NCBI RefSeq assembly: GCF_003855255.1
Contig: NZ_CP034072.1
Coordinates: 248,001 to 312,000, forward strand
Reading direction: 5' to 3'
DNA: 64,000 nucleotides
Source of the DNA: Mycolicibacterium nivoides
Lineage (GTDB): Bacteria > Actinomycetota > Actinomycetes > Mycobacteriales > Mycobacteriaceae
Shown: one piece after another, positions 1 through 64,000 of the stretch
How the letters are laid out: each line of letters starts with the position of its first letter
Numbering within the stretch: the first letter of the stretch is position 1
Translations under genes and position numbers: made by a program
The notes under the pieces: model-generated
What the model saw: only the letters and a program-made list of their open reading frames with translations
Databases searched by the model: none
What the model was told of the DNA's origin: nothing

Positions 1-371
1 ACGACGGAATCGGCATCGACGAATTCGTCGACTGGCTGATCGAGGCCGGCTACCAGATCGAGCGCATCGCCGATTTCGGAGAATGGTTGCAGCGCTTCGA
101 GACTGCCCTACGCGCGTTGCCCGAGCGCCAACGCAGGCATTCGGTGCTACAGATCTTGGCCTCGCAGTTCACAAGGGATTTGGAAGCCCCGGAGCCCACC
201 CACGGATCCTATGGCCCGACCGATCGATTCCGGGCCGCGGTGCGGGAAGCCGGAATCGGTCCTGACACCGAGAATCCAGATATTCCAAGCATCTCACCGC
301 CCATCATCACCAAATACGTCACCGAATTGGAGCGGTTCGGCCTGCTTCCGCCGCTCGAATCGTCGGCATAG
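1..371 (+). CDS. Carboxylic acid reductase, C-terminal fragment
   Basis: The window opens inside a gene. Reading from base 3 in this frame gives about 122 residues ending at TAG 369-371. Visible segments such as DEFVDWLIEAGYQIERI, ALPERQRRHSV and YGPTDRFRAAVREA match, from memory, the extreme C-terminus of mycobacterial/nocardial carboxylic acid reductases (adenylation, carrier-protein and NADPH thioester-reductase domains, reducing acids to aldehydes). Only the tail of the reductase domain is present, so no catalytic motif can be checked. In H37Rv the comparable gene (fadD9) does not lie beside Rv3050c, so the gene order here differs from that species. Confidence 0.75.
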   Translation, partial: DGIGIDEFVDWLIEAGYQIERIADFGEWLQRFETALRALPERQRRHSVLQILASQFTRDLEAPEPTHGSYGPTDRFRAAVREAGIGPDTENPDIPSISPPIITKYVTELERFGLLPPLESSA

Positions 372-441
372 CGGGTTGTGCTCCTGAGGTGGGACTCGGG
401 AGTTCGGGAATCGCGAGCCGGTGCGCACGGTTCGTCCACAT

Positions 442-795
442 ATGACAACAAACGGCGATGTTGCGTCCTTCGGTCCTAACGCGCCCGGATACGTGTGGAA
501 GTCGGCAACGGACGTCGAACCGATCGAAGTCTCTCCCGGAATCACCGTGCAGCCGCTCTGGCGGGGAGCCAACGGTGCGAAGGCGGCGGTGACAACCATC
601 GCGGCGGGCGCTGTCTGGGACGGCGAAGACCTACATGACCCCGGGCCCGAAGAGGTCTACGTCGTCTCGGGCGTCTTCAATGACGGCGTCAACGACTACA
701 CCGCGGGAACATTCCTGCACGCCCCGGCCGGGTCGTGGCATGTCCCGCAGTCTGCCGAGGGGTGTGTGCTGTTCCTTTTCTACCCAGAAGGCTAG
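442..795 (+). CDS. Small cupin-domain protein (ChrR-type cupin)
   Basis: A 117-residue single-domain protein. The central part has the cupin pattern: LHDPGPEEVYVVSGVF resembles cupin motif 1, and TAGTFLHAPAGSWHVP resembles motif 2 with a final His. This looks like the ChrR-type cupins, which bind a metal ion in a small beta-barrel; some act as anti-sigma or stress sensors and many have no known role. I chose ATG 442 over GTG 421 because the cupin homology begins well after it and the extra seven residues look like non-coding sequence. No sigma factor gene lies next to it, so an anti-sigma role is not supported. Function unknown. Confidence 0.65.
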   Translation: MTTNGDVASFGPNAPGYVWKSATDVEPIEVSPGITVQPLWRGANGAKAAVTTIAAGAVWDGEDLHDPGPEEVYVVSGVFNDGVNDYTAGTFLHAPAGSWHVPQSAEGCVLFLFYPEG

Positions 796-811
796 GTAGG
801 AACCAGCATGG

Positions 812-1216
812 TTAACCCCCGATAGCAGAACGCCACTCGTCGTACATGGCCTCGATCAGTATCGCGACTTCGTCGTAGGTCTCCCAGGTATCCGGTGTTT
901 CGTATGTCGAGTCGTAACGGGCGACGACGGGCACATCGCCAAAACGCCGAAGGTAGGGGCGGTAAGCGGCTGAGGTGAACGCATTGCCTGTATCGGTCAG
1001 CATGAACGGATCGATCTGGTCGACACAGTGCCGGCGTAGATATTCACCCGGGGTGATCATCCGCTCGTGGAGCTCTGAGGGGGCATGGTCGGGCTGCGCC
1101 ATGCCGTGCAATGCAAGCCATGCCATGAACATCCCGATGTGGGTGCTGGCGGCCGCCGGCACCAGCCCGTTTTCGATCGCCGTGTCGTGATGCCAGCCGG
1201 CGTCGTCGTACGTCAT
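812..1216 (-). CDS. Conserved hypothetical protein (YDDA/THIGMF family)
   Basis: A 134-residue soluble protein with no signal peptide or membrane segment. It begins MTYDDAGWHH and has STHIGMFMAWLALHGM a little later. This pair of motifs is typical of a small bacterial family of unknown function (I recall it as DUF7832). The C-terminal half, VVARYDSTYETPDTWETYDEV, is acidic and probably helical. The gene ends close to the convergent cupin gene. No catalytic residues are recognisable and the neighbours give no functional hint. Confidence 0.6.
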   Translation of the reverse strand: MTYDDAGWHHDTAIENGLVPAAASTHIGMFMAWLALHGMAQPDHAPSELHERMITPGEYLRRHCVDQIDPFMLTDTGNAFTSAAYRPYLRRFGDVPVVARYDSTYETPDTWETYDEVAILIEAMYDEWRSAIGG

Positions 1217-1283
1217 GGGTCGAGGCTATGCCCTGCGAGGCGTGCCCCGCTGCACAGATTCTCGTTCTGCGAGGCTCGACGAA

Positions 1284-1877
1284 TCAGGCCGGGAGCGCCT
1301 TCACGATGTCTGATGCCGCCCGCGTCCACGCTGCGACGTCGGGTGGCGCGGGGATATTGCCGGCCACGAGCACCACATTCGCCAGATACTTGTCGGTGGC
1401 TACCCGCATCGCCGGGAAAGCGTCTGGGCGCGTGAGTGGTTCGATGATCATGCGCTGTCCGATGCCGGGAACTTCCGTGGCTCCCGGTTCGCCGATGTCG
1501 GCGAGGAGCTGCTTGGTGATGAGACCGGTGGACGGTGATTGAACCTTGATGGTCGCCGTGAACGACAGAACGCCACCGGCGGTGGTGTAGTAGTTGCAGC
1601 TGTGCCCGGCGGTTCCGTCGGACCTCTTGATCTCGGTGTCCCGACCGTCATCGATCTCGACGCCTGCCAGGTCCGACATCTGCCGACCGCTGAGCAGGCA
1701 GTCGGTGGGCAGGACATGTTCACGCCACATCCCGGTGGGCGAGCGCTGAGCTGGTGCATCGTGAACCCCGGCGACTGGTTGCCCGGTCACGACGTGCGAA
1801 CAGGCAGCGGCACACGCGAAGGCCCCGAGGGCCACAGCGAATCCGCATTTCCTGCCGAATCGTCCTGGCAAATGCAC
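1284..1877 (-). CDS. Putative lipoprotein of DUF3558-like type
   Basis: A 197-residue exported protein. A basic start, a hydrophobic stretch and a lipobox-like AAAC place the lipidated Cys near residue 26, so the mature protein would be anchored to the outer face of the plasma membrane. Two further Cys (in PTDCLL and HSCNYYT) could form a disulphide, as in the DUF3558 lipoproteins and PknH-sensor-like proteins common in mycobacteria. The C-terminal half carries a pattern of short beta-strands ending in WTRAASDIVKALPA, also reminiscent of those families. No ligand is known. It stands alone on the minus strand. The family assignment is tentative but export is well supported. Confidence 0.6.
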   Translation of the reverse strand: MHLPGRFGRKCGFAVALGAFACAAACSHVVTGQPVAGVHDAPAQRSPTGMWREHVLPTDCLLSGRQMSDLAGVEIDDGRDTEIKRSDGTAGHSCNYYTTAGGVLSFTATIKVQSPSTGLITKQLLADIGEPGATEVPGIGQRMIIEPLTRPDAFPAMRVATDKYLANVVLVAGNIPAPPDVAAWTRAASDIVKALPA

Positions 1878-1972
1878 GTTGCCACGCTATCCGATGGATA
1901 GAGGAGATCGGGGCACGTGCGGTGGCGGAAAAATCAATGGCGGTCGCCGTGGCCAGCCCGCACGCTTGAGGT

Positions 1973-2809
1973 ATGGAGGCCCACCTGCATCAGTCACCGG
2001 CCGAGTTCGAATCGGCGGAGCGGTCCGTGTACCGCCCGGACCCCGTGCTGTTCACCTTGGAGCTGACGACACTGCACACGGCGCCCTGGCCCGCCGAGCG
2101 AATACTGCTGTCGGTAGCCAACGGAAACGGTGTCGCGGGTGCGGCGGTCCAGACGCGCGACTCGGTGCTGTTGGTGAACGGCCTGCCGCCCGAGACTGCG
2201 TTGGCCGCAGCCCAGGCGCTGGCTGGCGCAGGGACGAACCTGTCTGGGGTGCGCGGAACACCGGCGACGGCAACGTCTTTCGCTCAGGCGTGGCATGCGG
2301 TCACAGGTGTGCAAGCGAGTGAGTCATCCCGCGACGTGCTCTACCGGCTCGGTGAACTGGTACCTCCGAGTGGTGTGGCCGGCGACTGGCGAACCGCCGA
2401 AACCGGGGACGCGGAGACCGTCGTGCGCTGGCTGAACGAGTTCTTCATCGAGGCATTCGGCGAGCCATCGAATGTCGAGGCGAGTCGGGCGATGCTCACC
2501 TCGATCGTCGATGCCGGCGACCATGTCCTGCTGTGGGTGGTGGACGGCGAACCGGTCAGCATGGCGCGGGTGCGCGCTGCCGTCGCCGGCGCCTCTCGTA
2601 TCGGCCCGGTCTACACCCCGCCCGGACACCGCGGCCACGGGTATGCGGCCGCGGTCACCGCCGCCGCCGCGCGATTCGCGCGCAGCGAAGGTGCCAGGGA
2701 GGTGGTGCTGTTCGCCGACACCGACAATCCGGTGTCCAACCGGGTGTATCAGCGCATCGGCTTCGTGGCCGTCGCCGAGGACGTGCGGTACACGCTGAGC
2801 GGAGACTGA
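1973..2809 (+). CDS. GNAT-family N-acetyltransferase with N-terminal extension
   Basis: 278 residues. The C-terminal half (about 135-278) is a GNAT acetyltransferase: the acetyl-CoA-binding loop is seen as RGHGYA at 220-225, followed by the helix AAAVTAAAARFAR and the late motif NPVSNRVYQRIGF (252-264). The first 130 residues form a separate, poorly conserved domain that looks like a degenerate GNAT fold (the start of strand ERILLSVANGNGVAGAAVQ). Such proteins acetylate amines using acetyl-CoA in the cytoplasm; the substrate cannot be told. Start ATG 1973 is the first in the open frame and the upstream base composition looks non-coding. Confidence 0.75.
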   Translation: MEAHLHQSPAEFESAERSVYRPDPVLFTLELTTLHTAPWPAERILLSVANGNGVAGAAVQTRDSVLLVNGLPPETALAAAQALAGAGTNLSGVRGTPATATSFAQAWHAVTGVQASESSRDVLYRLGELVPPSGVAGDWRTAETGDAETVVRWLNEFFIEAFGEPSNVEASRAMLTSIVDAGDHVLLWVVDGEPVSMARVRAAVAGASRIGPVYTPPGHRGHGYAAAVTAAAARFARSEGAREVVLFADTDNPVSNRVYQRIGFVAVAEDVRYTLSGD

Positions 2810-2872
2810 TCGACTGCTCGTGTGCCGTGGCAGGCGACGGTGCATGGCACGGCACGGCACGAGGAGGCACCG

Positions 2873-3286
2873 CTACGGTGTCGGCACCTCCGGCGGTGCC
2901 GGTGCCGGATCCGGCATGTGCCCTGGCTCGTCGGGAAGAACGGTCTCCGCACGTACCTCGTAGGTGTCGTTACTGTTGACCTTGTCTTCGACCCAGCCGC
3001 CGGGGTAATAGGTGCAGTTGGTGCCAAAGTAGGAGTTGGAGCAGCTGCTGGTCGGGTTCTGATAGTGACGGGGAATTCCGATGAGTCGGTGCCTGGTCCA
3101 CGACCCGTCCGGTCGGAGCGGCTCGTCGCAGATTTGACGCGTCTCCGAACCAAGGAAGCCCCACGGGCGTTTCTCGCAGTTCGGCGGAATTTCGGCACTT
3201 GCGGCGGGCGCGTAGAGCGTTGTGGCGCCGAAGGCCATCCCCAGTCCTAGTAGGAGAAGAGCACGGCCGGTGCCGCTTACTGTCAT
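2873..3286 (-). CDS. Small secreted Cys-containing protein (CDGP-type)
   Basis: 137 residues with a clear Sec signal peptide (hydrophobic 9-30, cleavage expected after APAASA). The mature part has paired Cys residues (NCEKRPW, QICDEPL, SCSNSYFGTNCTYYP) and a proline-rich acidic tail. This combination is typical of the small secreted mycobacterial proteins annotated as CDGP-domain proteins; their role is unknown. It should be exported to the periplasm or cell wall and folded with disulphides. It is monocistronic, and the 319-bp space upstream would hold its promoter. Confidence 0.65.
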   Translation of the reverse strand: MTVSGTGRALLLLGLGMAFGATTLYAPAASAEIPPNCEKRPWGFLGSETRQICDEPLRPDGSWTRHRLIGIPRHYQNPTSSCSNSYFGTNCTYYPGGWVEDKVNSNDTYEVRAETVLPDEPGHMPDPAPAPPEVPTP

Positions 3287-3605
3287 GGCGATCCTTTTCG
3301 ATTGTCGAAGATTGAAGGCAGCGTCAATTTAATCGAAAGTGATGTTTGCCGCGGGTGAATCGGCGCTGGAAGGAATGGGTGCGGCCGCCAGGGCGGGCCG
3401 TGTCTCGACCCGATGAATCCATCTGCCCCTACTTCGCCCCTGCGATGAAGCGCGGCCGGCCCGTCAGTCATCCGCAGATGCGGACGCTTTGAGGAGTTTT
3501 CTCCCGTAGTGACGGTCGGTCTACATCGGCCTATAGCGGCCGGCGCAGAAATGTGAAGCCTCTGCGACAACATCGCAGAGGCTTCACATTTGGTGCTCGG
3601 AACGG
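3287..3605. other. Intergenic region with one terminator
   Basis: This stretch separates the starts and ends of two minus-strand genes. It holds the strong hairpin at 3550-3590 that ends the flavoprotein gene. The remainder (about 3290-3540) must contain the promoter of the secreted protein gene. A 96-residue open frame on the minus strand runs through it but has no family resemblance, codon pattern or credible start, so I treat it as non-coding. Confidence 0.5.
3550..3590 (-). terminator. 18-bp perfect stem-loop terminator
   Basis: Bases 3550-3567 and 3573-3590 are perfect 18-bp inverted copies around a 5-base loop (CAACA). The hairpin begins 16 bases past the stop codon of the minus-strand flavoprotein gene. 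There is no long T-tract, which is common for mycobacterial terminators. Confidence 0.8.
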
Positions 3606-4784
3606 CTAGGTGTGCTGTGGGCTCTGCGCCTTCTTGTACAGCGACTTGAGCAGCAGGTCACGGAAGGTGTGGTTGTCCAACGCCTTCAGGCCCGCGCCCG
3701 CGACCGCAGGGATCCCCGCGAGCTTGTTGAAGAAGCGGCCGCGCCGGTATTCCCGACCCCACGCGGCGCGCATCCGCTGCTCGTAGTTGGTGAAGTCGTC
3801 TGGGCCGCCGTTGGTGAGCGCGGCGATCGCGCACTCGCCTGCGGTCAAGCCGGATTCGAGCGCCTTGGAGATACCCGCACCGGACACCGGCTTGCCCGCA
3901 CCCAGCGAGTCACCGGCGAACAGCACGCCCGGACGCCACGGCGGCCACGCCGTGAAGCCCATCGGCAATCGCCAGGCCCGCACGCTCTTGTTCTTCTTGA
4001 GTTCCTCGATCGGCGGCAGTTCCCATTCGGCAGGCAGGGTCCGCATGAAGTCGCCGAGGAACTGGGTGGCGTTGATCGACTGCCAGTTCTTGTAGCTGTT
4101 CACGTAGCCCAGGCCGATGTTGAACCGGCCCCCGCCCATCGGGAAGATCCAGCCGTACCCGGGCAGCTGATCACCCTGGAACATCAGCTTGAGGTAGATC
4201 TCGAAGGCATCGCTGTCGGGGCGGTTGGCGTGCATCTCGGACCGGATGGCGATGGCCGAGTAGCCGTTGTACTCCGAGTCGATCTTCAGCGCGCGCTTGA
4301 TGGGGGAGTAAGCGCCATCGGCCGCGATGACCGCGTCGCCGTAGACCTTCTCACCGCTCTTGAGCACCACTCCGACCACGCGGCCCTTGGCGTCGAACTC
4401 GGGTCCGGCGACCTCGGCGCCCTGGCGCACCTCCGCGCCGGCCGACTCGGAGTGCTTGAGTAGCAGTGTGTCCAGTTCGGTCCGACTCACGGTGTGGCCG
4501 TGGTCGGGCATGCCGGGACGCCGAGGGAAGGACAGATCCCACTCGCTGGGGCTGTACACGGTCACCTTGTTGACCCGATGGAACTTGGAAACCTCGTCGG
4601 CCAGGCCCATCTTCTGCAGGTAGCTCACCGCGCGGGCGGTCAGCCCGTCGCCACAGGGCTTGTCGCGGGGGAACTCTGCCTTGTCCAGGACCAACACCTT
4701 GGCGCCGGTCTGAGCGGCCTGCCACGCCGCGGCTGACCCCGACGGGCCGCCACCTGCTATGACCAGGTCGTATCGCTGCGTCAT
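3606..4784 (-). CDS. Geranylgeranyl reductase family flavoprotein (MenJ-like)
   Basis: 392 residues, the normal length for this FAD family. The N-terminus has the dinucleotide-binding motif GGGPSGSAAAWQAA, followed by the family signature FPRDKPCGDGLTARAV. The second FAD motif, GDSLGAGKPVSGAGISKALESG-type, lies near residue 290. Members saturate isoprenoid chains using reduced FAD; the mycobacterial example MenJ (Rv0561c) reduces one double bond of the menaquinone side chain at the membrane. This is a relative, possibly a paralogue, and its substrate is not shown by the sequence. It is divergent from the TetR gene at 4936, with an inverted repeat in the shared intergenic region. Confidence 0.75.
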   Translation of the reverse strand: MTQRYDLVIAGGGPSGSAAAWQAAQTGAKVLVLDKAEFPRDKPCGDGLTARAVSYLQKMGLADEVSKFHRVNKVTVYSPSEWDLSFPRRPGMPDHGHTVSRTELDTLLLKHSESAGAEVRQGAEVAGPEFDAKGRVVGVVLKSGEKVYGDAVIAADGAYSPIKRALKIDSEYNGYSAIAIRSEMHANRPDSDAFEIYLKLMFQGDQLPGYGWIFPMGGGRFNIGLGYVNSYKNWQSINATQFLGDFMRTLPAEWELPPIEELKKNKSVRAWRLPMGFTAWPPWRPGVLFAGDSLGAGKPVSGAGISKALESGLTAGECAIAALTNGGPDDFTNYEQRMRAAWGREYRRGRFFNKLAGIPAVAGAGLKALDNHTFRDLLLKSLYKKAQSPQHT

Positions 4785-4843
4785 GAGCCTCGTCTCATCG
4801 GTTGACTGTGGCTGCGATAGTACCCAAGCGAGCTGTCGGGGGC

Positions 4844-4867
4844 TTGACGGGCGAACGCCCGGGTCAA
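4844..4867. promoter_or_regulatory. Inverted repeat TTGAC...GTCAA, candidate operator
   Basis: TTGACGGGCG (4844-4853) faces CGCCCGGGTCAA (4856-4867): GGGCG/CGCCC pair directly and the outer TTGAC/GTCAA halves pair after a two-base bulge. It lies between divergent genes (starts 4784 and 4936). A TetR dimer from the adjacent gene is the obvious candidate binder. Binding is inferred. Confidence 0.45.
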
Positions 4868-4935
4868 ACGGTACAACCGCGTGTTGTGAGGCGGTCTGGG
4901 CAGGTCAGCGCTATCAGGGCGGGTACAGTGATCGC

Positions 4936-5676
4936 GTGCGGCGAACGTCGAGATCACATTCCAGCGATAGCCCGGGCGTCAAGGTTGACGCCCGTAGCGA
5001 GCGCTGGCGTGAGCACCGAAAGAAGGTGCGGTCGGAAATCGTCGACGCCTCGTTCCGGGCGATCGACCGGTTGGGCCCCGAGGTCAGCCTGCGGGAGATC
5101 GCCGAAGAGGCCGGTACGGCCAAGCCGAAGATCTACCGTCACTTCGCCGACAAGTCCGACCTGTTCCAGGCGATCGGCGAGCGGCTGCGCGACATGCTGT
5201 GGTCGGCGATCTTCCCGGTGATCAACCTCGGTGCCGATCCGGCCCGGGAAGTCATCCGCCGCAGCGTCGAACAGTACGTGCTGCTGGTCGACGAACACCC
5301 CAACGTGCTGCGGTTCCTGATTCAGGGCCGATTCGCCGAACAGAGCGAATCGACCATGCGCGCACTCAACGAGGGCCGCGGCATCACGCTGGCGATGGCC
5401 GACATGTTCTCCAACGAGCTGCGCGAGATGGAGCTGGACGGGGCCGCGATCGAACTGGCGGCGTTCGCCACCTTCGGTGCGTGCGCATCGTCCACGGACT
5501 GGTGGCTGGGCACCGAAGAGGACAGCCCGCGCCGGATGCCGGCCGAGGAGTTCGTCAACCACCTGACCACGATCATGGTCGGTTCCATCAACGGCACCTG
5601 TGAATTGCTCGGCATCTGGATCGACCCGGATCTGCCGCTTCACGAGGGTGTCCAGCGTCGCCAGCACGCCAGCTGA
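4936..5676 (+). CDS. TetR-family transcriptional regulator (Rv3050c-like)
   Basis: With GTG 4936 the product is 246 residues, the length I recall for Rv3050c. Residues about 25-70 form the helix-turn-helix domain: REIAEEAGTAKPKIYRHFADK is a typical TetR recognition helix and turn. The rest is an all-helical ligand domain. In H37Rv the order Rv3050c, Rv3049c, Rv3048c is the same as here, so it probably regulates the downstream monooxygenase and/or the divergent flavoprotein. The ligand is unknown. Longer in-frame starts upstream are rejected because they read through the intergenic inverted repeat and encode Cys-rich non-homologous sequence. Confidence 0.8.
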   Translation: MRRTSRSHSSDSPGVKVDARSERWREHRKKVRSEIVDASFRAIDRLGPEVSLREIAEEAGTAKPKIYRHFADKSDLFQAIGERLRDMLWSAIFPVINLGADPAREVIRRSVEQYVLLVDEHPNVLRFLIQGRFAEQSESTMRALNEGRGITLAMADMFSNELREMELDGAAIELAAFATFGACASSTDWWLGTEEDSPRRMPAEEFVNHLTTIMVGSINGTCELLGIWIDPDLPLHEGVQRRQHAS

Positions 5677-5756
5677 TCACCTCGTTGACAGTCGGGTCCC
5701 AGGTCCGGAGACTGGGGAATATCCGGTACCGCCGTTCCCAGAAAAGGACCTGAGCT

Positions 5757-7298
5757 ATGACGGCTGCCCAACCCTCGCCGCAGGGTCAGCAACCAATCCG
5801 CACCCGCGCCCTGATCATCGGCAGCGGGTTCTCGGGGATGGGGATGGCGATCGAGCTGCAACGCCGCGGCGTCGATTTCCTCATCCTGGAGAAGGCCGAC
5901 GAGTTCGGCGGGACATGGCGCGACAACACCTACCCGGGGTGTGCCTGCGACATCCCGTCGCACATGTACTCGTTTTCCTTCGAGCCGAAGGCCGACTGGA
6001 GCCACATGTGGTCATTCCAGCCCGAGATCCAGGACTACCTGCTGGGCGTGGCCTCCAAGTACGGGCTGCGCCGATACACCCGGTTCAACACCCATGTGGA
6101 CCGCGCGCACTGGGACGACCAGGAGCTGCGCTGGCACGTGTTCAGCGACAGCGGCCAGGAATTCATCGCCCAGTTCCTGGTCTCTGGCGCAGGCGGCCTG
6201 CATATCCCGCAGATTCCCGACATCGAGGGACGCGAGGAATTCACCGGTGCGGCTTTCCATTCCGCGGAATGGGACCACAGCGTCGACCTCACCGGCAAGC
6301 GGGTCGCGGTGATCGGCACCGGTGCCAGCGCCATCCAGATCGTGCCCGAGATCGTCCGGGACGTCGCCGAGCTGCACCTCTACCAGCGCACCCCGGCATG
6401 GGTCATGCCGCGGGTGAACAACAAGTTCCCGCAATGGATTCGGCGCACGTTCAGCTATGTGCCCGGCACCCGCGCCGCGATGCGCGCCGCCATCTACTGG
6501 ATCCACGAGGGCGTCGGCTTCGCCATGACGCAGCAGCCGCGGCTGCTCAAGATCGGCGAGGCGATGGGCCGCTACAACATCAACCGCAGCATCAAAGACC
6601 CCGAGCTGCGCCGCAAACTCACGCCGAGCTACCGCGCCGGGTGCAAGCGAATCCTCAACTCCGACACCTACTACCGCGGGATCGCCAACCCCAAGACCCA
6701 GGTGATCACCGAGTCGATCACCCGGATGACCCCCACCGGCATCGTGACCGCCGACGGCGTCGAGCACCCGGCCGACGTCGTGGTGTTCGCCACCGGCTTC
6801 CACGTCACCGACTCCTATACCTACGTCGACATCAAGGGTGCCGGCGGCGAGGACCTGGTGGACCGCTGGAACCGCGAGGGAATGTCCGCCCACCGCGGCA
6901 TCGCGGTCGCGGGGATGCCCAATCTGTTCTTCCTGCTGGGGCCCAACACCGCACTGGGGCACAACTCGGTGGTGTTCATGATCGAGCAGCAGATCCGCTA
7001 CGTGGGTCAGGCGATCGCTGCCGTCGACAAGGCCAGGGCCGAGGCGCTCTCACCCAGCCCTGCCGCCCAGGCGGAGTTCAACGCCGAGCTGCAACGCGAT
7101 CTGGCCGACACGGTGTTCAACACCGGAGGTTGCCGGAGCTGGTACATGGACGCCCACGGCGTCAACCGCACCCTGTGGAGCGGCATGACCTGGCAGTACT
7201 GGCTGGCAACGCGCAAGCTGGACCCGAAAGAGTTCGATTTCATCCATGAGGCGAGCGACACGAAAACACTAGATGCTGGGGTCCCAGCAGGTGCTTAG
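5757..7298 (+). CDS. Flavin-containing Baeyer-Villiger-type monooxygenase (Rv3049c-like)
   Basis: 513 residues. The FAD Rossmann motif IIGSGFSGMGMAIEL is at the N-terminus, the NADPH motif VIGTGASAIQIVPEI in the middle, and between them the Baeyer-Villiger fingerprint FTGAAFHSAEWD (F-x-G-x3-H-x3-W-D). Such enzymes insert oxygen next to ketones, or oxidise S/N centres, using NADPH and O2; mycobacteria carry several, including EthA. The substrate cannot be read from sequence. It starts 80 bases after the TetR gene on the same strand, so the pair may be co-regulated. A run of Ala/Gly at the C-terminus is unremarkable. Confidence 0.85.
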   Translation: MTAAQPSPQGQQPIRTRALIIGSGFSGMGMAIELQRRGVDFLILEKADEFGGTWRDNTYPGCACDIPSHMYSFSFEPKADWSHMWSFQPEIQDYLLGVASKYGLRRYTRFNTHVDRAHWDDQELRWHVFSDSGQEFIAQFLVSGAGGLHIPQIPDIEGREEFTGAAFHSAEWDHSVDLTGKRVAVIGTGASAIQIVPEIVRDVAELHLYQRTPAWVMPRVNNKFPQWIRRTFSYVPGTRAAMRAAIYWIHEGVGFAMTQQPRLLKIGEAMGRYNINRSIKDPELRRKLTPSYRAGCKRILNSDTYYRGIANPKTQVITESITRMTPTGIVTADGVEHPADVVVFATGFHVTDSYTYVDIKGAGGEDLVDRWNREGMSAHRGIAVAGMPNLFFLLGPNTALGHNSVVFMIEQQIRYVGQAIAAVDKARAEALSPSPAAQAEFNAELQRDLADTVFNTGGCRSWYMDAHGVNRTLWSGMTWQYWLATRKLDPKEFDFIHEASDTKTLDAGVPAGA

Positions 7299-7349
7299 CC
7301 CCAGGGGTAGTGTCGTGAGTGCTGTTCGGCAAACAAAACGACCTGGTGA

Positions 7350-8336
<987 letters not shown>

Positions 8337-8879
8337 CTAGTTGGCGTACGGGTTGCGCCCCTCGCCGGTGTTGAGCAGCAGCGGGTTGTTCACATCGAGG
8401 GCATGGCTGCCGCCCGGGCTGAGGACGAAACCCGCTCCGTCATACGAGTTGCTGCACACCGTCACCGTGCCGTCGGTCCCGCACGTCACATCGCGGAAGC
8501 TGATGCGTGATCCGGGCAGCAGCCGGTTCGGCAGCTTGTCGAACACGAACAGCGGCCGGTTGTCGCTGACGAACGTGGGCAACCCCCGTTGTCCGCCCGT
8601 GACCGCGTTGGCCCCGTCTGGTGCTGCGGGCAGCGGGCCGCTGCAACCGTAATTGCCCGACCCGCGACTGATGGCGCATGCGATATCGCCCGGCACCGCA
8701 AATGCGTAGTACTCGCCGTTCTGCATCGCGAAGTCCGACGGCTTCACCGGCGTCAGGGCGTTGAGATTGAGCGGCGGTGGGGGTGGAGGCGGCGGCGGGT
8801 CCGCCGCAGCCACGCCGGGGAAACCCACGCCGGCGCCGATCGCCGCGCTCATCAGGGCCGCCAGCATCATTGTGCGCAT
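8337..8879 (-). CDS. Secreted proline-leader protein of unknown function
   Basis: 180 residues from ATG 8879. A Sec signal peptide (MRTMMLAALMSAAIGAGVG, cleavage near GVAAA-DP) is followed by an unbroken run of about nine prolines, then a domain with four Cys (IACAI, NYGCSG, VTCGTDG, VCSNSYDG) likely to form two disulphides. Such exported, Pro-leader, disulphide proteins are frequent in mycobacteria, and none of the family has an established role known to me. It ends back-to-back with nrdF2 (stop codons adjacent, no gap), so no terminator separates the convergent genes. Confidence 0.65.
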   Translation of the reverse strand: MRTMMLAALMSAAIGAGVGFPGVAAADPPPPPPPPPLNLNALTPVKPSDFAMQNGEYYAFAVPGDIACAISRGSGNYGCSGPLPAAPDGANAVTGGQRGLPTFVSDNRPLFVFDKLPNRLLPGSRISFRDVTCGTDGTVTVCSNSYDGAGFVLSPGGSHALDVNNPLLLNTGEGRNPYAN

Positions 8880-9018
8880 CACGTCACCATAAGGCGTCAC
8901 CACCTGGCACGCAGTACTGCCCGGGCGCAAAGTGCCTGCTTCGGTGACCGCGCTTTTCGATCGCTCACTCAGCGTTCGCCCAGTGAGCTGACAGTTGGCG
9001 TTGATATGAAATGAGCTG

Positions 9019-10398
9019 ATGTACCAGCTCATTGCGCAGATCTCGCTGATACACGGCTGGTTCCCCGTCGTCGTGCAGCTGATCGCCGCGCTGCTGCTGG
9101 GAACCGCCGTGGGCTGGCGTTCGCCGCGCTGGCGCCTACGGATGTTGCCGGCGCTGGTGGCCGCGGCCGCGGTGCTGGCGGGCGTGACCTACTGGTACAT
9201 CGATTCGATCGGGGTGGCCGGCAACGCCGGCCCGCCGGCGTTGTGGGTCTGGATCGCGCTGACCGCGCTGGCCGTCGGTGTGGCGCTTCTGGGGTGGCTG
9301 AGTGCCCGGTGGTGGCGGCGCACCGCGTCGGTGGCGGCGATCGGGGTGTGCGGGCTGGCTTGTGTACTGACACTCAACATGTGGGTCGGATATTTCCCGA
9401 CCGTGGACGCCATGTGGAAGCAGCTCACGTCGAGTCCGCTGCCGGGGCAGACGGACCGGTTGACCGTGACGAAGATGCAGCTGGCCCACTTCCGGCCCAC
9501 CAGCGGGGTCCTGGTCCCGGTGACCATCGATTCGACGGCGTCAGGCTTCACGCACCGCGGTGAACTCGTCTACCTACCGCCGGCCTGGTTCGCCAGCAAC
9601 CCACCGCCGCGACTGCCGGCAGTGATGATGATCGGCTCGCAACTGAACACCCCGGCCGACTGGCTGCGGGCGGGCAACGTCCTGGGCATCATCGACGGAT
9701 TCGCGGCCGCCCATGACGGCAATGCGCCGGTGTTCGTGTTCGTCGATGCCACCGGTTCGTTCACCAACGACACCGAGTGCGTCAACGGGACCCGGGGCAA
9801 CGCCGCCGACCACCTCACCAAAGACGTTGTTCCGTATCTGATCTCGAACTACGGCGTGCGCGCCGACCGCGACGGGTGGGGGATAGCGGGCTGGTCGATG
9901 GGCGGCACCTGCGCGGTGGACCTGACCCTGATGCACCCGGATATGTTCCGGTCGTTCGTCGACATCGCCGGCGATCTGCGACCGAACACGGGAGACAAGA
10001 CGCAGACGATCAACCGGCTCTTCGGCGGGGACACCGACGCCTGGGCGGCCTACGATCCGGTCACCATCCTGCGTCGCCACGGTCCGTACTCCGATGTCAC
10101 AGCGTGGTTCGAGGTGCCCGTTTCCCAGCGCGGCGGAACCACTCACGATCCCACGGCGAATCCCGAGTCGCAGGATGTCGCTGCCACCACGCTGTGCAAC
10201 GCGGCACGTACCGATGCGATCGCTTGCTCGGTGCAGACGGCTCCGGGCCGGCATGACTGGGCATTCGCCGCCAATGCCTTTGGCGCCGCACTACCGTGGC
10301 TGGCCGGTCAGCTGAACACGCCCGGCGTGGCAGCGACCGACCTGCCGCCGTCGACGGTGGGGCAGCAACCCACCAACGTCCAGGCCGCGCCGCGTTAG
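9019..10398 (+). CDS. Membrane-anchored alpha/beta-hydrolase (Ag85-like esterase family)
   Basis: 459 residues. Roughly the first 130 hold four membrane helices (for example VVVQLIAALLLGTAVGW, MLPALVAAAAVLAGVTYW, ALWVWIALTALAVGVAL, AAIGVCGLACVLTLNMWVGY). The remaining ~320 residues form an extracytoplasmic alpha/beta-hydrolase of the esterase-D/antigen-85-like superfamily: the nucleophile elbow is GWSMGGT, with an Asp in AGDLRPN and a likely catalytic His in GRHDWAF. The layout resembles the mycobacterial multi-TM esterases found near cell-envelope genes. The substrate could be an envelope ester; this is inference. It is accessory relative to H37Rv gene order. Confidence 0.75.
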   Translation: MYQLIAQISLIHGWFPVVVQLIAALLLGTAVGWRSPRWRLRMLPALVAAAAVLAGVTYWYIDSIGVAGNAGPPALWVWIALTALAVGVALLGWLSARWWRRTASVAAIGVCGLACVLTLNMWVGYFPTVDAMWKQLTSSPLPGQTDRLTVTKMQLAHFRPTSGVLVPVTIDSTASGFTHRGELVYLPPAWFASNPPPRLPAVMMIGSQLNTPADWLRAGNVLGIIDGFAAAHDGNAPVFVFVDATGSFTNDTECVNGTRGNAADHLTKDVVPYLISNYGVRADRDGWGIAGWSMGGTCAVDLTLMHPDMFRSFVDIAGDLRPNTGDKTQTINRLFGGDTDAWAAYDPVTILRRHGPYSDVTAWFEVPVSQRGGTTHDPTANPESQDVAATTLCNAARTDAIACSVQTAPGRHDWAFAANAFGAALPWLAGQLNTPGVAATDLPPSTVGQQPTNVQAAPR

Positions 10399-10408
10399 TT
10401 TGACTGGA

Positions 10409-10466
10409 CGAGCAGACGCATAGGTACCCGAGAACGGTGAATTTTGGGTACTTCTGAGTCTGCTCG
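10409..10466. repeat. 58-bp stem-loop repeat, copy 1 (probable terminator)
   Basis: CGAGCAGAC (10409-10417) pairs perfectly with GTCTGCTCG (10458-10466), and inside it GTACCC (10424-10429) pairs with GGGTAC (10446-10451). The element fills the space between two converging genes, so it could terminate transcription from both sides. A second 58-bp copy with the same outer arms lies at 47815-47872. Confidence 0.75.
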
Positions 10467-10472
10467 GCGAGA

Positions 10473-11936
10473 CTACCGGCCCCGCGCCGGCTGAGCAGCA
10501 GTGGACGCCGAAGAGGACGGCAGCGTCGACGGACGCTCGATGATCGTCGAATTGGGCCCGCCCACCCGGTAACTGGCGCCACGGTGCTCGTCGGCGAGAC
10601 GGTCTCCGTGGCCCAGCAGCTTGTTGCGCAGGCTGCCCGGTGCGTACGTCGACTGGTAGGCGCCGCGCTCGGTGAGGACCGGGACGACGTGCTCGATGAA
10701 CTCCGCGAAGGATCCGGGCGTGATCGCGTAGGCCAGGTTGAAACCGTCGACGTCGGTCTCCTCGACCCACTCCTGCAGGGTGTCGGCGACGTGCACGCCG
10801 GACCCGACGATGCGCGGTCCCATGCCGCCGATCTCACCCCACTCGGCGATGTCGCGCACGTTCCACTCACCGCCCTTGTCCGAGGCGGACTGAAAGGCCT
10901 TGACCGCCGACAGGATCGCGTTGGAATCGACATTGCCGATCGGCTCGTCGAGGCCGTAGCGGGCCAGGTCCACGCCCATCCAGCCGGACATGAACACCAG
11001 CGCGCCCTCGGGATCGCCGTAGGCCAGGTATTCGGCATGCCTGGCGTGGGCCTCTTCGTCGGTTTCGCCGGTGATGATCGTGGTGAGGTTGAAGATCTTG
11101 GCCGAGTAAGGATCCCGGCCCGCCAACTCGAGTTCTGCCCGGATCGTGGAAACCGTCTCGCGTAGAAGAGCTTTGGTGGGCGCCGCGGTGAAGATCGCCT
11201 CGGCGTTCTCGGCGGCGAATCGCACCCCGCGCGGTGAGGAACCGGCCTGGTAGATGACCGGGGTGCGCTGCAGCGACGGCTCGGCCAGATGTACTCCCGG
11301 CACGCTGAAATGTGTACCGGCATGGCCGATGTGGTGCACCTTGGCCGGGTCGGTGAAGACCCCGCGCTCGGCGTCACGCACCACCGCGTCGTCTTCCCAG
11401 GAGCCTTCCCAAAGCTTGTAGAGCACCTCGAGGTACTCGTCGGCATGGTCGTAGCGTGCGTCGTGTGCCGGCTGGTCCGTCTGGCCCATGTTGCGTGCTG
11501 CGGCAGGCAGATACCCGGTGACGACGTTCCAGCCCACCCGGCCGTTGGTCAGATGATCGAGGGTCGACATGCGCCGGGCGAACGGATAAGGATGCTCGAA
11601 TCCGGTTCCGGTGGTGATCCCGAACCCCAGGTTCTCGGTCACGAGAGCCATCGCCGACACCAACAGCATCGGGTCGCCCACCGGGATCTGCGCGGCCTGG
11701 CGGATCGCCGCCTCGTCGCTGGCTCCGTACACGTCGTAGGTGCCCAGCACGTCGGCGATGAACAAGCCGTCAAAACGGCCGCGTTCCAACAACTTCGCGA
11801 GTTCGGTCCAGTAGGTGATGTCCCTGTAGCGCCAGGACTGGTCCTCTGGGTGGCGCCACAGGCCCGGCGACTGATGGGCGACGCAGTTCATGTCGAAGGC
11901 GTTGAAGCGGATCACACGAGTCACTGTGCCGAGCAT
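10473..11936 (-). CDS. LLM-class FMN-dependent monooxygenase (NtaA/DszA type)
   Basis: 487 residues, at the long end for the luciferase-like NtaA/SnaA/DszA/SoxA subfamily because of a Ser/Thr-rich tail (last ~25 residues). Family signatures: RFNAFDMNCVAHQSPGLWRH at the start, GYLPAAARNMGQ and VIYQAGSSPRG mid-protein. Members use reduced FMN supplied by a separate reductase to oxidise aminopolycarboxylates, organosulphur compounds or alkanes. No flavin reductase gene is adjacent. GTG 11924 is an alternative start that removes four residues. Accessory compared with the H37Rv order; the substrate is unknown. Confidence 0.8.
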   Translation of the reverse strand: MLGTVTRVIRFNAFDMNCVAHQSPGLWRHPEDQSWRYRDITYWTELAKLLERGRFDGLFIADVLGTYDVYGASDEAAIRQAAQIPVGDPMLLVSAMALVTENLGFGITTGTGFEHPYPFARRMSTLDHLTNGRVGWNVVTGYLPAAARNMGQTDQPAHDARYDHADEYLEVLYKLWEGSWEDDAVVRDAERGVFTDPAKVHHIGHAGTHFSVPGVHLAEPSLQRTPVIYQAGSSPRGVRFAAENAEAIFTAAPTKALLRETVSTIRAELELAGRDPYSAKIFNLTTIITGETDEEAHARHAEYLAYGDPEGALVFMSGWMGVDLARYGLDEPIGNVDSNAILSAVKAFQSASDKGGEWNVRDIAEWGEIGGMGPRIVGSGVHVADTLQEWVEETDVDGFNLAYAITPGSFAEFIEHVVPVLTERGAYQSTYAPGSLRNKLLGHGDRLADEHRGASYRVGGPNSTIIERPSTLPSSSASTAAQPARGR

Positions 11937-12068
11937 GCCGGGATGCAGCGAAAAGGTCAGTGGTTGCGCTCAGCGGGATTGTTTTTGGCGATGAACCACG
12001 AATGAATGGCCCACCAACTGTCGGCTCCTCCAGTGGTGGGTTTGCCGGTCAGCCGCGAAACTTACCGC

Positions 12069-12419
12069 GTGTCAACAAAGTCGCTGCTGATCTCGGTCCT
12101 GAACTGGTTGCGTGCCGGTTACCCGGAAGGAGTGCCGGGAACCGATCGGGTGCCCCTGCTCGCGCTGTTGCGGGCCACGCCACTCACCGAGGAGCAGGTG
12201 GCCGAGGTCGTGCGCAATATCGCTGAGGCCGCCGCGCCCGCCGACGTTGACGATCCCATCGAACGCGACGAGATCGCGGAGTTCATCGCCGAAGTCACCG
12301 ACCACGATGCGGGTCCGGAGAACATTGCACGGGTGGCGGCCAAACTGGCCGCCGCGGGTTGGCCGTTGGCCGGCGTCGAACTGCAGTCGGACGCGGGCCA
12401 GGACTCAGAGGCCGGATAA
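12069..12419 (+). CDS. DUF3349 family protein (Rv3046c-like)
   Basis: 116 residues from GTG 12069. SVLNWLRAGYPEGVPGTDRVPLLALL is the conserved N-terminal signature of the DUF3349 family, which is largely restricted to mycobacteria and relatives; NIARVAAKLAAAGWPLAG near the end is also conserved. It is a small helical cytoplasmic protein; structures of homologues exist but no function is assigned. I chose the GTG because the homology begins a few residues after it; ATG 12006 would add 21 unrelated residues. It lies next to adhC as Rv3046c does in H37Rv. Confidence 0.75.
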   Translation: MSTKSLLISVLNWLRAGYPEGVPGTDRVPLLALLRATPLTEEQVAEVVRNIAEAAAPADVDDPIERDEIAEFIAEVTDHDAGPENIARVAAKLAAAGWPLAGVELQSDAGQDSEAG

Positions 12420-12425
12420 CGCGTT

Positions 12426-12468
12426 ACGCCGCGGATTGCGGTCACATAGTGACCGCAATCCGCGGCGT
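12426..12468. terminator. 20-bp perfect stem-loop, bidirectional terminator
   Basis: Bases 12426-12445 and 12449-12468 are perfect 20-bp inverted copies with a 3-base loop (ATA). The hairpin lies exactly between the stop codons of the convergent DUF3349 and adhC genes, so it can serve both. Confidence 0.85.
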
Positions 12469-12481
12469 TGACGACTGGGAT

Positions 12482-13534
12482 CTAGCCGCGCAGCGAGGCG
12501 GTGTCGATCACGAAGCGGTACCGCACATCGCTGGCCAGTACACGCTCATAGGCCTCGTTGATGTAATCGGGCTGGATGACCTCGATCTCCGGGGTCACGT
12601 TGTGCTCGGCGCAGAAGTCGAGCATCTCCTGGGTCTCCGGGATACCGCCGATCATCGAACCGGACAGGCTGCGGCGGTAGGCGCCCAGCGGGAAGAACGG
12701 GACCACCAGCGGCTTCTCCGGCGCGCCCAGCTCCACCAACGTGCCGTCGGTCTTGAGCAGGCCCAGGTAGGCGCCGAGGTCGAGATTGGCCGACACGGTG
12801 TTGAGGATGAGGTCGAAGCTGCCGGCCAGCTTGCGGAAGGTATCGGGGTCGCTGGTCGCGTAGTACTCGTCGGCGCCCAGCCGCAGGCCGTCTTCCATCT
12901 TCTTCAGCGACTGCGACAGAACGGTGACGTGCGCACCCATGGCGTGCGCGAGCTTGACGCCCATGTGGCCCAGGCCGCCGAGTCCGATCACGGCGATCTT
13001 CTTGCCCGGACCGGCGTCCCAGTGGCGCAGCGGCGAGAACAGCGTGACGCCGGCGCAGAGCAGGGGAGCGGCCTTGTCCAGCGGGATGCTGTCGGGGATG
13101 CGCAGGACGTAGTTCTCGTCGACGACGATCGCGCCGCTGTAGCCGCCGTAGGTCGGGGTGCCGTCGCGCCCCGTCGCGTTGTAGGTGCCGATCATGCCGC
13201 CGCCGGTGCAGTACTGCTCCAGCCCGGCCTTGCAGTTGTCGCACTCCCGACAGGAATCGACGAAACAACCGACGCCGACGTGGTCGCCGACCTTGTACTT
13301 GGTGACCTCCGAGCCGACCGCGGTGACGACACCGGCGATCTCATGACCGGCCACGACGGGGTAGTTGGGGGTGCCCCACTCGCCCTTCACGGTGTGGATG
13401 TCGGAATGGCAGATGCCGGCGAAATGGATGTCGAAGGCCACGTCATGGGGCCCTACCTCACGGCGGGTGATGGTGGTCTTGGCCAGCGGTTCGGTCGCCG
13501 AATTGGCGGCATAGGCATAAACAGTGCTCATCAA
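12482..13534 (-). CDS. adhC: Zinc-dependent NAD(P) alcohol dehydrogenase
   Basis: 350 residues, a cinnamyl-alcohol-dehydrogenase-type medium-chain enzyme equivalent to AdhC (Rv3045). Catalytic zinc site: ICHSDIH and GHEIAGVV. Structural zinc: [15 protein letters not shown], four Cys. Cofactor site: [14 protein letters not shown]. It interconverts aldehydes and alcohols, probably preferring NADPH as related YahK/AdhC enzymes do; the cofactor preference is inferred. The gene is flanked by the conserved DUF3349 gene, but on its other side the accessory island (13.7-26.5 kb) separates it from fecB. Confidence 0.9.
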
Positions 13535-13593
13535 AGCCCTCTTTGCTCGTCGTCTGTGCGTATCCCGGAAAAGATTAGTCCGGTTAACTGACT

Positions 13594-13611
13594 ACTGCCT
13601 GAGACGGCAGT
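13594..13611. promoter_or_regulatory. ACTGCC-N6-GGCAGT inverted repeat
   Basis: A perfect 6+6 inverted repeat between the adhC start (13534) and the YciI-like gene stop (13694). It could be an operator for adhC or a small terminator for the upstream minus-strand operon. Nothing decides between them. Confidence 0.35.
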
Positions 13612-13693
13612 GCGTAGCGTGCAACGACGCAGGCGGCGGCGATAATCCCGCTACCAGGTGTGACATATCTCCCGGGGCAACGCCGGGCGTGGG

Positions 13694-13969
13694 TCACAAC
13701 CCGGGCGCGCGGAACGCCCCGTTGAAGGAGGTGCGTTCACATCGGATCAGCCCGGCCAGGGTGTAGGGATCGCGGGCGATGACATCCTCGACCTCCTCTT
13801 CGCTGAGGTCCCCGGTGACGAGCACCGCTCCGGTCGCCGATTCCAGACGTCCGGCCAGCACGATGCGGCCCGCGGCCACTTCCTCCTCGAGCCACGCGAT
13901 GTGGGCGGGGCGGGTCTGGTCGACGACGTCGATGGGTTGCACGTAAGTGGTGGTGAGGACGTGGAACAT
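13694..13969 (-). CDS. YciI-like small protein
   Basis: 91 residues from ATG 13969. The sequence has the YciI-family layout: MFHVLTTTY at the start, RPAHIAWLEEEVAAGRIVLAGRL with the conserved His, and a C-terminal DPYTLAGLIRCE segment matching the family's DP(F/Y) motif. YciI proteins are ferredoxin-like dimers; one branch (TftG) is a dehydrochlorinase, most have unknown roles. It starts 10 bases after the TetR gene stop and so is in an operon with it. This suggests a minor enzymatic role tied to whatever the TetR senses, which is inference. Confidence 0.7.
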   Translation of the reverse strand: MFHVLTTTYVQPIDVVDQTRPAHIAWLEEEVAAGRIVLAGRLESATGAVLVTGDLSEEEVEDVIARDPYTLAGLIRCERTSFNGAFRAPGL

Positions 13970-13979
13970 GCCATGCAGA

Positions 13980-14657
13980 CTACGGGTCGGATGAGCTGTT
14001 CTCGTTATGCCTGTCGATTTCGCGGTGGCTACGCGAACGCAGGGCCGCGGCCGCATCGTCGGGGATGCCCAGGACGCGCATACAAGCATCTGCCACGTGG
14101 AACGGCATCTCGCAACGTTCCGGACCGGGCGGCATCGACCACACGTTGACCAACGATTCGACGAGCCGGAACGGGAGGTCGGCGGCCGCTTCATGAACGC
14201 CGGTCCGCCGGCTCAGCGCGCGACTCACAGACAGATAGTGCAGCCGAAGCCGCTCCCGGTCCGACCAGAACGGTTCAAGCTTGGCTTCACGCAGTTCGGG
14301 CAACAGATAGAGCGCACCGAGATTCCACCGGCCGGACATCAGTTGGGCGCCGTCGAACGCCGCCAAGGCGTGCAGATGTTCATCGGCGGTCAATGCGGGT
14401 TCGGTGCCCAGCAGGCTCGGGATGAACCCGAGGGTCGGCGCAACGGTCTGCTCGAGCAGCGCGCACAGGATGTCGTCCTTGGTCTTGAAGTAGTGGTAGA
14501 GGGACGCCTGGCGGACGCCGACCGCTTCGGCGATCGCCCGCGTCGATGTTCCCGCGTAGCCGGTAGCGGTGAACAATTCGCCTGCGGCGTCGAGGATTTC
14601 GTCACGAGCGGTGTGCCCCTGCCGGCGCTGGGCGTGTACCCGTGGTCTTCCTGCCAT
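13980..14657 (-). CDS. TetR-family regulator of the ureide island
   Basis: 225 residues. The DNA-binding domain is at about 17-65: DEILDAAGELFTATGYAGTST then RAIAEAVGVRQASLYHYFKTK, the standard TetR helix-turn-helix. The C-terminal ligand domain is helical (ELREAKLEPFWSDRERLRLHYL). It is divergent from the eleven-gene transporter/ureide operon across 223 bases that contain an inverted repeat, which is the classic arrangement for a local repressor. The ligand is unknown, but a ureide or breakdown product is the natural guess. Confidence 0.8.
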   Translation of the reverse strand: MAGRPRVHAQRRQGHTARDEILDAAGELFTATGYAGTSTRAIAEAVGVRQASLYHYFKTKDDILCALLEQTVAPTLGFIPSLLGTEPALTADEHLHALAAFDGAQLMSGRWNLGALYLLPELREAKLEPFWSDRERLRLHYLSVSRALSRRTGVHEAAADLPFRLVESLVNVWSMPPGPERCEMPFHVADACMRVLGIPDDAAAALRSRSHREIDRHNENSSSDP

Positions 14658-14702
14658 AGGGCCATGGTTGGCTCTTCGGCCGCGAAGGGCCAGCGCACGG
14701 GG

Positions 14703-14718
14703 TATCGGTCACTCGATA
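14703..14718. promoter_or_regulatory. TATCG-N6-CGATA inverted repeat, candidate TetR operator
   Basis: A perfect 5+5 inverted repeat in the intergenic region between the divergent TetR gene (start 14657) and the transporter operon (start 14881). It is the clearest dyad in this interval. Regulation is inferred from position only. Confidence 0.4.
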
Positions 14719-14880
14719 GAAACGCGTGACACGTGACGGTTACCGGGCCCGTCAATTCCTTTACACCTCATTAACGCCTGCGACACCCAGCGACGCGGCC
14801 TCCGGTGAAAACTGTCGCTCGACAGGCTGCGGCACACGGAGGTGGCGCGGAATTGCCAAATCGCTTCTGGGAGGCCCACG

Positions 14881-16926
14881 ATGGCTGAGGTCACGATCGA
14901 CATGACCTTCCCCGCGGATCTCGGCGCAGATGACCCCGCGACTGACGACTCGGCGATACGCGCTGAGACGGTGTCACTCTCACCGCCACAGCAGGTTGCC
15001 GCCATCGACGACCTGCGCGTCACCTTTCGCCGCAACGGCCGCGACGTCCACGCGTTGCGCGGAGTCTCTCTCGCCATCGCCCCGGGCGAGATAGTCGGCC
15101 TGGTCGGTGAATCCGGTTCCGGCAAAACGGTTCTTGGCTTCACGATGCTCGGCCTGCTGCCCAAGAGCGCCAAGATCGACGGTTCGGTCCGGGTGGCGAA
15201 CTCCGACATGGTCAACGGCGGAACCAAGGCGCTGCGCAAGGTGCGCCGCCTCGACCTCGGAGCGGTGTTCCAGGATCCGATGACCTCGCTCAACCCGACG
15301 ATGCGGATCGGCAAGCAGGTGGCGGAGGCGGCAGGCAGCGAGCAAGAGGCGCTGCGACTGCTCACCGCGGTCGGCATCCCGGAACCCAAGCGCCGGATGC
15401 GGGCGTACCCGCACGAACTCTCCGGCGGGTTGCGTCAGCGCGTGATGATTGCGATGGCGGTCGCGGGTGACCCCGAACTCGTCATCGCCGACGAACCGAC
15501 CACCGCGCTCGACGTCACCGTTCAGGCCCAGGTGTTACGGCTGCTGCAGCGGTTGCGAGACGAGATCGGTTGCAGCATCGTGCTGATCACCCACGACCTG
15601 GGCGTTGCCGCGCAGATCTCGGACCGCATCGCGGTGCTCTACGCGGGGCGTATCGCCGAGATCGGCCCCGCCGCCGACGTGCTGGCCCGCCCCGCCCATC
15701 CCTACACCAAAGGACTCCTCGGCAGCCGGCTCACCCTGGACACCGCACGGGACCGGAAGCTCGCGGCGCTGCCCGGCGCGGTGCCCAGCCCGGCGTCACC
15801 TTTGCCCGGATGTGCCTTCGGGCCGCGGTGTACCGCGGCCACCGGAGAATGTTCGACGTCACTGCCGGAACCCGTTGTCGTTGCACCCCAACGGGTCAGC
15901 GCTTGTATCCGGCCGATGGCGGACATCGGCGGTACGGTGGCATCGTCGGCCGTCGGCGAGCTGTTCCCGGTCAAGGAGCCTGCCAGCGACGAGCAGCCAC
16001 CTGCCGTGGCGCTGGCCAATGTCGCCAAGACATTCGCGGTGTCTCGGCGGTGGCTGGACCGTTCGGCCGACAATCACGGAAAGCTGCACGCGCTGCGCGG
16101 CGTGACCATGCGTGTGCGCCAGGGCGAATCCGTGGCACTGGTCGGGGAGAGCGGTTCGGGCAAGTCGACACTGTTGCGGATCATCGCCGGACTGGAGACT
16201 CCGACCTCGGGATCTGTTCAGGTGGCCGGCGGTCAACGCCCGCAGATGGTCTTCCAGGACGCGGGTGCCTCACTGACACCGTGGCTGTCCGTCGGTGAGC
16301 TGATCGCCGAGCGGTTGCGGGCCACAAAGATGTCGGCGGCTCAGCGCCGTACCGCCGTGGCGGAGGTACTCGAACGGGTCGGTCTGCCGGTCGAGGTGGC
16401 CAAAGCGCGCTCGGGAGAGCTGTCCGGCGGTCAGCGCCAACGGGTTTCGCTGGCGCGGGCCACCGTCGTGCCGCCGTCGGTGTTGCTGTGCGACGAGCCG
16501 ACCAGCGCGCTCGACGTGTCACTGGCGGCGTCCGTCCTCAACCTGATCGGGGATCTGCGCCGCAGCCTGGACATGTCCGTCGTCTTCGTCACCCACGATC
16601 TGTCCGTCGCCCGGGTGGTGGCCGACCGGATTGCCGTGATGTACCTGGGTCGCATCGTCGAGATCGGACCCGCGGATCGTGTGATCGGCGACCCGGCCCA
16701 TCCGTACACCCAGGCACTCGTCGATGCGATCCCCGACCTGGGCCGCGAATCACACGTGCTGCCCGGCGAACCGGCCAGCCCATTGTCCCCGCCGGATGGC
16801 TGCGCATTCCACCCCCGATGTCCGATCGCGGTACCGGCCTGCGGCGGTAGCGAACTCGACGTCCGGTTGGAGGGCACACCGGGCAACCCTCATCACGTTG
16901 CGTGCATCGAAAGGCGGGCGGTCTGA
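14881..16926 (+). CDS. Fused DppD-DppF-type ABC transporter ATPase
   Basis: 681 residues containing two complete ATPase domains in one chain. First half: Walker A GESGSGKT at 76-83, signature LSGGLRQRV, Walker B VIADEPTTALDVT, then an oligopeptide-transporter C-terminal Cys-containing tail (GCAFGPRCTAATGEC). Second half: a second GESGSGKS, LSGGQRQRV, LLCDEPTSALDVS, and another such tail (GCAFHPRCPIAVPAC). It drives import by the two permeases that follow. ATG 14881 has GGGAGG just upstream and is preferred over GTG 14842. The gene overlaps the next by one base. Peptide-type importers also carry non-peptide solutes, so here a ureide cargo is plausible. Confidence 0.9.
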   Translation: MAEVTIDMTFPADLGADDPATDDSAIRAETVSLSPPQQVAAIDDLRVTFRRNGRDVHALRGVSLAIAPGEIVGLVGESGSGKTVLGFTMLGLLPKSAKIDGSVRVANSDMVNGGTKALRKVRRLDLGAVFQDPMTSLNPTMRIGKQVAEAAGSEQEALRLLTAVGIPEPKRRMRAYPHELSGGLRQRVMIAMAVAGDPELVIADEPTTALDVTVQAQVLRLLQRLRDEIGCSIVLITHDLGVAAQISDRIAVLYAGRIAEIGPAADVLARPAHPYTKGLLGSRLTLDTARDRKLAALPGAVPSPASPLPGCAFGPRCTAATGECSTSLPEPVVVAPQRVSACIRPMADIGGTVASSAVGELFPVKEPASDEQPPAVALANVAKTFAVSRRWLDRSADNHGKLHALRGVTMRVRQGESVALVGESGSGKSTLLRIIAGLETPTSGSVQVAGGQRPQMVFQDAGASLTPWLSVGELIAERLRATKMSAAQRRTAVAEVLERVGLPVEVAKARSGELSGGQRQRVSLARATVVPPSVLLCDEPTSALDVSLAASVLNLIGDLRRSLDMSVVFVTHDLSVARVVADRIAVMYLGRIVEIGPADRVIGDPAHPYTQALVDAIPDLGRESHVLPGEPASPLSPPDGCAFHPRCPIAVPACGGSELDVRLEGTPGNPHHVACIERRAV

Positions 16927-17795
16927 TGGCGATAGCCGTTGCGTTCCCCACGCTGGCCGACGGGCGGACCCGCCTGCGGTTGTCGTGGTCGTGGCCACGG
17001 TCCACGGTGCTCAACTGGGCCGGATTCTCGATGGTGATCGTGTTGACGATGCTCGTCATCGCGGTGCCGCTGATCGCCCCGCACGACCCGCTCACACCGG
17101 TGGGGATGCCGCTGCAAGCGCCGGGAAAGAACGGGTTCTTGCTCGGCACCGACAGCGTCGGCCGCGACATCCTGTCCCGCGTTCTCTACGGCGCGCGGTC
17201 CAGCTGGTTCGCGGCGCTGGTCGTGGTCGCCGTCGGCCTGGCGATCGGCGGGCTCGTCGGCCTGATCGCCGGCGCGTCGGGAGGCTGGATCGACTCCCTG
17301 TTGATGCGCATCACCGACGCGTTCCTGTCCTTGCCCGCCCCGGTGCTCGCGATCGCCGTGGTCGCCGCGCTCGGACCGAGTTTCGTGCACACCCTGATCG
17401 CGGTGTCGATCGTCTGGTGGCCGTTCTACGCCAGACTGGTACGCGGCGAGGTTGCGCGCATGGCCGCCCGCCCACACGTCGAGGCCGCCAAACTGGCTGG
17501 GGTGAGCCGGTTCCGGCTCGCGACGCGCCACCTGCTTCCGGGTGCGGTGCCGAATGCCCTCGTCGCCGCCAGCCTGGATCTGGGCACCCTGATCCTCACC
17601 GTGGCCGCACTGTCGTTCCTCGGGCTCGGGCAGGCCGCGCCTGCGCCTGAGCTGGGTGCCGACTCGGCCCGAAACCTCAGCTATTTCCTGCAGCAGTGGT
17701 GGATCCCGGTGATGCCGGGTCTCGGTGTCCTGGTTCTGGCGCTCGTCGGAAACATCGCCGGGGACTGCCTGCGCAACCTGATGAAGAACCGGTGA
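16926..17795 (+). CDS. DppC-type ABC permease
   Basis: 289 residues. An N-terminal helix, then the family motif GTDSVGRDILSRVLYGAR typical of DppC/OppC, five further membrane helices and the cytoplasmic EAA loop (HVEAAKLAGVSRFRLATRHLLP) that docks on the ATPase. It forms half of the membrane channel of a family 5 (peptide/nickel/opine) importer. ATG 16926 overlaps the ATPase stop codon (TGATG), indicating translational coupling. Confidence 0.9.
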   Translation: MAIAVAFPTLADGRTRLRLSWSWPRSTVLNWAGFSMVIVLTMLVIAVPLIAPHDPLTPVGMPLQAPGKNGFLLGTDSVGRDILSRVLYGARSSWFAALVVVAVGLAIGGLVGLIAGASGGWIDSLLMRITDAFLSLPAPVLAIAVVAALGPSFVHTLIAVSIVWWPFYARLVRGEVARMAARPHVEAAKLAGVSRFRLATRHLLPGAVPNALVAASLDLGTLILTVAALSFLGLGQAAPAPELGADSARNLSYFLQQWWIPVMPGLGVLVLALVGNIAGDCLRNLMKNR

Positions 17796-17812
17796 GTGAG
17801 AGGAGTTCTTGA

Positions 17813-18817
17813 GTGAAGACTTTCGTTGCTTCCCGCCTGAGTGCGATGGTGGCGATCCTGATCGCCCTTACCGGAGTGATGTTCGTTCTCCAGCACGTCT
17901 CGCCGCTGGACCCCGTGAAGGCGCAGTTGGGCGCGCAGGCTTCGGCGCAAGCGGTCGCCGCCAGGCGCGAGGAACTCGGTTTGAACCAGCCGGTGCTCGT
18001 ACAGTTCTGGCACTACCTGACCAATGCGGTGACCGGTGATCTGGGAACCTCCTACCGCACCCGTCACCCCGTGTTGTCGGACCTCGGCAGCTTCCTGCCT
18101 GCCACCTTGGAACTCGCGATGTTCGGGATCGCCATCGCACTGGTGCTGGCGGCCCTGCTGGCATTCAGCACCACGTTGAAGTGGCCTGGTGCCCAGGTAC
18201 TTCGGGCGGTCTTGTTCACCGGCGCGGCGGCACCGATGTTCCTGCTCGGCATCCTCGGGCTGATCGTGTTCTACCAGAACCTGGGGTGGGTTCCGGCCAA
18301 TGGGCGTATCGCGGTGGCGAATCCACCCACCGGGCCGACGGGCCTGCTCACCGTCGACGGACTTGTGCACGGCCGCTTCGACGTGGTGGTCGATGCCGTG
18401 CAGCACCTGATGCTGCCCGCCCTCGTGATCGCGATCGGGCCCGCTGTGGCGATCGGGCGGGTGCTGCGCAGCAGCCTGATGACCGATATCGACAGCGACT
18501 ACGCGCGGACAGCCCGGGCCAAGGGGTTGTCCGAGGGCCGGATCATGACGCGCCACGTGCTGCGCAACTCGGTCGGGTCTGCTTTGTCGATGACCGGTCT
18601 TCAAGTGGGCCTGATGTTCTCGGGCGTGCTCGTTGTGGAGCAGGTGTTCGGGTGGCCCGGCATCGGCCAGTACATCGCGCAGAGCATCCCGGTCGCCGAC
18701 TTCCCGGCCATCGCCGGCGTCACCTTGATGTTGGGTGCGCTCTATGTAGTCATCAACACCGCCGTGGACCTGCTCCAGGCGGCAGCCGATCCCCGTATCG
18801 CAGTTATAGGAGGTTAG
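17813..18817 (+). CDS. DppB-type ABC permease
   Basis: 334 residues. The N-terminal helix (VASRLSAMVAILIALTGVMFVL), a long periplasmic segment containing LGLNQPVLVQFWHYL (a DppB/OppB signature) and several membrane helices are visible; the EAA loop is RAKGLSEGRIMTRHVLRNS near residue 240. It completes the membrane channel with the DppC-type partner. The GTG start has AGGAG ten bases upstream. The gene order ATPase-C-B is inverted compared with the usual B-C-D-F order. Confidence 0.9.
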   Translation: MKTFVASRLSAMVAILIALTGVMFVLQHVSPLDPVKAQLGAQASAQAVAARREELGLNQPVLVQFWHYLTNAVTGDLGTSYRTRHPVLSDLGSFLPATLELAMFGIAIALVLAALLAFSTTLKWPGAQVLRAVLFTGAAAPMFLLGILGLIVFYQNLGWVPANGRIAVANPPTGPTGLLTVDGLVHGRFDVVVDAVQHLMLPALVIAIGPAVAIGRVLRSSLMTDIDSDYARTARAKGLSEGRIMTRHVLRNSVGSALSMTGLQVGLMFSGVLVVEQVFGWPGIGQYIAQSIPVADFPAIAGVTLMLGALYVVINTAVDLLQAAADPRIAVIGG

Positions 18818-19453
18818 GTGCCCAAACAGCCACTCATCGTGGGTAATCCAGTTCTTGTCGTGGTCGACATACAGGAGGGCGGTGCAATGTCGGCGCAGGA
18901 CGCCGGGATTCCGGTGATGCCCGGTCATGCCGAGCGCGTCGCCGTCGCCGAGAAGCTGCTCGCCGCAGCGCGTGCGGCGGATGTACCGGTGGTGTTCTTC
19001 CAGGAGGTGCACCGGCCCAGCGGCATCGACTTCGGCCGCGAGCTCGACGGCACCGAGGGCGTCCACTGCGTCGAGGGTCAGCCCGGCACCGACCTGGAAC
19101 CCACCCTGCGGCCGCTGCCCGACGAGTTCCACATCGTGAAGCGGCGTTACTCCGGTTTCATCGGAACGGATTTCGAGATCGTGCTGTCAGGCCTCAAGGC
19201 CTCGACGCTCATCCTCATCGGCGGACTCACCGACGTGTGTGTGCACTACACCTTCGCCGATGCGCATCAGCGTGACTTCTACGTCCGCGTCGTCACCGAC
19301 TGCGTGGGCGGGTCGTCGCAGTACCGGCACGATGCCGCGCTCGATGCCATGGAGTACCTGCAGACCGGTGCACTACGAACCTCCGACGAGATCCTCGCCG
19401 CCTTCTCCGAACTCGCCACGTCCCAACCCCTTCTCGAAGGAGCCGCCCGATGA
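18818..19453 (+). CDS. Isochorismatase-fold cysteine hydrolase (possible ureide amidase)
   Basis: 211 residues. The catalytic triad of the family is in place: Asp17 (VLVVVDIQ), Lys108 (FHIVKRRYSGF) and Cys141 (GGLTDVCVHYT). This superfamily includes N-carbamoylsarcosine amidase, biuret hydrolase and ureidoacrylate hydrolase RutB, all of which cleave the C-N bond of a carbamoyl or ureido group; other members are nicotinamidases or isochorismatases. In an operon with allantoinase- and allantoicase-like genes but no ureidoglycolate lyase, hydrolysis of ureidoglycolate or another N-carbamoyl intermediate is an attractive guess. GTG 18818 directly follows the permease stop, with TAGGAGG upstream. 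Confidence 0.8.
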   Translation: MPKQPLIVGNPVLVVVDIQEGGAMSAQDAGIPVMPGHAERVAVAEKLLAAARAADVPVVFFQEVHRPSGIDFGRELDGTEGVHCVEGQPGTDLEPTLRPLPDEFHIVKRRYSGFIGTDFEIVLSGLKASTLILIGGLTDVCVHYTFADAHQRDFYVRVVTDCVGGSSQYRHDAALDAMEYLQTGALRTSDEILAAFSELATSQPLLEGAAR

Positions 19454-21030
19454 TCAAGCGATGGAAGACCATGGCCGCCGTGAGTGCGGCGGCGGCATTG
19501 CTGCTGAGCGCCTGCGGAGGTTCGGATTCCGGGAGCGGCACACCCAGCGCGGCGCCGACCGACAAGGTGCTGCACCTGTCGTTCCTGCAGGACCCGGGCC
19601 AGCCGCCCGACCCTGACATCTACTACGCCGGCCAGGGTCTGCTGCTGACCACGAATATCTACGAGGGCCTGCTGCAGTACAAGGCGGGGACCGACAAGCC
19701 CGTGCTGGAACCTCTGCTGGCCACCGAGTGGAAGGTGTCGCCGGACAACAGGGTCTTCGATTTCAAACTGCGCGAAGGCGTCAAGTTCCATGACGGCACC
19801 CCGTTCACCGCGGAAGCTGTCAAGGCGTCCTTCGATCGCAGACTGGCGGTCAACCAGGGGCCGGCCTACATGGTCAAGGACGTGGAATCGGTTACCCCAC
19901 ACGGTGATTACGACGTCACCGTCACCCTGAAGGCGCCCAACGCGGCGTTTCTCGACTATCTCGCGTGCGCGTACGGGCCCAGGATGCTGAGTCCTCAGGG
20001 ACTCCAGCAGAACGCGGGCTCCGATCACGCACAGAGCTACCTGACCAACCACGATCTGGGGACCGGCCCGTACACGCTCACCGCGGCCGAGGTCGGATCG
20101 CGCTACGCGTTGGCGTCATTCCCGGAGTATTGGGGCGCCAAGCCGTACTTCGAGAAGGTCGAGATGCCGGTGATCACCGACGTTTCGGCGCAACAGCTCC
20201 AGTTCAACAACGGGCAGCTTGCCGCGATCCTGCATGACCTGCCCTCGTCAGCGGTCCAGTCCTATTTGGACAACAAGGCATTCGCGAACTACTCGCTGCC
20301 GACCATGATGTCGAACTACCTGTACGTGAACCCGCACAAGGGCATGATGACCGATGCGAAGAACCGCACCGCGGTGCTGCAGGCGATCAACGTCGACGAG
20401 CTGGTCAAGCAGACGTACTTCGGGCGCGGCGATGTGGCCGGACAGATCTATCCGCCCAACATGATGGCCTCGGACTTCGCCAATCAGGATGTGGCTCACG
20501 ATCCGTCGGTGCTCAGCGGCATCGCAGGGGGACTGCCCGCCGACCAGAAAGCCATCACGATCGGCTATGACTCGAGTAATCCCGACAATCAGCTGGTCAG
20601 CAATCTGCTCCAGACACAGCTTGCCGCTGCGGGATTGACCGCAAAGGTTCAGGCCTACCCGACGTCAGAAATCTACGGCTGGGTCGGTACCGACGGTCAG
20701 TCGGCTCCGGAGATCTTCACCGCCCTGGCCTGGCCGGACGCGCCCTCGCCGTACACCTGGGGGCACATCTCGTGGGATCCCGACGGCGGGCTGAACTACC
20801 TGGGCTGTTCGGCACCACCGGTCACCGATGCGTTGGCCAGTGGCTTGCCCACCGGTGACTCCGCGGTGTTCTCGCGGGCCGGGCTGGAAGCTGTGAAGAC
20901 CGGCTGCTGGCTCAACATCGCCGACGTCAACGACTTCATGGTGGCCCAGCCCTGGCTCAAAGGTGTCGAACAGTCCCACGTGGTGACCAACCCCAACTCC
21001 CTGCGGCTCGCCGCGCTGTCGGTGGGCTGA
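19450..21030 (+). CDS. Family 5 solute-binding lipoprotein of the ABC importer
   Basis: 526 residues, normal for SBP_bac_5. The signal peptide ends in lipobox LLSAC with lipidated Cys22, so it is tethered outside the plasma membrane. Family features: IYEGLLQY, LATEWKVSPDNRVFDFKLREGVKFHDGTPFTAEAV. It captures the solute for the DppBCDF-like machinery. Such proteins bind peptides, nickel complexes, opines and other small molecules, so the fold does not reveal the cargo; the downstream catabolic genes suggest a ureide. ATG 19450 overlaps the hydrolase stop as ATGA. Confidence 0.9.
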   Translation: MIKRWKTMAAVSAAAALLLSACGGSDSGSGTPSAAPTDKVLHLSFLQDPGQPPDPDIYYAGQGLLLTTNIYEGLLQYKAGTDKPVLEPLLATEWKVSPDNRVFDFKLREGVKFHDGTPFTAEAVKASFDRRLAVNQGPAYMVKDVESVTPHGDYDVTVTLKAPNAAFLDYLACAYGPRMLSPQGLQQNAGSDHAQSYLTNHDLGTGPYTLTAAEVGSRYALASFPEYWGAKPYFEKVEMPVITDVSAQQLQFNNGQLAAILHDLPSSAVQSYLDNKAFANYSLPTMMSNYLYVNPHKGMMTDAKNRTAVLQAINVDELVKQTYFGRGDVAGQIYPPNMMASDFANQDVAHDPSVLSGIAGGLPADQKAITIGYDSSNPDNQLVSNLLQTQLAAAGLTAKVQAYPTSEIYGWVGTDGQSAPEIFTALAWPDAPSPYTWGHISWDPDGGLNYLGCSAPPVTDALASGLPTGDSAVFSRAGLEAVKTGCWLNIADVNDFMVAQPWLKGVEQSHVVTNPNSLRLAALSVG

Positions 21031-21881
21031 TGGCGACGCTGGTCCGCAAGAGCGGAGTCCGCCACATCATCCTGCTCACCCTGGGTTGGGAGGAACTTCC
21101 GAAATCGGTGTCGGTGTACGGGGCCCCGGCCGCGGAGCGCATGCGCGAACCCGTTCCGGGCGTGTTGCTCCAGACCGATGGGGGCTGGGTGCTGCTCGAC
21201 ACGGGATTCAACACCGCGCTCGTGCGTGACCCCGCGTTGTACCGGCGGTTCTTCCCGACGGTGGAATACCGACCGGTGCTACCGGGGCCCGGCGAGCCGA
21301 TCGAGCAGCGGCTCGCCGAGGTCGGGGTGGACTTCGACGACATCCACACCGTGGCGGTGAGCCATCTGCACCACGACCATGCCGGCGGGCTCAAGCTGTT
21401 CGCAGGCAAGGTCCCGGTGCACGCCCAGCGCCGCGAGCTCGAATACGGTCTGTCGAACCACCCTGAGCCGGAACGCAATGCGATCGTCCGGGTGGACTTC
21501 GACGATCCGAACATCGACTGGCGGCTGGCCGACGGCGAGGCCACGATCGCCCCCGGCATCTCCGCGATCCCGACGTACGGACACACGCCAGGGCATCAGA
21601 GTTTCGCGGTGGAGCTCGACGAGTCCGTCGGCGGAGGCGGGTTCGTGTTCGCGTTCGATGCCGCGGATCTGACCGAGAACATCGAGCACGAGCTCCCGAT
21701 CGGCGGGTTCATCGACGTCGAGCCCGAGGAAACGGTCGAACCGATCCGCAAGCTCAAGAAGCTGGCGCGCGACAAGCGATATCAGTTGATTCCCGGCCAT
21801 GACCCGGAGGTGTGGCCGGGCCTGACCGAGCACTTCCACGAGCGCTTCGGGCCCGTCACCTCGGAAGCCCATCATGGCTGA
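21030..21881 (+). CDS. Metallo-beta-lactamase-fold hydrolase (AHL-lactonase-like)
   Basis: 283 residues. The metal motif H112-x-H114-x-D116-H117 reads SHLHHDHAGG, followed by downstream ligands in YGHTPGHQSF (His), FAFDAADL (Asp) and PGHDPEVW (His), the pattern of the N-acyl-homoserine-lactonase-like branch with two zinc ions. Such enzymes open lactones or related cyclic esters and amides. In this operon it may hydrolyse a cyclic ureide or a lactone intermediate rather than a quorum signal; no luxI/R genes are present. The start overlaps the binding-protein stop (TGATG). Confidence 0.8.
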   Translation: MATLVRKSGVRHIILLTLGWEELPKSVSVYGAPAAERMREPVPGVLLQTDGGWVLLDTGFNTALVRDPALYRRFFPTVEYRPVLPGPGEPIEQRLAEVGVDFDDIHTVAVSHLHHDHAGGLKLFAGKVPVHAQRRELEYGLSNHPEPERNAIVRVDFDDPNIDWRLADGEATIAPGISAIPTYGHTPGHQSFAVELDESVGGGGFVFAFDAADLTENIEHELPIGGFIDVEPEETVEPIRKLKKLARDKRYQLIPGHDPEVWPGLTEHFHERFGPVTSEAHHG

Positions 21882-23169
21882 CCTCGTGCTCCGGGCGCAG
21901 CGGGTCCTGCTGGACGGCGAGCTGCGGCCGGCGTCCGTGGCCGTCACCGGCGGAGTCATCACGGACGTCGGGACTGTGGATGCCGATGCGCGGGCACCGA
22001 TCCAGATCGATGTCCCGGCCCACGCGGTGCTGCTGCCCGGCTTCGTCGACACCCATGTCCACGTCAACGAACCGGGCACGGATTGGGAGGGATTCGAAAC
22101 GGCGACCGCTGCGGCGGCCGCTGCCGGGATCACCACCATCGTGGACATGCCGCTGGATTGCCGTCCGGTGACGACCACAGTGGCGGCGTTGCGGACCAAA
22201 CAGGCAGTGGCCGAAGGGAACTGCCGTGTCGACGTCGGGTTCTGGGCGGGCGTGGTGCCGGAGAATCTGGGGGAGTTGGAGTCGCTGGCAGCCGCGGGCG
22301 TCCGCGGGTTCAAATGCTTCCTCGCCGACTCCGGCAACCCCGACTTCGGGTACCTGACTCCCGGGCAGTTCCGTACCGCGATGAGCCGGATCGCCGAAGT
22401 CGGTTCGGTGCTGTTGGTGCACGCCGAAAGCCATCGGGTGATCGCCGGCAGCGCACCGCCGCACGGGCGGCACTACTCATCATTCCTGCGATCCCGTCCC
22501 GATGCCGCCGAAGAGGATGCGGTGGAACTGGTGCTCGATACCGCGGCCGCGAGTGGCGCGCGAGCCCACATCGTGCATGTGTCGAGCGCGAACGTGCTGC
22601 CGATGCTTGCCGACGCCAAACGCGCGGGCGTCGCGGTGACAGCCGAGACCTGTCCGCACTACCTGACGTTCACCGCGGAGGCGATTCCCGACGGCGGCAC
22701 CGAGTTCGCCGCCTGCCCACCTGTCCGAGACGCCGCCAACCGTGACCGGCTGTGGGACGGCCTGCTGGACGGGACCCTGGACATGGTGGTGTCGGATCAT
22801 TCACCGTGTTCCCCGAAGCTCAAGGCGGACGGGGATTTCGGGCGGGCCTTCGGCGGTGTCAGCTCATTGCAGGTCGGGCCGAGCGCGGTGTGGGCACATG
22901 CGGCGCAACGAGGGTTCGGACTGCCCGATCTGAGCCGCTGGATGGCGCAGCAGCCCGCCGCGCTGGCCGGGTTCGCCGACCGGGGGAGCATCGCACCTGG
23001 TCTGCGGGCCGACCTGTGCGCCTTCGATCCCGATGCGGAAACACCCGTGCACAGCGATGATCTTCGCCACCGTCACCGCGTGAGCCCGTACGACGGCGTG
23101 ACGGTCCGGGGAGCGGCGCTGCAAACCTGGGTGGCCGGCGTGCCGGTGCTGGAGACGGTGGCGGCATGA
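21874..23169 (+). CDS. Allantoinase-like cyclic amidohydrolase
   Basis: 431 residues, the size of allantoinases and dihydropyrimidinases. Binuclear metal ligands: His61 and His63 (DTHVHVNEPG), the carbamylated Lys147 (GFKCFL), His183 (LLVHAES), His235 (AHIVHVSSAN) and Asp308 (VVSDHSPCSPKLK). ETCPHYLTF and ACPPVRDAANRDRLW are allantoinase signatures. Allantoinase hydrolyses the hydantoin ring of allantoin to allantoate. Two family-typical segments are altered: the usual NEPGRTEWEGF reads NEPGTDWEGF, and the usual MPLN reads MPLD. This branch may accept a different hydantoin. It overlaps the previous gene by eight bases and the next by four. Confidence 0.85.
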   Translation: MADLVLRAQRVLLDGELRPASVAVTGGVITDVGTVDADARAPIQIDVPAHAVLLPGFVDTHVHVNEPGTDWEGFETATAAAAAAGITTIVDMPLDCRPVTTTVAALRTKQAVAEGNCRVDVGFWAGVVPENLGELESLAAAGVRGFKCFLADSGNPDFGYLTPGQFRTAMSRIAEVGSVLLVHAESHRVIAGSAPPHGRHYSSFLRSRPDAAEEDAVELVLDTAAASGARAHIVHVSSANVLPMLADAKRAGVAVTAETCPHYLTFTAEAIPDGGTEFAACPPVRDAANRDRLWDGLLDGTLDMVVSDHSPCSPKLKADGDFGRAFGGVSSLQVGPSAVWAHAAQRGFGLPDLSRWMAQQPAALAGFADRGSIAPGLRADLCAFDPDAETPVHSDDLRHRHRVSPYDGVTVRGAALQTWVAGVPVLETVAA

Positions 23170-23918
23170 GGATTCTGATACTCAATCCCAACACCTCAGG
23201 GTCGATGACCGCCGAGGTCGCCGCAGCGGCCGCCGAAGTGGCTCATACCGACACCGAGATCATCTGTCTGGCACCGCGGTTCGGCAGCGTGGCGATCGAC
23301 TCGGCCGCCGAGAGCTACCTGGCTGCCGTCGGCATGATGGACCTGGTCGTCAGGCTGACCCAAGCCGGCGAATTCGATTTCGACGCCGTCGTCGTGGCCG
23401 GATTCGGTGAGCACGGCAGGGATGCACTCGCCGAAATGCTGACCGTGCCGGTGTTCGACATCGCCGAATGTTCGGCTCACGTCGCGCATCTGATCGGCCG
23501 GAGGTTCTCCGTCGTGACCACGCTCGCCCGATCGATCGCCCCGATCGAAGACCGGCTGCTGCTGGCCGGGCTCGACGCACACTGTGCGTCGGTGCGGGCC
23601 TGCGGACTGGACACCGCCACGGTCGATGCCGATCCGGAAGGCGCGATCCAGGCCATCGTGGATGAGGCAGCGCGAGCGGTCACCGACGACGGGGCCGACG
23701 TGATCTGTCTGGGGTGTGCGGGGATGTCCGGGGTCGTCGACGCGGTCACCGCCAAGCTGGGCGTGCCCGTCGTCGACGGGGTTGCCGCGGCGGTCGGTCT
23801 CGCCCAGGCCGTGGTCGGACTGGGGTTGTCGACCAGCAAGGCCGGGGTCTACGCACCGGGCCCGGACAACCCGCGCAGCCACTGGCCCATCTCACATGCC
23901 CTTGGAGTGGACGGATGA
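23166..23918 (+). CDS. Hydantoin/allantoin racemase homologue lacking the first catalytic Cys
   Basis: 250 residues of the Asp/Glu-racemase superfamily, HyuA/HpxA branch (RILILNPNTSGSMT at the N-terminus, LGCAGMSG near the C-terminus). True hydantoin and allantoin racemases use two cysteines, about positions 79 and 184. Here Cys184 is present (CLGC) but residue 79 is Gly (codon GGA at 23400-23402, in VVVAGFGEHGRDAL). Arylmalonate decarboxylase, a relative, likewise has a Gly at this place and one Cys, and does not racemise efficiently. The protein is therefore perhaps a one-base epimerase, decarboxylase or isomerase. ATG overlaps the amidohydrolase stop (ATGA). Confidence 0.8.
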   Translation: MRILILNPNTSGSMTAEVAAAAAEVAHTDTEIICLAPRFGSVAIDSAAESYLAAVGMMDLVVRLTQAGEFDFDAVVVAGFGEHGRDALAEMLTVPVFDIAECSAHVAHLIGRRFSVVTTLARSIAPIEDRLLLAGLDAHCASVRACGLDTATVDADPEGAIQAIVDEAARAVTDDGADVICLGCAGMSGVVDAVTAKLGVPVVDGVAAAVGLAQAVVGLGLSTSKAGVYAPGPDNPRSHWPISHALGVDG

Positions 23919-24940
23919 TCCCGGCAGTACCAGGTGTGGACCTCGCCTCACGGGTCGTCGGCGGCAGCGTGGTGGCCGCCAGCGACGAGTCGTTCGGCTT
24001 CAAGGAGCGGCTGGTCGATCCGGCCGAACCGGCGTTCGTGCCGGGCACCTTCGATCTGCGCGGGGAGATCGTCGACGGCTGGGAGACCCGCCGCCATGCC
24101 GGGCCCGGTGGCGACTGGGCGATCGTGCGTCTCGGTTCGCCGGGGCGGCTGTGCGCCGTCGATGTCGACACCCGCTTCTTCTCGGGCAACCATCCGCAAG
24201 CCTGCCGCCTGGACGCGGCTGTGCTCGCACCCAGCGCCGACGCGACGGATCCCGACGTGCAATGGACCACCATCGTGGAACCCACCGCGTTGAAACCCGA
24301 TTCGAACAACCTGATGACGGTGACCGACCGCCGTCGCTGGACGCACATACGGCTGTCGCTGGCGACCGACGGTGGTGTGGCTCGGTTGCGTGCCTATGGC
24401 GAGGTGATACCCGACCCGGCGTTGTGGTCCGACGTCACCATCGAGGTATCCGGCCTGGAGCAAGGCGGCCGCGTCGAATGGTGCAGCGACGCGTTCTATT
24501 CCGACGCCGGTTCGCTGGTGGCCCCCGACCGGCCGCGCAACATGGGCGATGGCTGGGAAACGCGCCGCCGCCGGGACATCGGCCCGGAGGATCACGACGC
24601 GGTGGTGATCTCCTTCGCCGTACCGACCGATCTGAAGCGCATCGAGATCGACACGTCCTACTTCGTGTTCAACGCGTCGCCGGAGGTGGCCGTTCTCGGC
24701 GCCGGGGTACGTGCGGACGACGAACGCGGCTGGGCGGCGGTGCAATTCGACATTCCTGTGCTCAGCCGCGTGCGACTGGCCGCCGACGCCAGGCAGGTTT
24801 TCGTGGTTGATGCCCGTGGCGTCACCGCATTGCGGGTGCAGGCGTATCCCGACGGCGGCATCGCCAGGGTGCGCGCGTCGGGCACACCGACCGTCCAAGG
24901 GCTGCAACAGCTTCGAGAGAAGTGGACGGAGTGCTCGTGA
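23915..24940 (+). CDS. alc: Allantoicase
   Basis: 341 residues made of the two tandem beta-sandwich repeats of allantoicase. Repeat 1 has DLASRVVGGSVVAASDESFG, IVDGWETRRH and VDVDTRFFSGNHPQA; repeat 2 has SDAFYSDAGSLVAPDRPRNM, GWETRRRRDIG and IDTSYFVFNASPE. The enzyme cleaves allantoate to ureidoglycolate and urea in the cytoplasm. This is the most specific marker in the operon and fixes it as a ureide pathway. Repeat 2 departs somewhat from typical members (NASPE instead of the usual NAPG), which may indicate changed specificity. Start ATG 23915 overlaps the previous stop as ATGA. Confidence 0.85.
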   Translation: MIPAVPGVDLASRVVGGSVVAASDESFGFKERLVDPAEPAFVPGTFDLRGEIVDGWETRRHAGPGGDWAIVRLGSPGRLCAVDVDTRFFSGNHPQACRLDAAVLAPSADATDPDVQWTTIVEPTALKPDSNNLMTVTDRRRWTHIRLSLATDGGVARLRAYGEVIPDPALWSDVTIEVSGLEQGGRVEWCSDAFYSDAGSLVAPDRPRNMGDGWETRRRRDIGPEDHDAVVISFAVPTDLKRIEIDTSYFVFNASPEVAVLGAGVRADDERGWAAVQFDIPVLSRVRLAADARQVFVVDARGVTALRVQAYPDGGIARVRASGTPTVQGLQQLREKWTECS

Positions 24941-25470
24941 GCGATGTTCTGGCGTCGGACTGCGCGGGATTGTGGCGGCGCACCTTGCTGATCGAGGCCG
25001 ACGGAACGCGTGACACCGGGACGGACGTCGTGTGGTTGCAGGCCGGTAGCGCCTACGTCGACTCCCGCGGCTTCGGTGGTGAGCTGGTCCAGCGGGGCAC
25101 CGTGTTCTCCTGGCGACGTGACGTCGAGCTGGTGCCGTCGGGCCCTGCTCCCGACGAGGGTGAGATGCGCTGGGACGGGGACACTCTGATCGAGACCGGC
25201 GTGCATGAAGACTACGTCGAGCATTGGGTGCGCGATCCCGGTCCGACAACCCCTCGCGGCGGGTTTTTCCTGCGTGCACCCGACGGAGGCCAGGCCCTCC
25301 TGGTGCGGGTCGGGCCGATCTTCGGGTGGCTGGGCGCCGGTGAGGCGGTGATCGACACGGTGGGCGGACCGCGATGGGCCGCACTCGCCGTCGAATTGGA
25401 AGGTCAGCAGATTCAGGCCAACGGCGTGCTCTGGGTCGTGGAACGAACTGAAGGGACAGTGAATCTGTGA
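24937..25470 (+). CDS. Small unknown protein, HRI1/lipocalin-like
   Basis: 177 residues from GTG 24937, which overlaps the allantoicase stop as GTGA, the same type of junction as the next gene. No signal peptide. It is beta-rich: GLWRRTLLIEADG, DVVWLQAGSAYVDSR, TLIETGVHEDYVEHWVR and QANGVLWVVER. The order of an ETG-x-Y-x-E-x-W segment and a final NG-x-x-W strand reminds me of the HRI1 family, a lipocalin-like fold known from fungi with bacterial relatives of unknown function. No enzyme motif is visible. As part of the operon it could bind an intermediate. GTG 24922 is an alternative start. Confidence 0.55.
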   Translation: MSDVLASDCAGLWRRTLLIEADGTRDTGTDVVWLQAGSAYVDSRGFGGELVQRGTVFSWRRDVELVPSGPAPDEGEMRWDGDTLIETGVHEDYVEHWVRDPGPTTPRGGFFLRAPDGGQALLVRVGPIFGWLGAGEAVIDTVGGPRWAALAVELEGQQIQANGVLWVVERTEGTVNL

Positions 25471-26528
25471 GTGGCACAACATCGTTGGCGGCGTTCATGT
25501 CCGTGCCGATCATCGACATCAGCGGGCTGCGTTCGCCCCGGCGTGACGAGCGGGAACGGGTCGCGGCCGAGATCGGCGCGGCGGCCCGCGAAGTCGGCTT
25601 CTTCTACATCAGCGGATCCGGCATCGAGGAGTCGGTGTTCGAGCGGATGCTCGCTGCCACCAAGCAGTTCTTCGCACTGCCGCTGGAGGAGAAGATGCGC
25701 AGCTATATCGGGCTGTCGCAGTGTCACCGCGGTTATGTGCCGGTAGGGGAGGAGGGCCTCGAATCCGACAGCCCTCCCGACCTGAAGGAAGCCTTCGACA
25801 CCGCGCTCGACCTGCCGGCCGACGACCCCGACCATCTGGCGGGCAACCCGATGCTCGGACCGAACACCTGGCCCGATCTGCCCGGATTCGCCGAAGCGGT
25901 GACGCCCTACTACCAGGCTGTGATCGACGTTGGCCGGCAACTGTTGTGGGCGTTCGCGGTGGCGCTGGGGGAGGACCCCGAGGTGTTCTCCCGGCACGCC
26001 ACGAAGACACCCAGCCAACTGCGGTTGATGCACTACCCGTACAACGCCGACGCGCAGGACGGACAGGGTATCGGCGCACACACCGACTACGAGTGCTTCA
26101 CGCTGCTCAAGCCCACCGCGCCCGGCCTGGAAGTGCTCAACGGCGCCGGCGAGTGGATCGACGTGCCACCGGTGGACGGGACGTTCGTCGTCAACATCGG
26201 AGATCTGCTCGAACTGTGGACCAACGGAACGTTCGTGGCGACCAGTCACCGGGTGCGCCGCGTGGCGCAGGAGCGCTACTCGTTCCCACTGTTCTTCAAC
26301 GTCGACTATCACACCGAGGTGAAACCGCTGCCCCGGTTCGTCGCGACCGACGGGCCCCAGCGCCAGCCACTGCGAGCCGGTGAGCATCTGTTCGCTCAGA
26401 CCGCGCAGACCTTCGCGTATCTGCGCCGCCGGATGCAGGCGGGGGAACTGGTGCTACCCGACGGGTCCCTGGCCACCGGGCAATTCGGTCAGCAGGCCGT
26501 GTACGGAGTCGATGGCCGGATCAGTTGA
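25467..26528 (+). CDS. Isopenicillin-N-synthase-like Fe(II)/2-oxoglutarate dioxygenase
   Basis: 353 residues. The N-terminal non-haem dioxygenase domain (VPIIDISGLRS, EVGFFYISGSGI) is followed by the jelly-roll with the iron triad His205, Asp207 (GAHTDYECFT) and His261 (VATSHRV), and the co-substrate motif Arg270-Tyr-Ser272 (ERYSFP). Such enzymes hydroxylate, demethylate or cyclise substrates using O2 and 2-oxoglutarate. None is part of canonical allantoin breakdown, so it may process an N- or C-substituted ureide before ring opening. It is the last gene of the operon and its stop overlaps the fecB stop tail-to-tail by eight bases. Confidence 0.85.
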   Translation: MSGTTSLAAFMSVPIIDISGLRSPRRDERERVAAEIGAAAREVGFFYISGSGIEESVFERMLAATKQFFALPLEEKMRSYIGLSQCHRGYVPVGEEGLESDSPPDLKEAFDTALDLPADDPDHLAGNPMLGPNTWPDLPGFAEAVTPYYQAVIDVGRQLLWAFAVALGEDPEVFSRHATKTPSQLRLMHYPYNADAQDGQGIGAHTDYECFTLLKPTAPGLEVLNGAGEWIDVPPVDGTFVVNIGDLLELWTNGTFVATSHRVRRVAQERYSFPLFFNVDYHTEVKPLPRFVATDGPQRQPLRAGEHLFAQTAQTFAYLRRRMQAGELVLPDGSLATGQFGQQAVYGVDGRIS

Positions 26529-27603
26529 TCGGGGCGTTCACCCAGCGCAGGTCATCGAGGATGCCGCGGGCGGCCACGATGTTCTGACCGGTCTGCCAGA
26601 CCTCGTTGTTCACCACGAACACCCGGTTGTCCTTGGCGGCGGACAGGGCCCGCCACGCCGGGCTCTGCAGGATCTTGGGTGCGTTGTCCCTGGCCGCCTC
26701 GGATGCGAACGAGACGTAGACGATGTCCGCGTCGGCGATGCGGTAGTCGGCGTCGGTGGTGCCGAGCTCCTCGTAGGGTTTGTCGGTAAACCGTTGCGCG
26801 GCAGGTCGATCCAATCCGACTGCGGCCAGCACGCTGCCGGCGAAGGTGTCAGTGCCGTACACGCGGACGGTGTTCTCGGTCAGCTGCACCACCGAGGCCT
26901 GGAAGTGCCCGGCGTCATTCTGCGCTCCGGCGTCGCGGGCGGCATCGTCGAATTTCGCGATCAGGTCCGCCGCGGCGTCCCTGCGACCCGTCGCCTCGCC
27001 CACCGCACGCAGTGTGTCGCGCCAGGCGGCCCCGGGCGCCCCGGTGAACACGGTCGGGGCGATCGCCGACAGCGCGCCGAACGACGCCGGAGTGAGGCTC
27101 GCGGAGCCGAGGATCAGTTCGGGGTTGGCCGACTTGATGGCCTCGAGGTCCGGCGCGTTCCGGGAACCGGCCGGGGCGACCCCGTGCACGACGGCTCCCA
27201 GATAGGAGGGCTGCTCGGACGAACCGTCCGGAAGTGCGGCCGCGACGATGCGGGACTGCAGACCCAGCGCGCACAACGCATCGAGCTGGTCCCCGGACAG
27301 CGCGACGATGCGCTGCGGATCGCCGCGCACCTCGGTGGACTCCGAGATATCCGAGCTGTTCGCTCCGCCTCCTCGGGCATTGCGGACGTCGCGCGCCGAC
27401 TGATCGGCCGCGGCCGGCTCGGCCGCGCAGGATTCGTCGGGGCGGCGCTGATTGCCCAGCACGCCGGAATCGGCGATCTTGGTGACACTGGTCGTCATCG
27501 ACGTCTGCGCCTGCTGCGTCTGCTCGGCAGAGCCGCACCCGCTGGCGAGGGTCGCGGCCGCGGCGATCACCGCGACTACGGCGCGGGGTCGGTTGGTCAG
27601 CAC
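26521..27603 (-). CDS. fecB: Iron-siderophore/haem-binding lipoprotein FecB
   Basis: 360 residues from GTG 27603, matching the length I recall for Rv3044. Signal peptide with lipobox LASGC, then a Ser/Thr/Gln-rich linker and a periplasmic-binding-protein fold of the FecB/BtuF class (RIVALSGDQLDALCALGLQSRIV, then ADADIVYVSFAS). It is attached to the outer face of the plasma membrane. Mycobacterial FecB has been linked to haem/siderophore use and to envelope permeability. No partner permease genes are adjacent. It is divergent from ctaD with 176 bases between them, as in H37Rv. Confidence 0.85.
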   Translation of the reverse strand: MLTNRPRAVVAVIAAAATLASGCGSAEQTQQAQTSMTTSVTKIADSGVLGNQRRPDESCAAEPAAADQSARDVRNARGGGANSSDISESTEVRGDPQRIVALSGDQLDALCALGLQSRIVAAALPDGSSEQPSYLGAVVHGVAPAGSRNAPDLEAIKSANPELILGSASLTPASFGALSAIAPTVFTGAPGAAWRDTLRAVGEATGRRDAAADLIAKFDDAARDAGAQNDAGHFQASVVQLTENTVRVYGTDTFAGSVLAAVGLDRPAAQRFTDKPYEELGTTDADYRIADADIVYVSFASEAARDNAPKILQSPAWRALSAAKDNRVFVVNNEVWQTGQNIVAARGILDDLRWVNAPIN

Positions 27604-27746
27604 CGGGCGACCGTAACATTCACCGCTTTGTCGCTGGTCAGGACCTCGCGGCCGAAAGACGCGACGCTGCGGCGCCACGCAGTACGACAGTTTGTAGGAC
27701 CCAGGGACGCCGAGGCCGCCGGGAGCGTTAGGATTCAGTTCGATAA

Positions 27747-30794
<3,048 letters not shown>

Positions 30795-30840
30795 CATCGC
30801 GGAGGGTGAACCGGCAGCCACCCTGAAGTAGGGTGTGGGC

Positions 30841-31149
30841 ATGGCGAACCTGAAGCACACGGTCGTGGTTGGCGCGTTCGCCGTTGCGGCAGTCCTGGGA
30901 CAGTTGGCGGTCGCGGCCCCGGCCGAGGCCAAGCGATGCCCGTCGGGGACGGTGCAGACAAAGTTCGAGGGTGTGTGCGTGGCCGGTTCGTCCGGCGGCG
31001 GGATGGGCGCGGTGGCGCCGCCCGTGATGGCGCCGAGCGCCGGGGGAACCAACATCACGAACCAGCCGGGCCAGCTGCCGACGGTGAACGGGATTCCGTG
31101 CACCATCGAGCATTACAGCACCTGCTACGCGATGTCGCAGCAGCCTTGA
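30841..31149 (+). CDS. Small secreted protein of unknown function
   Basis: 102 residues from ATG 30841. Sec signal peptide MANLKHTVVVGAFAVAAVLG with likely cleavage after APAEA. The mature part has four Cys in two pairs (RCPSGTVQTKFEGVC and IPCTIEHYSTC) separated by a Gly/Pro/Ala-rich linker, suggesting two small disulphide loops. It is exported; no family function is known. It follows serB2 by 46 bases but the start lies close after AGTAGGGTG, which may include its own promoter. Confidence 0.6.
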   Translation: MANLKHTVVVGAFAVAAVLGQLAVAAPAEAKRCPSGTVQTKFEGVCVAGSSGGGMGAVAPPVMAPSAGGTNITNQPGQLPTVNGIPCTIEHYSTCYAMSQQP

Positions 31150-31156
31150 TCGCCGA

Positions 31157-32596
31157 CTAGACCACCAGCGTCTGTGGCTGCGCGCTGAGCGTGCCGGTGA
31201 TGCTGTGCCAGGCCCGCACCAGTAGATTCACGGCCTCTTCGAGTTCAGGTTCCGGCAGCGCATAGGGCAGCCGGATGAACCGCTCCAGCGTGCCGTCGAC
31301 ACCGAACCGCGGCCCCGCGGGCACATCCAGACCCAGCCGCATCGCCGCGGCCGACAACGCCGTGCTCATCGGCGCGGGGAGCTTCACCCACAGTGACATT
31401 CCGCCGCGGCCGTGCCCGGGCTGCCAGTCCGGGAGTTCCCGGGCCAGCAGTGCCACCAGGAACTCCCGCCGCGCCCGGATGATCTCGCGCCGTTCCGGCA
31501 GTACCTCCGTGCGCATCGCGAGCAACCGCGCTGCCGCGAGTTGTTCCAGGATCGGGGTGCCGAGGTCCACCGAGGGCCGGATCGCGGCGATGGTGGCCAG
31601 CGTGCCGCGCTCGGCGCGGATCCAGCCGACCCGCAGGCCGCCCCAGAACGACTTCGACATCGAGCCGATGGTCAGCACCAGATCATTGCGGGGTACCGAG
31701 GCCGCCAGCGGCTCGGGCGGCGCGGCGTCGATCCACATGTCGACGATCGATTCGTCGACGATGGTGCGGGTGCGGGTATCGGAAATGATCTGCCCCAACC
31801 GCTCTCGCTCGGCGGCCGGCAGGGTGAACCCGGTCGGGTTGTGGCTGTCGGGAACCAGGTAGGCCAGGCTCGGGGCGAGCTGCCGCAGCGCGGCCTGCAC
31901 GGCGTCGAGCTCCCAGCCGTCTTCGGTGAGCGCGACCGGCACCGCTCGCGCTCCCGCGGTCGAGATCGCCGACAGCGCACCGTGGTAGGTGGGTTGCTCG
32001 ACGAGTACCCGGTCGCCGGGCTGGGTGTGGCTGGCCAGGATCAGTCCGATGGCGTGCTGGGCGCCGCTGGTCACCATGATCTGACTCGGATCGGTGGGCA
32101 ATCCTCTGGCGCAATATCTTTCGGCGATCGCCGCGCGCAGTGGACCGACGCCCATCAGTTCGTGACCGGGCTCGCGCAGATACGGCGCGATATCGCGGGC
32201 GGCTTCGGCGAACGCCTCCAGTACGGCGGTGCCGGGTGCGGACAGTGCGGCGGCGGCCAGGCTCACGGTCGGTGTGGTGGCGTCGGGCTCGATGTGGCCG
32301 GCGGCCGGCAGGGCGGTGATGCTGCGGGCCCCGCGACGGGCGTGCAGATAGCCGTCGTCGCGCAACTGGGCGAAGGCCGCGGTGACCGTGGTGCGAGACA
32401 CCCGCAGCGACTCCGCCAGCGCCCGTTCGCTGGGAATGCGTGATCCGACCGGGACCCGGCCGTCCACGATCAGCAGCCGAATGGCGTCGGCCAGGCCGAG
32501 ATAGGCAGGTCCACTTTGGCTAGAGGTGCGCCAGTTACCCAGTTCGCGGGCCAACAGGTCTACATCGAGGGCGCGAGCGGCCATATCTGTCGACAT
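31157..32596 (-). CDS. MocR-type regulator (GntR DNA-binding + aminotransferase domain)
   Basis: 479 residues from ATG 32596. Residues about 20-90 are a GntR winged helix-turn-helix (LADAIRLLIVDGRVPVGSRI, SERALAESLRVSRTTVTAAF). The rest is a class I aminotransferase fold with the PLP lysine in SMSKSFWGGLRVGW. MocR/PdxR-type regulators sense pyridoxal phosphate or amino compounds and usually act on a neighbouring divergent gene. Here a small gene and a YczE-type membrane protein lie divergently, matching the known MocR-YczE (YczR) pairing. A dyad at 32604-32621 sits in the gap. Confidence 0.85.
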   Translation of the reverse strand: MSTDMAARALDVDLLARELGNWRTSSQSGPAYLGLADAIRLLIVDGRVPVGSRIPSERALAESLRVSRTTVTAAFAQLRDDGYLHARRGARSITALPAAGHIEPDATTPTVSLAAAALSAPGTAVLEAFAEAARDIAPYLREPGHELMGVGPLRAAIAERYCARGLPTDPSQIMVTSGAQHAIGLILASHTQPGDRVLVEQPTYHGALSAISTAGARAVPVALTEDGWELDAVQAALRQLAPSLAYLVPDSHNPTGFTLPAAERERLGQIISDTRTRTIVDESIVDMWIDAAPPEPLAASVPRNDLVLTIGSMSKSFWGGLRVGWIRAERGTLATIAAIRPSVDLGTPILEQLAAARLLAMRTEVLPERREIIRARREFLVALLARELPDWQPGHGRGGMSLWVKLPAPMSTALSAAAMRLGLDVPAGPRFGVDGTLERFIRLPYALPEPELEEAVNLLVRAWHSITGTLSAQPQTLVV

Positions 32597-32603
32597 AATC
32601 AGG

Positions 32604-32621
32604 CCAGTATGTGCTAACTGG
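32604..32621. promoter_or_regulatory. CCAGT-N8-ACTGG inverted repeat, candidate MocR operator
   Basis: A perfect 5+5 inverted repeat lying 8-25 bases upstream of the MocR gene start and about 40 bases before the divergent small gene. Its position suits control of both directions. Binding is inferred. Confidence 0.45.
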
Positions 32622-32660
32622 ATATTGATAAGCAAGCCACATGGCCATGATCATGGATGC

Positions 32661-32807
32661 ATGGCTCGGAACTGGATTTCCCGATTGGCGGAGAATCTCC
32701 GCCGTGTGTACGACGCCGGCAACTACGCCCGAGAGTGCGATGTCGACGCCCGCCGGGTGCGCAGCGAGCTCGACGCGATCCGCGTCCGATTCCCCGATCA
32801 CTCATGA
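32661..32807 (+). CDS. 48-residue small protein upstream of yczE
   Basis: A short reading frame starting MARNWISRLAENLRRVYD and ending LDAIRVRFPDHS. It is charged and predicted helical, with no signal peptide or membrane segment. Its stop codon overlaps the yczE start (ATGA), the usual sign of translational coupling, and it lies in the transcript leader of the MocR-controlled gene. It is too small for a family call. I believe it is real because of the coupling and the clean amino acid composition. Confidence 0.5.
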   Translation: MARNWISRLAENLRRVYDAGNYARECDVDARRVRSELDAIRVRFPDHS

Positions 32808-33520
32808 GGGCGGGATTCAAACGTGGTGCCCTGCTCCTGATCGGCCTCTGCGGCTACGGCGCGTCGATGGCGATGATGGTGCGCGCCGGGCTCGGCCTCG
32901 ATCCGTGGGACGTCTTCCACCAGGGTCTGACCCGGCACACGCCGCTGTCCCTCGGGATGGCCTCCGCCGTCGTCGGCGTCGTCGTCCTGCTGGCCTGGAT
33001 CCCGTTGCGTAACCGGCCCGGGATCGGGACCGTCGCCAACGTCATCGTCATCGCCGTCACGGTGGACGCCACGTTGGCCGTCCTGCCCGCGCCCTCGGCA
33101 CTGCCGGTTCGCATCGCGATGATGATCGGCGCCGTCGTGCTCAACGCCATCAGCACCGTGCTCTACATCGGTGCCGGCCTGGGCCCCGGACCCCGCGACG
33201 GCCTGATGACCGGACTCGTTGCCCGCACCGGGTTGTCGGTGCGATTGGTGCGCACCGGAATTGAGGCGACCGTACTGGCCGTTGGCTGGCTGATGGGTGG
33301 CACCGTCGGGATCGGCACCGTCGTCTACGCGGTCGGGATCGGGCCGCTCGTGCAGCTGTTCCTGCGGCTGATGCCACGATCACTGTTGTTCCACGATTTC
33401 AGCGGCGGGCGTGCCCGAGCGGATCGGAAACCGGTCACTACGATGAGCGAGTGGCCTCAGGGGAACGCACCGACTCGACAATCACCGATGACGAAGACGG
33501 AACCGACCCCGACCTGTTGA
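32804..33520 (+). CDS. YczE-family membrane protein
   Basis: 238 residues from ATG 32804, slightly longer than usual because of a hydrophilic tail of about 30 residues. Five or six membrane helices are visible. The family signature is the segment MVRAGLGLDPWDVFHQGL and, later, IGAGLGPGPRDGLMTGL. YczE/YyaS proteins are probable small-molecule exporters or vitamin B6-related transporters, and are commonly next to MocR regulators as here. The last 70 bases overlap the start of the next gene in another frame, so the tail probably reflects the overlap rather than function. Confidence 0.8.
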   Translation: MRAGFKRGALLLIGLCGYGASMAMMVRAGLGLDPWDVFHQGLTRHTPLSLGMASAVVGVVVLLAWIPLRNRPGIGTVANVIVIAVTVDATLAVLPAPSALPVRIAMMIGAVVLNAISTVLYIGAGLGPGPRDGLMTGLVARTGLSVRLVRTGIEATVLAVGWLMGGTVGIGTVVYAVGIGPLVQLFLRLMPRSLLFHDFSGGRARADRKPVTTMSEWPQGNAPTRQSPMTKTEPTPTC

Positions 33521-34320
33521 TCGACTTCGCCAGGGTGACCCTGCGGCGCGGCGGCAACACCCTGGTCGGGCCCATCACCTGGGCCGTCGAACTCGACGAA
33601 CGCTGGGTGGTGATCGGCCCCAACGGTGCAGGCAAGACCTCGCTGTTGCGGATCGCCGCCGCCACCGAACACCCGTCATCGGGCACGGCCTACGTGCTCG
33701 GCGAACGGTTGGGCCGCACCGACATGTCCGAGTTGCGGGCTCGGGTCGGCCTGAGCAGCTCGGCACTGTCGCAGCGGATCCCCGACAGCGAGGTGGTGCG
33801 CGACTTGGTGGTGTCTGCCGGCTACGCCGTGCTGGGCCGCTGGCGCGAGGACTATGAGGACGTCGACTACGCCCAGGCCATCGACATGCTGGAGAGCGTC
33901 GGTGCCGAACACCTGGCCGAGCGGACCTACGGGACGCTGTCGGAAGGCGAACGCAAACGGGTCCTGATCGCCCGGTCGCTGATGACCGACCCCGAACTTC
34001 TGCTGCTCGACGAGCCCGCGGCCGGCCTCGATCTGGGCGGCCGCGAAGAGCTGGTGGCCCGGTTGACCGACCTGGCTGCCGACCCCGATGCACCGGCCAT
34101 GGTCCTGGTCACCCATCATGTCGAGGAGATTCCGGTCGGATTCAGCCACGCGCTGATCCTCTCGGAAGGCAAGGCGGTTGCTTCGGGTCTGCTGACCGAG
34201 GTGTTGACTGCTGAGAACCTCTCCAAGGCGTTCGGCCAGTCGATCGCCCTGGACACGATCGACGGGCGCTACTTCGCCCGGCGAACCAGGACCCGAGCGG
34301 CGCACAGGAGGCGTGAATGA
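33451..34320 (+). CDS. ABC transporter ATP-binding protein (Rv3041c-like)
   Basis: 289 residues from GTG 33451; H37Rv Rv3041c is of similar length. Walker A GPNGAGKT, Q-loop region VGLSSSALSQRI, signature LSEGERKRV and Walker B LLLLDEPAAGLDL are all present, followed by the switch His in LVTHHVEEIP. It resembles the ModF/YlmA-type stand-alone ATPases; no permease is adjacent and the role is unknown. A TTG at 33517 is the only alternative that avoids overlap with yczE, but would cut close to the ATPase domain. It overlaps the NUDIX gene as ATGA. Confidence 0.85.
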   Translation: MASGERTDSTITDDEDGTDPDLLIDFARVTLRRGGNTLVGPITWAVELDERWVVIGPNGAGKTSLLRIAAATEHPSSGTAYVLGERLGRTDMSELRARVGLSSSALSQRIPDSEVVRDLVVSAGYAVLGRWREDYEDVDYAQAIDMLESVGAEHLAERTYGTLSEGERKRVLIARSLMTDPELLLLDEPAAGLDLGGREELVARLTDLAADPDAPAMVLVTHHVEEIPVGFSHALILSEGKAVASGLLTEVLTAENLSKAFGQSIALDTIDGRYFARRTRTRAAHRRRE

Positions 34321-35210
34321 CAGGCAGCGACGATCCGTTGGTGCCCCGGCCGGCGGCGACCGTGATGCTGGTCCGCGATGTGCGCCGCGGTGGCTCAGCG
34401 GACATCGAAGTGTTCATGATGCGCAGGCATGCGGCGATGGAGTTCGTGGCCGGGGTGATGGTGTTCCCGGGCGGGGGAGTCGACGACCGCGACCGCAATG
34501 CCGACATCGCCTGGTTCGGACCCGAACCGAGCTGGTGGGCGGAGCGCCTCGGTGTGGAAACCGGGCTGGCCGAGGCGCTAGTGTGCGCCGCGGCCCGGGA
34601 GACCTTCGAGGAGTCCGGTGTGCTGTTCGCCGGGCCTCACAGCGATTCGGGCGATCCGGGCATAGTCTCCGACGCCTCGGTGTACGGCGATGCTCGTGCC
34701 GCCCTGGCCAACCACTCACTGTCCTTCGCCGACTTCCTGCGCGACGAGAAACTCGTCCTGCGCGCCGACCTGCTCCGGCCGTGGGACAACTGGATCACCC
34801 CCAAAGAGGAACGCACGCGCCGCTACGACACCTTCTTCTTCGTCGGCGCGCTGCCCGAGGGCCAGCGGGCCGACGGCGAGAACACCGAAACCGATCGGGC
34901 GTTCTGGAGCACCCCGCAGGCGGGTCTCGACGACTTCGAGCAGGGCAACTCGTTCCTGCTGCCGCCGACCTGGACCCAGCTCAACTCTCTCCACGGCCGT
35001 TCCGTCGCCGACGTGCTGGCAACCGAACGCAAGATCGTCGCCACCGAGCCCAACCTCTCCCTCGGCGAAGGGAGCTGGCAGATCGAGTTCTTCGACAGCG
35101 GCCGTTACAACGCGGCCAGAAACCACCGGTCCCCGTTGGGCCGGGGTGACGCGCCCGAGGAATCGGGTTCGGCGGGCAGGAGCGAAGCGACCGGGGAATC
35201 GACTCAGTGA
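34317..35210 (+). CDS. NUDIX hydrolase (Rv3040c-like)
   Basis: 297 residues. The domain begins [11 protein letters not shown] and the Nudix box follows in extended form: [10 protein letters not shown], then after an insertion [16 protein letters not shown], with the metal-binding E-x2-E-E core. The long insertion between the Gly-rich part and the REx2EE helix is typical of the NUDT19/RP2p-like branch, which includes acyl-CoA diphosphatases. The substrate is not shown. It is coupled by four-base overlaps to the ATPase before it and echA17 after it, an arrangement conserved with H37Rv. Confidence 0.85.
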
Positions 35211-35875
35211 ACGAGTTCGTCAGTGTGATCACCGGGGTGCCCGAGCAGGACGGCGTCGGCACCTTGATGTTGTCACGGCCCCCGACCAACGCCCTGACCC
35301 GGCAGATGTACCGCGAGATCATCGCGGGCGCCCACGAGCTCGGCGAACGCACCGACATCTCGACAGTGATCCTGTTCGGCGGGCACGAGATCTTCTGCGC
35401 CGGCGACGACGTTCCGGAGCTACGCACGCTGAACACGGGCGAGGCCGCCGCCGCGGACGCGGCATTGCGCGAGTGCATCGAGGCCGTCGCCGCCATCCCC
35501 AAGCCCACGGTGGCCGCGATCACCGGCTATGCGCTGGGCAGCGGGCTGACCCTGGCGATGGCCGCCGACTGGCGGGTCAGCGGCGACAACGTCAAGTTCG
35601 GAGCGACCGAGATCCTGGCCGGCCTGGCTCCCCGCGCCGGCGGCGGTGCGCGGCTGGCCGAGGTCATCGGCGCCAGCAAGGCCAAGGAACTGGTGTTCAG
35701 CGGCCGGTTCGTCGGCGCCGAGGAGGCGCTGGAACTCGGGCTGATCGACCAGATTGTGGCACCCGACCACGTCTACGACGAGGCGCTGGCCTGGGCGCGG
35801 CGATTCGTCGACCATCCGGTGGACGTGTTGGCCGCGGCGAAGGCCGCCGTCGACGGACAGGTGGACCGGCCCTGA
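35207..35875 (+). CDS. echA17: Enoyl-CoA hydratase/isomerase family protein
   Basis: 222 residues, short for a crotonase (about 250-260). The oxyanion-hole segment [13 protein letters not shown] and the second [20 protein letters not shown] are present, with [21 protein letters not shown] after it. The position where a typical hydratase carries its first Glu reads LALAM..DW rather than a clear Glu, so activity may differ from simple hydration. The C-terminal helices used for trimer contacts are shortened. It corresponds in position to echA17 (Rv3039c). Confidence 0.8.
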
Positions 35876-35909
35876 CAACCACCCCACCCGGGCCGTTAGG
35901 CTGCCCTGC

Positions 35910-36917
35910 ATGACTGACATCAAGGATTCCGGTATCGACGCCGATATTGCCGGCATGCCGACTCCTAACCCGCACGCCACGGCCGAGCAGGTCGAAGCCG
36001 CGATGCATGACAGCAAGCTCGCGCAGGTGCTCTACCACGACTGGGAAGCCGAAACCTACGACGAGAAGTGGTCGATCTCCTACGACCAGCGGTGTATCGA
36101 CTACGCCCGCGGCCGCTTCGACGCCATCGTCCCCGAATCCGAGCAGCGTGAGCTGCCGTACGACCGGGCCCTCGAGCTCGGCTGCGGTACCGGATTCTTC
36201 CTGCTCAACCTGGTCCAGTCCGGTGTGGCGCGGCGTGGTTCGGTCACCGACCTGTCCCCGGGCATGGTCAAGGTCGCCACTCGCAACGGTCAGTCACTCG
36301 GCCTGGACATCGACGGACGGGTCGCCGACGCCGAGGGCATCCCGTACGAGGACAACACCTTCGACCTGGTGGTCGGGCACGCCGTGCTGCACCACATCCC
36401 TGACGTCGAGCTCTCGCTGCGTGAGGTGGTCCGGGTGCTCAAGCCGGGCGGCCGTTTCGTCTTCGCCGGTGAGCCCACCACGGTCGGCAACAAGTACGCC
36501 CGTGAGCTGTCCACCCTGACCTGGCACGCCACCACCAACCTGACCAAGCTGCCCTGGCTGAGCAACTGGCGCCGGCCGCAGGCCGAACTCGACGAGTCCT
36601 CCCGCGCCGCGGCGCTGGAAGCGGTCGTCGACCTGCACACCTTCGACCCGGCCGATCTGGAGCGGATGGCCACCAACGCCGGTGCGGTCGAAGTGCATAC
36701 CGCCAGCGAGGAATTCACCGCGGCGATGCTCGGATGGCCGGTACGCACCTTCGAGGCCGCGGTGCCGCCGGGGCGCCTGGGCTGGGGCTGGGCCAAGTTC
36801 GCGTTCAACAGCTGGACCACGCTGAGCTGGGTTGACTCCAACGTCTGGCGCCGCGTGGTGCCCAAGGGCTGGTTCTACAACGTGATGGTCACCGGGGTTA
36901 AGCCGTCGGGAGATTAG
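35910..36917 (+). CDS. SAM-dependent methyltransferase (Rv3038c-like)
   Basis: 335 residues from ATG 35910. Motif I ALELGCGTGFFLLNL, a DLSPGMVKVA helix and GHAVLHHIPDVELSLREV-type motif IV identify a class I methyltransferase of the UbiE/small-molecule type. The C-terminal ~120 residues (FTAAMLGWPVRTFEA and WGWAKFAFNSWTTL) are a family-specific extension. The substrate is unknown; in mycobacteria the gene sits in the Rv3037c-Rv3041c cluster. It ends with TAG 36915-36917, in the same frame as the following gene. Confidence 0.85.
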   Translation: MTDIKDSGIDADIAGMPTPNPHATAEQVEAAMHDSKLAQVLYHDWEAETYDEKWSISYDQRCIDYARGRFDAIVPESEQRELPYDRALELGCGTGFFLLNLVQSGVARRGSVTDLSPGMVKVATRNGQSLGLDIDGRVADAEGIPYEDNTFDLVVGHAVLHHIPDVELSLREVVRVLKPGGRFVFAGEPTTVGNKYARELSTLTWHATTNLTKLPWLSNWRRPQAELDESSRAAALEAVVDLHTFDPADLERMATNAGAVEVHTASEEFTAAMLGWPVRTFEAAVPPGRLGWGWAKFAFNSWTTLSWVDSNVWRRVVPKGWFYNVMVTGVKPSGD

Positions 36918-36926
36918 GTCCCGACG

Positions 36927-38087
36927 CTGCTTGACACAGAAGCTGTCGCATACCTGCGCTCGGAGGCGGGAGCGCAGGCCCTGGGTGAGGTGTCCGGGCG
37001 CCGCCTCGCCGGGGCCAGTCTGGTCAGCGACATCGCTGCTGTCCGAACACAATTCGGTGACCGTGCCGGAATTCTGGTGGAAACCGTACAGCTGAGGCGC
37101 CGGGCCGCGGCCAAGTTCGACGACCCGGGGCAGTGGCTGTTCACCGACGAGGCGCTGCAACAGGCCACGGCCGCGCCGGTGGCCGCCCACCGGGCGCGCC
37201 GGCTGACCGGGGCGCGGGTGCACGATGCCACCTGCTCCATCGGCAGTGAGCTTGTGGCACTGCGTGATCGCGCCGCACAGCTGGTCGGCAGCGACCTAGA
37301 TCCGGTGCGGCTGGCGATGGCGGCCCACAACGCCGGGGGCATCGACCTGTGCCGAGCCGACGCGCTGGCACCGGTCACCCGCGACACCGTGGTGATCATC
37401 GATCCGGCCCGTCGCTCCGGTGGGCGGCGACGCTTCGACCCGCGGGCCTACACCCCGGCGCTCGACGCGGTCCTGGACGTCTACCGTGGCCGGGACCTCG
37501 TGGTGAAGTGCGCTCCGGGAATCGATTTCGACGCGCTCGCCGAGATGGGGTTCGGCGGGGAGATCGAGGTGACCTCGGTCGGCGGCAGCGTGCGCGAAGC
37601 CTGCCTGTGGTCACCCGGGCTGACCGAACCCGGTGTCCGCCGGCGGGCCAGCTTGCTCGAAACCGGGGAGGAGATCAGCGACGGCGAACCAGACGACTGC
37701 CCCGTCGCCCCGGCCGGGCGCTGGATCGTCGACCCCGATGGTGCGGTGGTGCGCGCCGGGCTGGTGCGCCACTACGCGGCGCGGCACGGACTGTGGCAGC
37801 TCGACCCCGACATCGCCTATCTGTCCGGTGACGAGTTGCCCGCCGGGGTGCGCGGTTTCGAGGTCCTCGAACAGCTGCATTTCCAGGAGCGGCGGCTGCG
37901 GGCCGCGCTGGCGGCCCGATCGGTGGGGGCACTGGAGATCCTGGTTCGTGGCCTCGACGTGGATCCCGATGCGCTGCGGGCCCGGATGCGGCTGCGCGGC
38001 ACCGAGCACCTGGCTGTGGTGATCGCCCGGCTCGGTTCCGGGGCGGCCAGCCGGGCAACGGCATTCATTTGTCGCCCGTCGCGATGA
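36927..38087 (+). CDS. THUMP-like/class I methyltransferase-like protein (Rv3037c-like), unusual start
   Basis: About 386 residues if translation begins at CTG 36927. The core has HDATCSIGSELVALRDR (motif I-like), VVIIDPARRSGGRRRFDPRAY (nucleic-acid methyltransferase-like DPAR segment) and a C-terminal THUMP-like domain. The family begins with a segment like EAVAYLRSEAGAQALGEV, which is encoded here upstream of the first ordinary start (GTG 36990). No ATG, GTG or TTG occurs in that part after the in-frame stop of the previous gene, so a CTG (or other rare codon) start is likely; GGGAG lies at 36908-36912. With GTG 36990 the protein would be 365 residues and miss about 20 conserved residues. 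Confidence 0.75.
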   Translation: MLDTEAVAYLRSEAGAQALGEVSGRRLAGASLVSDIAAVRTQFGDRAGILVETVQLRRRAAAKFDDPGQWLFTDEALQQATAAPVAAHRARRLTGARVHDATCSIGSELVALRDRAAQLVGSDLDPVRLAMAAHNAGGIDLCRADALAPVTRDTVVIIDPARRSGGRRRFDPRAYTPALDAVLDVYRGRDLVVKCAPGIDFDALAEMGFGGEIEVTSVGGSVREACLWSPGLTEPGVRRRASLLETGEEISDGEPDDCPVAPAGRWIVDPDGAVVRAGLVRHYAARHGLWQLDPDIAYLSGDELPAGVRGFEVLEQLHFQERRLRAALAARSVGALEILVRGLDVDPDALRARMRLRGTEHLAVVIARLGSGAASRATAFICRPSR

Positions 38088-38114
38088 CCGCCAAGTAATC
38101 TGGTCCCAAACACG

Positions 38115-38130
38115 CCGGTGGATCCACCGG
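38115..38130. promoter_or_regulatory. Perfect 16-bp palindrome
   Basis: CCGGTGGATCCACCGG is self-complementary. It lies between the Rv3037c-like stop (38087) and the TB22.2-like start (38163). It may be an operator for the secreted-protein gene or a terminator of the preceding gene; its zero-loop symmetry favours protein binding. Confidence 0.4.
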
Positions 38131-38162
38131 TGTGAGTTGATCGCCTGCGAGGACGACTGACG

Positions 38163-38852
38163 ATGCGAATTCCCCCTGTGACAGCGCTGCTGGTGGCCGG
38201 TGCGCTGCTCGGCTGGCTAGGAGTGCCCGTGGCGGCCGCGCAGTCGGCCTGCGCCGACCTGGGCGGCAACGTCGACGGCGACCAGATCTGTCAGGTGCAC
38301 ACCGCCAATGCCACCTACAGACTGGATTACACGTTCCCCGTCGGCTATCCGGATCAACAGGCCGTCGCCGCCTACCTGATCCAGACCCGCGACGGCTTCG
38401 TCAATGTCTCGGACATGCCCGGCTCGCGCGATCAGCCCTACGTCCTGGACGCCAAGGGCACCGCCTACAGCTCCGGCACACCCGCGCACACCCAGAGCCT
38501 GGTGTTCGAGGTGTATCAGAACGTCGGCGGTGCTCACCCGCAGACCTGGTACAAGACGTTCAACTACAACGTGGCGACCCGGGCACCGATCACCTTCGAC
38601 AACCTGTTCAAGCCGGGCTCCCGGCCGCTGGACGTGATCTTCCCGATCGTGCAGCGCGAATTGCAGAAACAGTCCGGGGTCGAACAGGCCATCACACCGG
38701 CGGTCGGCCTGGATCCCGTGCACTATCAGAACTTCGCGATCACCGATGACTCGGTGATCTTCTTCTTCGGGCAGGGTGAACTGCTGCCCGAAGCCGCCGG
38801 AGCCAGCCAGGCCAGCGTCCCGCGGTCGGCCGTGGCGGCGCTGCTGGCCTGA
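38163..38852 (+). CDS. Secreted DUF3298/RsiV-type protein, TB22.2-like
   Basis: 229 residues with a Sec signal peptide (hydrophobic 8-25, cleavage near AAAQS). The mature domain has YTFPVGYPDQQAVAAYL, TFNYNVATRAPITFDNLFKPG and a late ITDDSVIFFFGQGELLPEAAG, the DUF3298/RsiV pattern. The H37Rv counterpart, Rv3036c (TB22.2), is a secreted antigen for which esterase activity has been reported. Two Cys near the N-terminus could form a disulphide. It is exported and presumably acts at the envelope. Monocistronic; opposite gene converges. Confidence 0.8.
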   Translation: MRIPPVTALLVAGALLGWLGVPVAAAQSACADLGGNVDGDQICQVHTANATYRLDYTFPVGYPDQQAVAAYLIQTRDGFVNVSDMPGSRDQPYVLDAKGTAYSSGTPAHTQSLVFEVYQNVGGAHPQTWYKTFNYNVATRAPITFDNLFKPGSRPLDVIFPIVQRELQKQSGVEQAITPAVGLDPVHYQNFAITDDSVIFFFGQGELLPEAAGASQASVPRSAVAALLA

Positions 38853-38859
38853 CGCACGG

Positions 38860-40143
38860 TCAGTCCGGGGCGAACCCGTACACCTGACCGTCACTGGTCG
38901 CGGTGACGATTCGATGGTCGTTACCGATCGACACCCCGACAGGCCAGCCGGTGGCCTCCGGCACGGGATAAGCATTGAGGGTGTGCCCGTCGGCGGTGTC
39001 GAATACCAACAGCGTCTGGCCGTGCCCGCCCTCGCGGGCAACCGTGTAGCCGACACCGTCCGCACGGCTCGACGTTGTCAGCGGCACGACATCGTCACGG
39101 GTCCAGGCCACCTCGCCCTGGTCCCCGGCATCGCGCACCGCGGTCAGTTTGGCGTCCGGCCCGCCGCCGGCCACGATCAGCCCGTCGGGTGACACCGATG
39201 GCGGGGTCTGGGCCAGATAGTTCAGTGGCACCGACCATTTCGGCGAACCGTCGGCGGAGTTGAGTGCCCACAGCTTCTGGTCGCGTCCGTTGACGTACAC
39301 CGTCGAACCGTCGGCGGACAACACCGGACTGGCCAGCGGCCCGCGGCCCACGGCGGTGCTGGTCCATTCCTGCGTCAGCAGCGTCTGCTCACCGGGGTGA
39401 TAGCGCAATCCGATCAGCACCGGTGCCTCCGCCCCGGGCTGCCACACGCTGAGCACCACGATGCCTGCCTGATGGGAAAACGCGGGTGCGGCCGCCACCG
39501 GGCACCGCGACCGGGCCGGCTGGCAGTCGCCGAGACCGCGCTGCGAATCGGTCGGGTCCACACCGGAGACCAGATCCAGCGGTGTTCCCACAACCGTGCC
39601 CCGGTGCGCGTCGAACACCAGCACCTGACCCAGATGGGTGACCACAAGCAGTTGGCCGTCATCGAGGAGCCTGGGCGTGGTCGGCATGCCGATCACGGGC
39701 TGGCGCCAGCGGATCCACTGTGTCGGCGGGAAGGACAGGATGGTGCCGGGCTGCCCGACATAGACGTTGTCGAATCCGTCGAACAGGGGACTGGACCAGC
39801 CGCCGCCCAGCACCAATCGCGTACACCAGCGCTGGCGGGCGTTGTTGTCGGCCTCCCACACCATCAACGAACAGCCGCCAGCCGTCTGCGCGTTGACCGC
39901 CAGGCGGTTGTCCGCGCTCAACGCCACCTGGGCACCCAGCTCACCCTTGACCGACCGGCTCCACTCCAACCGGAGCGTCTCGGGACCACGAGATCGGGTG
40001 TAGCTGCTGTTGGCGGCGTCGCCGTACTGCGCCGACCACCCTTGTGCGGCGTGAGCGTCCACCCAGGAATCGGTGTTCTCGCAACCGGCGAGCAGGCCCG
40101 TGAACAGCACCGCGACAGCCAGTGCAAGGTATCGCCGGAACAC
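38860..40143 (-). CDS. PQQ-like beta-propeller lipoprotein (Rv3035-like)
   Basis: 427 residues from GTG 40143. Signal peptide with lipobox LLAGC; the mature part starts ENTDSWVDAHAAQGWSAQYGDAANSSYT. Blade-like repeats recur: STVYVNGRDQKLWALNSADGSPKW and QGEVAWTRDDVV among them, giving a PQQ-type beta-propeller outside the membrane. Such propellers may bind ligands or assist envelope assembly; no enzyme residues can be named. Long upstream in-frame sequence (to 40887) runs antisense through the next gene and is discarded. Confidence 0.8.
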   Translation of the reverse strand: MFRRYLALAVAVLFTGLLAGCENTDSWVDAHAAQGWSAQYGDAANSSYTRSRGPETLRLEWSRSVKGELGAQVALSADNRLAVNAQTAGGCSLMVWEADNNARQRWCTRLVLGGGWSSPLFDGFDNVYVGQPGTILSFPPTQWIRWRQPVIGMPTTPRLLDDGQLLVVTHLGQVLVFDAHRGTVVGTPLDLVSGVDPTDSQRGLGDCQPARSRCPVAAAPAFSHQAGIVVLSVWQPGAEAPVLIGLRYHPGEQTLLTQEWTSTAVGRGPLASPVLSADGSTVYVNGRDQKLWALNSADGSPKWSVPLNYLAQTPPSVSPDGLIVAGGGPDAKLTAVRDAGDQGEVAWTRDDVVPLTTSSRADGVGYTVAREGGHGQTLLVFDTADGHTLNAYPVPEATGWPVGVSIGNDHRIVTATSDGQVYGFAPD

Positions 40144-40308
40144 GATGTCCTTTCGTCGCCGAACACGCAGGGCGCTCGTATTTGTGACCCTGGTGAGGGT
40201 AACCCGGCGCCCTGTGGGCCGGTGCGCAGTGACCCGGGACGGGCGCGGCAGTGCATGAGCGGAACGACCCGGGACCCCGTCGAACACCCTCGCGTAGGCT
40301 GTCCGGCC

Positions 40309-41052
40309 ATGACGACGATGTGGGGCGCCCCGATTCACAAGCGCTGGCGGGGTTCCCGGCTGCGTGATCCTCGCCAGGCCGATTTCCTGACGAGAGCGTC
40401 GCTGAAATGGGTCATCGACAACCGCGCCTACACCCCGTGGTACCTGGTGCGGTACTGGCGGCTGCTGAAGTTCAAGCTGGCCAACCCGCACATCATCACC
40501 CGTGGCATGGTCTTCCTCGGCAAGGGTGTGGAGATCCAGTGCACGCCGGAGCTGGCGCAGATGGAGATCGGTCGCTGGGTTCACATCGGCGACAAGAACA
40601 CCATCCGCTGCCACGAGGGTTCGCTGCGCATCGGCGACAAGGTGGTGCTGGGCCGCGACAACGTGATCAACACCTACCTCGACATCGAGCTCGGCGACTC
40701 CGCGCTGATGGCCGACTGGTGCTACGTCTGCGACTTCGACCACAAGATGGACAACATCGACATGCCCATCAAAGACCAGGGCATCATCAAGGGCCCGGTG
40801 CGCATCGGCCCGGACACCTGGATCGCCGCCAAGGTCACCATCCTGCGCAACACCTCGATCGGCCGCGGCTGCGTGCTGGGTGCCCACGCCGTGGTCAAGG
40901 GCGAGATCCCCGATTACTCGATTGCCGTCGGGGCGCCGGCCAAGGTGGTCAAGAACCGCAAGCTGGATTGGGAGACATCGGCCGCCGAGCGCGCCGAACT
41001 CGCCGCCGCACTGGCCGACATCGAGCGCAAGAAGGCGGCCAACAGCAACTGA
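40309..41052 (+). CDS. Hexapeptide-repeat acyltransferase (Rv3034c-like)
   Basis: 247 residues from ATG 40309. Left-handed beta-helix repeats are seen throughout the middle (IGRWVHIGDKNTIRCHEGSL, IGDKVVLGRDNVI, IGPDTWIAAKVTILRNTSIG) ending in LGAHAVVKGEIPDYSIAVGAPAK, the typical closing turn. The family transfers acetyl or acyl groups to sugars or other acceptors, often for cell-surface glycans. The catalytic His cannot be assigned with certainty. The gene stands alone and converges with the Rv3033-like gene (9-base gap). Confidence 0.85.
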   Translation: MTTMWGAPIHKRWRGSRLRDPRQADFLTRASLKWVIDNRAYTPWYLVRYWRLLKFKLANPHIITRGMVFLGKGVEIQCTPELAQMEIGRWVHIGDKNTIRCHEGSLRIGDKVVLGRDNVINTYLDIELGDSALMADWCYVCDFDHKMDNIDMPIKDQGIIKGPVRIGPDTWIAAKVTILRNTSIGRGCVLGAHAVVKGEIPDYSIAVGAPAKVVKNRKLDWETSAAERAELAAALADIERKKAANSN

Positions 41053-41061
41053 CCGGGCCGC

Positions 41062-41667
41062 TCAGGCCCCGTTGCACACCCCGGAGTCGCGGATCACGTT
41101 CCCATAGACATTCGCGGTGGCGATGTTGGCGTTGATGACTCCGGCCGGCTGCTGTTTCTGGATCTTGTCGCTGATCTGGGTCAGCTGATACCACAGGTGA
41201 TAGATCGAGTCACCGTTGTACAGCGGTGAATACTGGCTCTGGTCCGGGTAATTGGTGATGTACAGCGTGTGAGCCCGAGGATCCAGGAACGCCGCCGACT
41301 GATCGACGTTGGCTCTGACGGCGTTGCCCGCGGCCTGCACGCCGGGCGCGGTCCAATAATCGTGCTGCGCGCCCAGGAAATTCTGGAAGCCCACGATCTG
41401 ACCCATCAACGTGCCGTACTGGGCGTTGAACCACTGACAGGACTCGCGCTGGGCGTCGATCTGCTCGGGAGTGACGCGTACCTGCCACAGGTTGTAGGGG
41501 AACACCGTGTAGTTCGGCGACCAGTCCGAGGGCTGGGGCACGAACGCGGGCAGTGAGGGCGCGGTGCCGTTGGGCTCGGCGGTCGCCGGTGCGGCCAGGC
41601 CGAGTATGAGCGTCGCGCCGACGAATGCAGCGCAGGCCGTACGTAGATGTCTGCGGATCTGGACCAC
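41062..41667 (-). CDS. Secreted DUF5078-type protein (Rv3033-like)
   Basis: 201 residues from GTG 41667. A basic N-terminus and hydrophobic stretch (AAFVGATLILGLAAPATA) form a signal peptide. The mature part is Trp/Tyr-rich (PSDWSPNYTVFPYNLWQVRVT) with one Cys in RESCQWFNAQYG and one near the end (GVCNGA), perhaps a disulphide. Rv3033 is a mycobacterial exported protein; a function is not established by sequence. Upstream lies the degraded transporter remnant rather than a normal promoter region. Confidence 0.7.
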   Translation of the reverse strand: MVQIRRHLRTACAAFVGATLILGLAAPATAEPNGTAPSLPAFVPQPSDWSPNYTVFPYNLWQVRVTPEQIDAQRESCQWFNAQYGTLMGQIVGFQNFLGAQHDYWTAPGVQAAGNAVRANVDQSAAFLDPRAHTLYITNYPDQSQYSPLYNGDSIYHLWYQLTQISDKIQKQQPAGVINANIATANVYGNVIRDSGVCNGA

Positions 41668-41761
41668 GCCTCGATTCTGCTTGGTGAGCGCGGCGCCGAC
41701 AGCGGATCGGCGATTCTCGAAGGCGCGCGTCAACCCGCCCAGTCGATGCCGAAGCGGGCGC

Positions 41762-42061
41762 TCAGGGCGGCGCGGCCAGTCCGCGGCCAGGAAATGGTCC
41801 AGAACCGCCCGGCCCAATCCGCCTGCGAGGTGGTGCCGCTGCTCGGTCCAGACCCGGCAGGTCGAGGCGGGCGGCGCCTGGATCGCGAGAATCGGGCAGG
41901 TGCGAGACGCTCATGATCAACGCCAGCACGCCGATCGGCACATTGACCCAGAGGATCCAGCGCCAGCCGATGGTTTCGGCCGGGACACCACCCAGCAGGC
42001 CGACGAACAGCCCGAGATGGGCGGCGGTCAGCGTGAGGACGGGTGAACGTTGCGGTGCCAT
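41762..42061 (-). pseudogene. Remnant of a DHA2-type MFS drug transporter
   Basis: About 60 residues in the middle of a 434-bp gap without an intact gene match the centre of 14-helix MFS efflux pumps: LGLFVGLLGG then TIGWRWILWVNVPIGVLALI and the loop DSRDPGAARLDLPGL. An intact pump is about 450-550 residues; everything before and after is missing, and the frame continues as Arg/Pro-rich nonsense. It is a decayed gene fragment between Rv3033- and Rv3032-like genes. Confidence 0.65.
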
Positions 42062-42101
42062 ATCCGCACGCTGGGTGCGGATTGATTCGACGCCGGTCGA
42101 A

Positions 42102-43343
42102 TCAGCGGTCGGGCAGGGCGTGCTCGACGATCGGCCGGCGCGGATGTGGTTCGCGTTCGGCACGTTTGGCCGCCAGATAGACCTGGCTGGTCTCGGCGGC
42201 CACGGTGTGCCAGTCGAAGTCGGCGCTGAGCCGCTCGCGGGCGGCGATCGCCCGGCGCTGCGCGGCCTCGGGGTCGTCGAGCACGGCGCGTACCGCCGCG
42301 GCCAGCCCCACCACATCCCGTGGTGCGAACGACATTCCGGTCTGGCCGTCGATCACCGCTTCGCCCAGGCCGCCCACATTCGAGGTCACCAATGGGGTTC
42401 CGGTGGCCGCGGCCTCCAGCGCCACGATGCCGAACGGCTCGTAGTGGCTCGGCAGCACCGCGGCGTCGGCGGACTGCAGGGCCTGCAGCAGTTCCTCGTG
42501 CCCGAGCCGTCCGACGAACCGGGTCGCCTTGAGCACCTTGTGTTTCCGGGCCTGCTCGATGAGCCACTGCTGCTGGGTTCCGTCGCCGGCGATGGTCAGC
42601 GTGGTGCCGGGATGTGCGCGCCGGATACGGGGCAGGGCCGCGATCGCGTCGTGCACACCCTTCTCGTATTCCAGGCGGCCGAGGTAGAGCAACTCAGGCG
42701 GACCCTGGCGGGGGCGTCGCGGCGCGAACGGCCAGAGATCGGCGTCGATCCCGTTGCGGATCACCCTGATCTCGGACAGTTCGGGTCCGAACAGTTCGGT
42801 GATCTCATCGCTCATCGAGGCCGAACACGTGATCAGCGAATCTGATTCGCGCACCAGCCAGGATTCCACGGCATGCACCTGGCGGCTGATCGGTCCGGAG
42901 ACCCAGCCGGAGTGCCGACCCGCCTCGGTGGCGTGGATGGTGGAAACCAGTGGTACATCGAAGAATTCGGCCAGGGCGATGGCGGGATGGGCCACCAGCC
43001 AATCATGGGCGTGAACGAGGTCGGGCACCCAGCGGTCGCCCGAATTGTCTTTGACGGCAAGGCCGGTGCGCACCATGGCGTGGCCCATGGCCAGGGTCCA
43101 GGCCATCATGTCCGTGCCGAACACGAACTCATGCGGATCCTGGGCGGCGGCCACCACCCGTACACCCTCGCTGACCTCATCGGTGGACGGGTGCGTGCTG
43201 GGATCGGTGTCGGTGGGCCTGCGGCTGAGCACCACGATCTCGTGTCCGGCTTCGGCCAGCGCGGTGGCCAGGTGGTGCACGTGTCGGCCCAGACCGCCGA
43301 CGACGACGGGCGGGTACTCCCATGACACCATCAGGATCTTCAT
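42102..43343 (-). CDS. GT4/GT5-type alpha-1,4-glucosyltransferase (Rv3032-like)
   Basis: 413 residues from ATG 43343; Rv3032 is 414. The start MKILMVSWEYPPVVVGGLGRHV is the nucleotide-sugar-glucosyltransferase signature, and the C-terminal domain has the EPFGIVALEAAATGTPLV motif with the catalytic Glu. Rv3032 elongates the alpha-1,4-glucan of 6-O-methylglucose lipopolysaccharide and contributes to glycogen. The following two minus-strand genes (branching-type GH57 and methyltransferase) belong to the same pathway, so this is a conserved functional block. Confidence 0.9.
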   Translation of the reverse strand: MKILMVSWEYPPVVVGGLGRHVHHLATALAEAGHEIVVLSRRPTDTDPSTHPSTDEVSEGVRVVAAAQDPHEFVFGTDMMAWTLAMGHAMVRTGLAVKDNSGDRWVPDLVHAHDWLVAHPAIALAEFFDVPLVSTIHATEAGRHSGWVSGPISRQVHAVESWLVRESDSLITCSASMSDEITELFGPELSEIRVIRNGIDADLWPFAPRRPRQGPPELLYLGRLEYEKGVHDAIAALPRIRRAHPGTTLTIAGDGTQQQWLIEQARKHKVLKATRFVGRLGHEELLQALQSADAAVLPSHYEPFGIVALEAAATGTPLVTSNVGGLGEAVIDGQTGMSFAPRDVVGLAAAVRAVLDDPEAAQRRAIAARERLSADFDWHTVAAETSQVYLAAKRAEREPHPRRPIVEHALPDR

Positions 43344-43434
43344 GACTGCGTGCCTTCGTGCCGGTGCGAGTGTGCGCACAATGCTGGGGATTGCCGGGGT
43401 GTCGAGCGGCAGAACCGCACGCTCGCGCTGGTGG

Positions 43435-45021
43435 TCATTTTGGCAGACGCCGGGCGTCGAGGGCGCCGAACAGTCCGTCGGCCTTGTTCCAGCCGTCGGC
43501 GAGCCGTTCGGCGTGGTCGCGACGGCCCGAGGCCAGTGCGTCGGAGATCTCGCGGGTGGCGTGGGCGTGCAGATGCGCTCGGTAGCGCGCGTAGTCGGCG
43601 GCCGAATCCTTGCTGACCATGAACGGCCAGTCGCTCGACACGGTCAGCAACGTCTCTCGCAGGATCTGATCGGCCACGCGGTCGCGCGGGGTCGGTGCAC
43701 CGACCGCGGCGTGCTGGGTGAGCGCCTTGTCCACGGTGCTCAGTGCGCCGTCGACCACCTCGCTGTTGAGCTGCACCAGATCGGCCACCTTCTCGCCGTT
43801 CCACACCTGCCAGTTCTTGCCCGAACCCCATGAGCTGGGCGGCAATTCGACCGGGGCACCGACGAATCCGCCGGCCTTGGCATCCGCGAGGGTGCCCACC
43901 CGCACGCCGGCCGCGGGCAGTGCCCGCAGCACCCGGCCCAGCCATTCCGGGCCCTCGTACCACCAGTGCCCGAACAGCTCGGTGTCGAACGCGGCCACGA
44001 CGTGCGCCGGGCGGCCGATCCGCCGGCTCTCGCTGACCAGCCTGCGGCGGACCACCTCGACGAAGTCGGCGACGTGCTCGTCGATCGCGCGGTCGGCGCG
44101 CTGCGGATCGTAGGGCGCCTTCTCCTCGGACGGGACGTTGCGGCCGGTGACCCGGGCCGGCTTGAGGCCCGTGGTGTGGTCGTAGGTGTGGAAATCCCGG
44201 TACGCGGCATGACCGGGGTAGCCGGACTTGGGCGACCACACGCGGTAGCTGACCTGCAGGTCGCGTCCGAAGGCCACCACGTCGGAGTCACCGACCGGCC
44301 GGCCGAGGGTGGTGTCGCCGTGCAACGACGGGCCGTCCACCATGAAATGCCCGACACCGGCCGCGGCGTACCCGGTCTCCATGCCCGGCGCGTACGCGCA
44401 TTCGGGTGCCCAGATGCCGACCGGGGTGTGCGCGAACCGCTGCTGTGCATCGGCCAGGCCTTCGCGCAGCGCGAACTCGCGCAGTCGCGGGTTCAGCAGC
44501 GGCTGGAACGGGTGTGACAGCGGGCCGCCGAGCAGTTCGATGGTCTCGGCGTCGATCAGCTGGCGCAGCAGCCCACTGGCGCCGTGCCGCCAATGGGTGG
44601 TGAATTCCTCGATGGCCGCACCGGCCTCGGCGTACTCACGAATCCCGAACTGCTGCAAGGCTTGTTCCTCGCGCAGCGTCGTCGCCTCCTGGGCGCGCAG
44701 CTGCCAGTTGGCCAGCCAGTGGTGCATACCCGTCAGGCAGTAGGGGTCATCGAGCTGCGCGGTGACCACCGGCGTCATGCCGAGAGTGATCAGGTGGCTG
44801 CGGTCCTCGGCGGCCAGCCCGCGCAACACGCGCATCAACGGCAGGTAGGCCGCGGCCCAGGACTGGTAGAGCCATTCCTCGCCGACCGGCCAGCGTCCGT
44901 GGTGGGCCAGCCAGGGCAGGTGGGTGTGCAGGACGAGCGTGAACAACCCCGGAGCCGGATCGCCGGCGACGTCGAGCCGGGGTACAGGTTCGGGTTCAGG
45001 CTCCGGAGTGGGATGCGTCAC
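43435..45021 (-). CDS. GH57 1,4-alpha-glucan branching-type enzyme (Rv3031-like)
   Basis: 528 residues, length as in Rv3031. Family 57 landmarks: GLFTLVLHTHLPWLAHHGRW near the start, GIWAPECAYAPGMETGY with the catalytic nucleophile Glu (in the PEC/APG segment) and FDTELFGHWWYEGP with the Asp acid. It is a cytoplasmic alpha-glucan-active enzyme, thought to branch the methylglucose lipopolysaccharide precursor. It overlaps the methyltransferase gene upstream by four bases (ATGA), showing operon organisation with Rv3030- and Rv3032-like genes. Confidence 0.9.
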   Translation of the reverse strand: MTHPTPEPEPEPVPRLDVAGDPAPGLFTLVLHTHLPWLAHHGRWPVGEEWLYQSWAAAYLPLMRVLRGLAAEDRSHLITLGMTPVVTAQLDDPYCLTGMHHWLANWQLRAQEATTLREEQALQQFGIREYAEAGAAIEEFTTHWRHGASGLLRQLIDAETIELLGGPLSHPFQPLLNPRLREFALREGLADAQQRFAHTPVGIWAPECAYAPGMETGYAAAGVGHFMVDGPSLHGDTTLGRPVGDSDVVAFGRDLQVSYRVWSPKSGYPGHAAYRDFHTYDHTTGLKPARVTGRNVPSEEKAPYDPQRADRAIDEHVADFVEVVRRRLVSESRRIGRPAHVVAAFDTELFGHWWYEGPEWLGRVLRALPAAGVRVGTLADAKAGGFVGAPVELPPSSWGSGKNWQVWNGEKVADLVQLNSEVVDGALSTVDKALTQHAAVGAPTPRDRVADQILRETLLTVSSDWPFMVSKDSAADYARYRAHLHAHATREISDALASGRRDHAERLADGWNKADGLFGALDARRLPK

Positions 45022-45803
45022 GGCCGCACCGCGATCGCGACCAGGTCGAGGCTGTCGTCAATGTTGCGTTCGTCGGCGGACGTGAGATCGAAGTCGTCGA
45101 TGCCGACGGCGGCCACATCGGCGAGCAGCTGCTCGGGCCACGGAGCGTCGGCCACGGCTCGCTGCACCTGCGCCTCGATGATCGAGCCGCCGTGCCGGGC
45201 GTCGAGCTCTGCCAGCCCTGCGCCGTGAAACACCCCGAGCATCGACTCGACGGTGAAACCGGCGTCGTGGAGCAGTTCGGTCAGCTCCGCGCCGTTGAGT
45301 TCACGGGTGTGGAACGGGTTGAGCGGGGTGTCGCGGCCGGGTGAGAAGGTGATCCGGTTGGGGGTGGAGACCAGGAACACGCCGCCGGGCCGCAGGACGC
45401 GGAAACACTCGGAGACGAATTGACCCTGATCCCACAGGTGCTCGATGACCTGGAAGTTCACCACGACGTCGACCGACTCGTCGGCCAGGGGCAGCTCGGC
45501 GAGATTGCCGTGCCGGATGTCCACGCGGGGATAGCGGGCCCGCACGTGTGCCACCGTGGCCTCGTCGTAGTCGAGCGCGACGACACGGCGGGCCACGTCG
45601 GCGATCAGGTCGGCGCCGTAGCCTTCACCGCAGCCGGCCTCCAGGACCTCACGATCGACACACCGGCCGGCCAATCGCTGATACACCACCTCATGCCGGC
45701 GAAACCAGTAGTTCTCCTCGGCCAGGCCGGGGATGGTCCGCTCGCCGGTCAGGGGTAGGGCCCGGGATTCGACGCCGTCCGGGTCTTCCACTAAAGCGCT
45801 CAT
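45018..45803 (-). CDS. SAM-dependent methyltransferase (Rv3030-like)
   Basis: 261 residues. Motif I VLEAGCGEGYGADLIAD, motif II VVALDYDEATV and NFQVIEHLWDQ followed by LRPGGVFLVSTPNR place it among class I small-molecule methyltransferases. In mycobacteria Rv3030 lies with Rv3031 and Rv3032 in the methylglucose lipopolysaccharide locus and is a candidate sugar O-methyltransferase. It is the first gene of the three-gene minus-strand operon and is divergent from etfBA; two inverted repeats lie in the 217-bp gap. Confidence 0.85.
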   Translation of the reverse strand: MSALVEDPDGVESRALPLTGERTIPGLAEENYWFRRHEVVYQRLAGRCVDREVLEAGCGEGYGADLIADVARRVVALDYDEATVAHVRARYPRVDIRHGNLAELPLADESVDVVVNFQVIEHLWDQGQFVSECFRVLRPGGVFLVSTPNRITFSPGRDTPLNPFHTRELNGAELTELLHDAGFTVESMLGVFHGAGLAELDARHGGSIIEAQVQRAVADAPWPEQLLADVAAVGIDDFDLTSADERNIDDSLDLVAIAVRP

Positions 45804-45855
45804 TGGAAGGCAGGCTAACCCAGGCGAAGCACTGGTGGACTATCCGCGAACGGTT

Positions 45856-45881
45856 CCCCTACCTCAGGGGTGTGGTAGGGG
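45856..45881. promoter_or_regulatory. CCCCTACC-N10-GGTAGGGG inverted repeat
   Basis: A perfect 8+8 inverted repeat with a 10-base loop in the divergent promoter region between the methyltransferase (start 45803) and etfB (start 46021). It could be an operator for the minus-strand block or a structured leader. No regulator is implied by neighbours. Confidence 0.4.
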
Positions 45882-45933
45882 AGGCCGGAATACAAACTCC
45901 GACCAGCTATGGTGATCCTGCGAACCATCAAAA

Positions 45934-45949
45934 GTTACCGACCGGTAAC
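45934..45949. promoter_or_regulatory. GTTACCG-AC-CGGTAAC operator-like palindrome before etfBA
   Basis: A perfect 7+7 inverted repeat with a two-base centre, 71 bases before the etfB start. From memory, TTAC-N-GTAA-like palindromes precede several mycobacterial beta-oxidation genes, which suggests control of electron transfer flavoprotein with fatty-acid use. The regulator is not in the window. Confidence 0.55.
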
Positions 45950-46020
45950 ATGATGCTAGTTGCCTAGAACGTGATATGAGCCCGGGTCACCGGTCTCATC
46001 GAGGAGGACGAACCAGAGTC

Positions 46021-46812
46021 ATGACGAACATCGTGGTCCTGATCAAACAGGTCCCAGACACTTGGTCGGAGCGCAAGCTGTCCGACGGCGATTTCACCCT
46101 CGACCGCGAGGCTGCCGACGCCGTGCTCGACGAGATCAACGAGCGCGCCGTGGAAGAGGCGCTGTTGATCAAGGAGCGTGAGGGCGGCGACAGCACTGTC
46201 ACCGTGCTGACCGCCGGCCCGGAGCGCGCCACCGAGGCGATCCGTAAGGCGCTGTCCATGGGTGCCGACAAGGCTGTGCACCTCAAGGACGACGGCCTGC
46301 ACGGCTCCGACGTGATCCAGACCGGGTGGGCACTGGCCCGCGCGCTGGGCACCATCGAGGGCACCGAGCTGGTCATCGCCGGTAACGAGGCCACCGACGG
46401 TGTCGGCGGCGCAGTCCCCGCCGTGATCGCCGAGTATTTGGGCCTGCCGCAGCTCACCCACGTGCGCAAGCTGACCGTCGAGGGCGGCAAGGTCACCGCC
46501 GAGCGTGAGACCGACGAGGGCGTGTTCAGCCTCGAGGCCTCGCTGCCGGCCGTGGTCAGCGTCAACGAGAAGATCAACGAGCCCCGCTTCCCCTCCTTCA
46601 AGGGCATCATGGCCGCCAAGAAGAAGGAAGTCACCGTGCTCACCCTCGCCGAGATCGGCGTGGAAGCCGATGAGGTCGGCGTTGCCAATGCCGGTTCCAA
46701 GGTGCTGTCTTCGACCCCGAAGCCGCCGAAGACCGCCGGTGAGAAGGTGACCGACGAAGGTGACGGCGGCACGAAGATCGCCGAGTACCTGGTCGCCCAG
46801 AAGCTGATCTAG
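46021..46812 (+). CDS. etfB: Electron transfer flavoprotein beta subunit
   Basis: 263 residues from ATG 46021 (GAGGAGG sits about ten bases upstream). The beta-subunit pattern MTNIVVLIKQVPDTWSER and the conserved IAGNEATDGVGGAVPAVIAEYLGLPQLT loop are clear. With EtfA it takes electrons from acyl-CoA dehydrogenases and passes them to an ETF-quinone oxidoreductase. It is the fixA homologue (Rv3029c). EtfA follows 33 bases downstream. Expression may depend on the palindrome at 45934-45949. Confidence 0.95.
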   Translation: MTNIVVLIKQVPDTWSERKLSDGDFTLDREAADAVLDEINERAVEEALLIKEREGGDSTVTVLTAGPERATEAIRKALSMGADKAVHLKDDGLHGSDVIQTGWALARALGTIEGTELVIAGNEATDGVGGAVPAVIAEYLGLPQLTHVRKLTVEGGKVTAERETDEGVFSLEASLPAVVSVNEKINEPRFPSFKGIMAAKKKEVTVLTLAEIGVEADEVGVANAGSKVLSSTPKPPKTAGEKVTDEGDGGTKIAEYLVAQKLI

Positions 46813-46845
46813 CCCACCCACTTCCGAAAGACGTAACGAGAACTC

Positions 46846-47802
46846 ATGGCTGAAGTACTTGTGCTCGTTGAGCACTCCGAAGGCGCATTGAAGAAGGTCA
46901 GCGCCGAGCTCATTACCGCTGCCCGCGTGCTGGGCGAGCCTGCCGCTGTTGTGGTGGGCAAGCCGGGCACCGCGGCTCCGCTGGTCGACGGCCTGAAGGC
47001 CGCCGGTGCGGCCAAGATCTACGTCGCCGAGTCCGACGACGCGGAGAGCTACCTGGTCACCCCCGTCGTCGACGTGCTGGCAGGACTGGCCGAGTCGGCC
47101 GCCCCCGCCGGCGTCATCGTCGCCGCCACCGCCGACGGCAAGGAAATCGCCGCCCGCCTGGCTGCGCGTATCGGCTCGGGCCTGCTGGTCGACGTGGTCG
47201 AGGTCCGCGAGGGTGCGGTGGGCGTCCACTCCATCTTCGGTGGTGCCTTCACCGTCGAGGCCCAGGTCACCAGTGACACCCCGGTGATCACGGTCCGTCC
47301 GGGTGCCATCGAGGCCGCCCCGGCCGACGGTGCCGGCGAGGTCGTCAACGTCGAGGTTCCGGCCCAGGCCGAGAACGCGACCAAGATCACCAAGCGCGAG
47401 CCCGCCGTTGCCGGTGACCGCCCCGAGCTCACCGAGGCCAGCGTCGTGGTCGCCGGTGGTCGTGGTGTCGGCAGCGCCGAGAGCTTCTCGGTCGTCGAGG
47501 AGCTGGCCGACTCGCTGGGCGGCGCCGTCGGTGCCTCCCGCGCCGCGGTCGACTCGGGCTACTACCCGGGCCAGTTCCAGGTCGGCCAGACCGGTAAGAC
47601 GGTGTCGCCGCAGCTGTACATCGCCCTCGGTATCTCCGGCGCGATTCAGCACCGCGCCGGCATGCAGACGTCGAAGACGATCATCGCGGTGAACAAGGAC
47701 GAGGAAGCGCCGATCTTCGAGATCGCCGACCTCGGCATCGTCGGTGACCTGTTCAAGGTCAGCCCGCAGCTGACCGAGGCCGTCAAGGCCCGCAAGGGAT
47801 AG
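46846..47802 (+). CDS. etfA: Electron transfer flavoprotein alpha subunit
   Basis: 318 residues, as in Rv3028c (fixB). MAEVLVLVEHSEGALKK starts the N-terminal domain; the C-terminal FAD domain has VVAGGRGVGSAESFSVV, DSGYYPGQFQVGQTGKTVSP and ALGISGAIQHRAGMQTSK. It binds the FAD cofactor and, with EtfB, shuttles electrons from fatty-acid oxidation to the respiratory chain. It is co-transcribed with etfB and followed directly by a strong terminator hairpin within a 58-bp repeat. Confidence 0.95.
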   Translation: MAEVLVLVEHSEGALKKVSAELITAARVLGEPAAVVVGKPGTAAPLVDGLKAAGAAKIYVAESDDAESYLVTPVVDVLAGLAESAAPAGVIVAATADGKEIAARLAARIGSGLLVDVVEVREGAVGVHSIFGGAFTVEAQVTSDTPVITVRPGAIEAAPADGAGEVVNVEVPAQAENATKITKREPAVAGDRPELTEASVVVAGGRGVGSAESFSVVEELADSLGGAVGASRAAVDSGYYPGQFQVGQTGKTVSPQLYIALGISGAIQHRAGMQTSKTIIAVNKDEEAPIFEIADLGIVGDLFKVSPQLTEAVKARKG

Positions 47803-47814
47803 ATTTTTCCTGCG

Positions 47815-47872
47815 CGAGCAGACACAAAAGCACCCCAAAACTTCGGTTTTGGGGTGCTTTTGCGTCTTCTCG
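47815..47872. repeat. 58-bp stem-loop repeat, copy 2
   Basis: Begins CGAGCAGAC (47815-47823) and ends GTCTTCTCG (47864-47872), the same outer arms as copy 1 at 10409-10466 with one mismatch in the right arm. Inner stem and total length have the same geometry although the inner bases differ. It contains the etfA terminator. Confidence 0.75.
47826..47861 (+). terminator. Intrinsic terminator with UUCG tetraloop after etfA
   Basis: AAAAGCACCCCAAAA (47826-47840) pairs perfectly with TTTTGGGGTGCTTTT (47847-47861) around CTTCGG, a C(UUCG)G closing loop. The right arm ends in TTTT. It lies 24 bases past the etfA stop and is the strongest classical terminator in the window. Confidence 0.9.
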
Positions 47873-47885
47873 TCATTGGCCATGA

Positions 47886-47905
47886 GTGTCACGCTGGAGT
47901 GACAC
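47886..47905. promoter_or_regulatory. GTGTCAC-N6-GTGACAC inverted repeat
   Basis: A perfect 7+7 inverted repeat with six-base spacer, 110 bases before the oxidoreductase start at 48015 and just after the etfA terminator. It is well placed as operator of the oxidoreductase-cupin-nitroreductase operon; the regulator is unknown. Confidence 0.5.
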
Positions 47906-48014
47906 CCGGCGTCGGCGGGTTGGATGCCCCGGACTACGGACTTTCCAGGGTTTGGATCTCGGCACGCGGTGCCAGTGTTGGTCCTGTCAGCGCGTTGAGA
48001 AAGGGATTCGCACA

Positions 48015-48758
48015 ATGAAAATCACAGTCATAGGTGCCAGTGGCCAGATCGGCTCGCGGGTCGTGCGGTTGCTCACCGAAGCCGGGCACGACGTGGTGGC
48101 CGCCTCCCTGTCGTCGGGTGCCAACGTCCTGACCGGCGAGGGCCTGGTCGACGCGCTCAACGGCGCTGAGGTGCTGGTGGACGTGGTGAACTCGCCCTCG
48201 TTCGAAGACGCCGCCGTGATGGACTTCTTCACCGCGTCCTCACGCAATCTGGCGGCCGCCGCGAAGGAGACCGGTGTCGGGCACTACGTCGCGCTGTCGA
48301 TCGTGGGCACCGACGGCCTGCCGGACAGTGGCTACATGCGGGCCAAGGTGGCCCAGGAGAAGAACATCACCGAGTCCGGGCTGCCGTACACGATCGTGCG
48401 GGCCACGCAGTTCCAGGAATTCGCCGAGGCCATCACCGGGTCGCTGGTGGTGGGCGACGAGGTACGCGTCCCTGATGCCCGGATCCAGCTGATCTCAGTG
48501 GACGACGTCGCCGCCGAGGTGGCCAAGGTGGCGCAGGCCGCGCCGCTCAACGGCATCGTCAACATCGGTGGGCCCGACAAGATCTCGTTCGCCGACATGG
48601 CACGCGCGGTGCTGGCCAGGCAGGGGGACGACAAGCCGGTCGTGATTGACCCGCAGGCAACGTATTTCGGCACCGCCGTCGACGACAACAGCCTGGTGAC
48701 CGGCGACGACGGGATCCTTGGTGAAACCCGCTTCGCCGACTGGATCGCGGTGCGCTGA
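48015..48758 (+). CDS. NAD(P)-binding atypical SDR (NmrA-like)
   Basis: 247 residues from ATG 48015 (AGAAAGGG ribosome site upstream). The Rossmann motif GASGQIGSRVVRLL is at the very N-terminus; there is no YxxxK active site, as usual for the NmrA/atypical SDR group, although GYMRAKVAQE offers a related Tyr and Lys. A quinone reductase or redox-sensing role is typical of relatives. It heads a three-gene operon (cupin, nitroreductase) that is not in the H37Rv order at this place. Confidence 0.8.
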   Translation: MKITVIGASGQIGSRVVRLLTEAGHDVVAASLSSGANVLTGEGLVDALNGAEVLVDVVNSPSFEDAAVMDFFTASSRNLAAAAKETGVGHYVALSIVGTDGLPDSGYMRAKVAQEKNITESGLPYTIVRATQFQEFAEAITGSLVVGDEVRVPDARIQLISVDDVAAEVAKVAQAAPLNGIVNIGGPDKISFADMARAVLARQGDDKPVVIDPQATYFGTAVDDNSLVTGDDGILGETRFADWIAVR

Positions 48759-48759
48759 C

Positions 48760-49170
48760 ATGCCTGTCTCAGCTGAGCGCGAGCAGGCGCTTCATGACGC
48801 GATGACCGTGATCGGCAGTGTGACGCCGCCGTTCATCCCGCCGAATGCCGAGGTGATGACGACGATCATCGAGTGGCCCGCGGGATCCCCTGGGGCGCCC
48901 CCACACCGGCATCCCGCCGGACCCGCCTTCGGCTATGTGCTGGAGGGCGAGATGCTCTTCGAGCTGGAGGGCGAGGCGCCGCGGGTGGTCAAGGCGGGGG
49001 AGGCCTTCTGGGAGCCCGGCGGTGACGTCATCCACTACTCGGATGCCAACAACCGTGACGACATTCCGCTGAAGTTCCTCGTCAACATGCTGTGTGTGCC
49101 AGGTGAACCCATGCTCGTCATCGTCGAAGACGAGGAGCTCGAGGCCCGCAAGGACCGGCGAGTTCGCTGA
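48760..49170 (+). CDS. Cupin-domain protein
   Basis: 136 residues from ATG 48760, two bases after the preceding stop. Cupin motif 1 is PPHRHPAGPAFGYVLEGEM with two His and a Glu, and motif 2 is AGEAFWEPGGDVIHYSDAN with the final His, so the metal site is complete. Small cupins of this type act as dioxygenases, isomerases or metal-sensing proteins. The substrate is unknown. Its stop overlaps the nitroreductase start (TGATG), supporting a joint function with the redox enzymes on either side. Confidence 0.8.
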   Translation: MPVSAEREQALHDAMTVIGSVTPPFIPPNAEVMTTIIEWPAGSPGAPPHRHPAGPAFGYVLEGEMLFELEGEAPRVVKAGEAFWEPGGDVIHYSDANNRDDIPLKFLVNMLCVPGEPMLVIVEDEELEARKDRRVR

Positions 49171-49829
49171 TGGCCGAGTTCGGAGACGTCGTCCGGTCGC
49201 GTCGTTCGTCACGAATGTTCCTGCCGGACAAGCCTGTTCCACGTGAGCTCCTGGACGAGGCGCTCGCGTTGGCAGTGCGGGCGCCGTCGAACTCGAACAC
49301 ACAACCCTGGCACGTCTTCTTCGCCACCGGCGAGCGGCGCGACCGATTGGTGGACGCGCTGCTCGCCGCGGTCGAGGCGGCACCGCCGGCGGTCGGCTCC
49401 GCGGGCCTTCCGCCGCGGTTCGCTCACCTGCGCCGCGAGAGTGGTGCCCTGGTCTACGGGGCAATGGGGATCGCCCGCGACGACGCCGAGGGACGCTGGG
49501 CTGCCCAGAAGCGCAACTGGGAGTTCTTCCACGCGCCCGTCGCCGGGGTGGTCTGCATGCACCGGGATTTCACCAACGTCGACGCGATGGGGGTCGGGAT
49601 GTTCCTGCAGATCCTGCTGTTGGCGTTGAACGAACGGGGTCTCGGCAGTTGCGTGCAGGTGTCCATCTCGTTCTATCCCGACGTACTGCGCGAACAACTG
49701 GGGATTCCCGACGATCTGACGATCCTGAGTGGGCTGTCGATCGGCTATGCCGACCCCCAATTTGCGGCGAATCACCTGGACACACCGCGCAACCCGATCG
49801 GCGAGAACGTGGTGTTCCTGCAGGACTGA
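49170..49829 (+). CDS. Nitroreductase-family FMN oxidoreductase
   Basis: 219 residues. The N-terminal FMN-binding pattern VVRSRRSSRMFLPDKPVP and LAVRAPSNSNTQPWHV are classic, and the C-terminal GIPDDLTILSGLSIGYADP is the second signature. Such enzymes reduce nitro groups, quinones or enones with NAD(P)H, or serve in cofactor chemistry. It is the third gene of the accessory operon and has a standard length. No nearby gene points to a substrate. Confidence 0.85.
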   Translation: MAEFGDVVRSRRSSRMFLPDKPVPRELLDEALALAVRAPSNSNTQPWHVFFATGERRDRLVDALLAAVEAAPPAVGSAGLPPRFAHLRRESGALVYGAMGIARDDAEGRWAAQKRNWEFFHAPVAGVVCMHRDFTNVDAMGVGMFLQILLLALNERGLGSCVQVSISFYPDVLREQLGIPDDLTILSGLSIGYADPQFAANHLDTPRNPIGENVVFLQD

Positions 49830-49916
49830 CCGGCAGCCCAAAAAGTCACCTGGCGCTCACAGACATGTCACACAGGCGATGCCGTATGGAGACCCGGCTG
49901 GGCGACCGTGCTGGTT

Positions 49917-50765
49917 ATGAGCACTGCATCTGTACTCATCGCCGCTGATCACACCGACAGCGCGGCGCCCGATGCGCCGCGCTACACCCTGTTGTTGTCC
50001 GCCGACCCCGAGCTCATCGAAGCCGCCCAGCGGCTCCGCCACGACGTGTTCACCTCCGAACCCGGATTCACCCTCACCGGGGCTGCCGACGGACGTGACG
50101 CCGACCGGTTCGACGAGCATTGCGACCATCTGCTGGTACGTGAGGACCGCACCGGCGAGTTGGTGGGCTGCTACCGGATGCTGCCGCCGCCCGGCGCCAT
50201 CGCCGCGGGCGGGCTCTACACGGCCACCGAGTTCGATGTGCGCGGCCTCGACGCATTGCGGCCGTCCCTGGTCGAAATGGGCCGTGCGGTGGTGCGGACC
50301 GACCACCGCAACGGTGCCGTCGTCCTGCTCATGTGGGCGGGCATCCTGGCCTACCTGGACCGTTCCGGGTACGACTACGTGACGGGCTGCGTTTCGGTGC
50401 CGGTCGCCGGGAACGCGGACGGCCCACCGGGAACCCAGATCCGAGGGGTCCGCGACTTCGTGCGGCGTCGCCACGCCGCTCCTGCCGAACACACGGTGTA
50501 CCCGTACCGGCCGGTGATGCTGGACGGCAGAGGGCTCGATGACATCGACCCGCCCTCGCGGACCACGGTGCCACCGCTGATGCGGGGGTACCTGCGCCTG
50601 GGCGCGCAGGTGTGCGGGGAACCGGCCCACGACCCCGACTTCGGGGTGGGGGACTTCCCGGCCCTCCTGGACAAGCGCCGCGCCGACGTCCGCTATCTCA
50701 AGCGCCTGCGCTCGGTGTCGGCCGCGGCCGACATGGCCGACGGGATGGCCGGGGGCGCCTCATGA
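49917..50765 (+). CDS. OlsB-like ornithine N-acyltransferase (Rv3027c-like)
   Basis: 282 residues from ATG 49917. The GNAT-type acyltransferase core matches the OlsB/hemolysin-like family: RLRHDVFTSEPGF, DRFDEHCDHLLVRE and LVEMGRAVVRTDHRNG. In ornithine-lipid synthesis OlsB adds a 3-hydroxyacyl chain to ornithine. The next gene encodes the OlsA-type O-acyltransferase and overlaps as ATGA, so the pair is coupled. This matches the arrangement Rv3027c-Rv3026c. Activity is inferred from family and pairing. Confidence 0.85.
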   Translation: MSTASVLIAADHTDSAAPDAPRYTLLLSADPELIEAAQRLRHDVFTSEPGFTLTGAADGRDADRFDEHCDHLLVREDRTGELVGCYRMLPPPGAIAAGGLYTATEFDVRGLDALRPSLVEMGRAVVRTDHRNGAVVLLMWAGILAYLDRSGYDYVTGCVSVPVAGNADGPPGTQIRGVRDFVRRRHAAPAEHTVYPYRPVMLDGRGLDDIDPPSRTTVPPLMRGYLRLGAQVCGEPAHDPDFGVGDFPALLDKRRADVRYLKRLRSVSAAADMADGMAGGAS

Positions 50766-51598
50766 CCACATGTGATCACTCCTGGCTGCCCAAGGCCTCG
50801 TGCGACGGCAGTTGCGTGCATGCCGGCGGCGCCGACGCCGGCCGTCGGCTGGTGGTGTGGATCCGCACTTCGGTGCGGGTGGTGATGGCCGTCATCCTGG
50901 CGCCCGGCGTGCCCCTGCTGGCGGTGCCGATACCGGGCCGCTCACATGTGCAGCGTTTCTACTGCCGGTTGATGCTGCGCTGCTTCGGAGTCCGGATCTC
51001 ATTGTCGGGCGGACCTATTCGCAACCTGAAGGGCGTGCTCGTGGTCAGCGGCCACGTGTCATGGCTCGACATCTTCACGATCGGTGCGGTGCTGCCCGGC
51101 TCGTTCGTGGCCCGGGCGGACCTGGTCGAATGGCCCGCGGTGGGCCGGCTGACCCGGGTGATGAAGGTGATCCCGATCGACCGGGGCAGCCTGCGCAGGC
51201 TGCCCGCGGTGGTACACACCGTGGCCGAGCGCCTGCGCGCCGGACACACCGTGGTGGCCTTCCCGGAGGGCACCACCTGGTGTGGCCTGGCCTACGGACC
51301 GTTCCGGCCGGCGATGTTCCAGGCCGCGATCGACGCGGCCCGGCCGGTGCAGCCGTTACGCCTGGTCTACCGCCACCGCGACGGCCGGCCGTCGACGATT
51401 CCGGCCTTTGTGGGGGAGGACACCCTGCTGCGGTCGGTGCGGCGGGTCATCACCGCACGTCGCACGGTGTGCCACGTCCACGTCGGGTCTCTGCAGCTGC
51501 CGGGAGACGACCGACGGGCCCTGGCCGGGCGCTGCGAGGCGGTGGTGCGCGCCCACCAGGAGCTCCCTGGCGCTCCCGCGCACGTGCTGGCGGCCTGA
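50762..51598 (+). CDS. OlsA-like 1-acylglycerol-phosphate-type acyltransferase (Rv3026c-like)
   Basis: 278 residues from ATG 50762. After a Cys/His-containing N-terminus and one membrane helix ([20 protein letters not shown]), the acyltransferase motifs are present: HVSWLDIF (H-x4-D) and FPEGTTW. OlsA esterifies lyso-ornithine lipid; related enzymes make phosphatidic acid. Membrane-associated. The N-terminal [17 protein letters not shown] could bind a metal, which is not usual for OlsA and is worth noting. It is translationally coupled to the OlsB-like gene. Confidence 0.85.
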
Positions 51599-51645
51599 GG
51601 AGGCCGGAGGGAGGGTCGCCTGCCAGCGGCTATCCTAGGAGGGCT

Positions 51646-52872
51646 ATGGCCTCCATCCTGACCTCCTCCTCAGGCGGGCCGGTCTATCTCGATCACGCCG
51701 CCACCACCCCGATGCACGCCGCTGCCATCGAGGCGATGACCGCTGCGCTGGCCACCGTCGGCAACGCGTCGTCGCTGCACGGTTCCGGCCGGCTGGCGCG
51801 CCGCCGCATGGAGGAGGCCCGTGAGACGTTGGCCCGCCTGCTGGGCTGTCGCCCCTCGGAGGTGATCTTCACCGCTGGTGGCACCGAGAGCGACAACCTC
51901 GCCGTCAAGGGCATCTACTGGGCCCGCCGCGATGCCGAGCCGGCGCGGCGCCGGATCATCACCACCGCTGTCGAGCATCACGCCGTTCTGGACGCCGTGC
52001 AGTGGCTGGTCGATCACGAGGGCGCCGAGGTGACCTGGCTGCCGGTCGACGCCGAGGGTGCCGTCGCACCCGAGTCGCTGCGCTCGGCGCTCGAGGCCGG
52101 CGACGGACCGGCTGACGTCGCCCTGATCAGCATCATGTGGGCCAACAACGAGGTCGGCACGATCATGCCGATCGCCGAGCTGGCCGCCGTCGCGGCCGAG
52201 TTCGAGGTCCCGATGCACAGCGACGCCATCCAGGCCGTCGGGCAGATCCCGGTCGATTTCACCGAAACCGGCCTGGCGGCGATGAGCGTTGCCGCGCACA
52301 AGTTCGGCGGCCCGATGGGCGTAGGCGCGCTGGTGCTGCGTCGGGACACCGCCTGCGTGCCGCTGCTGCACGGCGGCGGTCAGGAGCGCGACGTCCGGTC
52401 CGGGACACCCGACGTGGCCGGTGCCGTTGCGATGGCCGCGGCCGCCGAGGTGGCCATCGGGGGGCTCGCCGAGCACAGTGCCCGGGTGCAGGCGTTGCGG
52501 GACCGGCTGATCGACGGCGTGCTGTCCACCATCGAGGACACCCATCTGAACGGGCCGCAGGGAGCCGACCGGCTTCCCGCCAACACGCACTTCACCTTCC
52601 GCGGCTGCGAAGGCGACTCGCTTCTGATGCTGCTCGACGCCAAGGGCGTCGAATGCTCCACCGGGTCGGCGTGCACCGCCGGTGTGGCACAGCCGTCGCA
52701 CGTCCTGATCGCCATGGGCGCCGATCCGGCCACCGCGCGGGGTTCACTGCGATTCTCGTTGGGACACACCAGCACCGACGCCGATGTCGACGCGGTGCTG
52801 GAGGTGCTGCCCGCGGCGGTCGAGCGGGCCCGGCAGGCGGCGCTGGCCAGCGCCGGGAGGACCTTCTCATGA
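51646..52872 (+). CDS. Cysteine desulfurase (IscS/NifS type)
   Basis: 408 residues from ATG 51646. It is a class V aminotransferase fold: the start [22 protein letters not shown]-binding lysine in [15 protein letters not shown], and the persulphide Cys in [15 protein letters not shown]. It removes sulphur from cysteine and passes it on. The overlapping downstream gene is the tRNA thiolase MnmA, which needs such sulphur, so the two probably act together, as does the iscS-like gene Rv3025c next to trmU in H37Rv. Confidence 0.9.
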
Positions 52873-53939
52873 GAGTCCTGGTCGCGATGAGCGGCGGCGT
52901 GGATTCCTCGGTGGCCGCCGCCCGGATGGTCGATGCCGGCCACGACGTCGTCGGAGTGCACATGGCGCTGTCGTCGGCGCCGGGGACGTTGCGCACCGGA
53001 TCCCGGGGGTGCTGCTCCAAGGAGGATGCGGGCGATGCCCGCCGGGTGGCCGACATTCTCGACATCCCGTTCTACGTCTGGGACTTCGCCGACCGGTTCA
53101 AGGACGACGTGATCGACGACTTCGTCGAGTCGTACGCCCGCGGCGAGACCCCGAACCCCTGTGTGCGGTGCAATGAGCGGATCAAGTTCTCTGCGCTGGC
53201 GGCGCGGGCGCTGGCGCTCGGTTTCGACGCGGTGGCCACCGGTCACTACGCACGGCTGGCCGACGGCCGGCTGCGCCGCGCGGTCGACGCCGACAAGGAC
53301 CAGTCCTACGTGCTTGGTGTGCTGACCGCCGAACAGCTGTCGCATGCGCTCTTCCCGATCGGTGACACGCCCAAGTCGCAGATCCGGGCCGAGGCCGCCG
53401 AGCGTGGCCTGGCCGTCGCGAAAAAGCCTGACAGCCATGACATCTGCTTCATCCCATCCGGAGACACCCAAGCCTTCCTGGGCGCCCGGATCGGGGTCCG
53501 TCGCGGCTCGGTGATCGACAACGAAGGTGCGGTGCTCGCCGAACACGACGGCGTGCACGGCTTCACCATCGGACAGCGCAAGGGTCTGGGTATCGCGGGG
53601 CCGGGTGCCGACGGCCGACCGCGCTACGTCACCGCGATCGACGCCGAGACGGGCACGGTGCGGGTCGGACCGGCCGAGGACCTCGAGATCTGGGAACTGG
53701 TCGGCGACAAGCCCGTGTTCACCAGCGGGGCTCCGCTGCAGGGGCCGGTCGAATGCCAGATTCAGGTGCGGGCGCACGGCGGGATCACCGACGCGGTGGC
53801 CGAGCTGCGCGACGGCCGGCTGGCGGTTTCCCTGCGGGCACCGCTGCGCGGGGTGGCCCCCGGACAGACCATGGTGCTGTACCGGCCTGACTCCGACGGT
53901 GACGAGGTCATCGCCAGCGCGACCATCGCGCGCGCGTGA
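52869..53939 (+). CDS. mnmA: tRNA 2-thiouridylase
   Basis: 356 residues from ATG 52869, overlapping the desulfurase as ATGA. The PP-loop [14 protein letters not shown] binds ATP, the catalytic Cys pair are in [11 protein letters not shown] and [11 protein letters not shown], and [13 protein letters not shown] is a conserved central motif. It thiolates U34 of tRNAs for Lys, Glu and Gln in the cytoplasm. It corresponds to trmU (Rv3024c). In H37Rv a long segment follows before Rv3015c; here the next conserved gene begins only 10 bases later. Confidence 0.95.
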
Positions 53940-53949
53940 GCATCGACGG

Positions 53950-54960
53950 ATGAGCGTCTTCGCAGCGGCCACCGGTATCGGTTCCTGGCCGGGCACCCAG
54001 CCACGGGCTGCCGCAGAAGTTGTCGTCGGTGAACTGCACACCCTGTCGCACCTCGTGGAACTGCCGGCGCGGGGGATCGGCGCCGACCTGATCGGTCGGG
54101 CCGGGGCCCTGCTGGTCGACATCGGCATCGACACCGTGCCGCGCGGATACCGCATCGCCGGTGGCCGCAGCGCTGCCCTGCGACGCGCCGAGAGCCTGCT
54201 CGGCGAGGACATCGATGCGCTGGAAGAAGCCTGGGAGCGTGCGGGGCTGCGGGGCAGCGGGCGCGCCGTCAAGGTGCAGGCGCCCGGTCCGATCACGCTG
54301 GCTGCTCAGCTGGAACTGCCCAACGGGCATCGGGCCATCACCGATCACGGTGCGCTGCGGGATCTTTCGGCCTCCCTGGCCGAGGGCCTGTCGATCCACC
54401 GTGCCGAGGTGGCCCGGCGGTTGGAGACCCCGGTGGTGGTCCAGTTGGATGAACCGTCACTGCCTGCCGCGCTGGCGGGCCGGCTGTCGGGGGTCACCAG
54501 TTTCACCCCGGTGCATCCCGTGGACGAGCCGTTGGCGATGAACCTGATCGACGCGTGTGTCGCCGCGGCCGGGGTGGACGTCGCACTGCACAGTTGTGCA
54601 CCCGAGCTGCCGTGGAAGGCCTTGTTGCGCAGCACTGTTCATGCCGTTTCGGTCGACGTCTCGACTCTGACGCCGGCGGATCTGGACGGTGTCGGGGAGT
54701 TCGTCGACTCGGGACGTACCGTGCTGCTCGGTGTGGTGCCTTCGGTCGCGCCCGAGAGCAGGCCGTCGGTCGAAGAAATCGCCAAGGCGGCGGTGGCGCT
54801 CACCGATCGACTCGGGTTCGCCCGGGCTGTGCTGCGGGACCGCATCGGCATCACGCCGTCCTGTGGGTTGGCCGGTGCCACGTCGCAATGGGCGCGCACC
54901 GCTGTGGAATTCGCACAGAAGGTCGCCGACGCGTTCGCCGAAGATCCGGACGCCATCTAG
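53950..54960 (+). CDS. MetE/UroD-like vitamin-B12-independent methionine synthase family protein (Rv3015c-like)
   Basis: 336 residues from ATG 53950. The TIM-barrel resembles the C-terminal half of MetE: ATGIGSWPGTQPR at the start, VKVQAPGPITLAAQLEL, VVVQLDEPSLPAAL, VALHSCAPELPW and ITPSCGLAG, where the two Cys and a His could hold zinc. The family likely transfers a methyl group between a small donor and a thiol acceptor; the mycobacterial protein is uncharacterised. It is directly behind mnmA and ahead of the accessory ArsR operon. Confidence 0.8.
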   Translation: MSVFAAATGIGSWPGTQPRAAAEVVVGELHTLSHLVELPARGIGADLIGRAGALLVDIGIDTVPRGYRIAGGRSAALRRAESLLGEDIDALEEAWERAGLRGSGRAVKVQAPGPITLAAQLELPNGHRAITDHGALRDLSASLAEGLSIHRAEVARRLETPVVVQLDEPSLPAALAGRLSGVTSFTPVHPVDEPLAMNLIDACVAAAGVDVALHSCAPELPWKALLRSTVHAVSVDVSTLTPADLDGVGEFVDSGRTVLLGVVPSVAPESRPSVEEIAKAAVALTDRLGFARAVLRDRIGITPSCGLAGATSQWARTAVEFAQKVADAFAEDPDAI

Positions 54961-54965
54961 AAAAA

Positions 54966-54981
54966 GCAACCAAAAGGTTGC
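54966..54981. promoter_or_regulatory. ArsR operator candidate 1 (GCAACC-N4-GGTTGC)
   Basis: A perfect 6+6 inverted repeat, immediately after the Rv3015c-like stop, overlapping the -35-like TTGCTC at 54978-54983. A matching copy lies 46 bases downstream. Confidence 0.7.
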
Positions 54982-55006
54982 TCTTGGCCGCGCACGGTCC
55001 TAGGCT
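54978..55006 (+). promoter_or_regulatory. Promoter-like sequence TTGCTC-N17-TAGGCT
   Basis: A -35-like TTGCTC (54978-54983) and -10-like TAGGCT (55001-55006) are 17 bases apart, the ideal spacing. The start site would fall at about 55012-55014, inside operator candidate 2, so two dyads bracket the promoter. Confidence 0.5.
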
Positions 55007-55011
55007 GAAGG

Positions 55012-55027
55012 GCAACTGAAAGGTTGC
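55012..55027. promoter_or_regulatory. ArsR operator candidate 2 (GCAACT-N4-GGTTGC)
   Basis: Five of six base pairs of the candidate 1 dyad are kept (GCAAC/GTTGC). It sits directly before the SRPBCC gene start at 55030 and covers the expected transcription start. Repression by the co-encoded ArsR protein is inferred. Confidence 0.65.
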
Positions 55028-55029
55028 GT

Positions 55030-55524
55030 ATGAGTGCTGATCGGATCGAGAAGGAAGTTCTGCTCAAGGCGCCCCTGGACCGGGTGTGGCGGGCGATCAG
55101 CGATTCCGAGGAATTCGGCCGCTGGTTCGGGGTCCGGTTCGACGGACCGTTCGTCGCCGGGGAATCGGTCAACGGTGTGATGACGCCGACCGAGGTCGAC
55201 GAAGAGGTCGCCGCCATGCAGGAGCCCTACGCCGGCGAAGCCGACGCCTGGCACATCGTTGCGGTCGAGCCGCCGCATCGGCTGGCCTTCCGCTGGCACC
55301 CCTATGCCGTCGAACCCGGCTCCCGTGAGCCCGGGGCGCCGACCACCCTGGTGGAGTTCACACTGGCCGAGGCCGACGGCGGGGTCCTGCTGCGCATCGT
55401 CGAGTCGGGATTCGACGCGATTCCCGCCGAGCGGCGGAAGTCGGCATTCGAGTCCAACAGCGAGGGCTGGGCCCATCAGGCCGAGATGGTGCGCAAGTAC
55501 CTCGCGCTCGGTGAGTCGGTGTGA
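55030..55524 (+). CDS. SRPBCC (AHSA1-type) domain protein
   Basis: 164 residues from ATG 55030. The START/Bet v1-like hydrophobic-pocket fold is indicated by IEKEVLLKAPLDRVWRAISD, WFGVRFDGPFVAGESVNGVM and a late SEGWAHQAEMVRKYL helix, the AHSA1/polyketide-cyclase-type pattern. These bind small hydrophobic ligands; when paired with ArsR they often form a two-gene unit of unknown function. The ArsR start overlaps its stop by four bases (GTGA), and operators bracket its promoter. Confidence 0.85.
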   Translation: MSADRIEKEVLLKAPLDRVWRAISDSEEFGRWFGVRFDGPFVAGESVNGVMTPTEVDEEVAAMQEPYAGEADAWHIVAVEPPHRLAFRWHPYAVEPGSREPGAPTTLVEFTLAEADGGVLLRIVESGFDAIPAERRKSAFESNSEGWAHQAEMVRKYLALGESV

Positions 55525-55853
55525 CGGCCGCCGTCGGTTCGGCCGAACCGCTGTCCCCGTTTTTCAATGCGCTCGGCGATGCCAACCGGTTACGCATCGT
55601 CACCCGGCTCTGTGAGGGCGGCCCGTGTTCGACGGTGCAACTGACTCAGGTGATTCCGGTGACCCGTCAGGCCGCGACCAAGCACCTGTTGCTGCTGGAG
55701 GCGGTGGGTTTGGTGGCCAGCGATCGCAAAGGCCGCGAACGGATCTGGCGGATCCAGCCCGAGCCGCTGGTGCAGGCCAGTGACTACCTCACGGCACTGT
55801 CGCGGGGCTGGGACAACGCGATCGACCGCCTGCGGGCCTACGTCGAGGACTAG
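55521..55853 (+). CDS. ArsR-family repressor
   Basis: 110 residues from GTG 55521. The winged helix is clear: ALGDANRLRIVTRL then TQVIPVTRQAATKHLLLLEAVGLVASDRKGRERIW. No metal-binding Cys set is present in the recognition helix (one Cys in EGGPCSTVQL), so it may sense a non-metal ligand or act through its partner. It probably binds the GCAAC-N6-GTTGC dyads upstream, making an autoregulated operon. It ends four bases over the convergent ligase gene. Confidence 0.85.
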   Translation: MTAAVGSAEPLSPFFNALGDANRLRIVTRLCEGGPCSTVQLTQVIPVTRQAATKHLLLLEAVGLVASDRKGRERIWRIQPEPLVQASDYLTALSRGWDNAIDRLRAYVED

Positions 55854-57424
55854 CTGCCGCGCAGCTCCCGGCGCAGGATCTTGCCGGCCGACGACTTGGG
55901 GATCGCGTCGATGAACTCGACCTGGCGCACCTTCTTGTAGGGCGCCACCAGGCCGGCCACGAACGTCATCACCTCATCGGCGCTCAACTCGGACGAAGGC
56001 TGTTTGACCACGAAGGCTTTCGGCACTTCCTCGCCGGATTCCTTGTCCTGCACCCCGATCACCGCGGCATCGGCGATGTTGGGATGGCCCAGCAGCACAG
56101 CCTCCAGTTCGGCCGGCGGGACCTGGTAGCCCTTGTACTTGATGAGTTCCTTCAGTCGGTCGACGACGTAGACGCAGCCGTAGGAATCGACCTGGGCCAG
56201 ATCTCCGGTGTGCAGGAACCCGTCGGCGTCGATGGTCTCCCGAGTGGCCGCCTCATTGCCCAGGTAGCCGGCCATCACGTTGGGCCCCTTGAACCACAGC
56301 TCGCCGGTTGCGCTCAAACCCTCGGCGGGGATGTCGATTTCATGGCCGGTGTCTGGGTCGACCAGCTTGCTGACACTGTTGGGAACGGTCCAGCCGCACG
56401 AGTCCAGCGGCGCGACCGTGCCGACCGACGCCAGCCCACCGTCGTGCGGGGTGATGTGGCTGACCGGGCTGAGCTCGCTCATGCCGTAGCCCTGAGACAC
56501 CGTGCAGCTCAATCGATCTGCCACGGCGCGGCCCAGATCGGCATCGAGCGAGGCGGCGCCGGACAGGACGGCCCGCAGTGAGGACAGGTCGTAGGAATCG
56601 ACCAGCGGGTGCTTGGCCAGGGCGACGGCCACCGGCGGGGCGATGTAGACGAACGTGCACCGGTGCGTCGCGATGTTGTCGAGGAATTCGCCGAGATCGA
56701 ATGACGGCATGACGACGAGTTGTGCGCGGGCGTGCAGGGCGGCGTTGAGCAGCACCGTCATGCCGTAGATGTGGAAGAACGGCAGAACTGCCAACAGCCG
56801 GTCATCGGAGGTCAGGCCCTGCAGTGGGCGGATCTGGGCCACGTTCGCCGTCAGGTTGGCGTGCGTGAGCATGACGCCCTTGGGGTTGGCCGTGGTGCCC
56901 GAGCTGTAGGGGAGCGCGGCCAGGTGCGTAGCCGGATCGAAGCTCACGTCGGGTGCCGGGCCTTCGGCGCCGAGGCCGTCACCGTCGAGCACCACCACCT
57001 GGTCTTCGGTGAGGCCTGCCGCCAGTGCTCCCTCGAGGGCCTGCGGCAGCAGCGCGTTCACCGTTACCAGCAGGCGCGCCTTCGAATCCTTGAGTTGCTT
57101 GGTGATGTCACGCGCGGTGAACAGTGCGTTGACGGTGGTGGCGGTGGCGCCCGCGCGCAGGATCCCGTGGAACGCGATCGCGAAACCCGAACTGTTGGGG
57201 GACAGCAGTGCCACCACGTCGCCGACGCCGATCCCGCGAGCCGCCAGCCCGCCGGCGAACGCGTCGATCCGGCTCACCAGGTCGCCGTAGCTGGTCTCGG
57301 TACCGGACTTGGCGTCCACCAGGGCGGTCCGGCCGGCATCGGCCGCCGACATGCCGGCGAAGAGATAGTCGTAGACGCTGACGGTCGGCAGGTCGACGTC
57401 GGGGAATGGACTGGCGAAACTCAT
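55850..57424 (-). CDS. 4-coumarate-CoA-ligase-like acyl-AMP-forming enzyme (FadD type)
   Basis: 524 residues from ATG 57424. Adenylate-forming motifs: the P-loop ALPYSSGTTANPKGVMLTH, the GYGMSELSPVSH segment, YLGNEAATRETIDADGFLHTGDLA with the Asp hinge, and the terminal lysine in PKSSAGKILRREL. It activates a carboxylic acid as an acyl-AMP and then a CoA thioester. The plant 4CL-like class accepts aromatic or medium-chain acids; the substrate here is not shown. Accessory relative to H37Rv at this place. Confidence 0.9.
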   Translation of the reverse strand: MSFASPFPDVDLPTVSVYDYLFAGMSAADAGRTALVDAKSGTETSYGDLVSRIDAFAGGLAARGIGVGDVVALLSPNSSGFAIAFHGILRAGATATTVNALFTARDITKQLKDSKARLLVTVNALLPQALEGALAAGLTEDQVVVLDGDGLGAEGPAPDVSFDPATHLAALPYSSGTTANPKGVMLTHANLTANVAQIRPLQGLTSDDRLLAVLPFFHIYGMTVLLNAALHARAQLVVMPSFDLGEFLDNIATHRCTFVYIAPPVAVALAKHPLVDSYDLSSLRAVLSGAASLDADLGRAVADRLSCTVSQGYGMSELSPVSHITPHDGGLASVGTVAPLDSCGWTVPNSVSKLVDPDTGHEIDIPAEGLSATGELWFKGPNVMAGYLGNEAATRETIDADGFLHTGDLAQVDSYGCVYVVDRLKELIKYKGYQVPPAELEAVLLGHPNIADAAVIGVQDKESGEEVPKAFVVKQPSSELSADEVMTFVAGLVAPYKKVRQVEFIDAIPKSSAGKILRRELRGS

Positions 57425-57435
57425 GGGGCTTCCGA

Positions 57436-57837
57436 TCAGTTCTCGTCGAGTTGTTTGATGAGTCGGCGCGAGGCGACCAACCGGAACGAGGCGTCGATGA
57501 GTTCGCGGACCTCGACCCAATCTACCTTCGCCGCACTGAAGTCCAGACCGAGCCAGCCGAAAGGACTCATGTAGGCCGGGAAGAAGAAGCGGCTGTCCTG
57601 TTCGAGTGCCCGGCGGTCGCTCTCGTCGACCTTGATCAGCAGCGAGTGGGGATACGGCACCATCTCGCCGCGGCCCTCCGGCTTCACGTTTCCGCCGTAC
57701 ATGGCGAACATCTTCGGCGCGCAGAACACCGGCCGACCCCAGGAGATCTTCTCGAAGGCCTCGGGAAATCCCAGGGCCACGGTGCGGAGTTCGGCCAGGC
57801 CCAGGTCGTCATCGCTGAACATGATCGGGTGCGGCAT
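57436..57837 (-). CDS. MmcQ/YjbR-family protein
   Basis: 133 residues. The YjbR fold is a small CyaY-like DNA/ligand-binding domain; the pattern AFEKISWGRPVFCAPKMFAMYGG and PYPHSLLIKVDESDRRALEQDS matches, as does FFFPAYMSPFGWLGLDFS. Function is unknown in general. It ends 11 bases before the ligase gene on the same strand and its divergent neighbour is the methyltransferase behind the iron box. Confidence 0.75.
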   Translation of the reverse strand: MPHPIMFSDDDLGLAELRTVALGFPEAFEKISWGRPVFCAPKMFAMYGGNVKPEGRGEMVPYPHSLLIKVDESDRRALEQDSRFFFPAYMSPFGWLGLDFSAAKVDWVEVRELIDASFRLVASRRLIKQLDEN

Positions 57838-57880
57838 GTCGACAGAGTAGCGGTAGGGACCCGCCCGGGCTGATTAGAAA

Positions 57881-57899
57881 TTAGGCTAGCCTTACCTTG
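57881..57899. promoter_or_regulatory. IdeR/DtxR iron-box candidate
   Basis: The 19 bases TTAGGCTAGCCTTACCTTG match 16 of 19 positions of the DtxR/IdeR consensus TWAGGTTAGSCTAACCTWA (mismatches at positions 6, 13 and 19). It is 22 bases before the methyltransferase start at 57921, so iron-bound IdeR could block its transcription. It also lies upstream of the divergent YjbR gene (start 57837). Confidence 0.65.
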
Positions 57900-57920
57900 C
57901 TCAATCGCAGGAAGGTGGAC

Positions 57921-58526
57921 ATGCCCACGACTTGGTTGGATTCCCTCACCCGGCAAACCCGCCGACCGGGTGGGTATCCCTATCCGCATCAGGCCGCCTA
58001 TTTCCTCAACAATCCGTTGCGCCGACTCAGCGGAGACGACGAGCGTGCCGTCAAGCGGCTCGACCTGACCGGATTCGAGCGGGTACTCGAAATCGGGCCG
58101 GGCCCTGGATACTTCAGCGTCGCGATCGCCCGCAACCTGCACCGGGGGCGACTGGACCTGCTCGATGTTCAGCTGGAGATGCTGGACAAGTCTCGCAGCG
58201 CACTCGACCGTGCCGAGTGCTACAACGTCAGCTTCCACAGCGGCGATGCCGACGAAGAGCTGCCGTTCTATGACGACAGTTTCGACGTGGCGTTCCTGGC
58301 TTCGGCGTTCGGCGAGATATCGGACAAGCGGGGGTGCATCCGGTCCTTGCACCGGATTCTCAAACCCGGTGCGCTGCTGGTGTTTCGGGAAGGATTCCCC
58401 GACCCGGACCGCCTCAGCGTCGACGATCTGCGTGAGCTGGTGGAAGCCGACGATTTCGAGTTCTGCGATGCCACCGGGAACCGCTGGCACGACATCGTCA
58501 GATTTCGGCGCTTGCCGCTGCCATGA
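57921..58526 (+). CDS. SAM-dependent methyltransferase, possibly iron-regulated
   Basis: 201 residues from ATG 57921 (AGGAAGG ribosome site). Motif I VLEIGPGPGYFSVAIA, LDVQLEMLDKSRSAL and the Asp-rich GDADEELPFYDDSFDVAFL are typical of UbiE/Coq5-like enzymes. HQAAYFLNNPLRRLS at the N-terminus is a less common family feature. The substrate is unknown. The 16/19 iron box directly upstream suggests expression in low iron, which could connect it to siderophore, menaquinone or envelope-lipid methylation; this is inference. Confidence 0.8.
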   Translation: MPTTWLDSLTRQTRRPGGYPYPHQAAYFLNNPLRRLSGDDERAVKRLDLTGFERVLEIGPGPGYFSVAIARNLHRGRLDLLDVQLEMLDKSRSALDRAECYNVSFHSGDADEELPFYDDSFDVAFLASAFGEISDKRGCIRSLHRILKPGALLVFREGFPDPDRLSVDDLRELVEADDFEFCDATGNRWHDIVRFRRLPLP

Positions 58527-58547
58527 GCTGTCGGCGGGCTCCGCTAG

Positions 58548-60680
<2,133 letters not shown>

Positions 60681-60692
60681 CCGCAGGGCGTT

Positions 60693-61358
60693 TCAGCGCA
60701 GGATCGTGGCGACGATCCCGGCCAGATAGCCCAACCGCGCCACCTCGGAGGGCCGGAACCCCGGACCGCCGGGACGGCCCAGCACCACCGCGGTGTTCGG
60801 GTCGCCCAAGGGTGCGGCGGCCAGTGTGGTGTCCATGTCGCGCCACACCTGCGGCACCCAATCCTCGGTGCCGTCGAGAGCGGCGGCCTGCTGCAACGGC
60901 AACCACGGCGCCGACTGGGCCTGCGTCTCGGGAGCGCCGTGACTCCCGGCGATGCGCTCGACGCCGGTTGCGGTGGACCGGACCACGACACACCAGCTGA
61001 CGCGCAGCACCCGGGGTGCTTCTTCGGCGAGCACCTTCAGCCGCGCGGCCTTCGAATGCGCGGCGGCGACATGGTCGATCAGCTCGAGCTCACGGTGTGC
61101 CTCCAGCAGCCCGGTATGGGGGCGGATGCTGTCGACGAAGACGCCCGACAGGTTCTCGGCGGCGGTGATCAAGGTGTCCGGCATGGAGCCCTGCGGCAGA
61201 TCGACGACCAGATCGTCGATCGCGTAGCCGGCTCCGCGCTCGACGACGTCGAGCGACAGGATGTCGGCACCGACCGAGCCGAGCGCCACGGCGAGTGAGC
61301 CGAGGCTGCCTGGTCGGTCCTCTAGCTGGACCCGCAGCAGATACGAAGGCACGCGCAT
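60693..61358 (-). CDS. ACT-domain protein (Rv3013-like)
   Basis: 221 residues from ATG 61358. The N-terminal ACT domain (SYLLRVQLEDRPGSLGSLAVALGSVGADILSLDVV) usually binds an amino acid or other small effector. The C-terminal part, VVLGRPGGPGFRPSEVARLGYLAGIV, is mycobacterium-typical, without recognisable catalytic residues. The H37Rv counterpart Rv3013 lies in the same place between ligA and gatC. The regulated process is unknown; longer starts (10 residues more) are less likely. Confidence 0.85.
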   Translation of the reverse strand: MRVPSYLLRVQLEDRPGSLGSLAVALGSVGADILSLDVVERGAGYAIDDLVVDLPQGSMPDTLITAAENLSGVFVDSIRPHTGLLEAHRELELIDHVAAAHSKAARLKVLAEEAPRVLRVSWCVVVRSTATGVERIAGSHGAPETQAQSAPWLPLQQAAALDGTEDWVPQVWRDMDTTLAAAPLGDPNTAVVLGRPGGPGFRPSEVARLGYLAGIVATILR

Positions 61359-61490
61359 CACCTTTGCACAGCGGGCGCAGCGGGGCATGCCGGTGACCCG
61401 CCCGAAGCACTGCCGAGGCTGGACCGATCCCCAAGTCGCTGCGCCTGCCCGCCGAAACCCGATTTGGTGGCTTGACTAGGCTGCTTTGTC

Positions 61491-61790
61491 GTGTCGAAGA
61501 TCTCCCGAGACGAGGTAGCCCATCTGGCGCGTCTGGCGCGCCTGGCGCTGACCGACGACGAACTGGACAGTTACGCCGGCCAGCTGGATGCCATCCTCGG
61601 CCACGTCAGCCAGATCCAGTCCGTCGACGTCACCGGCGTGGAAGCGACGGACAACCCGCTCAAGGACGTCAACGTCAGCCGGCCTGACGTTGTCGAGCCG
61701 TGCCTGACGCAGGAGCAAGCGCTGGCCGCCGCGCCGCGTGCCGAAGACGGTCGCTTCGCCGTGCCGCGGATTCTCGGAGAGGGTGAATGA
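61491..61790 (+). CDS. gatC: Asp/Glu-tRNA amidotransferase subunit C
   Basis: 99 residues, exactly the length of Rv3012c. The pattern [22 protein letters not shown], followed by [19 protein letters not shown] and the closing [35 protein letters not shown], is diagnostic. GatC tethers GatA and GatB in the complex that converts mischarged Glu-tRNA(Gln) and Asp-tRNA(Asn). Start GTG 61491; the stop overlaps gatA (ATGA). Confidence 0.95.
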
Positions 61791-63277
61791 CGAGCATGAG
61801 TGAGCTGATCCGCAGCGATGCGGCGACCCTGGGGGCCCAGATCGCGGCCAAGGAGGTCTCCTCGACCGAGGTGACCCAGGCCCACCTGGACCAGATCGCG
61901 GAGACCGACGAACGCTTCAACGCCTTCCTGCACGTGGCAGCGGAATCCGCGCTGGAGACCGCGGCACGCATCGACGCTGCCGTGGCCGCCGGCGAGACGC
62001 TGCCCTCGCCGCTGGCCGGGGTGCCGCTGGCACTCAAGGACGTCTTCACCGCCACTGACATGCCCACCACCGCGGGCTCGAAAATCCTTGAGGGATGGCG
62101 CGCGCCGTACGACGCGACCGTCACCGCCAAGCTGCGCGCCGCGGGTATCCCGATCCTGGGCAAGACGAACATGGACGAATTCGCCATGGGATCGTCGACC
62201 GAGAACTCGGCCTACGGCCCGACCCGCAACCCGTGGAACACCGAGCGGGTGCCCGGCGGATCGGGGGGCGGTAGCGCTGCGGCGCTGGCCGCGTATCAGG
62301 CCCCGCTGGCCATCGGCACCGACACCGGCGGGTCGATCCGCCAGCCTGCCGCGCTCACCGCGACCGTCGGCGTGAAGCCGACCTACGGCACGGTCTCGCG
62401 CTACGGCCTGATCGCCTGTGCGTCCTCACTGGACCAGGGCGGTCCGTGTGCCCGCACGGTGCTCGACACCGCGCTGCTGCACCAGGTGATCGCCGGCCAC
62501 GACCCGCGCGACTCGACCTCCGTCGATGCCCCGGTGCCCGATGTGGTCGGTGCTGCGCGGGCCGGTGCGGCAGGCGATCTCAAGGGTGTGCGCGTCGGTG
62601 TGGTCAATCAGCTGCGCGGCGAGGGATACCAGCCTGGAGTGCTGGAGTCTTTCAATGCCGCTGTCGCCCAGCTGACCGCGCTCGGCGCTGAGGTCACCGA
62701 GGTGGACTGCCCGCACTTCGACCACGCGATGGATGCCTACTACCTGATCCTGCCGTCGGAGGTGTCGAGCAACCTGGCACGGTTCGACGCGATGCGGTTC
62801 GGGCTGCGCGTCGGCGATGACGGCACGCACAGCGCCGAGGAGGTCATGGCGTTGACCCGGGCCGCCGGATTCGGGCCGGAGGTCAAGCGCCGGATCATGA
62901 TCGGCACCTACGCGTTGTCGGCGGGCTACTACGACGCCTACTACAACCAGGCGCAGAAGGTGCGGACGCTGATCGCCCGCGACCTGGAGCGGGCCTACCA
63001 GAGCGTGGACGTGCTGGTGTCCCCGGCGACGCCGACGACAGCGTTCCGGTTGGGGGAGAAGGTCGACGATCCGCTGGCCATGTATCTGTTCGACCTGTGC
63101 ACCCTGCCGCTGAACCTGGCCGGGCACTGCGGCATGTCGGTGCCGTCGGGTCTCTCGCCCGACGACGGCCTGCCCGTCGGACTGCAGATCATGGCGCCGG
63201 CCCTGGCCGATGACCGGCTGTACCGCGTCGGCGCGGCCTACGAGGCTGCCCGCGGCCCATTGCCCAGCGCGTTGTAG
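61787..63277 (+). CDS. gatA: Asp/Glu-tRNA amidotransferase subunit A
   Basis: 496 residues from ATG 61787, overlapping the gatC stop; ATG 61796 is an equally possible start (493 residues). Amidase signature: the catalytic Lys is in PLALKDVFT, with Ser residues in [13 protein letters not shown] and [12 protein letters not shown] forming the Ser-cisSer-Lys triad. [22 protein letters not shown] is a conserved family run. It hydrolyses glutamine to supply ammonia to GatB. The gatB gene is expected beyond pfkA outside the window. Confidence 0.97.
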
Positions 63278-63330
63278 GCGGCAGCCCCTAACCCGGGCAC
63301 GGTTGTGCCAGGCGGGGCAAGATGGTGCCC

Positions 63331-64000
63331 ATGCGCATCGGAGTTCTCACCGGCGGCGGTGACTGTCCTGGCCTGAACGCGGTGATCCGGGCGGTGGTGC
63401 GCACCTGCGACCAGCGCTACGGCTCGTCGGTGGTCGGATTTCTCGACGGCTGGCGGGGCTTGTTGGAGGACCGCCGTATCCAACTGGCCAACGACGATCG
63501 CAACGATCGGCTGCTGGCCAAGGGCGGAACCATGTTGGGCACCGCGCGGGTCAACCCGGACAAGCTGCGGGCGGGACTGGATCAGATCAAGCAGACACTC
63601 GAAGACAACGGGATCGACGTGTTGATCCCGATCGGCGGTGAAGGCACCTTGACCGCCGCGCACTGGTTGTCCGAGGAGAATGTCCCGGTGGTCGGCGTAC
63701 CCAAGACCATCGACAACGACATCGACTGCACGGACGTCACTTTCGGCCACGACACAGCGCTGCAGGTGGCGACCGAGGCCATCGACCGGCTGCACAGCAC
63801 CGCTGAATCGCACCAGCGCGTCATGCTGGTCGAGGTGATGGGCCGGCACGCCGGGTGGATCGCGCTGAATGCCGGCCTGGCCTCGGGCGCGCACATGACG
63901 CTGATCCCCGAGCAGCCCTTCGACGTCGAGGAAGTGTGCCGGCTGGTCAAGAAGCGCTTCCAGCACGGATCGTCACACTTCATCTGCGTGGTGGCCGAGG
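63331..64000 (+). CDS. pfkA: 6-phosphofructokinase, N-terminal part
   Basis: The first 223 residues are present; the gene runs off the window edge. [20 protein letters not shown] is the nucleotide-binding start, GGEGTLTAA at 102-110 has Gly105 (E. coli Gly104 equivalent, typical of ATP enzymes), and PKTIDNDID carries Lys125 (E. coli residue 124, typical of PPi enzymes). This Gly/Lys mixture is characteristic of the actinobacterial ATP-dependent enzymes (as in Streptomyces). It phosphorylates fructose 6-phosphate in glycolysis. ATG 63322 in frame is an alternative start. Confidence 0.95.

Follow-up and report, generated by a model that had tools for sequence, protein, structure and literature searches.

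Layout of the operon

Which compound does the eleven-gene operon of the Mycolicibacterium nivoides window (the whole 64,000-nucleotide stretch of DNA that was analysed) import, and what do its enzymes do to it? The original prediction described eleven co-directional, mostly overlapping genes forming a single operon with a dedicated importer for an allantoin-like solute. The layout was borne out by the reading frames and by domain calls with Pfam and NCBIfam at curated cut-offs: all eleven genes lie on the + strand opposite a TetR-family regulator gene (13980 to 14657, - strand; PF00440), are tightly packed, and include the genes of an ABC importer. The junctions between them measure, in order, -25, 17, 0, -4, -1, -8, -4, -4, -19, and -4 nt, with negative values for overlaps, and the convergent fecB gene overlaps the last gene by 8 nt. 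This layout is not a matter of chance, as 58 loci of the genus have their genes in the same order, whether the ureide genes are present or not.

The first three genes encode a fused Dpp/Opp-type ABC ATPase (14884 to 16926, starting at the ATG at 14884 or at the GTG at 14842; two stretches each of PF00005 and PF08352), a permease of the DppC/NikC type (16902 to 17795; PF00528, BPD_transp_1), and a permease of the DppB/NikB type (17813 to 18817; PF00528 and PF19300). The gene for an isochorismatase-fold amidohydrolase (18818 to 19453; PF00857) lies upstream of the gene for the family-5 solute-binding protein (19450 to 21030; PF00496, SBP_bac_5), the reverse of the order first given, and an AiiA-like MBL-fold hydrolase gene (21030 to 21881; PF00753, Lactamase_B) follows.

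The importer is of the Dpp/Nik type with a NikA/CntA-like binding protein, and all of its components, including the permease at 16902 to 17795, score under the equivalog cut-offs. Family-5 binding proteins usually bind peptides, opines, or metals. The importer type would thus suit an operon that takes in peptides or metal-opine complexes and whose enzymes act on an imported natural product with no relation to ureides, and the binding-protein type weakens the N-demethylation reading preferred below. However, the presence of an allantoin-type cassette and of a palindrome and enzyme pair common with carboxylase operons argues against such a natural product, and we consider this explanation quite improbable.

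Both hydrolases retain their catalytic residues. The isochorismatase-fold protein has D17, K108, and C141 in 55/55 aligned rows but is not the biuret hydrolase BiuH by cut-off (NF050097, 69 vs. 370 bits). In five loci of Alphaproteobacteria (L177, L187, L192, L202, and L206), a homologue 56-60% identical to it is encoded directly 5' of an HRI1-like gene. The MBL protein has its HxHxDH motif in 58/58 rows, and its best PDB match is AiiA, but it scores 108 and 113 bits against AiiA/AttM lactonase models NF045699 and NF045700, which have cut-offs of 375 and 390.

A conserved palindrome between the TetR and ATPase genes

The gap between the TetR and ATPase genes holds the palindrome CTGTC-N4-GACAG (14812 to 14825), which is found in 51 of the 52 relatives with a visible gap. 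Elsewhere the pattern occurs at just 2 sites in 1,115,519 bases, with 0 for a control pattern, and the 6.9-Mb source genome has three further matches, all within reading frames. The same palindrome precedes actinobacterial carboxylase operons that carry a related TetR. TetR homologues in loci with HRI1-like and dioxygenase genes are mostly 44-49% identical (38% in L136 and 42% in L203), and many of these loci have carboxylase genes. A conserved palindrome at this place is as expected if the divergent TetR controls the operon, as had been proposed; the palindrome is a candidate operator, and such control is probable.

The ureide genes form an optional cassette

Downstream of the MBL gene are genes for an allantoinase paralogue (21874 to 23169; TIGR03178, 487 bits, cut-off 358), an allantoin-racemase-type protein (23166 to 23918; PF01177, Asp/Glu racemase), and an allantoicase (23915 to 24940; TIGR02961, 293 bits, cut-off 278). 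Allantoinase plus allantoicase had been taken to define the pathway. Across 248 sampled genomes of the genus, 61 have the MBL gene at E <= 1e-40, and 58 relative loci, chosen by their HRI1-like gene, were fetched for comparison. The core that recurs in these relatives is the ABC importer, the isochorismatase-fold hydrolase, the MBL hydrolase, the HRI1-like protein, and the 2OG dioxygenase. The allantoinase-racemase-allantoicase triad is complete in 31, partial in 5, and absent from 22; mapped on the core tree, it was gained or lost at least six times, and one relative (L069) bears a scarred deletion of it. The ureide genes thus occur independently in related genomes, which runs against the joint occurrence that the original prediction had set as its test. 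The ureide reading fits an optional insert rather than the core.

The cassette itself is best read as a subfunctionalised cassette of the allantoin type. It shares its three families with canonical allantoin catabolism (AllB, allantoin racemase, and allantoicase), two of them over curated cut-offs and the racemase of the solved type (223 bits vs. allantoin racemase 5lfd, with G79/C184 in 32/32 rows). We considered whether this racemase might be disabled, as it is without the first Cys of hydantoin racemases; this was ruled out because 5lfd carries the same Gly. Unlike the canonical system, the cassette is dispensable and has a separate allantoicase clade, with 26 columns of the alignment, indels included, setting 36 cluster allantoicases apart from 33 other family copies. 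The motif MPLD is present in 34/34 readable cluster allantoinases (3 rows were unreadable), whereas the best-scoring allantoinase of the source genome and E. coli 3e74 have MPLN, with Asn for Asp. We take Asn94 of the E. coli allantoinase to be a substrate residue. It appears in a docking table in PMC9863593. Further differences from the canonical system are that the operon has no NCS1 permease and the source genome no member of the AllA family. The relevant parts of PMC3662644 and PMC4617892 treat allantoicase and hydantoin racemase genes of M. smegmatis under nitrogen limitation but do not deal with the window operon.

An operon dedicated to the import and degradation of unmethylated allantoin, with the dioxygenase and MBL protein in side chemistry, would employ the HRI1-like protein as a ureidoglycolate lyase, a role open to it because ureidoglycolate is itself a hemiaminal. 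In its favor are the cut-off scores, the allantoin-type racemase, the position of the HRI1-like gene directly 3' of the allantoicase gene, and the rarity of the AllA ureidoglycolate lyase family PF04115, with none in the source genome and a match in 1 of the 248 genomes. However, PF04115 is equally missing from genomes that have an allantoicase without the HRI1-like protein, and as AllA is missing across the genus irrespective of HRI1, replacement of AllA by the HRI1-like protein was demoted to a rival. The core also persists in the 22 relatives without the cassette, 9 of whose genomes lack any allantoicase match, while the source genome has a second allantoinase-permease-racemase locus at 6.37 Mb and 28 genomes have two allantoicases. 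We regard a dedicated allantoin operon as unlikely.

The HRI1-like protein and the dioxygenase

The last two genes encode an HRI1-like protein of 182 aa (24922 to 25470) and a 2OG/Fe(II) dioxygenase (25467 to 26528; PF14226, DIOX_N, and PF03171, 2OG-FeII_Oxy), for which we propose the roles of an N-hydroxymethyl hemiaminal lyase and an N-methyl hydroxylase, respectively. Including the window, D47 and R49 of the former are invariant in 59/59 sequences, as are H205, D207, H261, R270, and S272 (HxD...H and RxS) of the latter. The AlphaFold model of the HRI1-like protein is all-beta (pLDDT 95.9), with Hri1 and lipocalin-like matches, and in a fold search with it the top match was yeast YLR301w/Hri1 (3rby; E 3.4e-5, probability 1.00; TM 0.54/0.42, rmsd 7.6, 12% of fold-aligned residues identical). 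Pfam gave no match for the window protein, and none to the Hri1 family PF16815 up to E 10, although two bacterial relatives match that family weakly (L125, 20.6 bits; L178, 20.1 bits; cut-off 27). Because a PDB search with a profile built from HRI1-like proteins gave no match up to E 1, the link to Hri1 rests on the fold and these weak Pfam matches, and the label "HRI1-like" given earlier is right by predicted fold. We know of no function for Hri1.

The dioxygenase gene adjoins the HRI1-like gene in 58/58 cluster loci, which were picked by the latter. Two genomes depart from the pattern and weaken the N-demethylation reading: G319 keeps the importer, isochorismatase, binding protein, and MBL genes without the HRI1-like, dioxygenase, and triad genes, and G331 keeps the dioxygenase and triad without HRI1. 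So does the absence of a dioxygenase within 9 kb in 38/80 HRI1 loci found by profile, a count that includes short contigs.

Guanidine-carboxylase operons and MgdH/MgdL

The HRI1-like protein and dioxygenase are also encoded together in guanidine-carboxylase-type operons, and in L126 HRI1 is fused to allophanate hydrolase; a domain search of plasmid records found no fused form and a single partial match (35%), from Streptomyces, with no relevant neighbors. The window dioxygenase is 57-64% identical to those in 13 loci with carboxylase-operon genes (52% in L164, 55% in L189, and 44% in L187). Within the genus, carboxylase-allophanate hydrolase genes lie directly upstream of TetR in 13/60 loci, and 11 of these 13 lack the triad (adjacency vs. 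triad absence, Fisher p 3e-5, uncorrected for kinship). The carboxylase-type genes appear to be guanidine rather than urea carboxylases, an assignment based on the accompanying DUF1989 genes and on the operon of PMC12508155, not on a diagnostic residue.

That 2025 paper describes a dioxygenase, MgdH, and a beta-barrel lyase, MgdL (catalytic D49/R51), that demethylate methylguanidine and whose genes sit in a guanidine-carboxylase operon of Vreelandella boliviensis (PMC12508155). The window pair is likewise a 2OG/Fe(II) dioxygenase beside a small beta-barrel protein with an Asp-x-Arg motif, and relatives of both pairs are found in carboxylase-allophanate hydrolase operons. Judged by motif, fold, and context rather than by direct comparison of the sequences, the HRI1-like protein is probably homologous to MgdL. 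Unlike the MgdH/MgdL genes, the window pair belongs to a TetR-flanked importer/hydrolase operon that also encodes two more hydrolases and, optionally, a ureide cassette, and this operon contains no carboxylase gene, although relatives have one. It also has no riboswitch: none was found with Rfam in window positions 11000-30000, and of 27 HRI1 loci scanned, the 12 with Guanidine-I riboswitches are all among the 19 proteobacterial ones (0/8 actinobacterial). This, and the narrow range described for the published enzymes (of the compounds tested, methylguanidine and N,N-dimethylguanidine were the only substrates of MgdH, and MgdL is narrow as well; PMC12508155), weakens the analogy.

The substrate could instead be a guanidino compound scavenged for nitrogen, of the methylguanidine/creatinine type, with guanidine passed to the carboxylase and the ureide cassette riding along with its own substrate. 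The common palindrome and TetR kin, the adjacency in 13/60 loci, and the creatininase-family genes in 34/80 HRI1 loci elsewhere (tblastn, with the Pfam check confined to L178 and L134) speak for it, as do two DUF1989 genes in the source genome (120155-121371, about 140 kb from the operon) followed by a carboxylase-type match. However, that match is partial (query 537-1214 of 1297) with one internal stop, which also counts against the N-demethylation reading, and the 60 mycobacterial loci gave no creatininase-family match. Scavenging of this kind would leave unexplained a cassette that has its own diagnostic residues and holds its place in 36/58 relatives, and it too seems unlikely.

Proposed pathway

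The persistence of the importer, isochorismatase, MBL, HRI1-like, and dioxygenase genes suggests N-demethylation of the MgdH/MgdL type. We put at roughly 0.57 the probability that the operon serves to import a small guanidino or ureido compound bearing an N-methyl group and to N-demethylate it oxidatively. The Dpp-type importer, under TetR control, would bring this compound in, and the dioxygenase would hydroxylate its N-methyl group. On the model of MgdH and MgdL with methylguanidine, the HRI1-like beta barrel, with Asp47/Arg49 as an acid-base pair, would then cleave the N-hydroxymethyl compound, which is otherwise long-lived, to yield formaldehyde and the demethylated molecule. Amide or carbamoyl bonds of substrate or product may be opened or trimmed by the two hydrolases (isochorismatase-fold and MBL), in either order. 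Depending on the species, the resulting urea, guanidine, or ureide would pass to the allantoin-racemase/allantoinase/allantoicase cassette, as in the window, or to a neighboring carboxylase-allophanate hydrolase operon. The pathway had been thought undescribed, and our literature searches likewise gave no description of the operon.

Wider relevance

MgdH/MgdL, from guanidine operons of halophiles, is the sole such pair found in the literature searched. The present loci add likely kin of this pair, both in a large operon with an importer, present in about a quarter of the sampled genomes of the genus, and in proteobacterial loci that carry guanidine riboswitches. They also supply a likely TetR operator shared with carboxylase operons and connect the orphan eukaryotic fold of Hri1 with a testable reaction. 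More tentatively, the pathway may handle N-methylated allantoins or methylureas, for example from caffeine-type purines, and proteins with the HRI1 fold, yeast Hri1 among them, may be hemiaminal lyases of one broad family. A hydroxylase with a dedicated lyase would suit such substrates because N-hydroxymethyl ureides, like N-hydroxymethylguanidine, would decay too slowly unaided. Trying N-methylated ureides, which the original prediction listed among its test compounds, is the right direction. The link to caffeine is conceptual: its C-8 oxidation ends in methylated allantoin, for which PMC4408171 gives the racemase and further enzymes as unknown or putative and, within the caffeine literature it covers, describes methylated-ureide degradation as poorly understood. 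The operon offers candidate genes for that degradation.

Operon Layout and Optional Ureide Cassette

The genome containing the window (G000, one contig of 6.9 Mb, with the window at 248001-312000) carries, as originally predicted, eleven mostly overlapping genes on the + strand at 14884-26528, bordered by a divergent TetR gene in front and a convergent fecB at the far end. The gene order is ATPase, permease C, permease B, isochorismatase-fold hydrolase, binding protein, MBL hydrolase, allantoinase, racemase, allantoicase, HRI1-like protein, and 2OG dioxygenase; these are the genes listed by the original prediction, except that the isochorismatase precedes the binding protein and not the reverse. 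The ureide label attached to the operon fits an insert, the cassette of allantoinase, racemase, and allantoicase, and does not fit the system as a whole. The named proteins nearest to the HRI1-like protein come from Mycolicibacterium and Mycobacterium species.

A search with this protein retrieved matches in 73 of the 248 genomes of our genus sample, the window's own counted, and loci from 62 of the other 72 were examined, the remaining ten genomes being those with the poorest matches (E 4.6e-14 to 6.9e-10 at best). A window-type cluster was found in 58 of the 62 (L063, L064, and L068-L123; in six the TetR side is missing, mostly where the contig stops), and a different type of HRI1 locus in four (L124-L127). 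The full cassette is present in 31 of the 58 clusters and wholly absent from 22, with allantoinase plus allantoicase in four and allantoinase plus racemase in one. Where the triad is absent, the MBL match nearly abuts the HRI1-like match, their alignment ends lying -9 to 54 nt apart.

A tree built from permease B, binding protein, MBL, and dioxygenase (55 rows, with L085, L087, L092, and L098 excluded because genes were missing or broken) requires eight cassette changes, at least six of them forced by well-supported branches, and does not fix the direction of gain or loss. At L069, whose sister L068 bears the cassette, the first allantoinase codons are fused to the last allantoicase codons, a deletion scar. 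No allantoicase match was found in nine of the 22 cassette-less genomes, and only a weak one (E 1.9e-14) in G378. MBL matches at E <= 1e-40 occur in 61/248 genomes. An HRI1-like cluster accompanies the match in 59 of them, the window's own among these; of the remaining two, G319 keeps the MBL gene with cassette, HRI1, and dioxygenase all absent, and G331 keeps it with only HRI1 absent of these. Judged from gene content and sequence, the operon is modular. Four clusters (L085, L087, L092, and L093) carry an extra copy of binding protein and MBL downstream of the dioxygenase, and in L092 the match to each of the two binding-protein copies is fragmented.

From its sequences, the cassette does not resemble ordinary allantoin catabolism relocated to this site. 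Twenty-six alignment columns, indels among them, set the cluster allantoicases apart from other family members (36 vs. 33 sequences), and all 34 readable cluster allantoinases have the motif MPLD (three rows were unreadable), with MPLN in both G000's best-scoring allantoinase and E. coli 3e74. By its match to 5lfd (223 bits), the racemase belongs to the allantoin-racemase type. Separate from the window, a further allantoinase of G000 (553 bits) lies at 6.37 Mb, where its neighbours are a permease-like gene and a racemase with 50% identity to that of the window; this locus (G000:C1:6373395-6380320, equivalent to L213:7396-14321) also includes a regulator-like gene, the permease and the AllE-like neighbour having been identified by eye. 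Two allantoicase copies were counted in 28 of the 89 allantoicase-bearing genomes, each of the 28 giving four repeat matches. The presence of two paralogous ureide sets may point to two substrates. The further allantoicase of genome G273 (L215:7274-8461) is 44% identical to the window's and has ABC-ATPase and dehydrogenase-like genes nearby. Ureidoglycolate lyase (PF04115) occurs in 1/248 genus genomes, vs. 89 with allantoicase.

The HRI1-Like Protein and the Dioxygenase

As far as gene neighbourhoods can tell, the HRI1-like protein and the dioxygenase form a recurrent pair. L124, L126, and L127 each have a long frame that ends in the HRI1 domain, with the dioxygenase adjoining it; L126, the only annotated one of the three, encodes DUF1989, a 1297-aa protein of the urea-carboxylase type, allophanate hydrolase-HRI1, dioxygenase, an SSF transporter, and TetR. 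A profile scan of named genomes, limited to the best 80 of 106 loci and including repeats (L154 is the contig of L124, and L203 that of L125), placed a dioxygenase related to the window's within 3.5 kb of HRI1 in 37/80. Among the same 80 loci, isochorismatase is present within that distance in 30 and MBL in 21, carboxylase-operon genes occur anywhere in the locus in 28, and 74 have at least one of these or a dioxygenase within 9 kb. Identity to the window dioxygenase is 57-64% in 13 loci bearing carboxylase-operon genes, 52% in L164, 55% in L189, and 44% in L187. Two Nocardia loci, L153 and L165, combine importer, binding protein, MBL, HRI1, and dioxygenase; neither gave a match to isochorismatase or cassette.

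The fusion in L126 lies at 5282-7708 (- strand), in an actinobacterial carboxylase operon, and in seven further such operons (L151, L154, L155, L158, L160, L163, and L166) the HRI1-like domain directly follows the allophanate hydrolase match with the dioxygenase beside it. The Rhodobacteraceae locus L202 (3675-13895) contains an importer, an isochorismatase sharing 58% identity with that of the window, and an HRI1-like gene adjoined by arginase-family, S-Me-THD-family, and MBL genes.

The published counterpart of this pair is MgdH/MgdL of V. boliviensis (PMC12508155), a dioxygenase (UniProt A0A265DXP8) and a beta-barrel lyase (A0A265DXW6) that demethylate methylguanidine; the main text of that paper does not mention HRI1, methylurea, mycobac-, or allantoin. 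D47 and R49 of the window HRI1-like protein stand at nearly the same residue numbers as the published D49/R51. Both occur in 59/59 cluster members, and a 56-sequence alignment shows no variation at R49 and almost none at D47. The AlphaFold model is nearly all beta (pLDDT 95.9), and its first structural match is yeast Hri1 (YLR301w; E 3.4e-5), followed by a lipocalin-like protein. From motif, fold, and gene company, we infer that the HRI1-like protein is homologous to MgdL. The window operon, from which riboswitch and carboxylase are both absent, would by analogy work as MgdH/MgdL do but in a different genetic context, and is a possible member of that system in the strict sense.

In the scheme that we propose, the Dpp-type transporter would import the substrate, and the isochorismatase (Asp17, Lys108, and Cys141 in 55/55 rows) and MBL enzymes (HxHxDH in 58/58 rows) would cleave amide or carbamoyl bonds, in either order. 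The dioxygenase would hydroxylate an N-methyl group and the HRI1-like lyase would then release formaldehyde, the demethylated product passing to the cassette, a carboxylase pathway, or general urea enzymes. N-hydroxymethyl ureas and hydantoins, which are used as formaldehyde releasers, are probably stable enough to require a lyase. The main alternative is that the substrate is creatinine or methylguanidine.

A creatininase-family tblastn match is present in 34/80 HRI1 loci, again the best 80 of 106. Of 27 HRI1 loci scanned, 12 (0/6, 4/7, 1/7, and 7/7 by batch) have a guanidine-I riboswitch upstream of the HRI1-like gene, namely L169, L172, L174, L178, L181, L185, L194, L195, L197, L199, L204, and L208. 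In L178, the one locus followed gene by gene, the riboswitch (2916-3017) precedes a series of same-strand genes, the last of which encode creatininase, isochorismatase, MBL, and HRI1-like proteins. By lineage, the riboswitches fall in 12/19 proteobacterial and 0/8 actinobacterial HRI1 loci scanned, and window positions 11000-30000 gave no Rfam match. L178:2916-10744 also holds an NMT1-type binding protein.

Carboxylase Genes and Putative Common Regulation

In 13/60 loci, the region immediately upstream of TetR holds carboxylase and allophanate hydrolase genes. The cassette is absent from 11 of these 13, vs. 7/39 others with a visible TetR (p 3e-5, kinship ignored). In G000, two DUF1989 genes (120155-121371) are followed by a partial carboxylase-type match (query 537-1214) with one stop inside; across G000:C1:120155-123505, this match is without the biotin-carboxylase part.

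The gap between the TetR and ATPase genes contains a CTGTC-N4-GACAG palindrome (14812-14825), which recurs in this gap in 51 of 52 relatives with a visible gap, the miss being L100. The 1,115,519 bases of cluster loci hold two further sites, and a half-site-swapped control pattern gave 0. We also sought the palindrome in 20 more HRI1/dioxygenase loci (18 distinct) selected for carboxylase genes or Nocardia/Mycobacterium origin; 15 of the 18 bear it, and it was not found in L125 (the same as L203), L159, and L196. The bearers include carboxylase operons of Mycolicibacterium, Rhodococcus, Geodermatophilus, and Streptomyces, as well as both Nocardia clusters. The TetR proteins of these further loci mostly share 44-49% identity with that of the window, the figure for Streptomyces L136 being 38%. 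Palindrome and TetR kinship together point to a putative regulation common to the window operon and the carboxylase operons. G000 has four palindrome sites in total, the other three lying inside reading frames.
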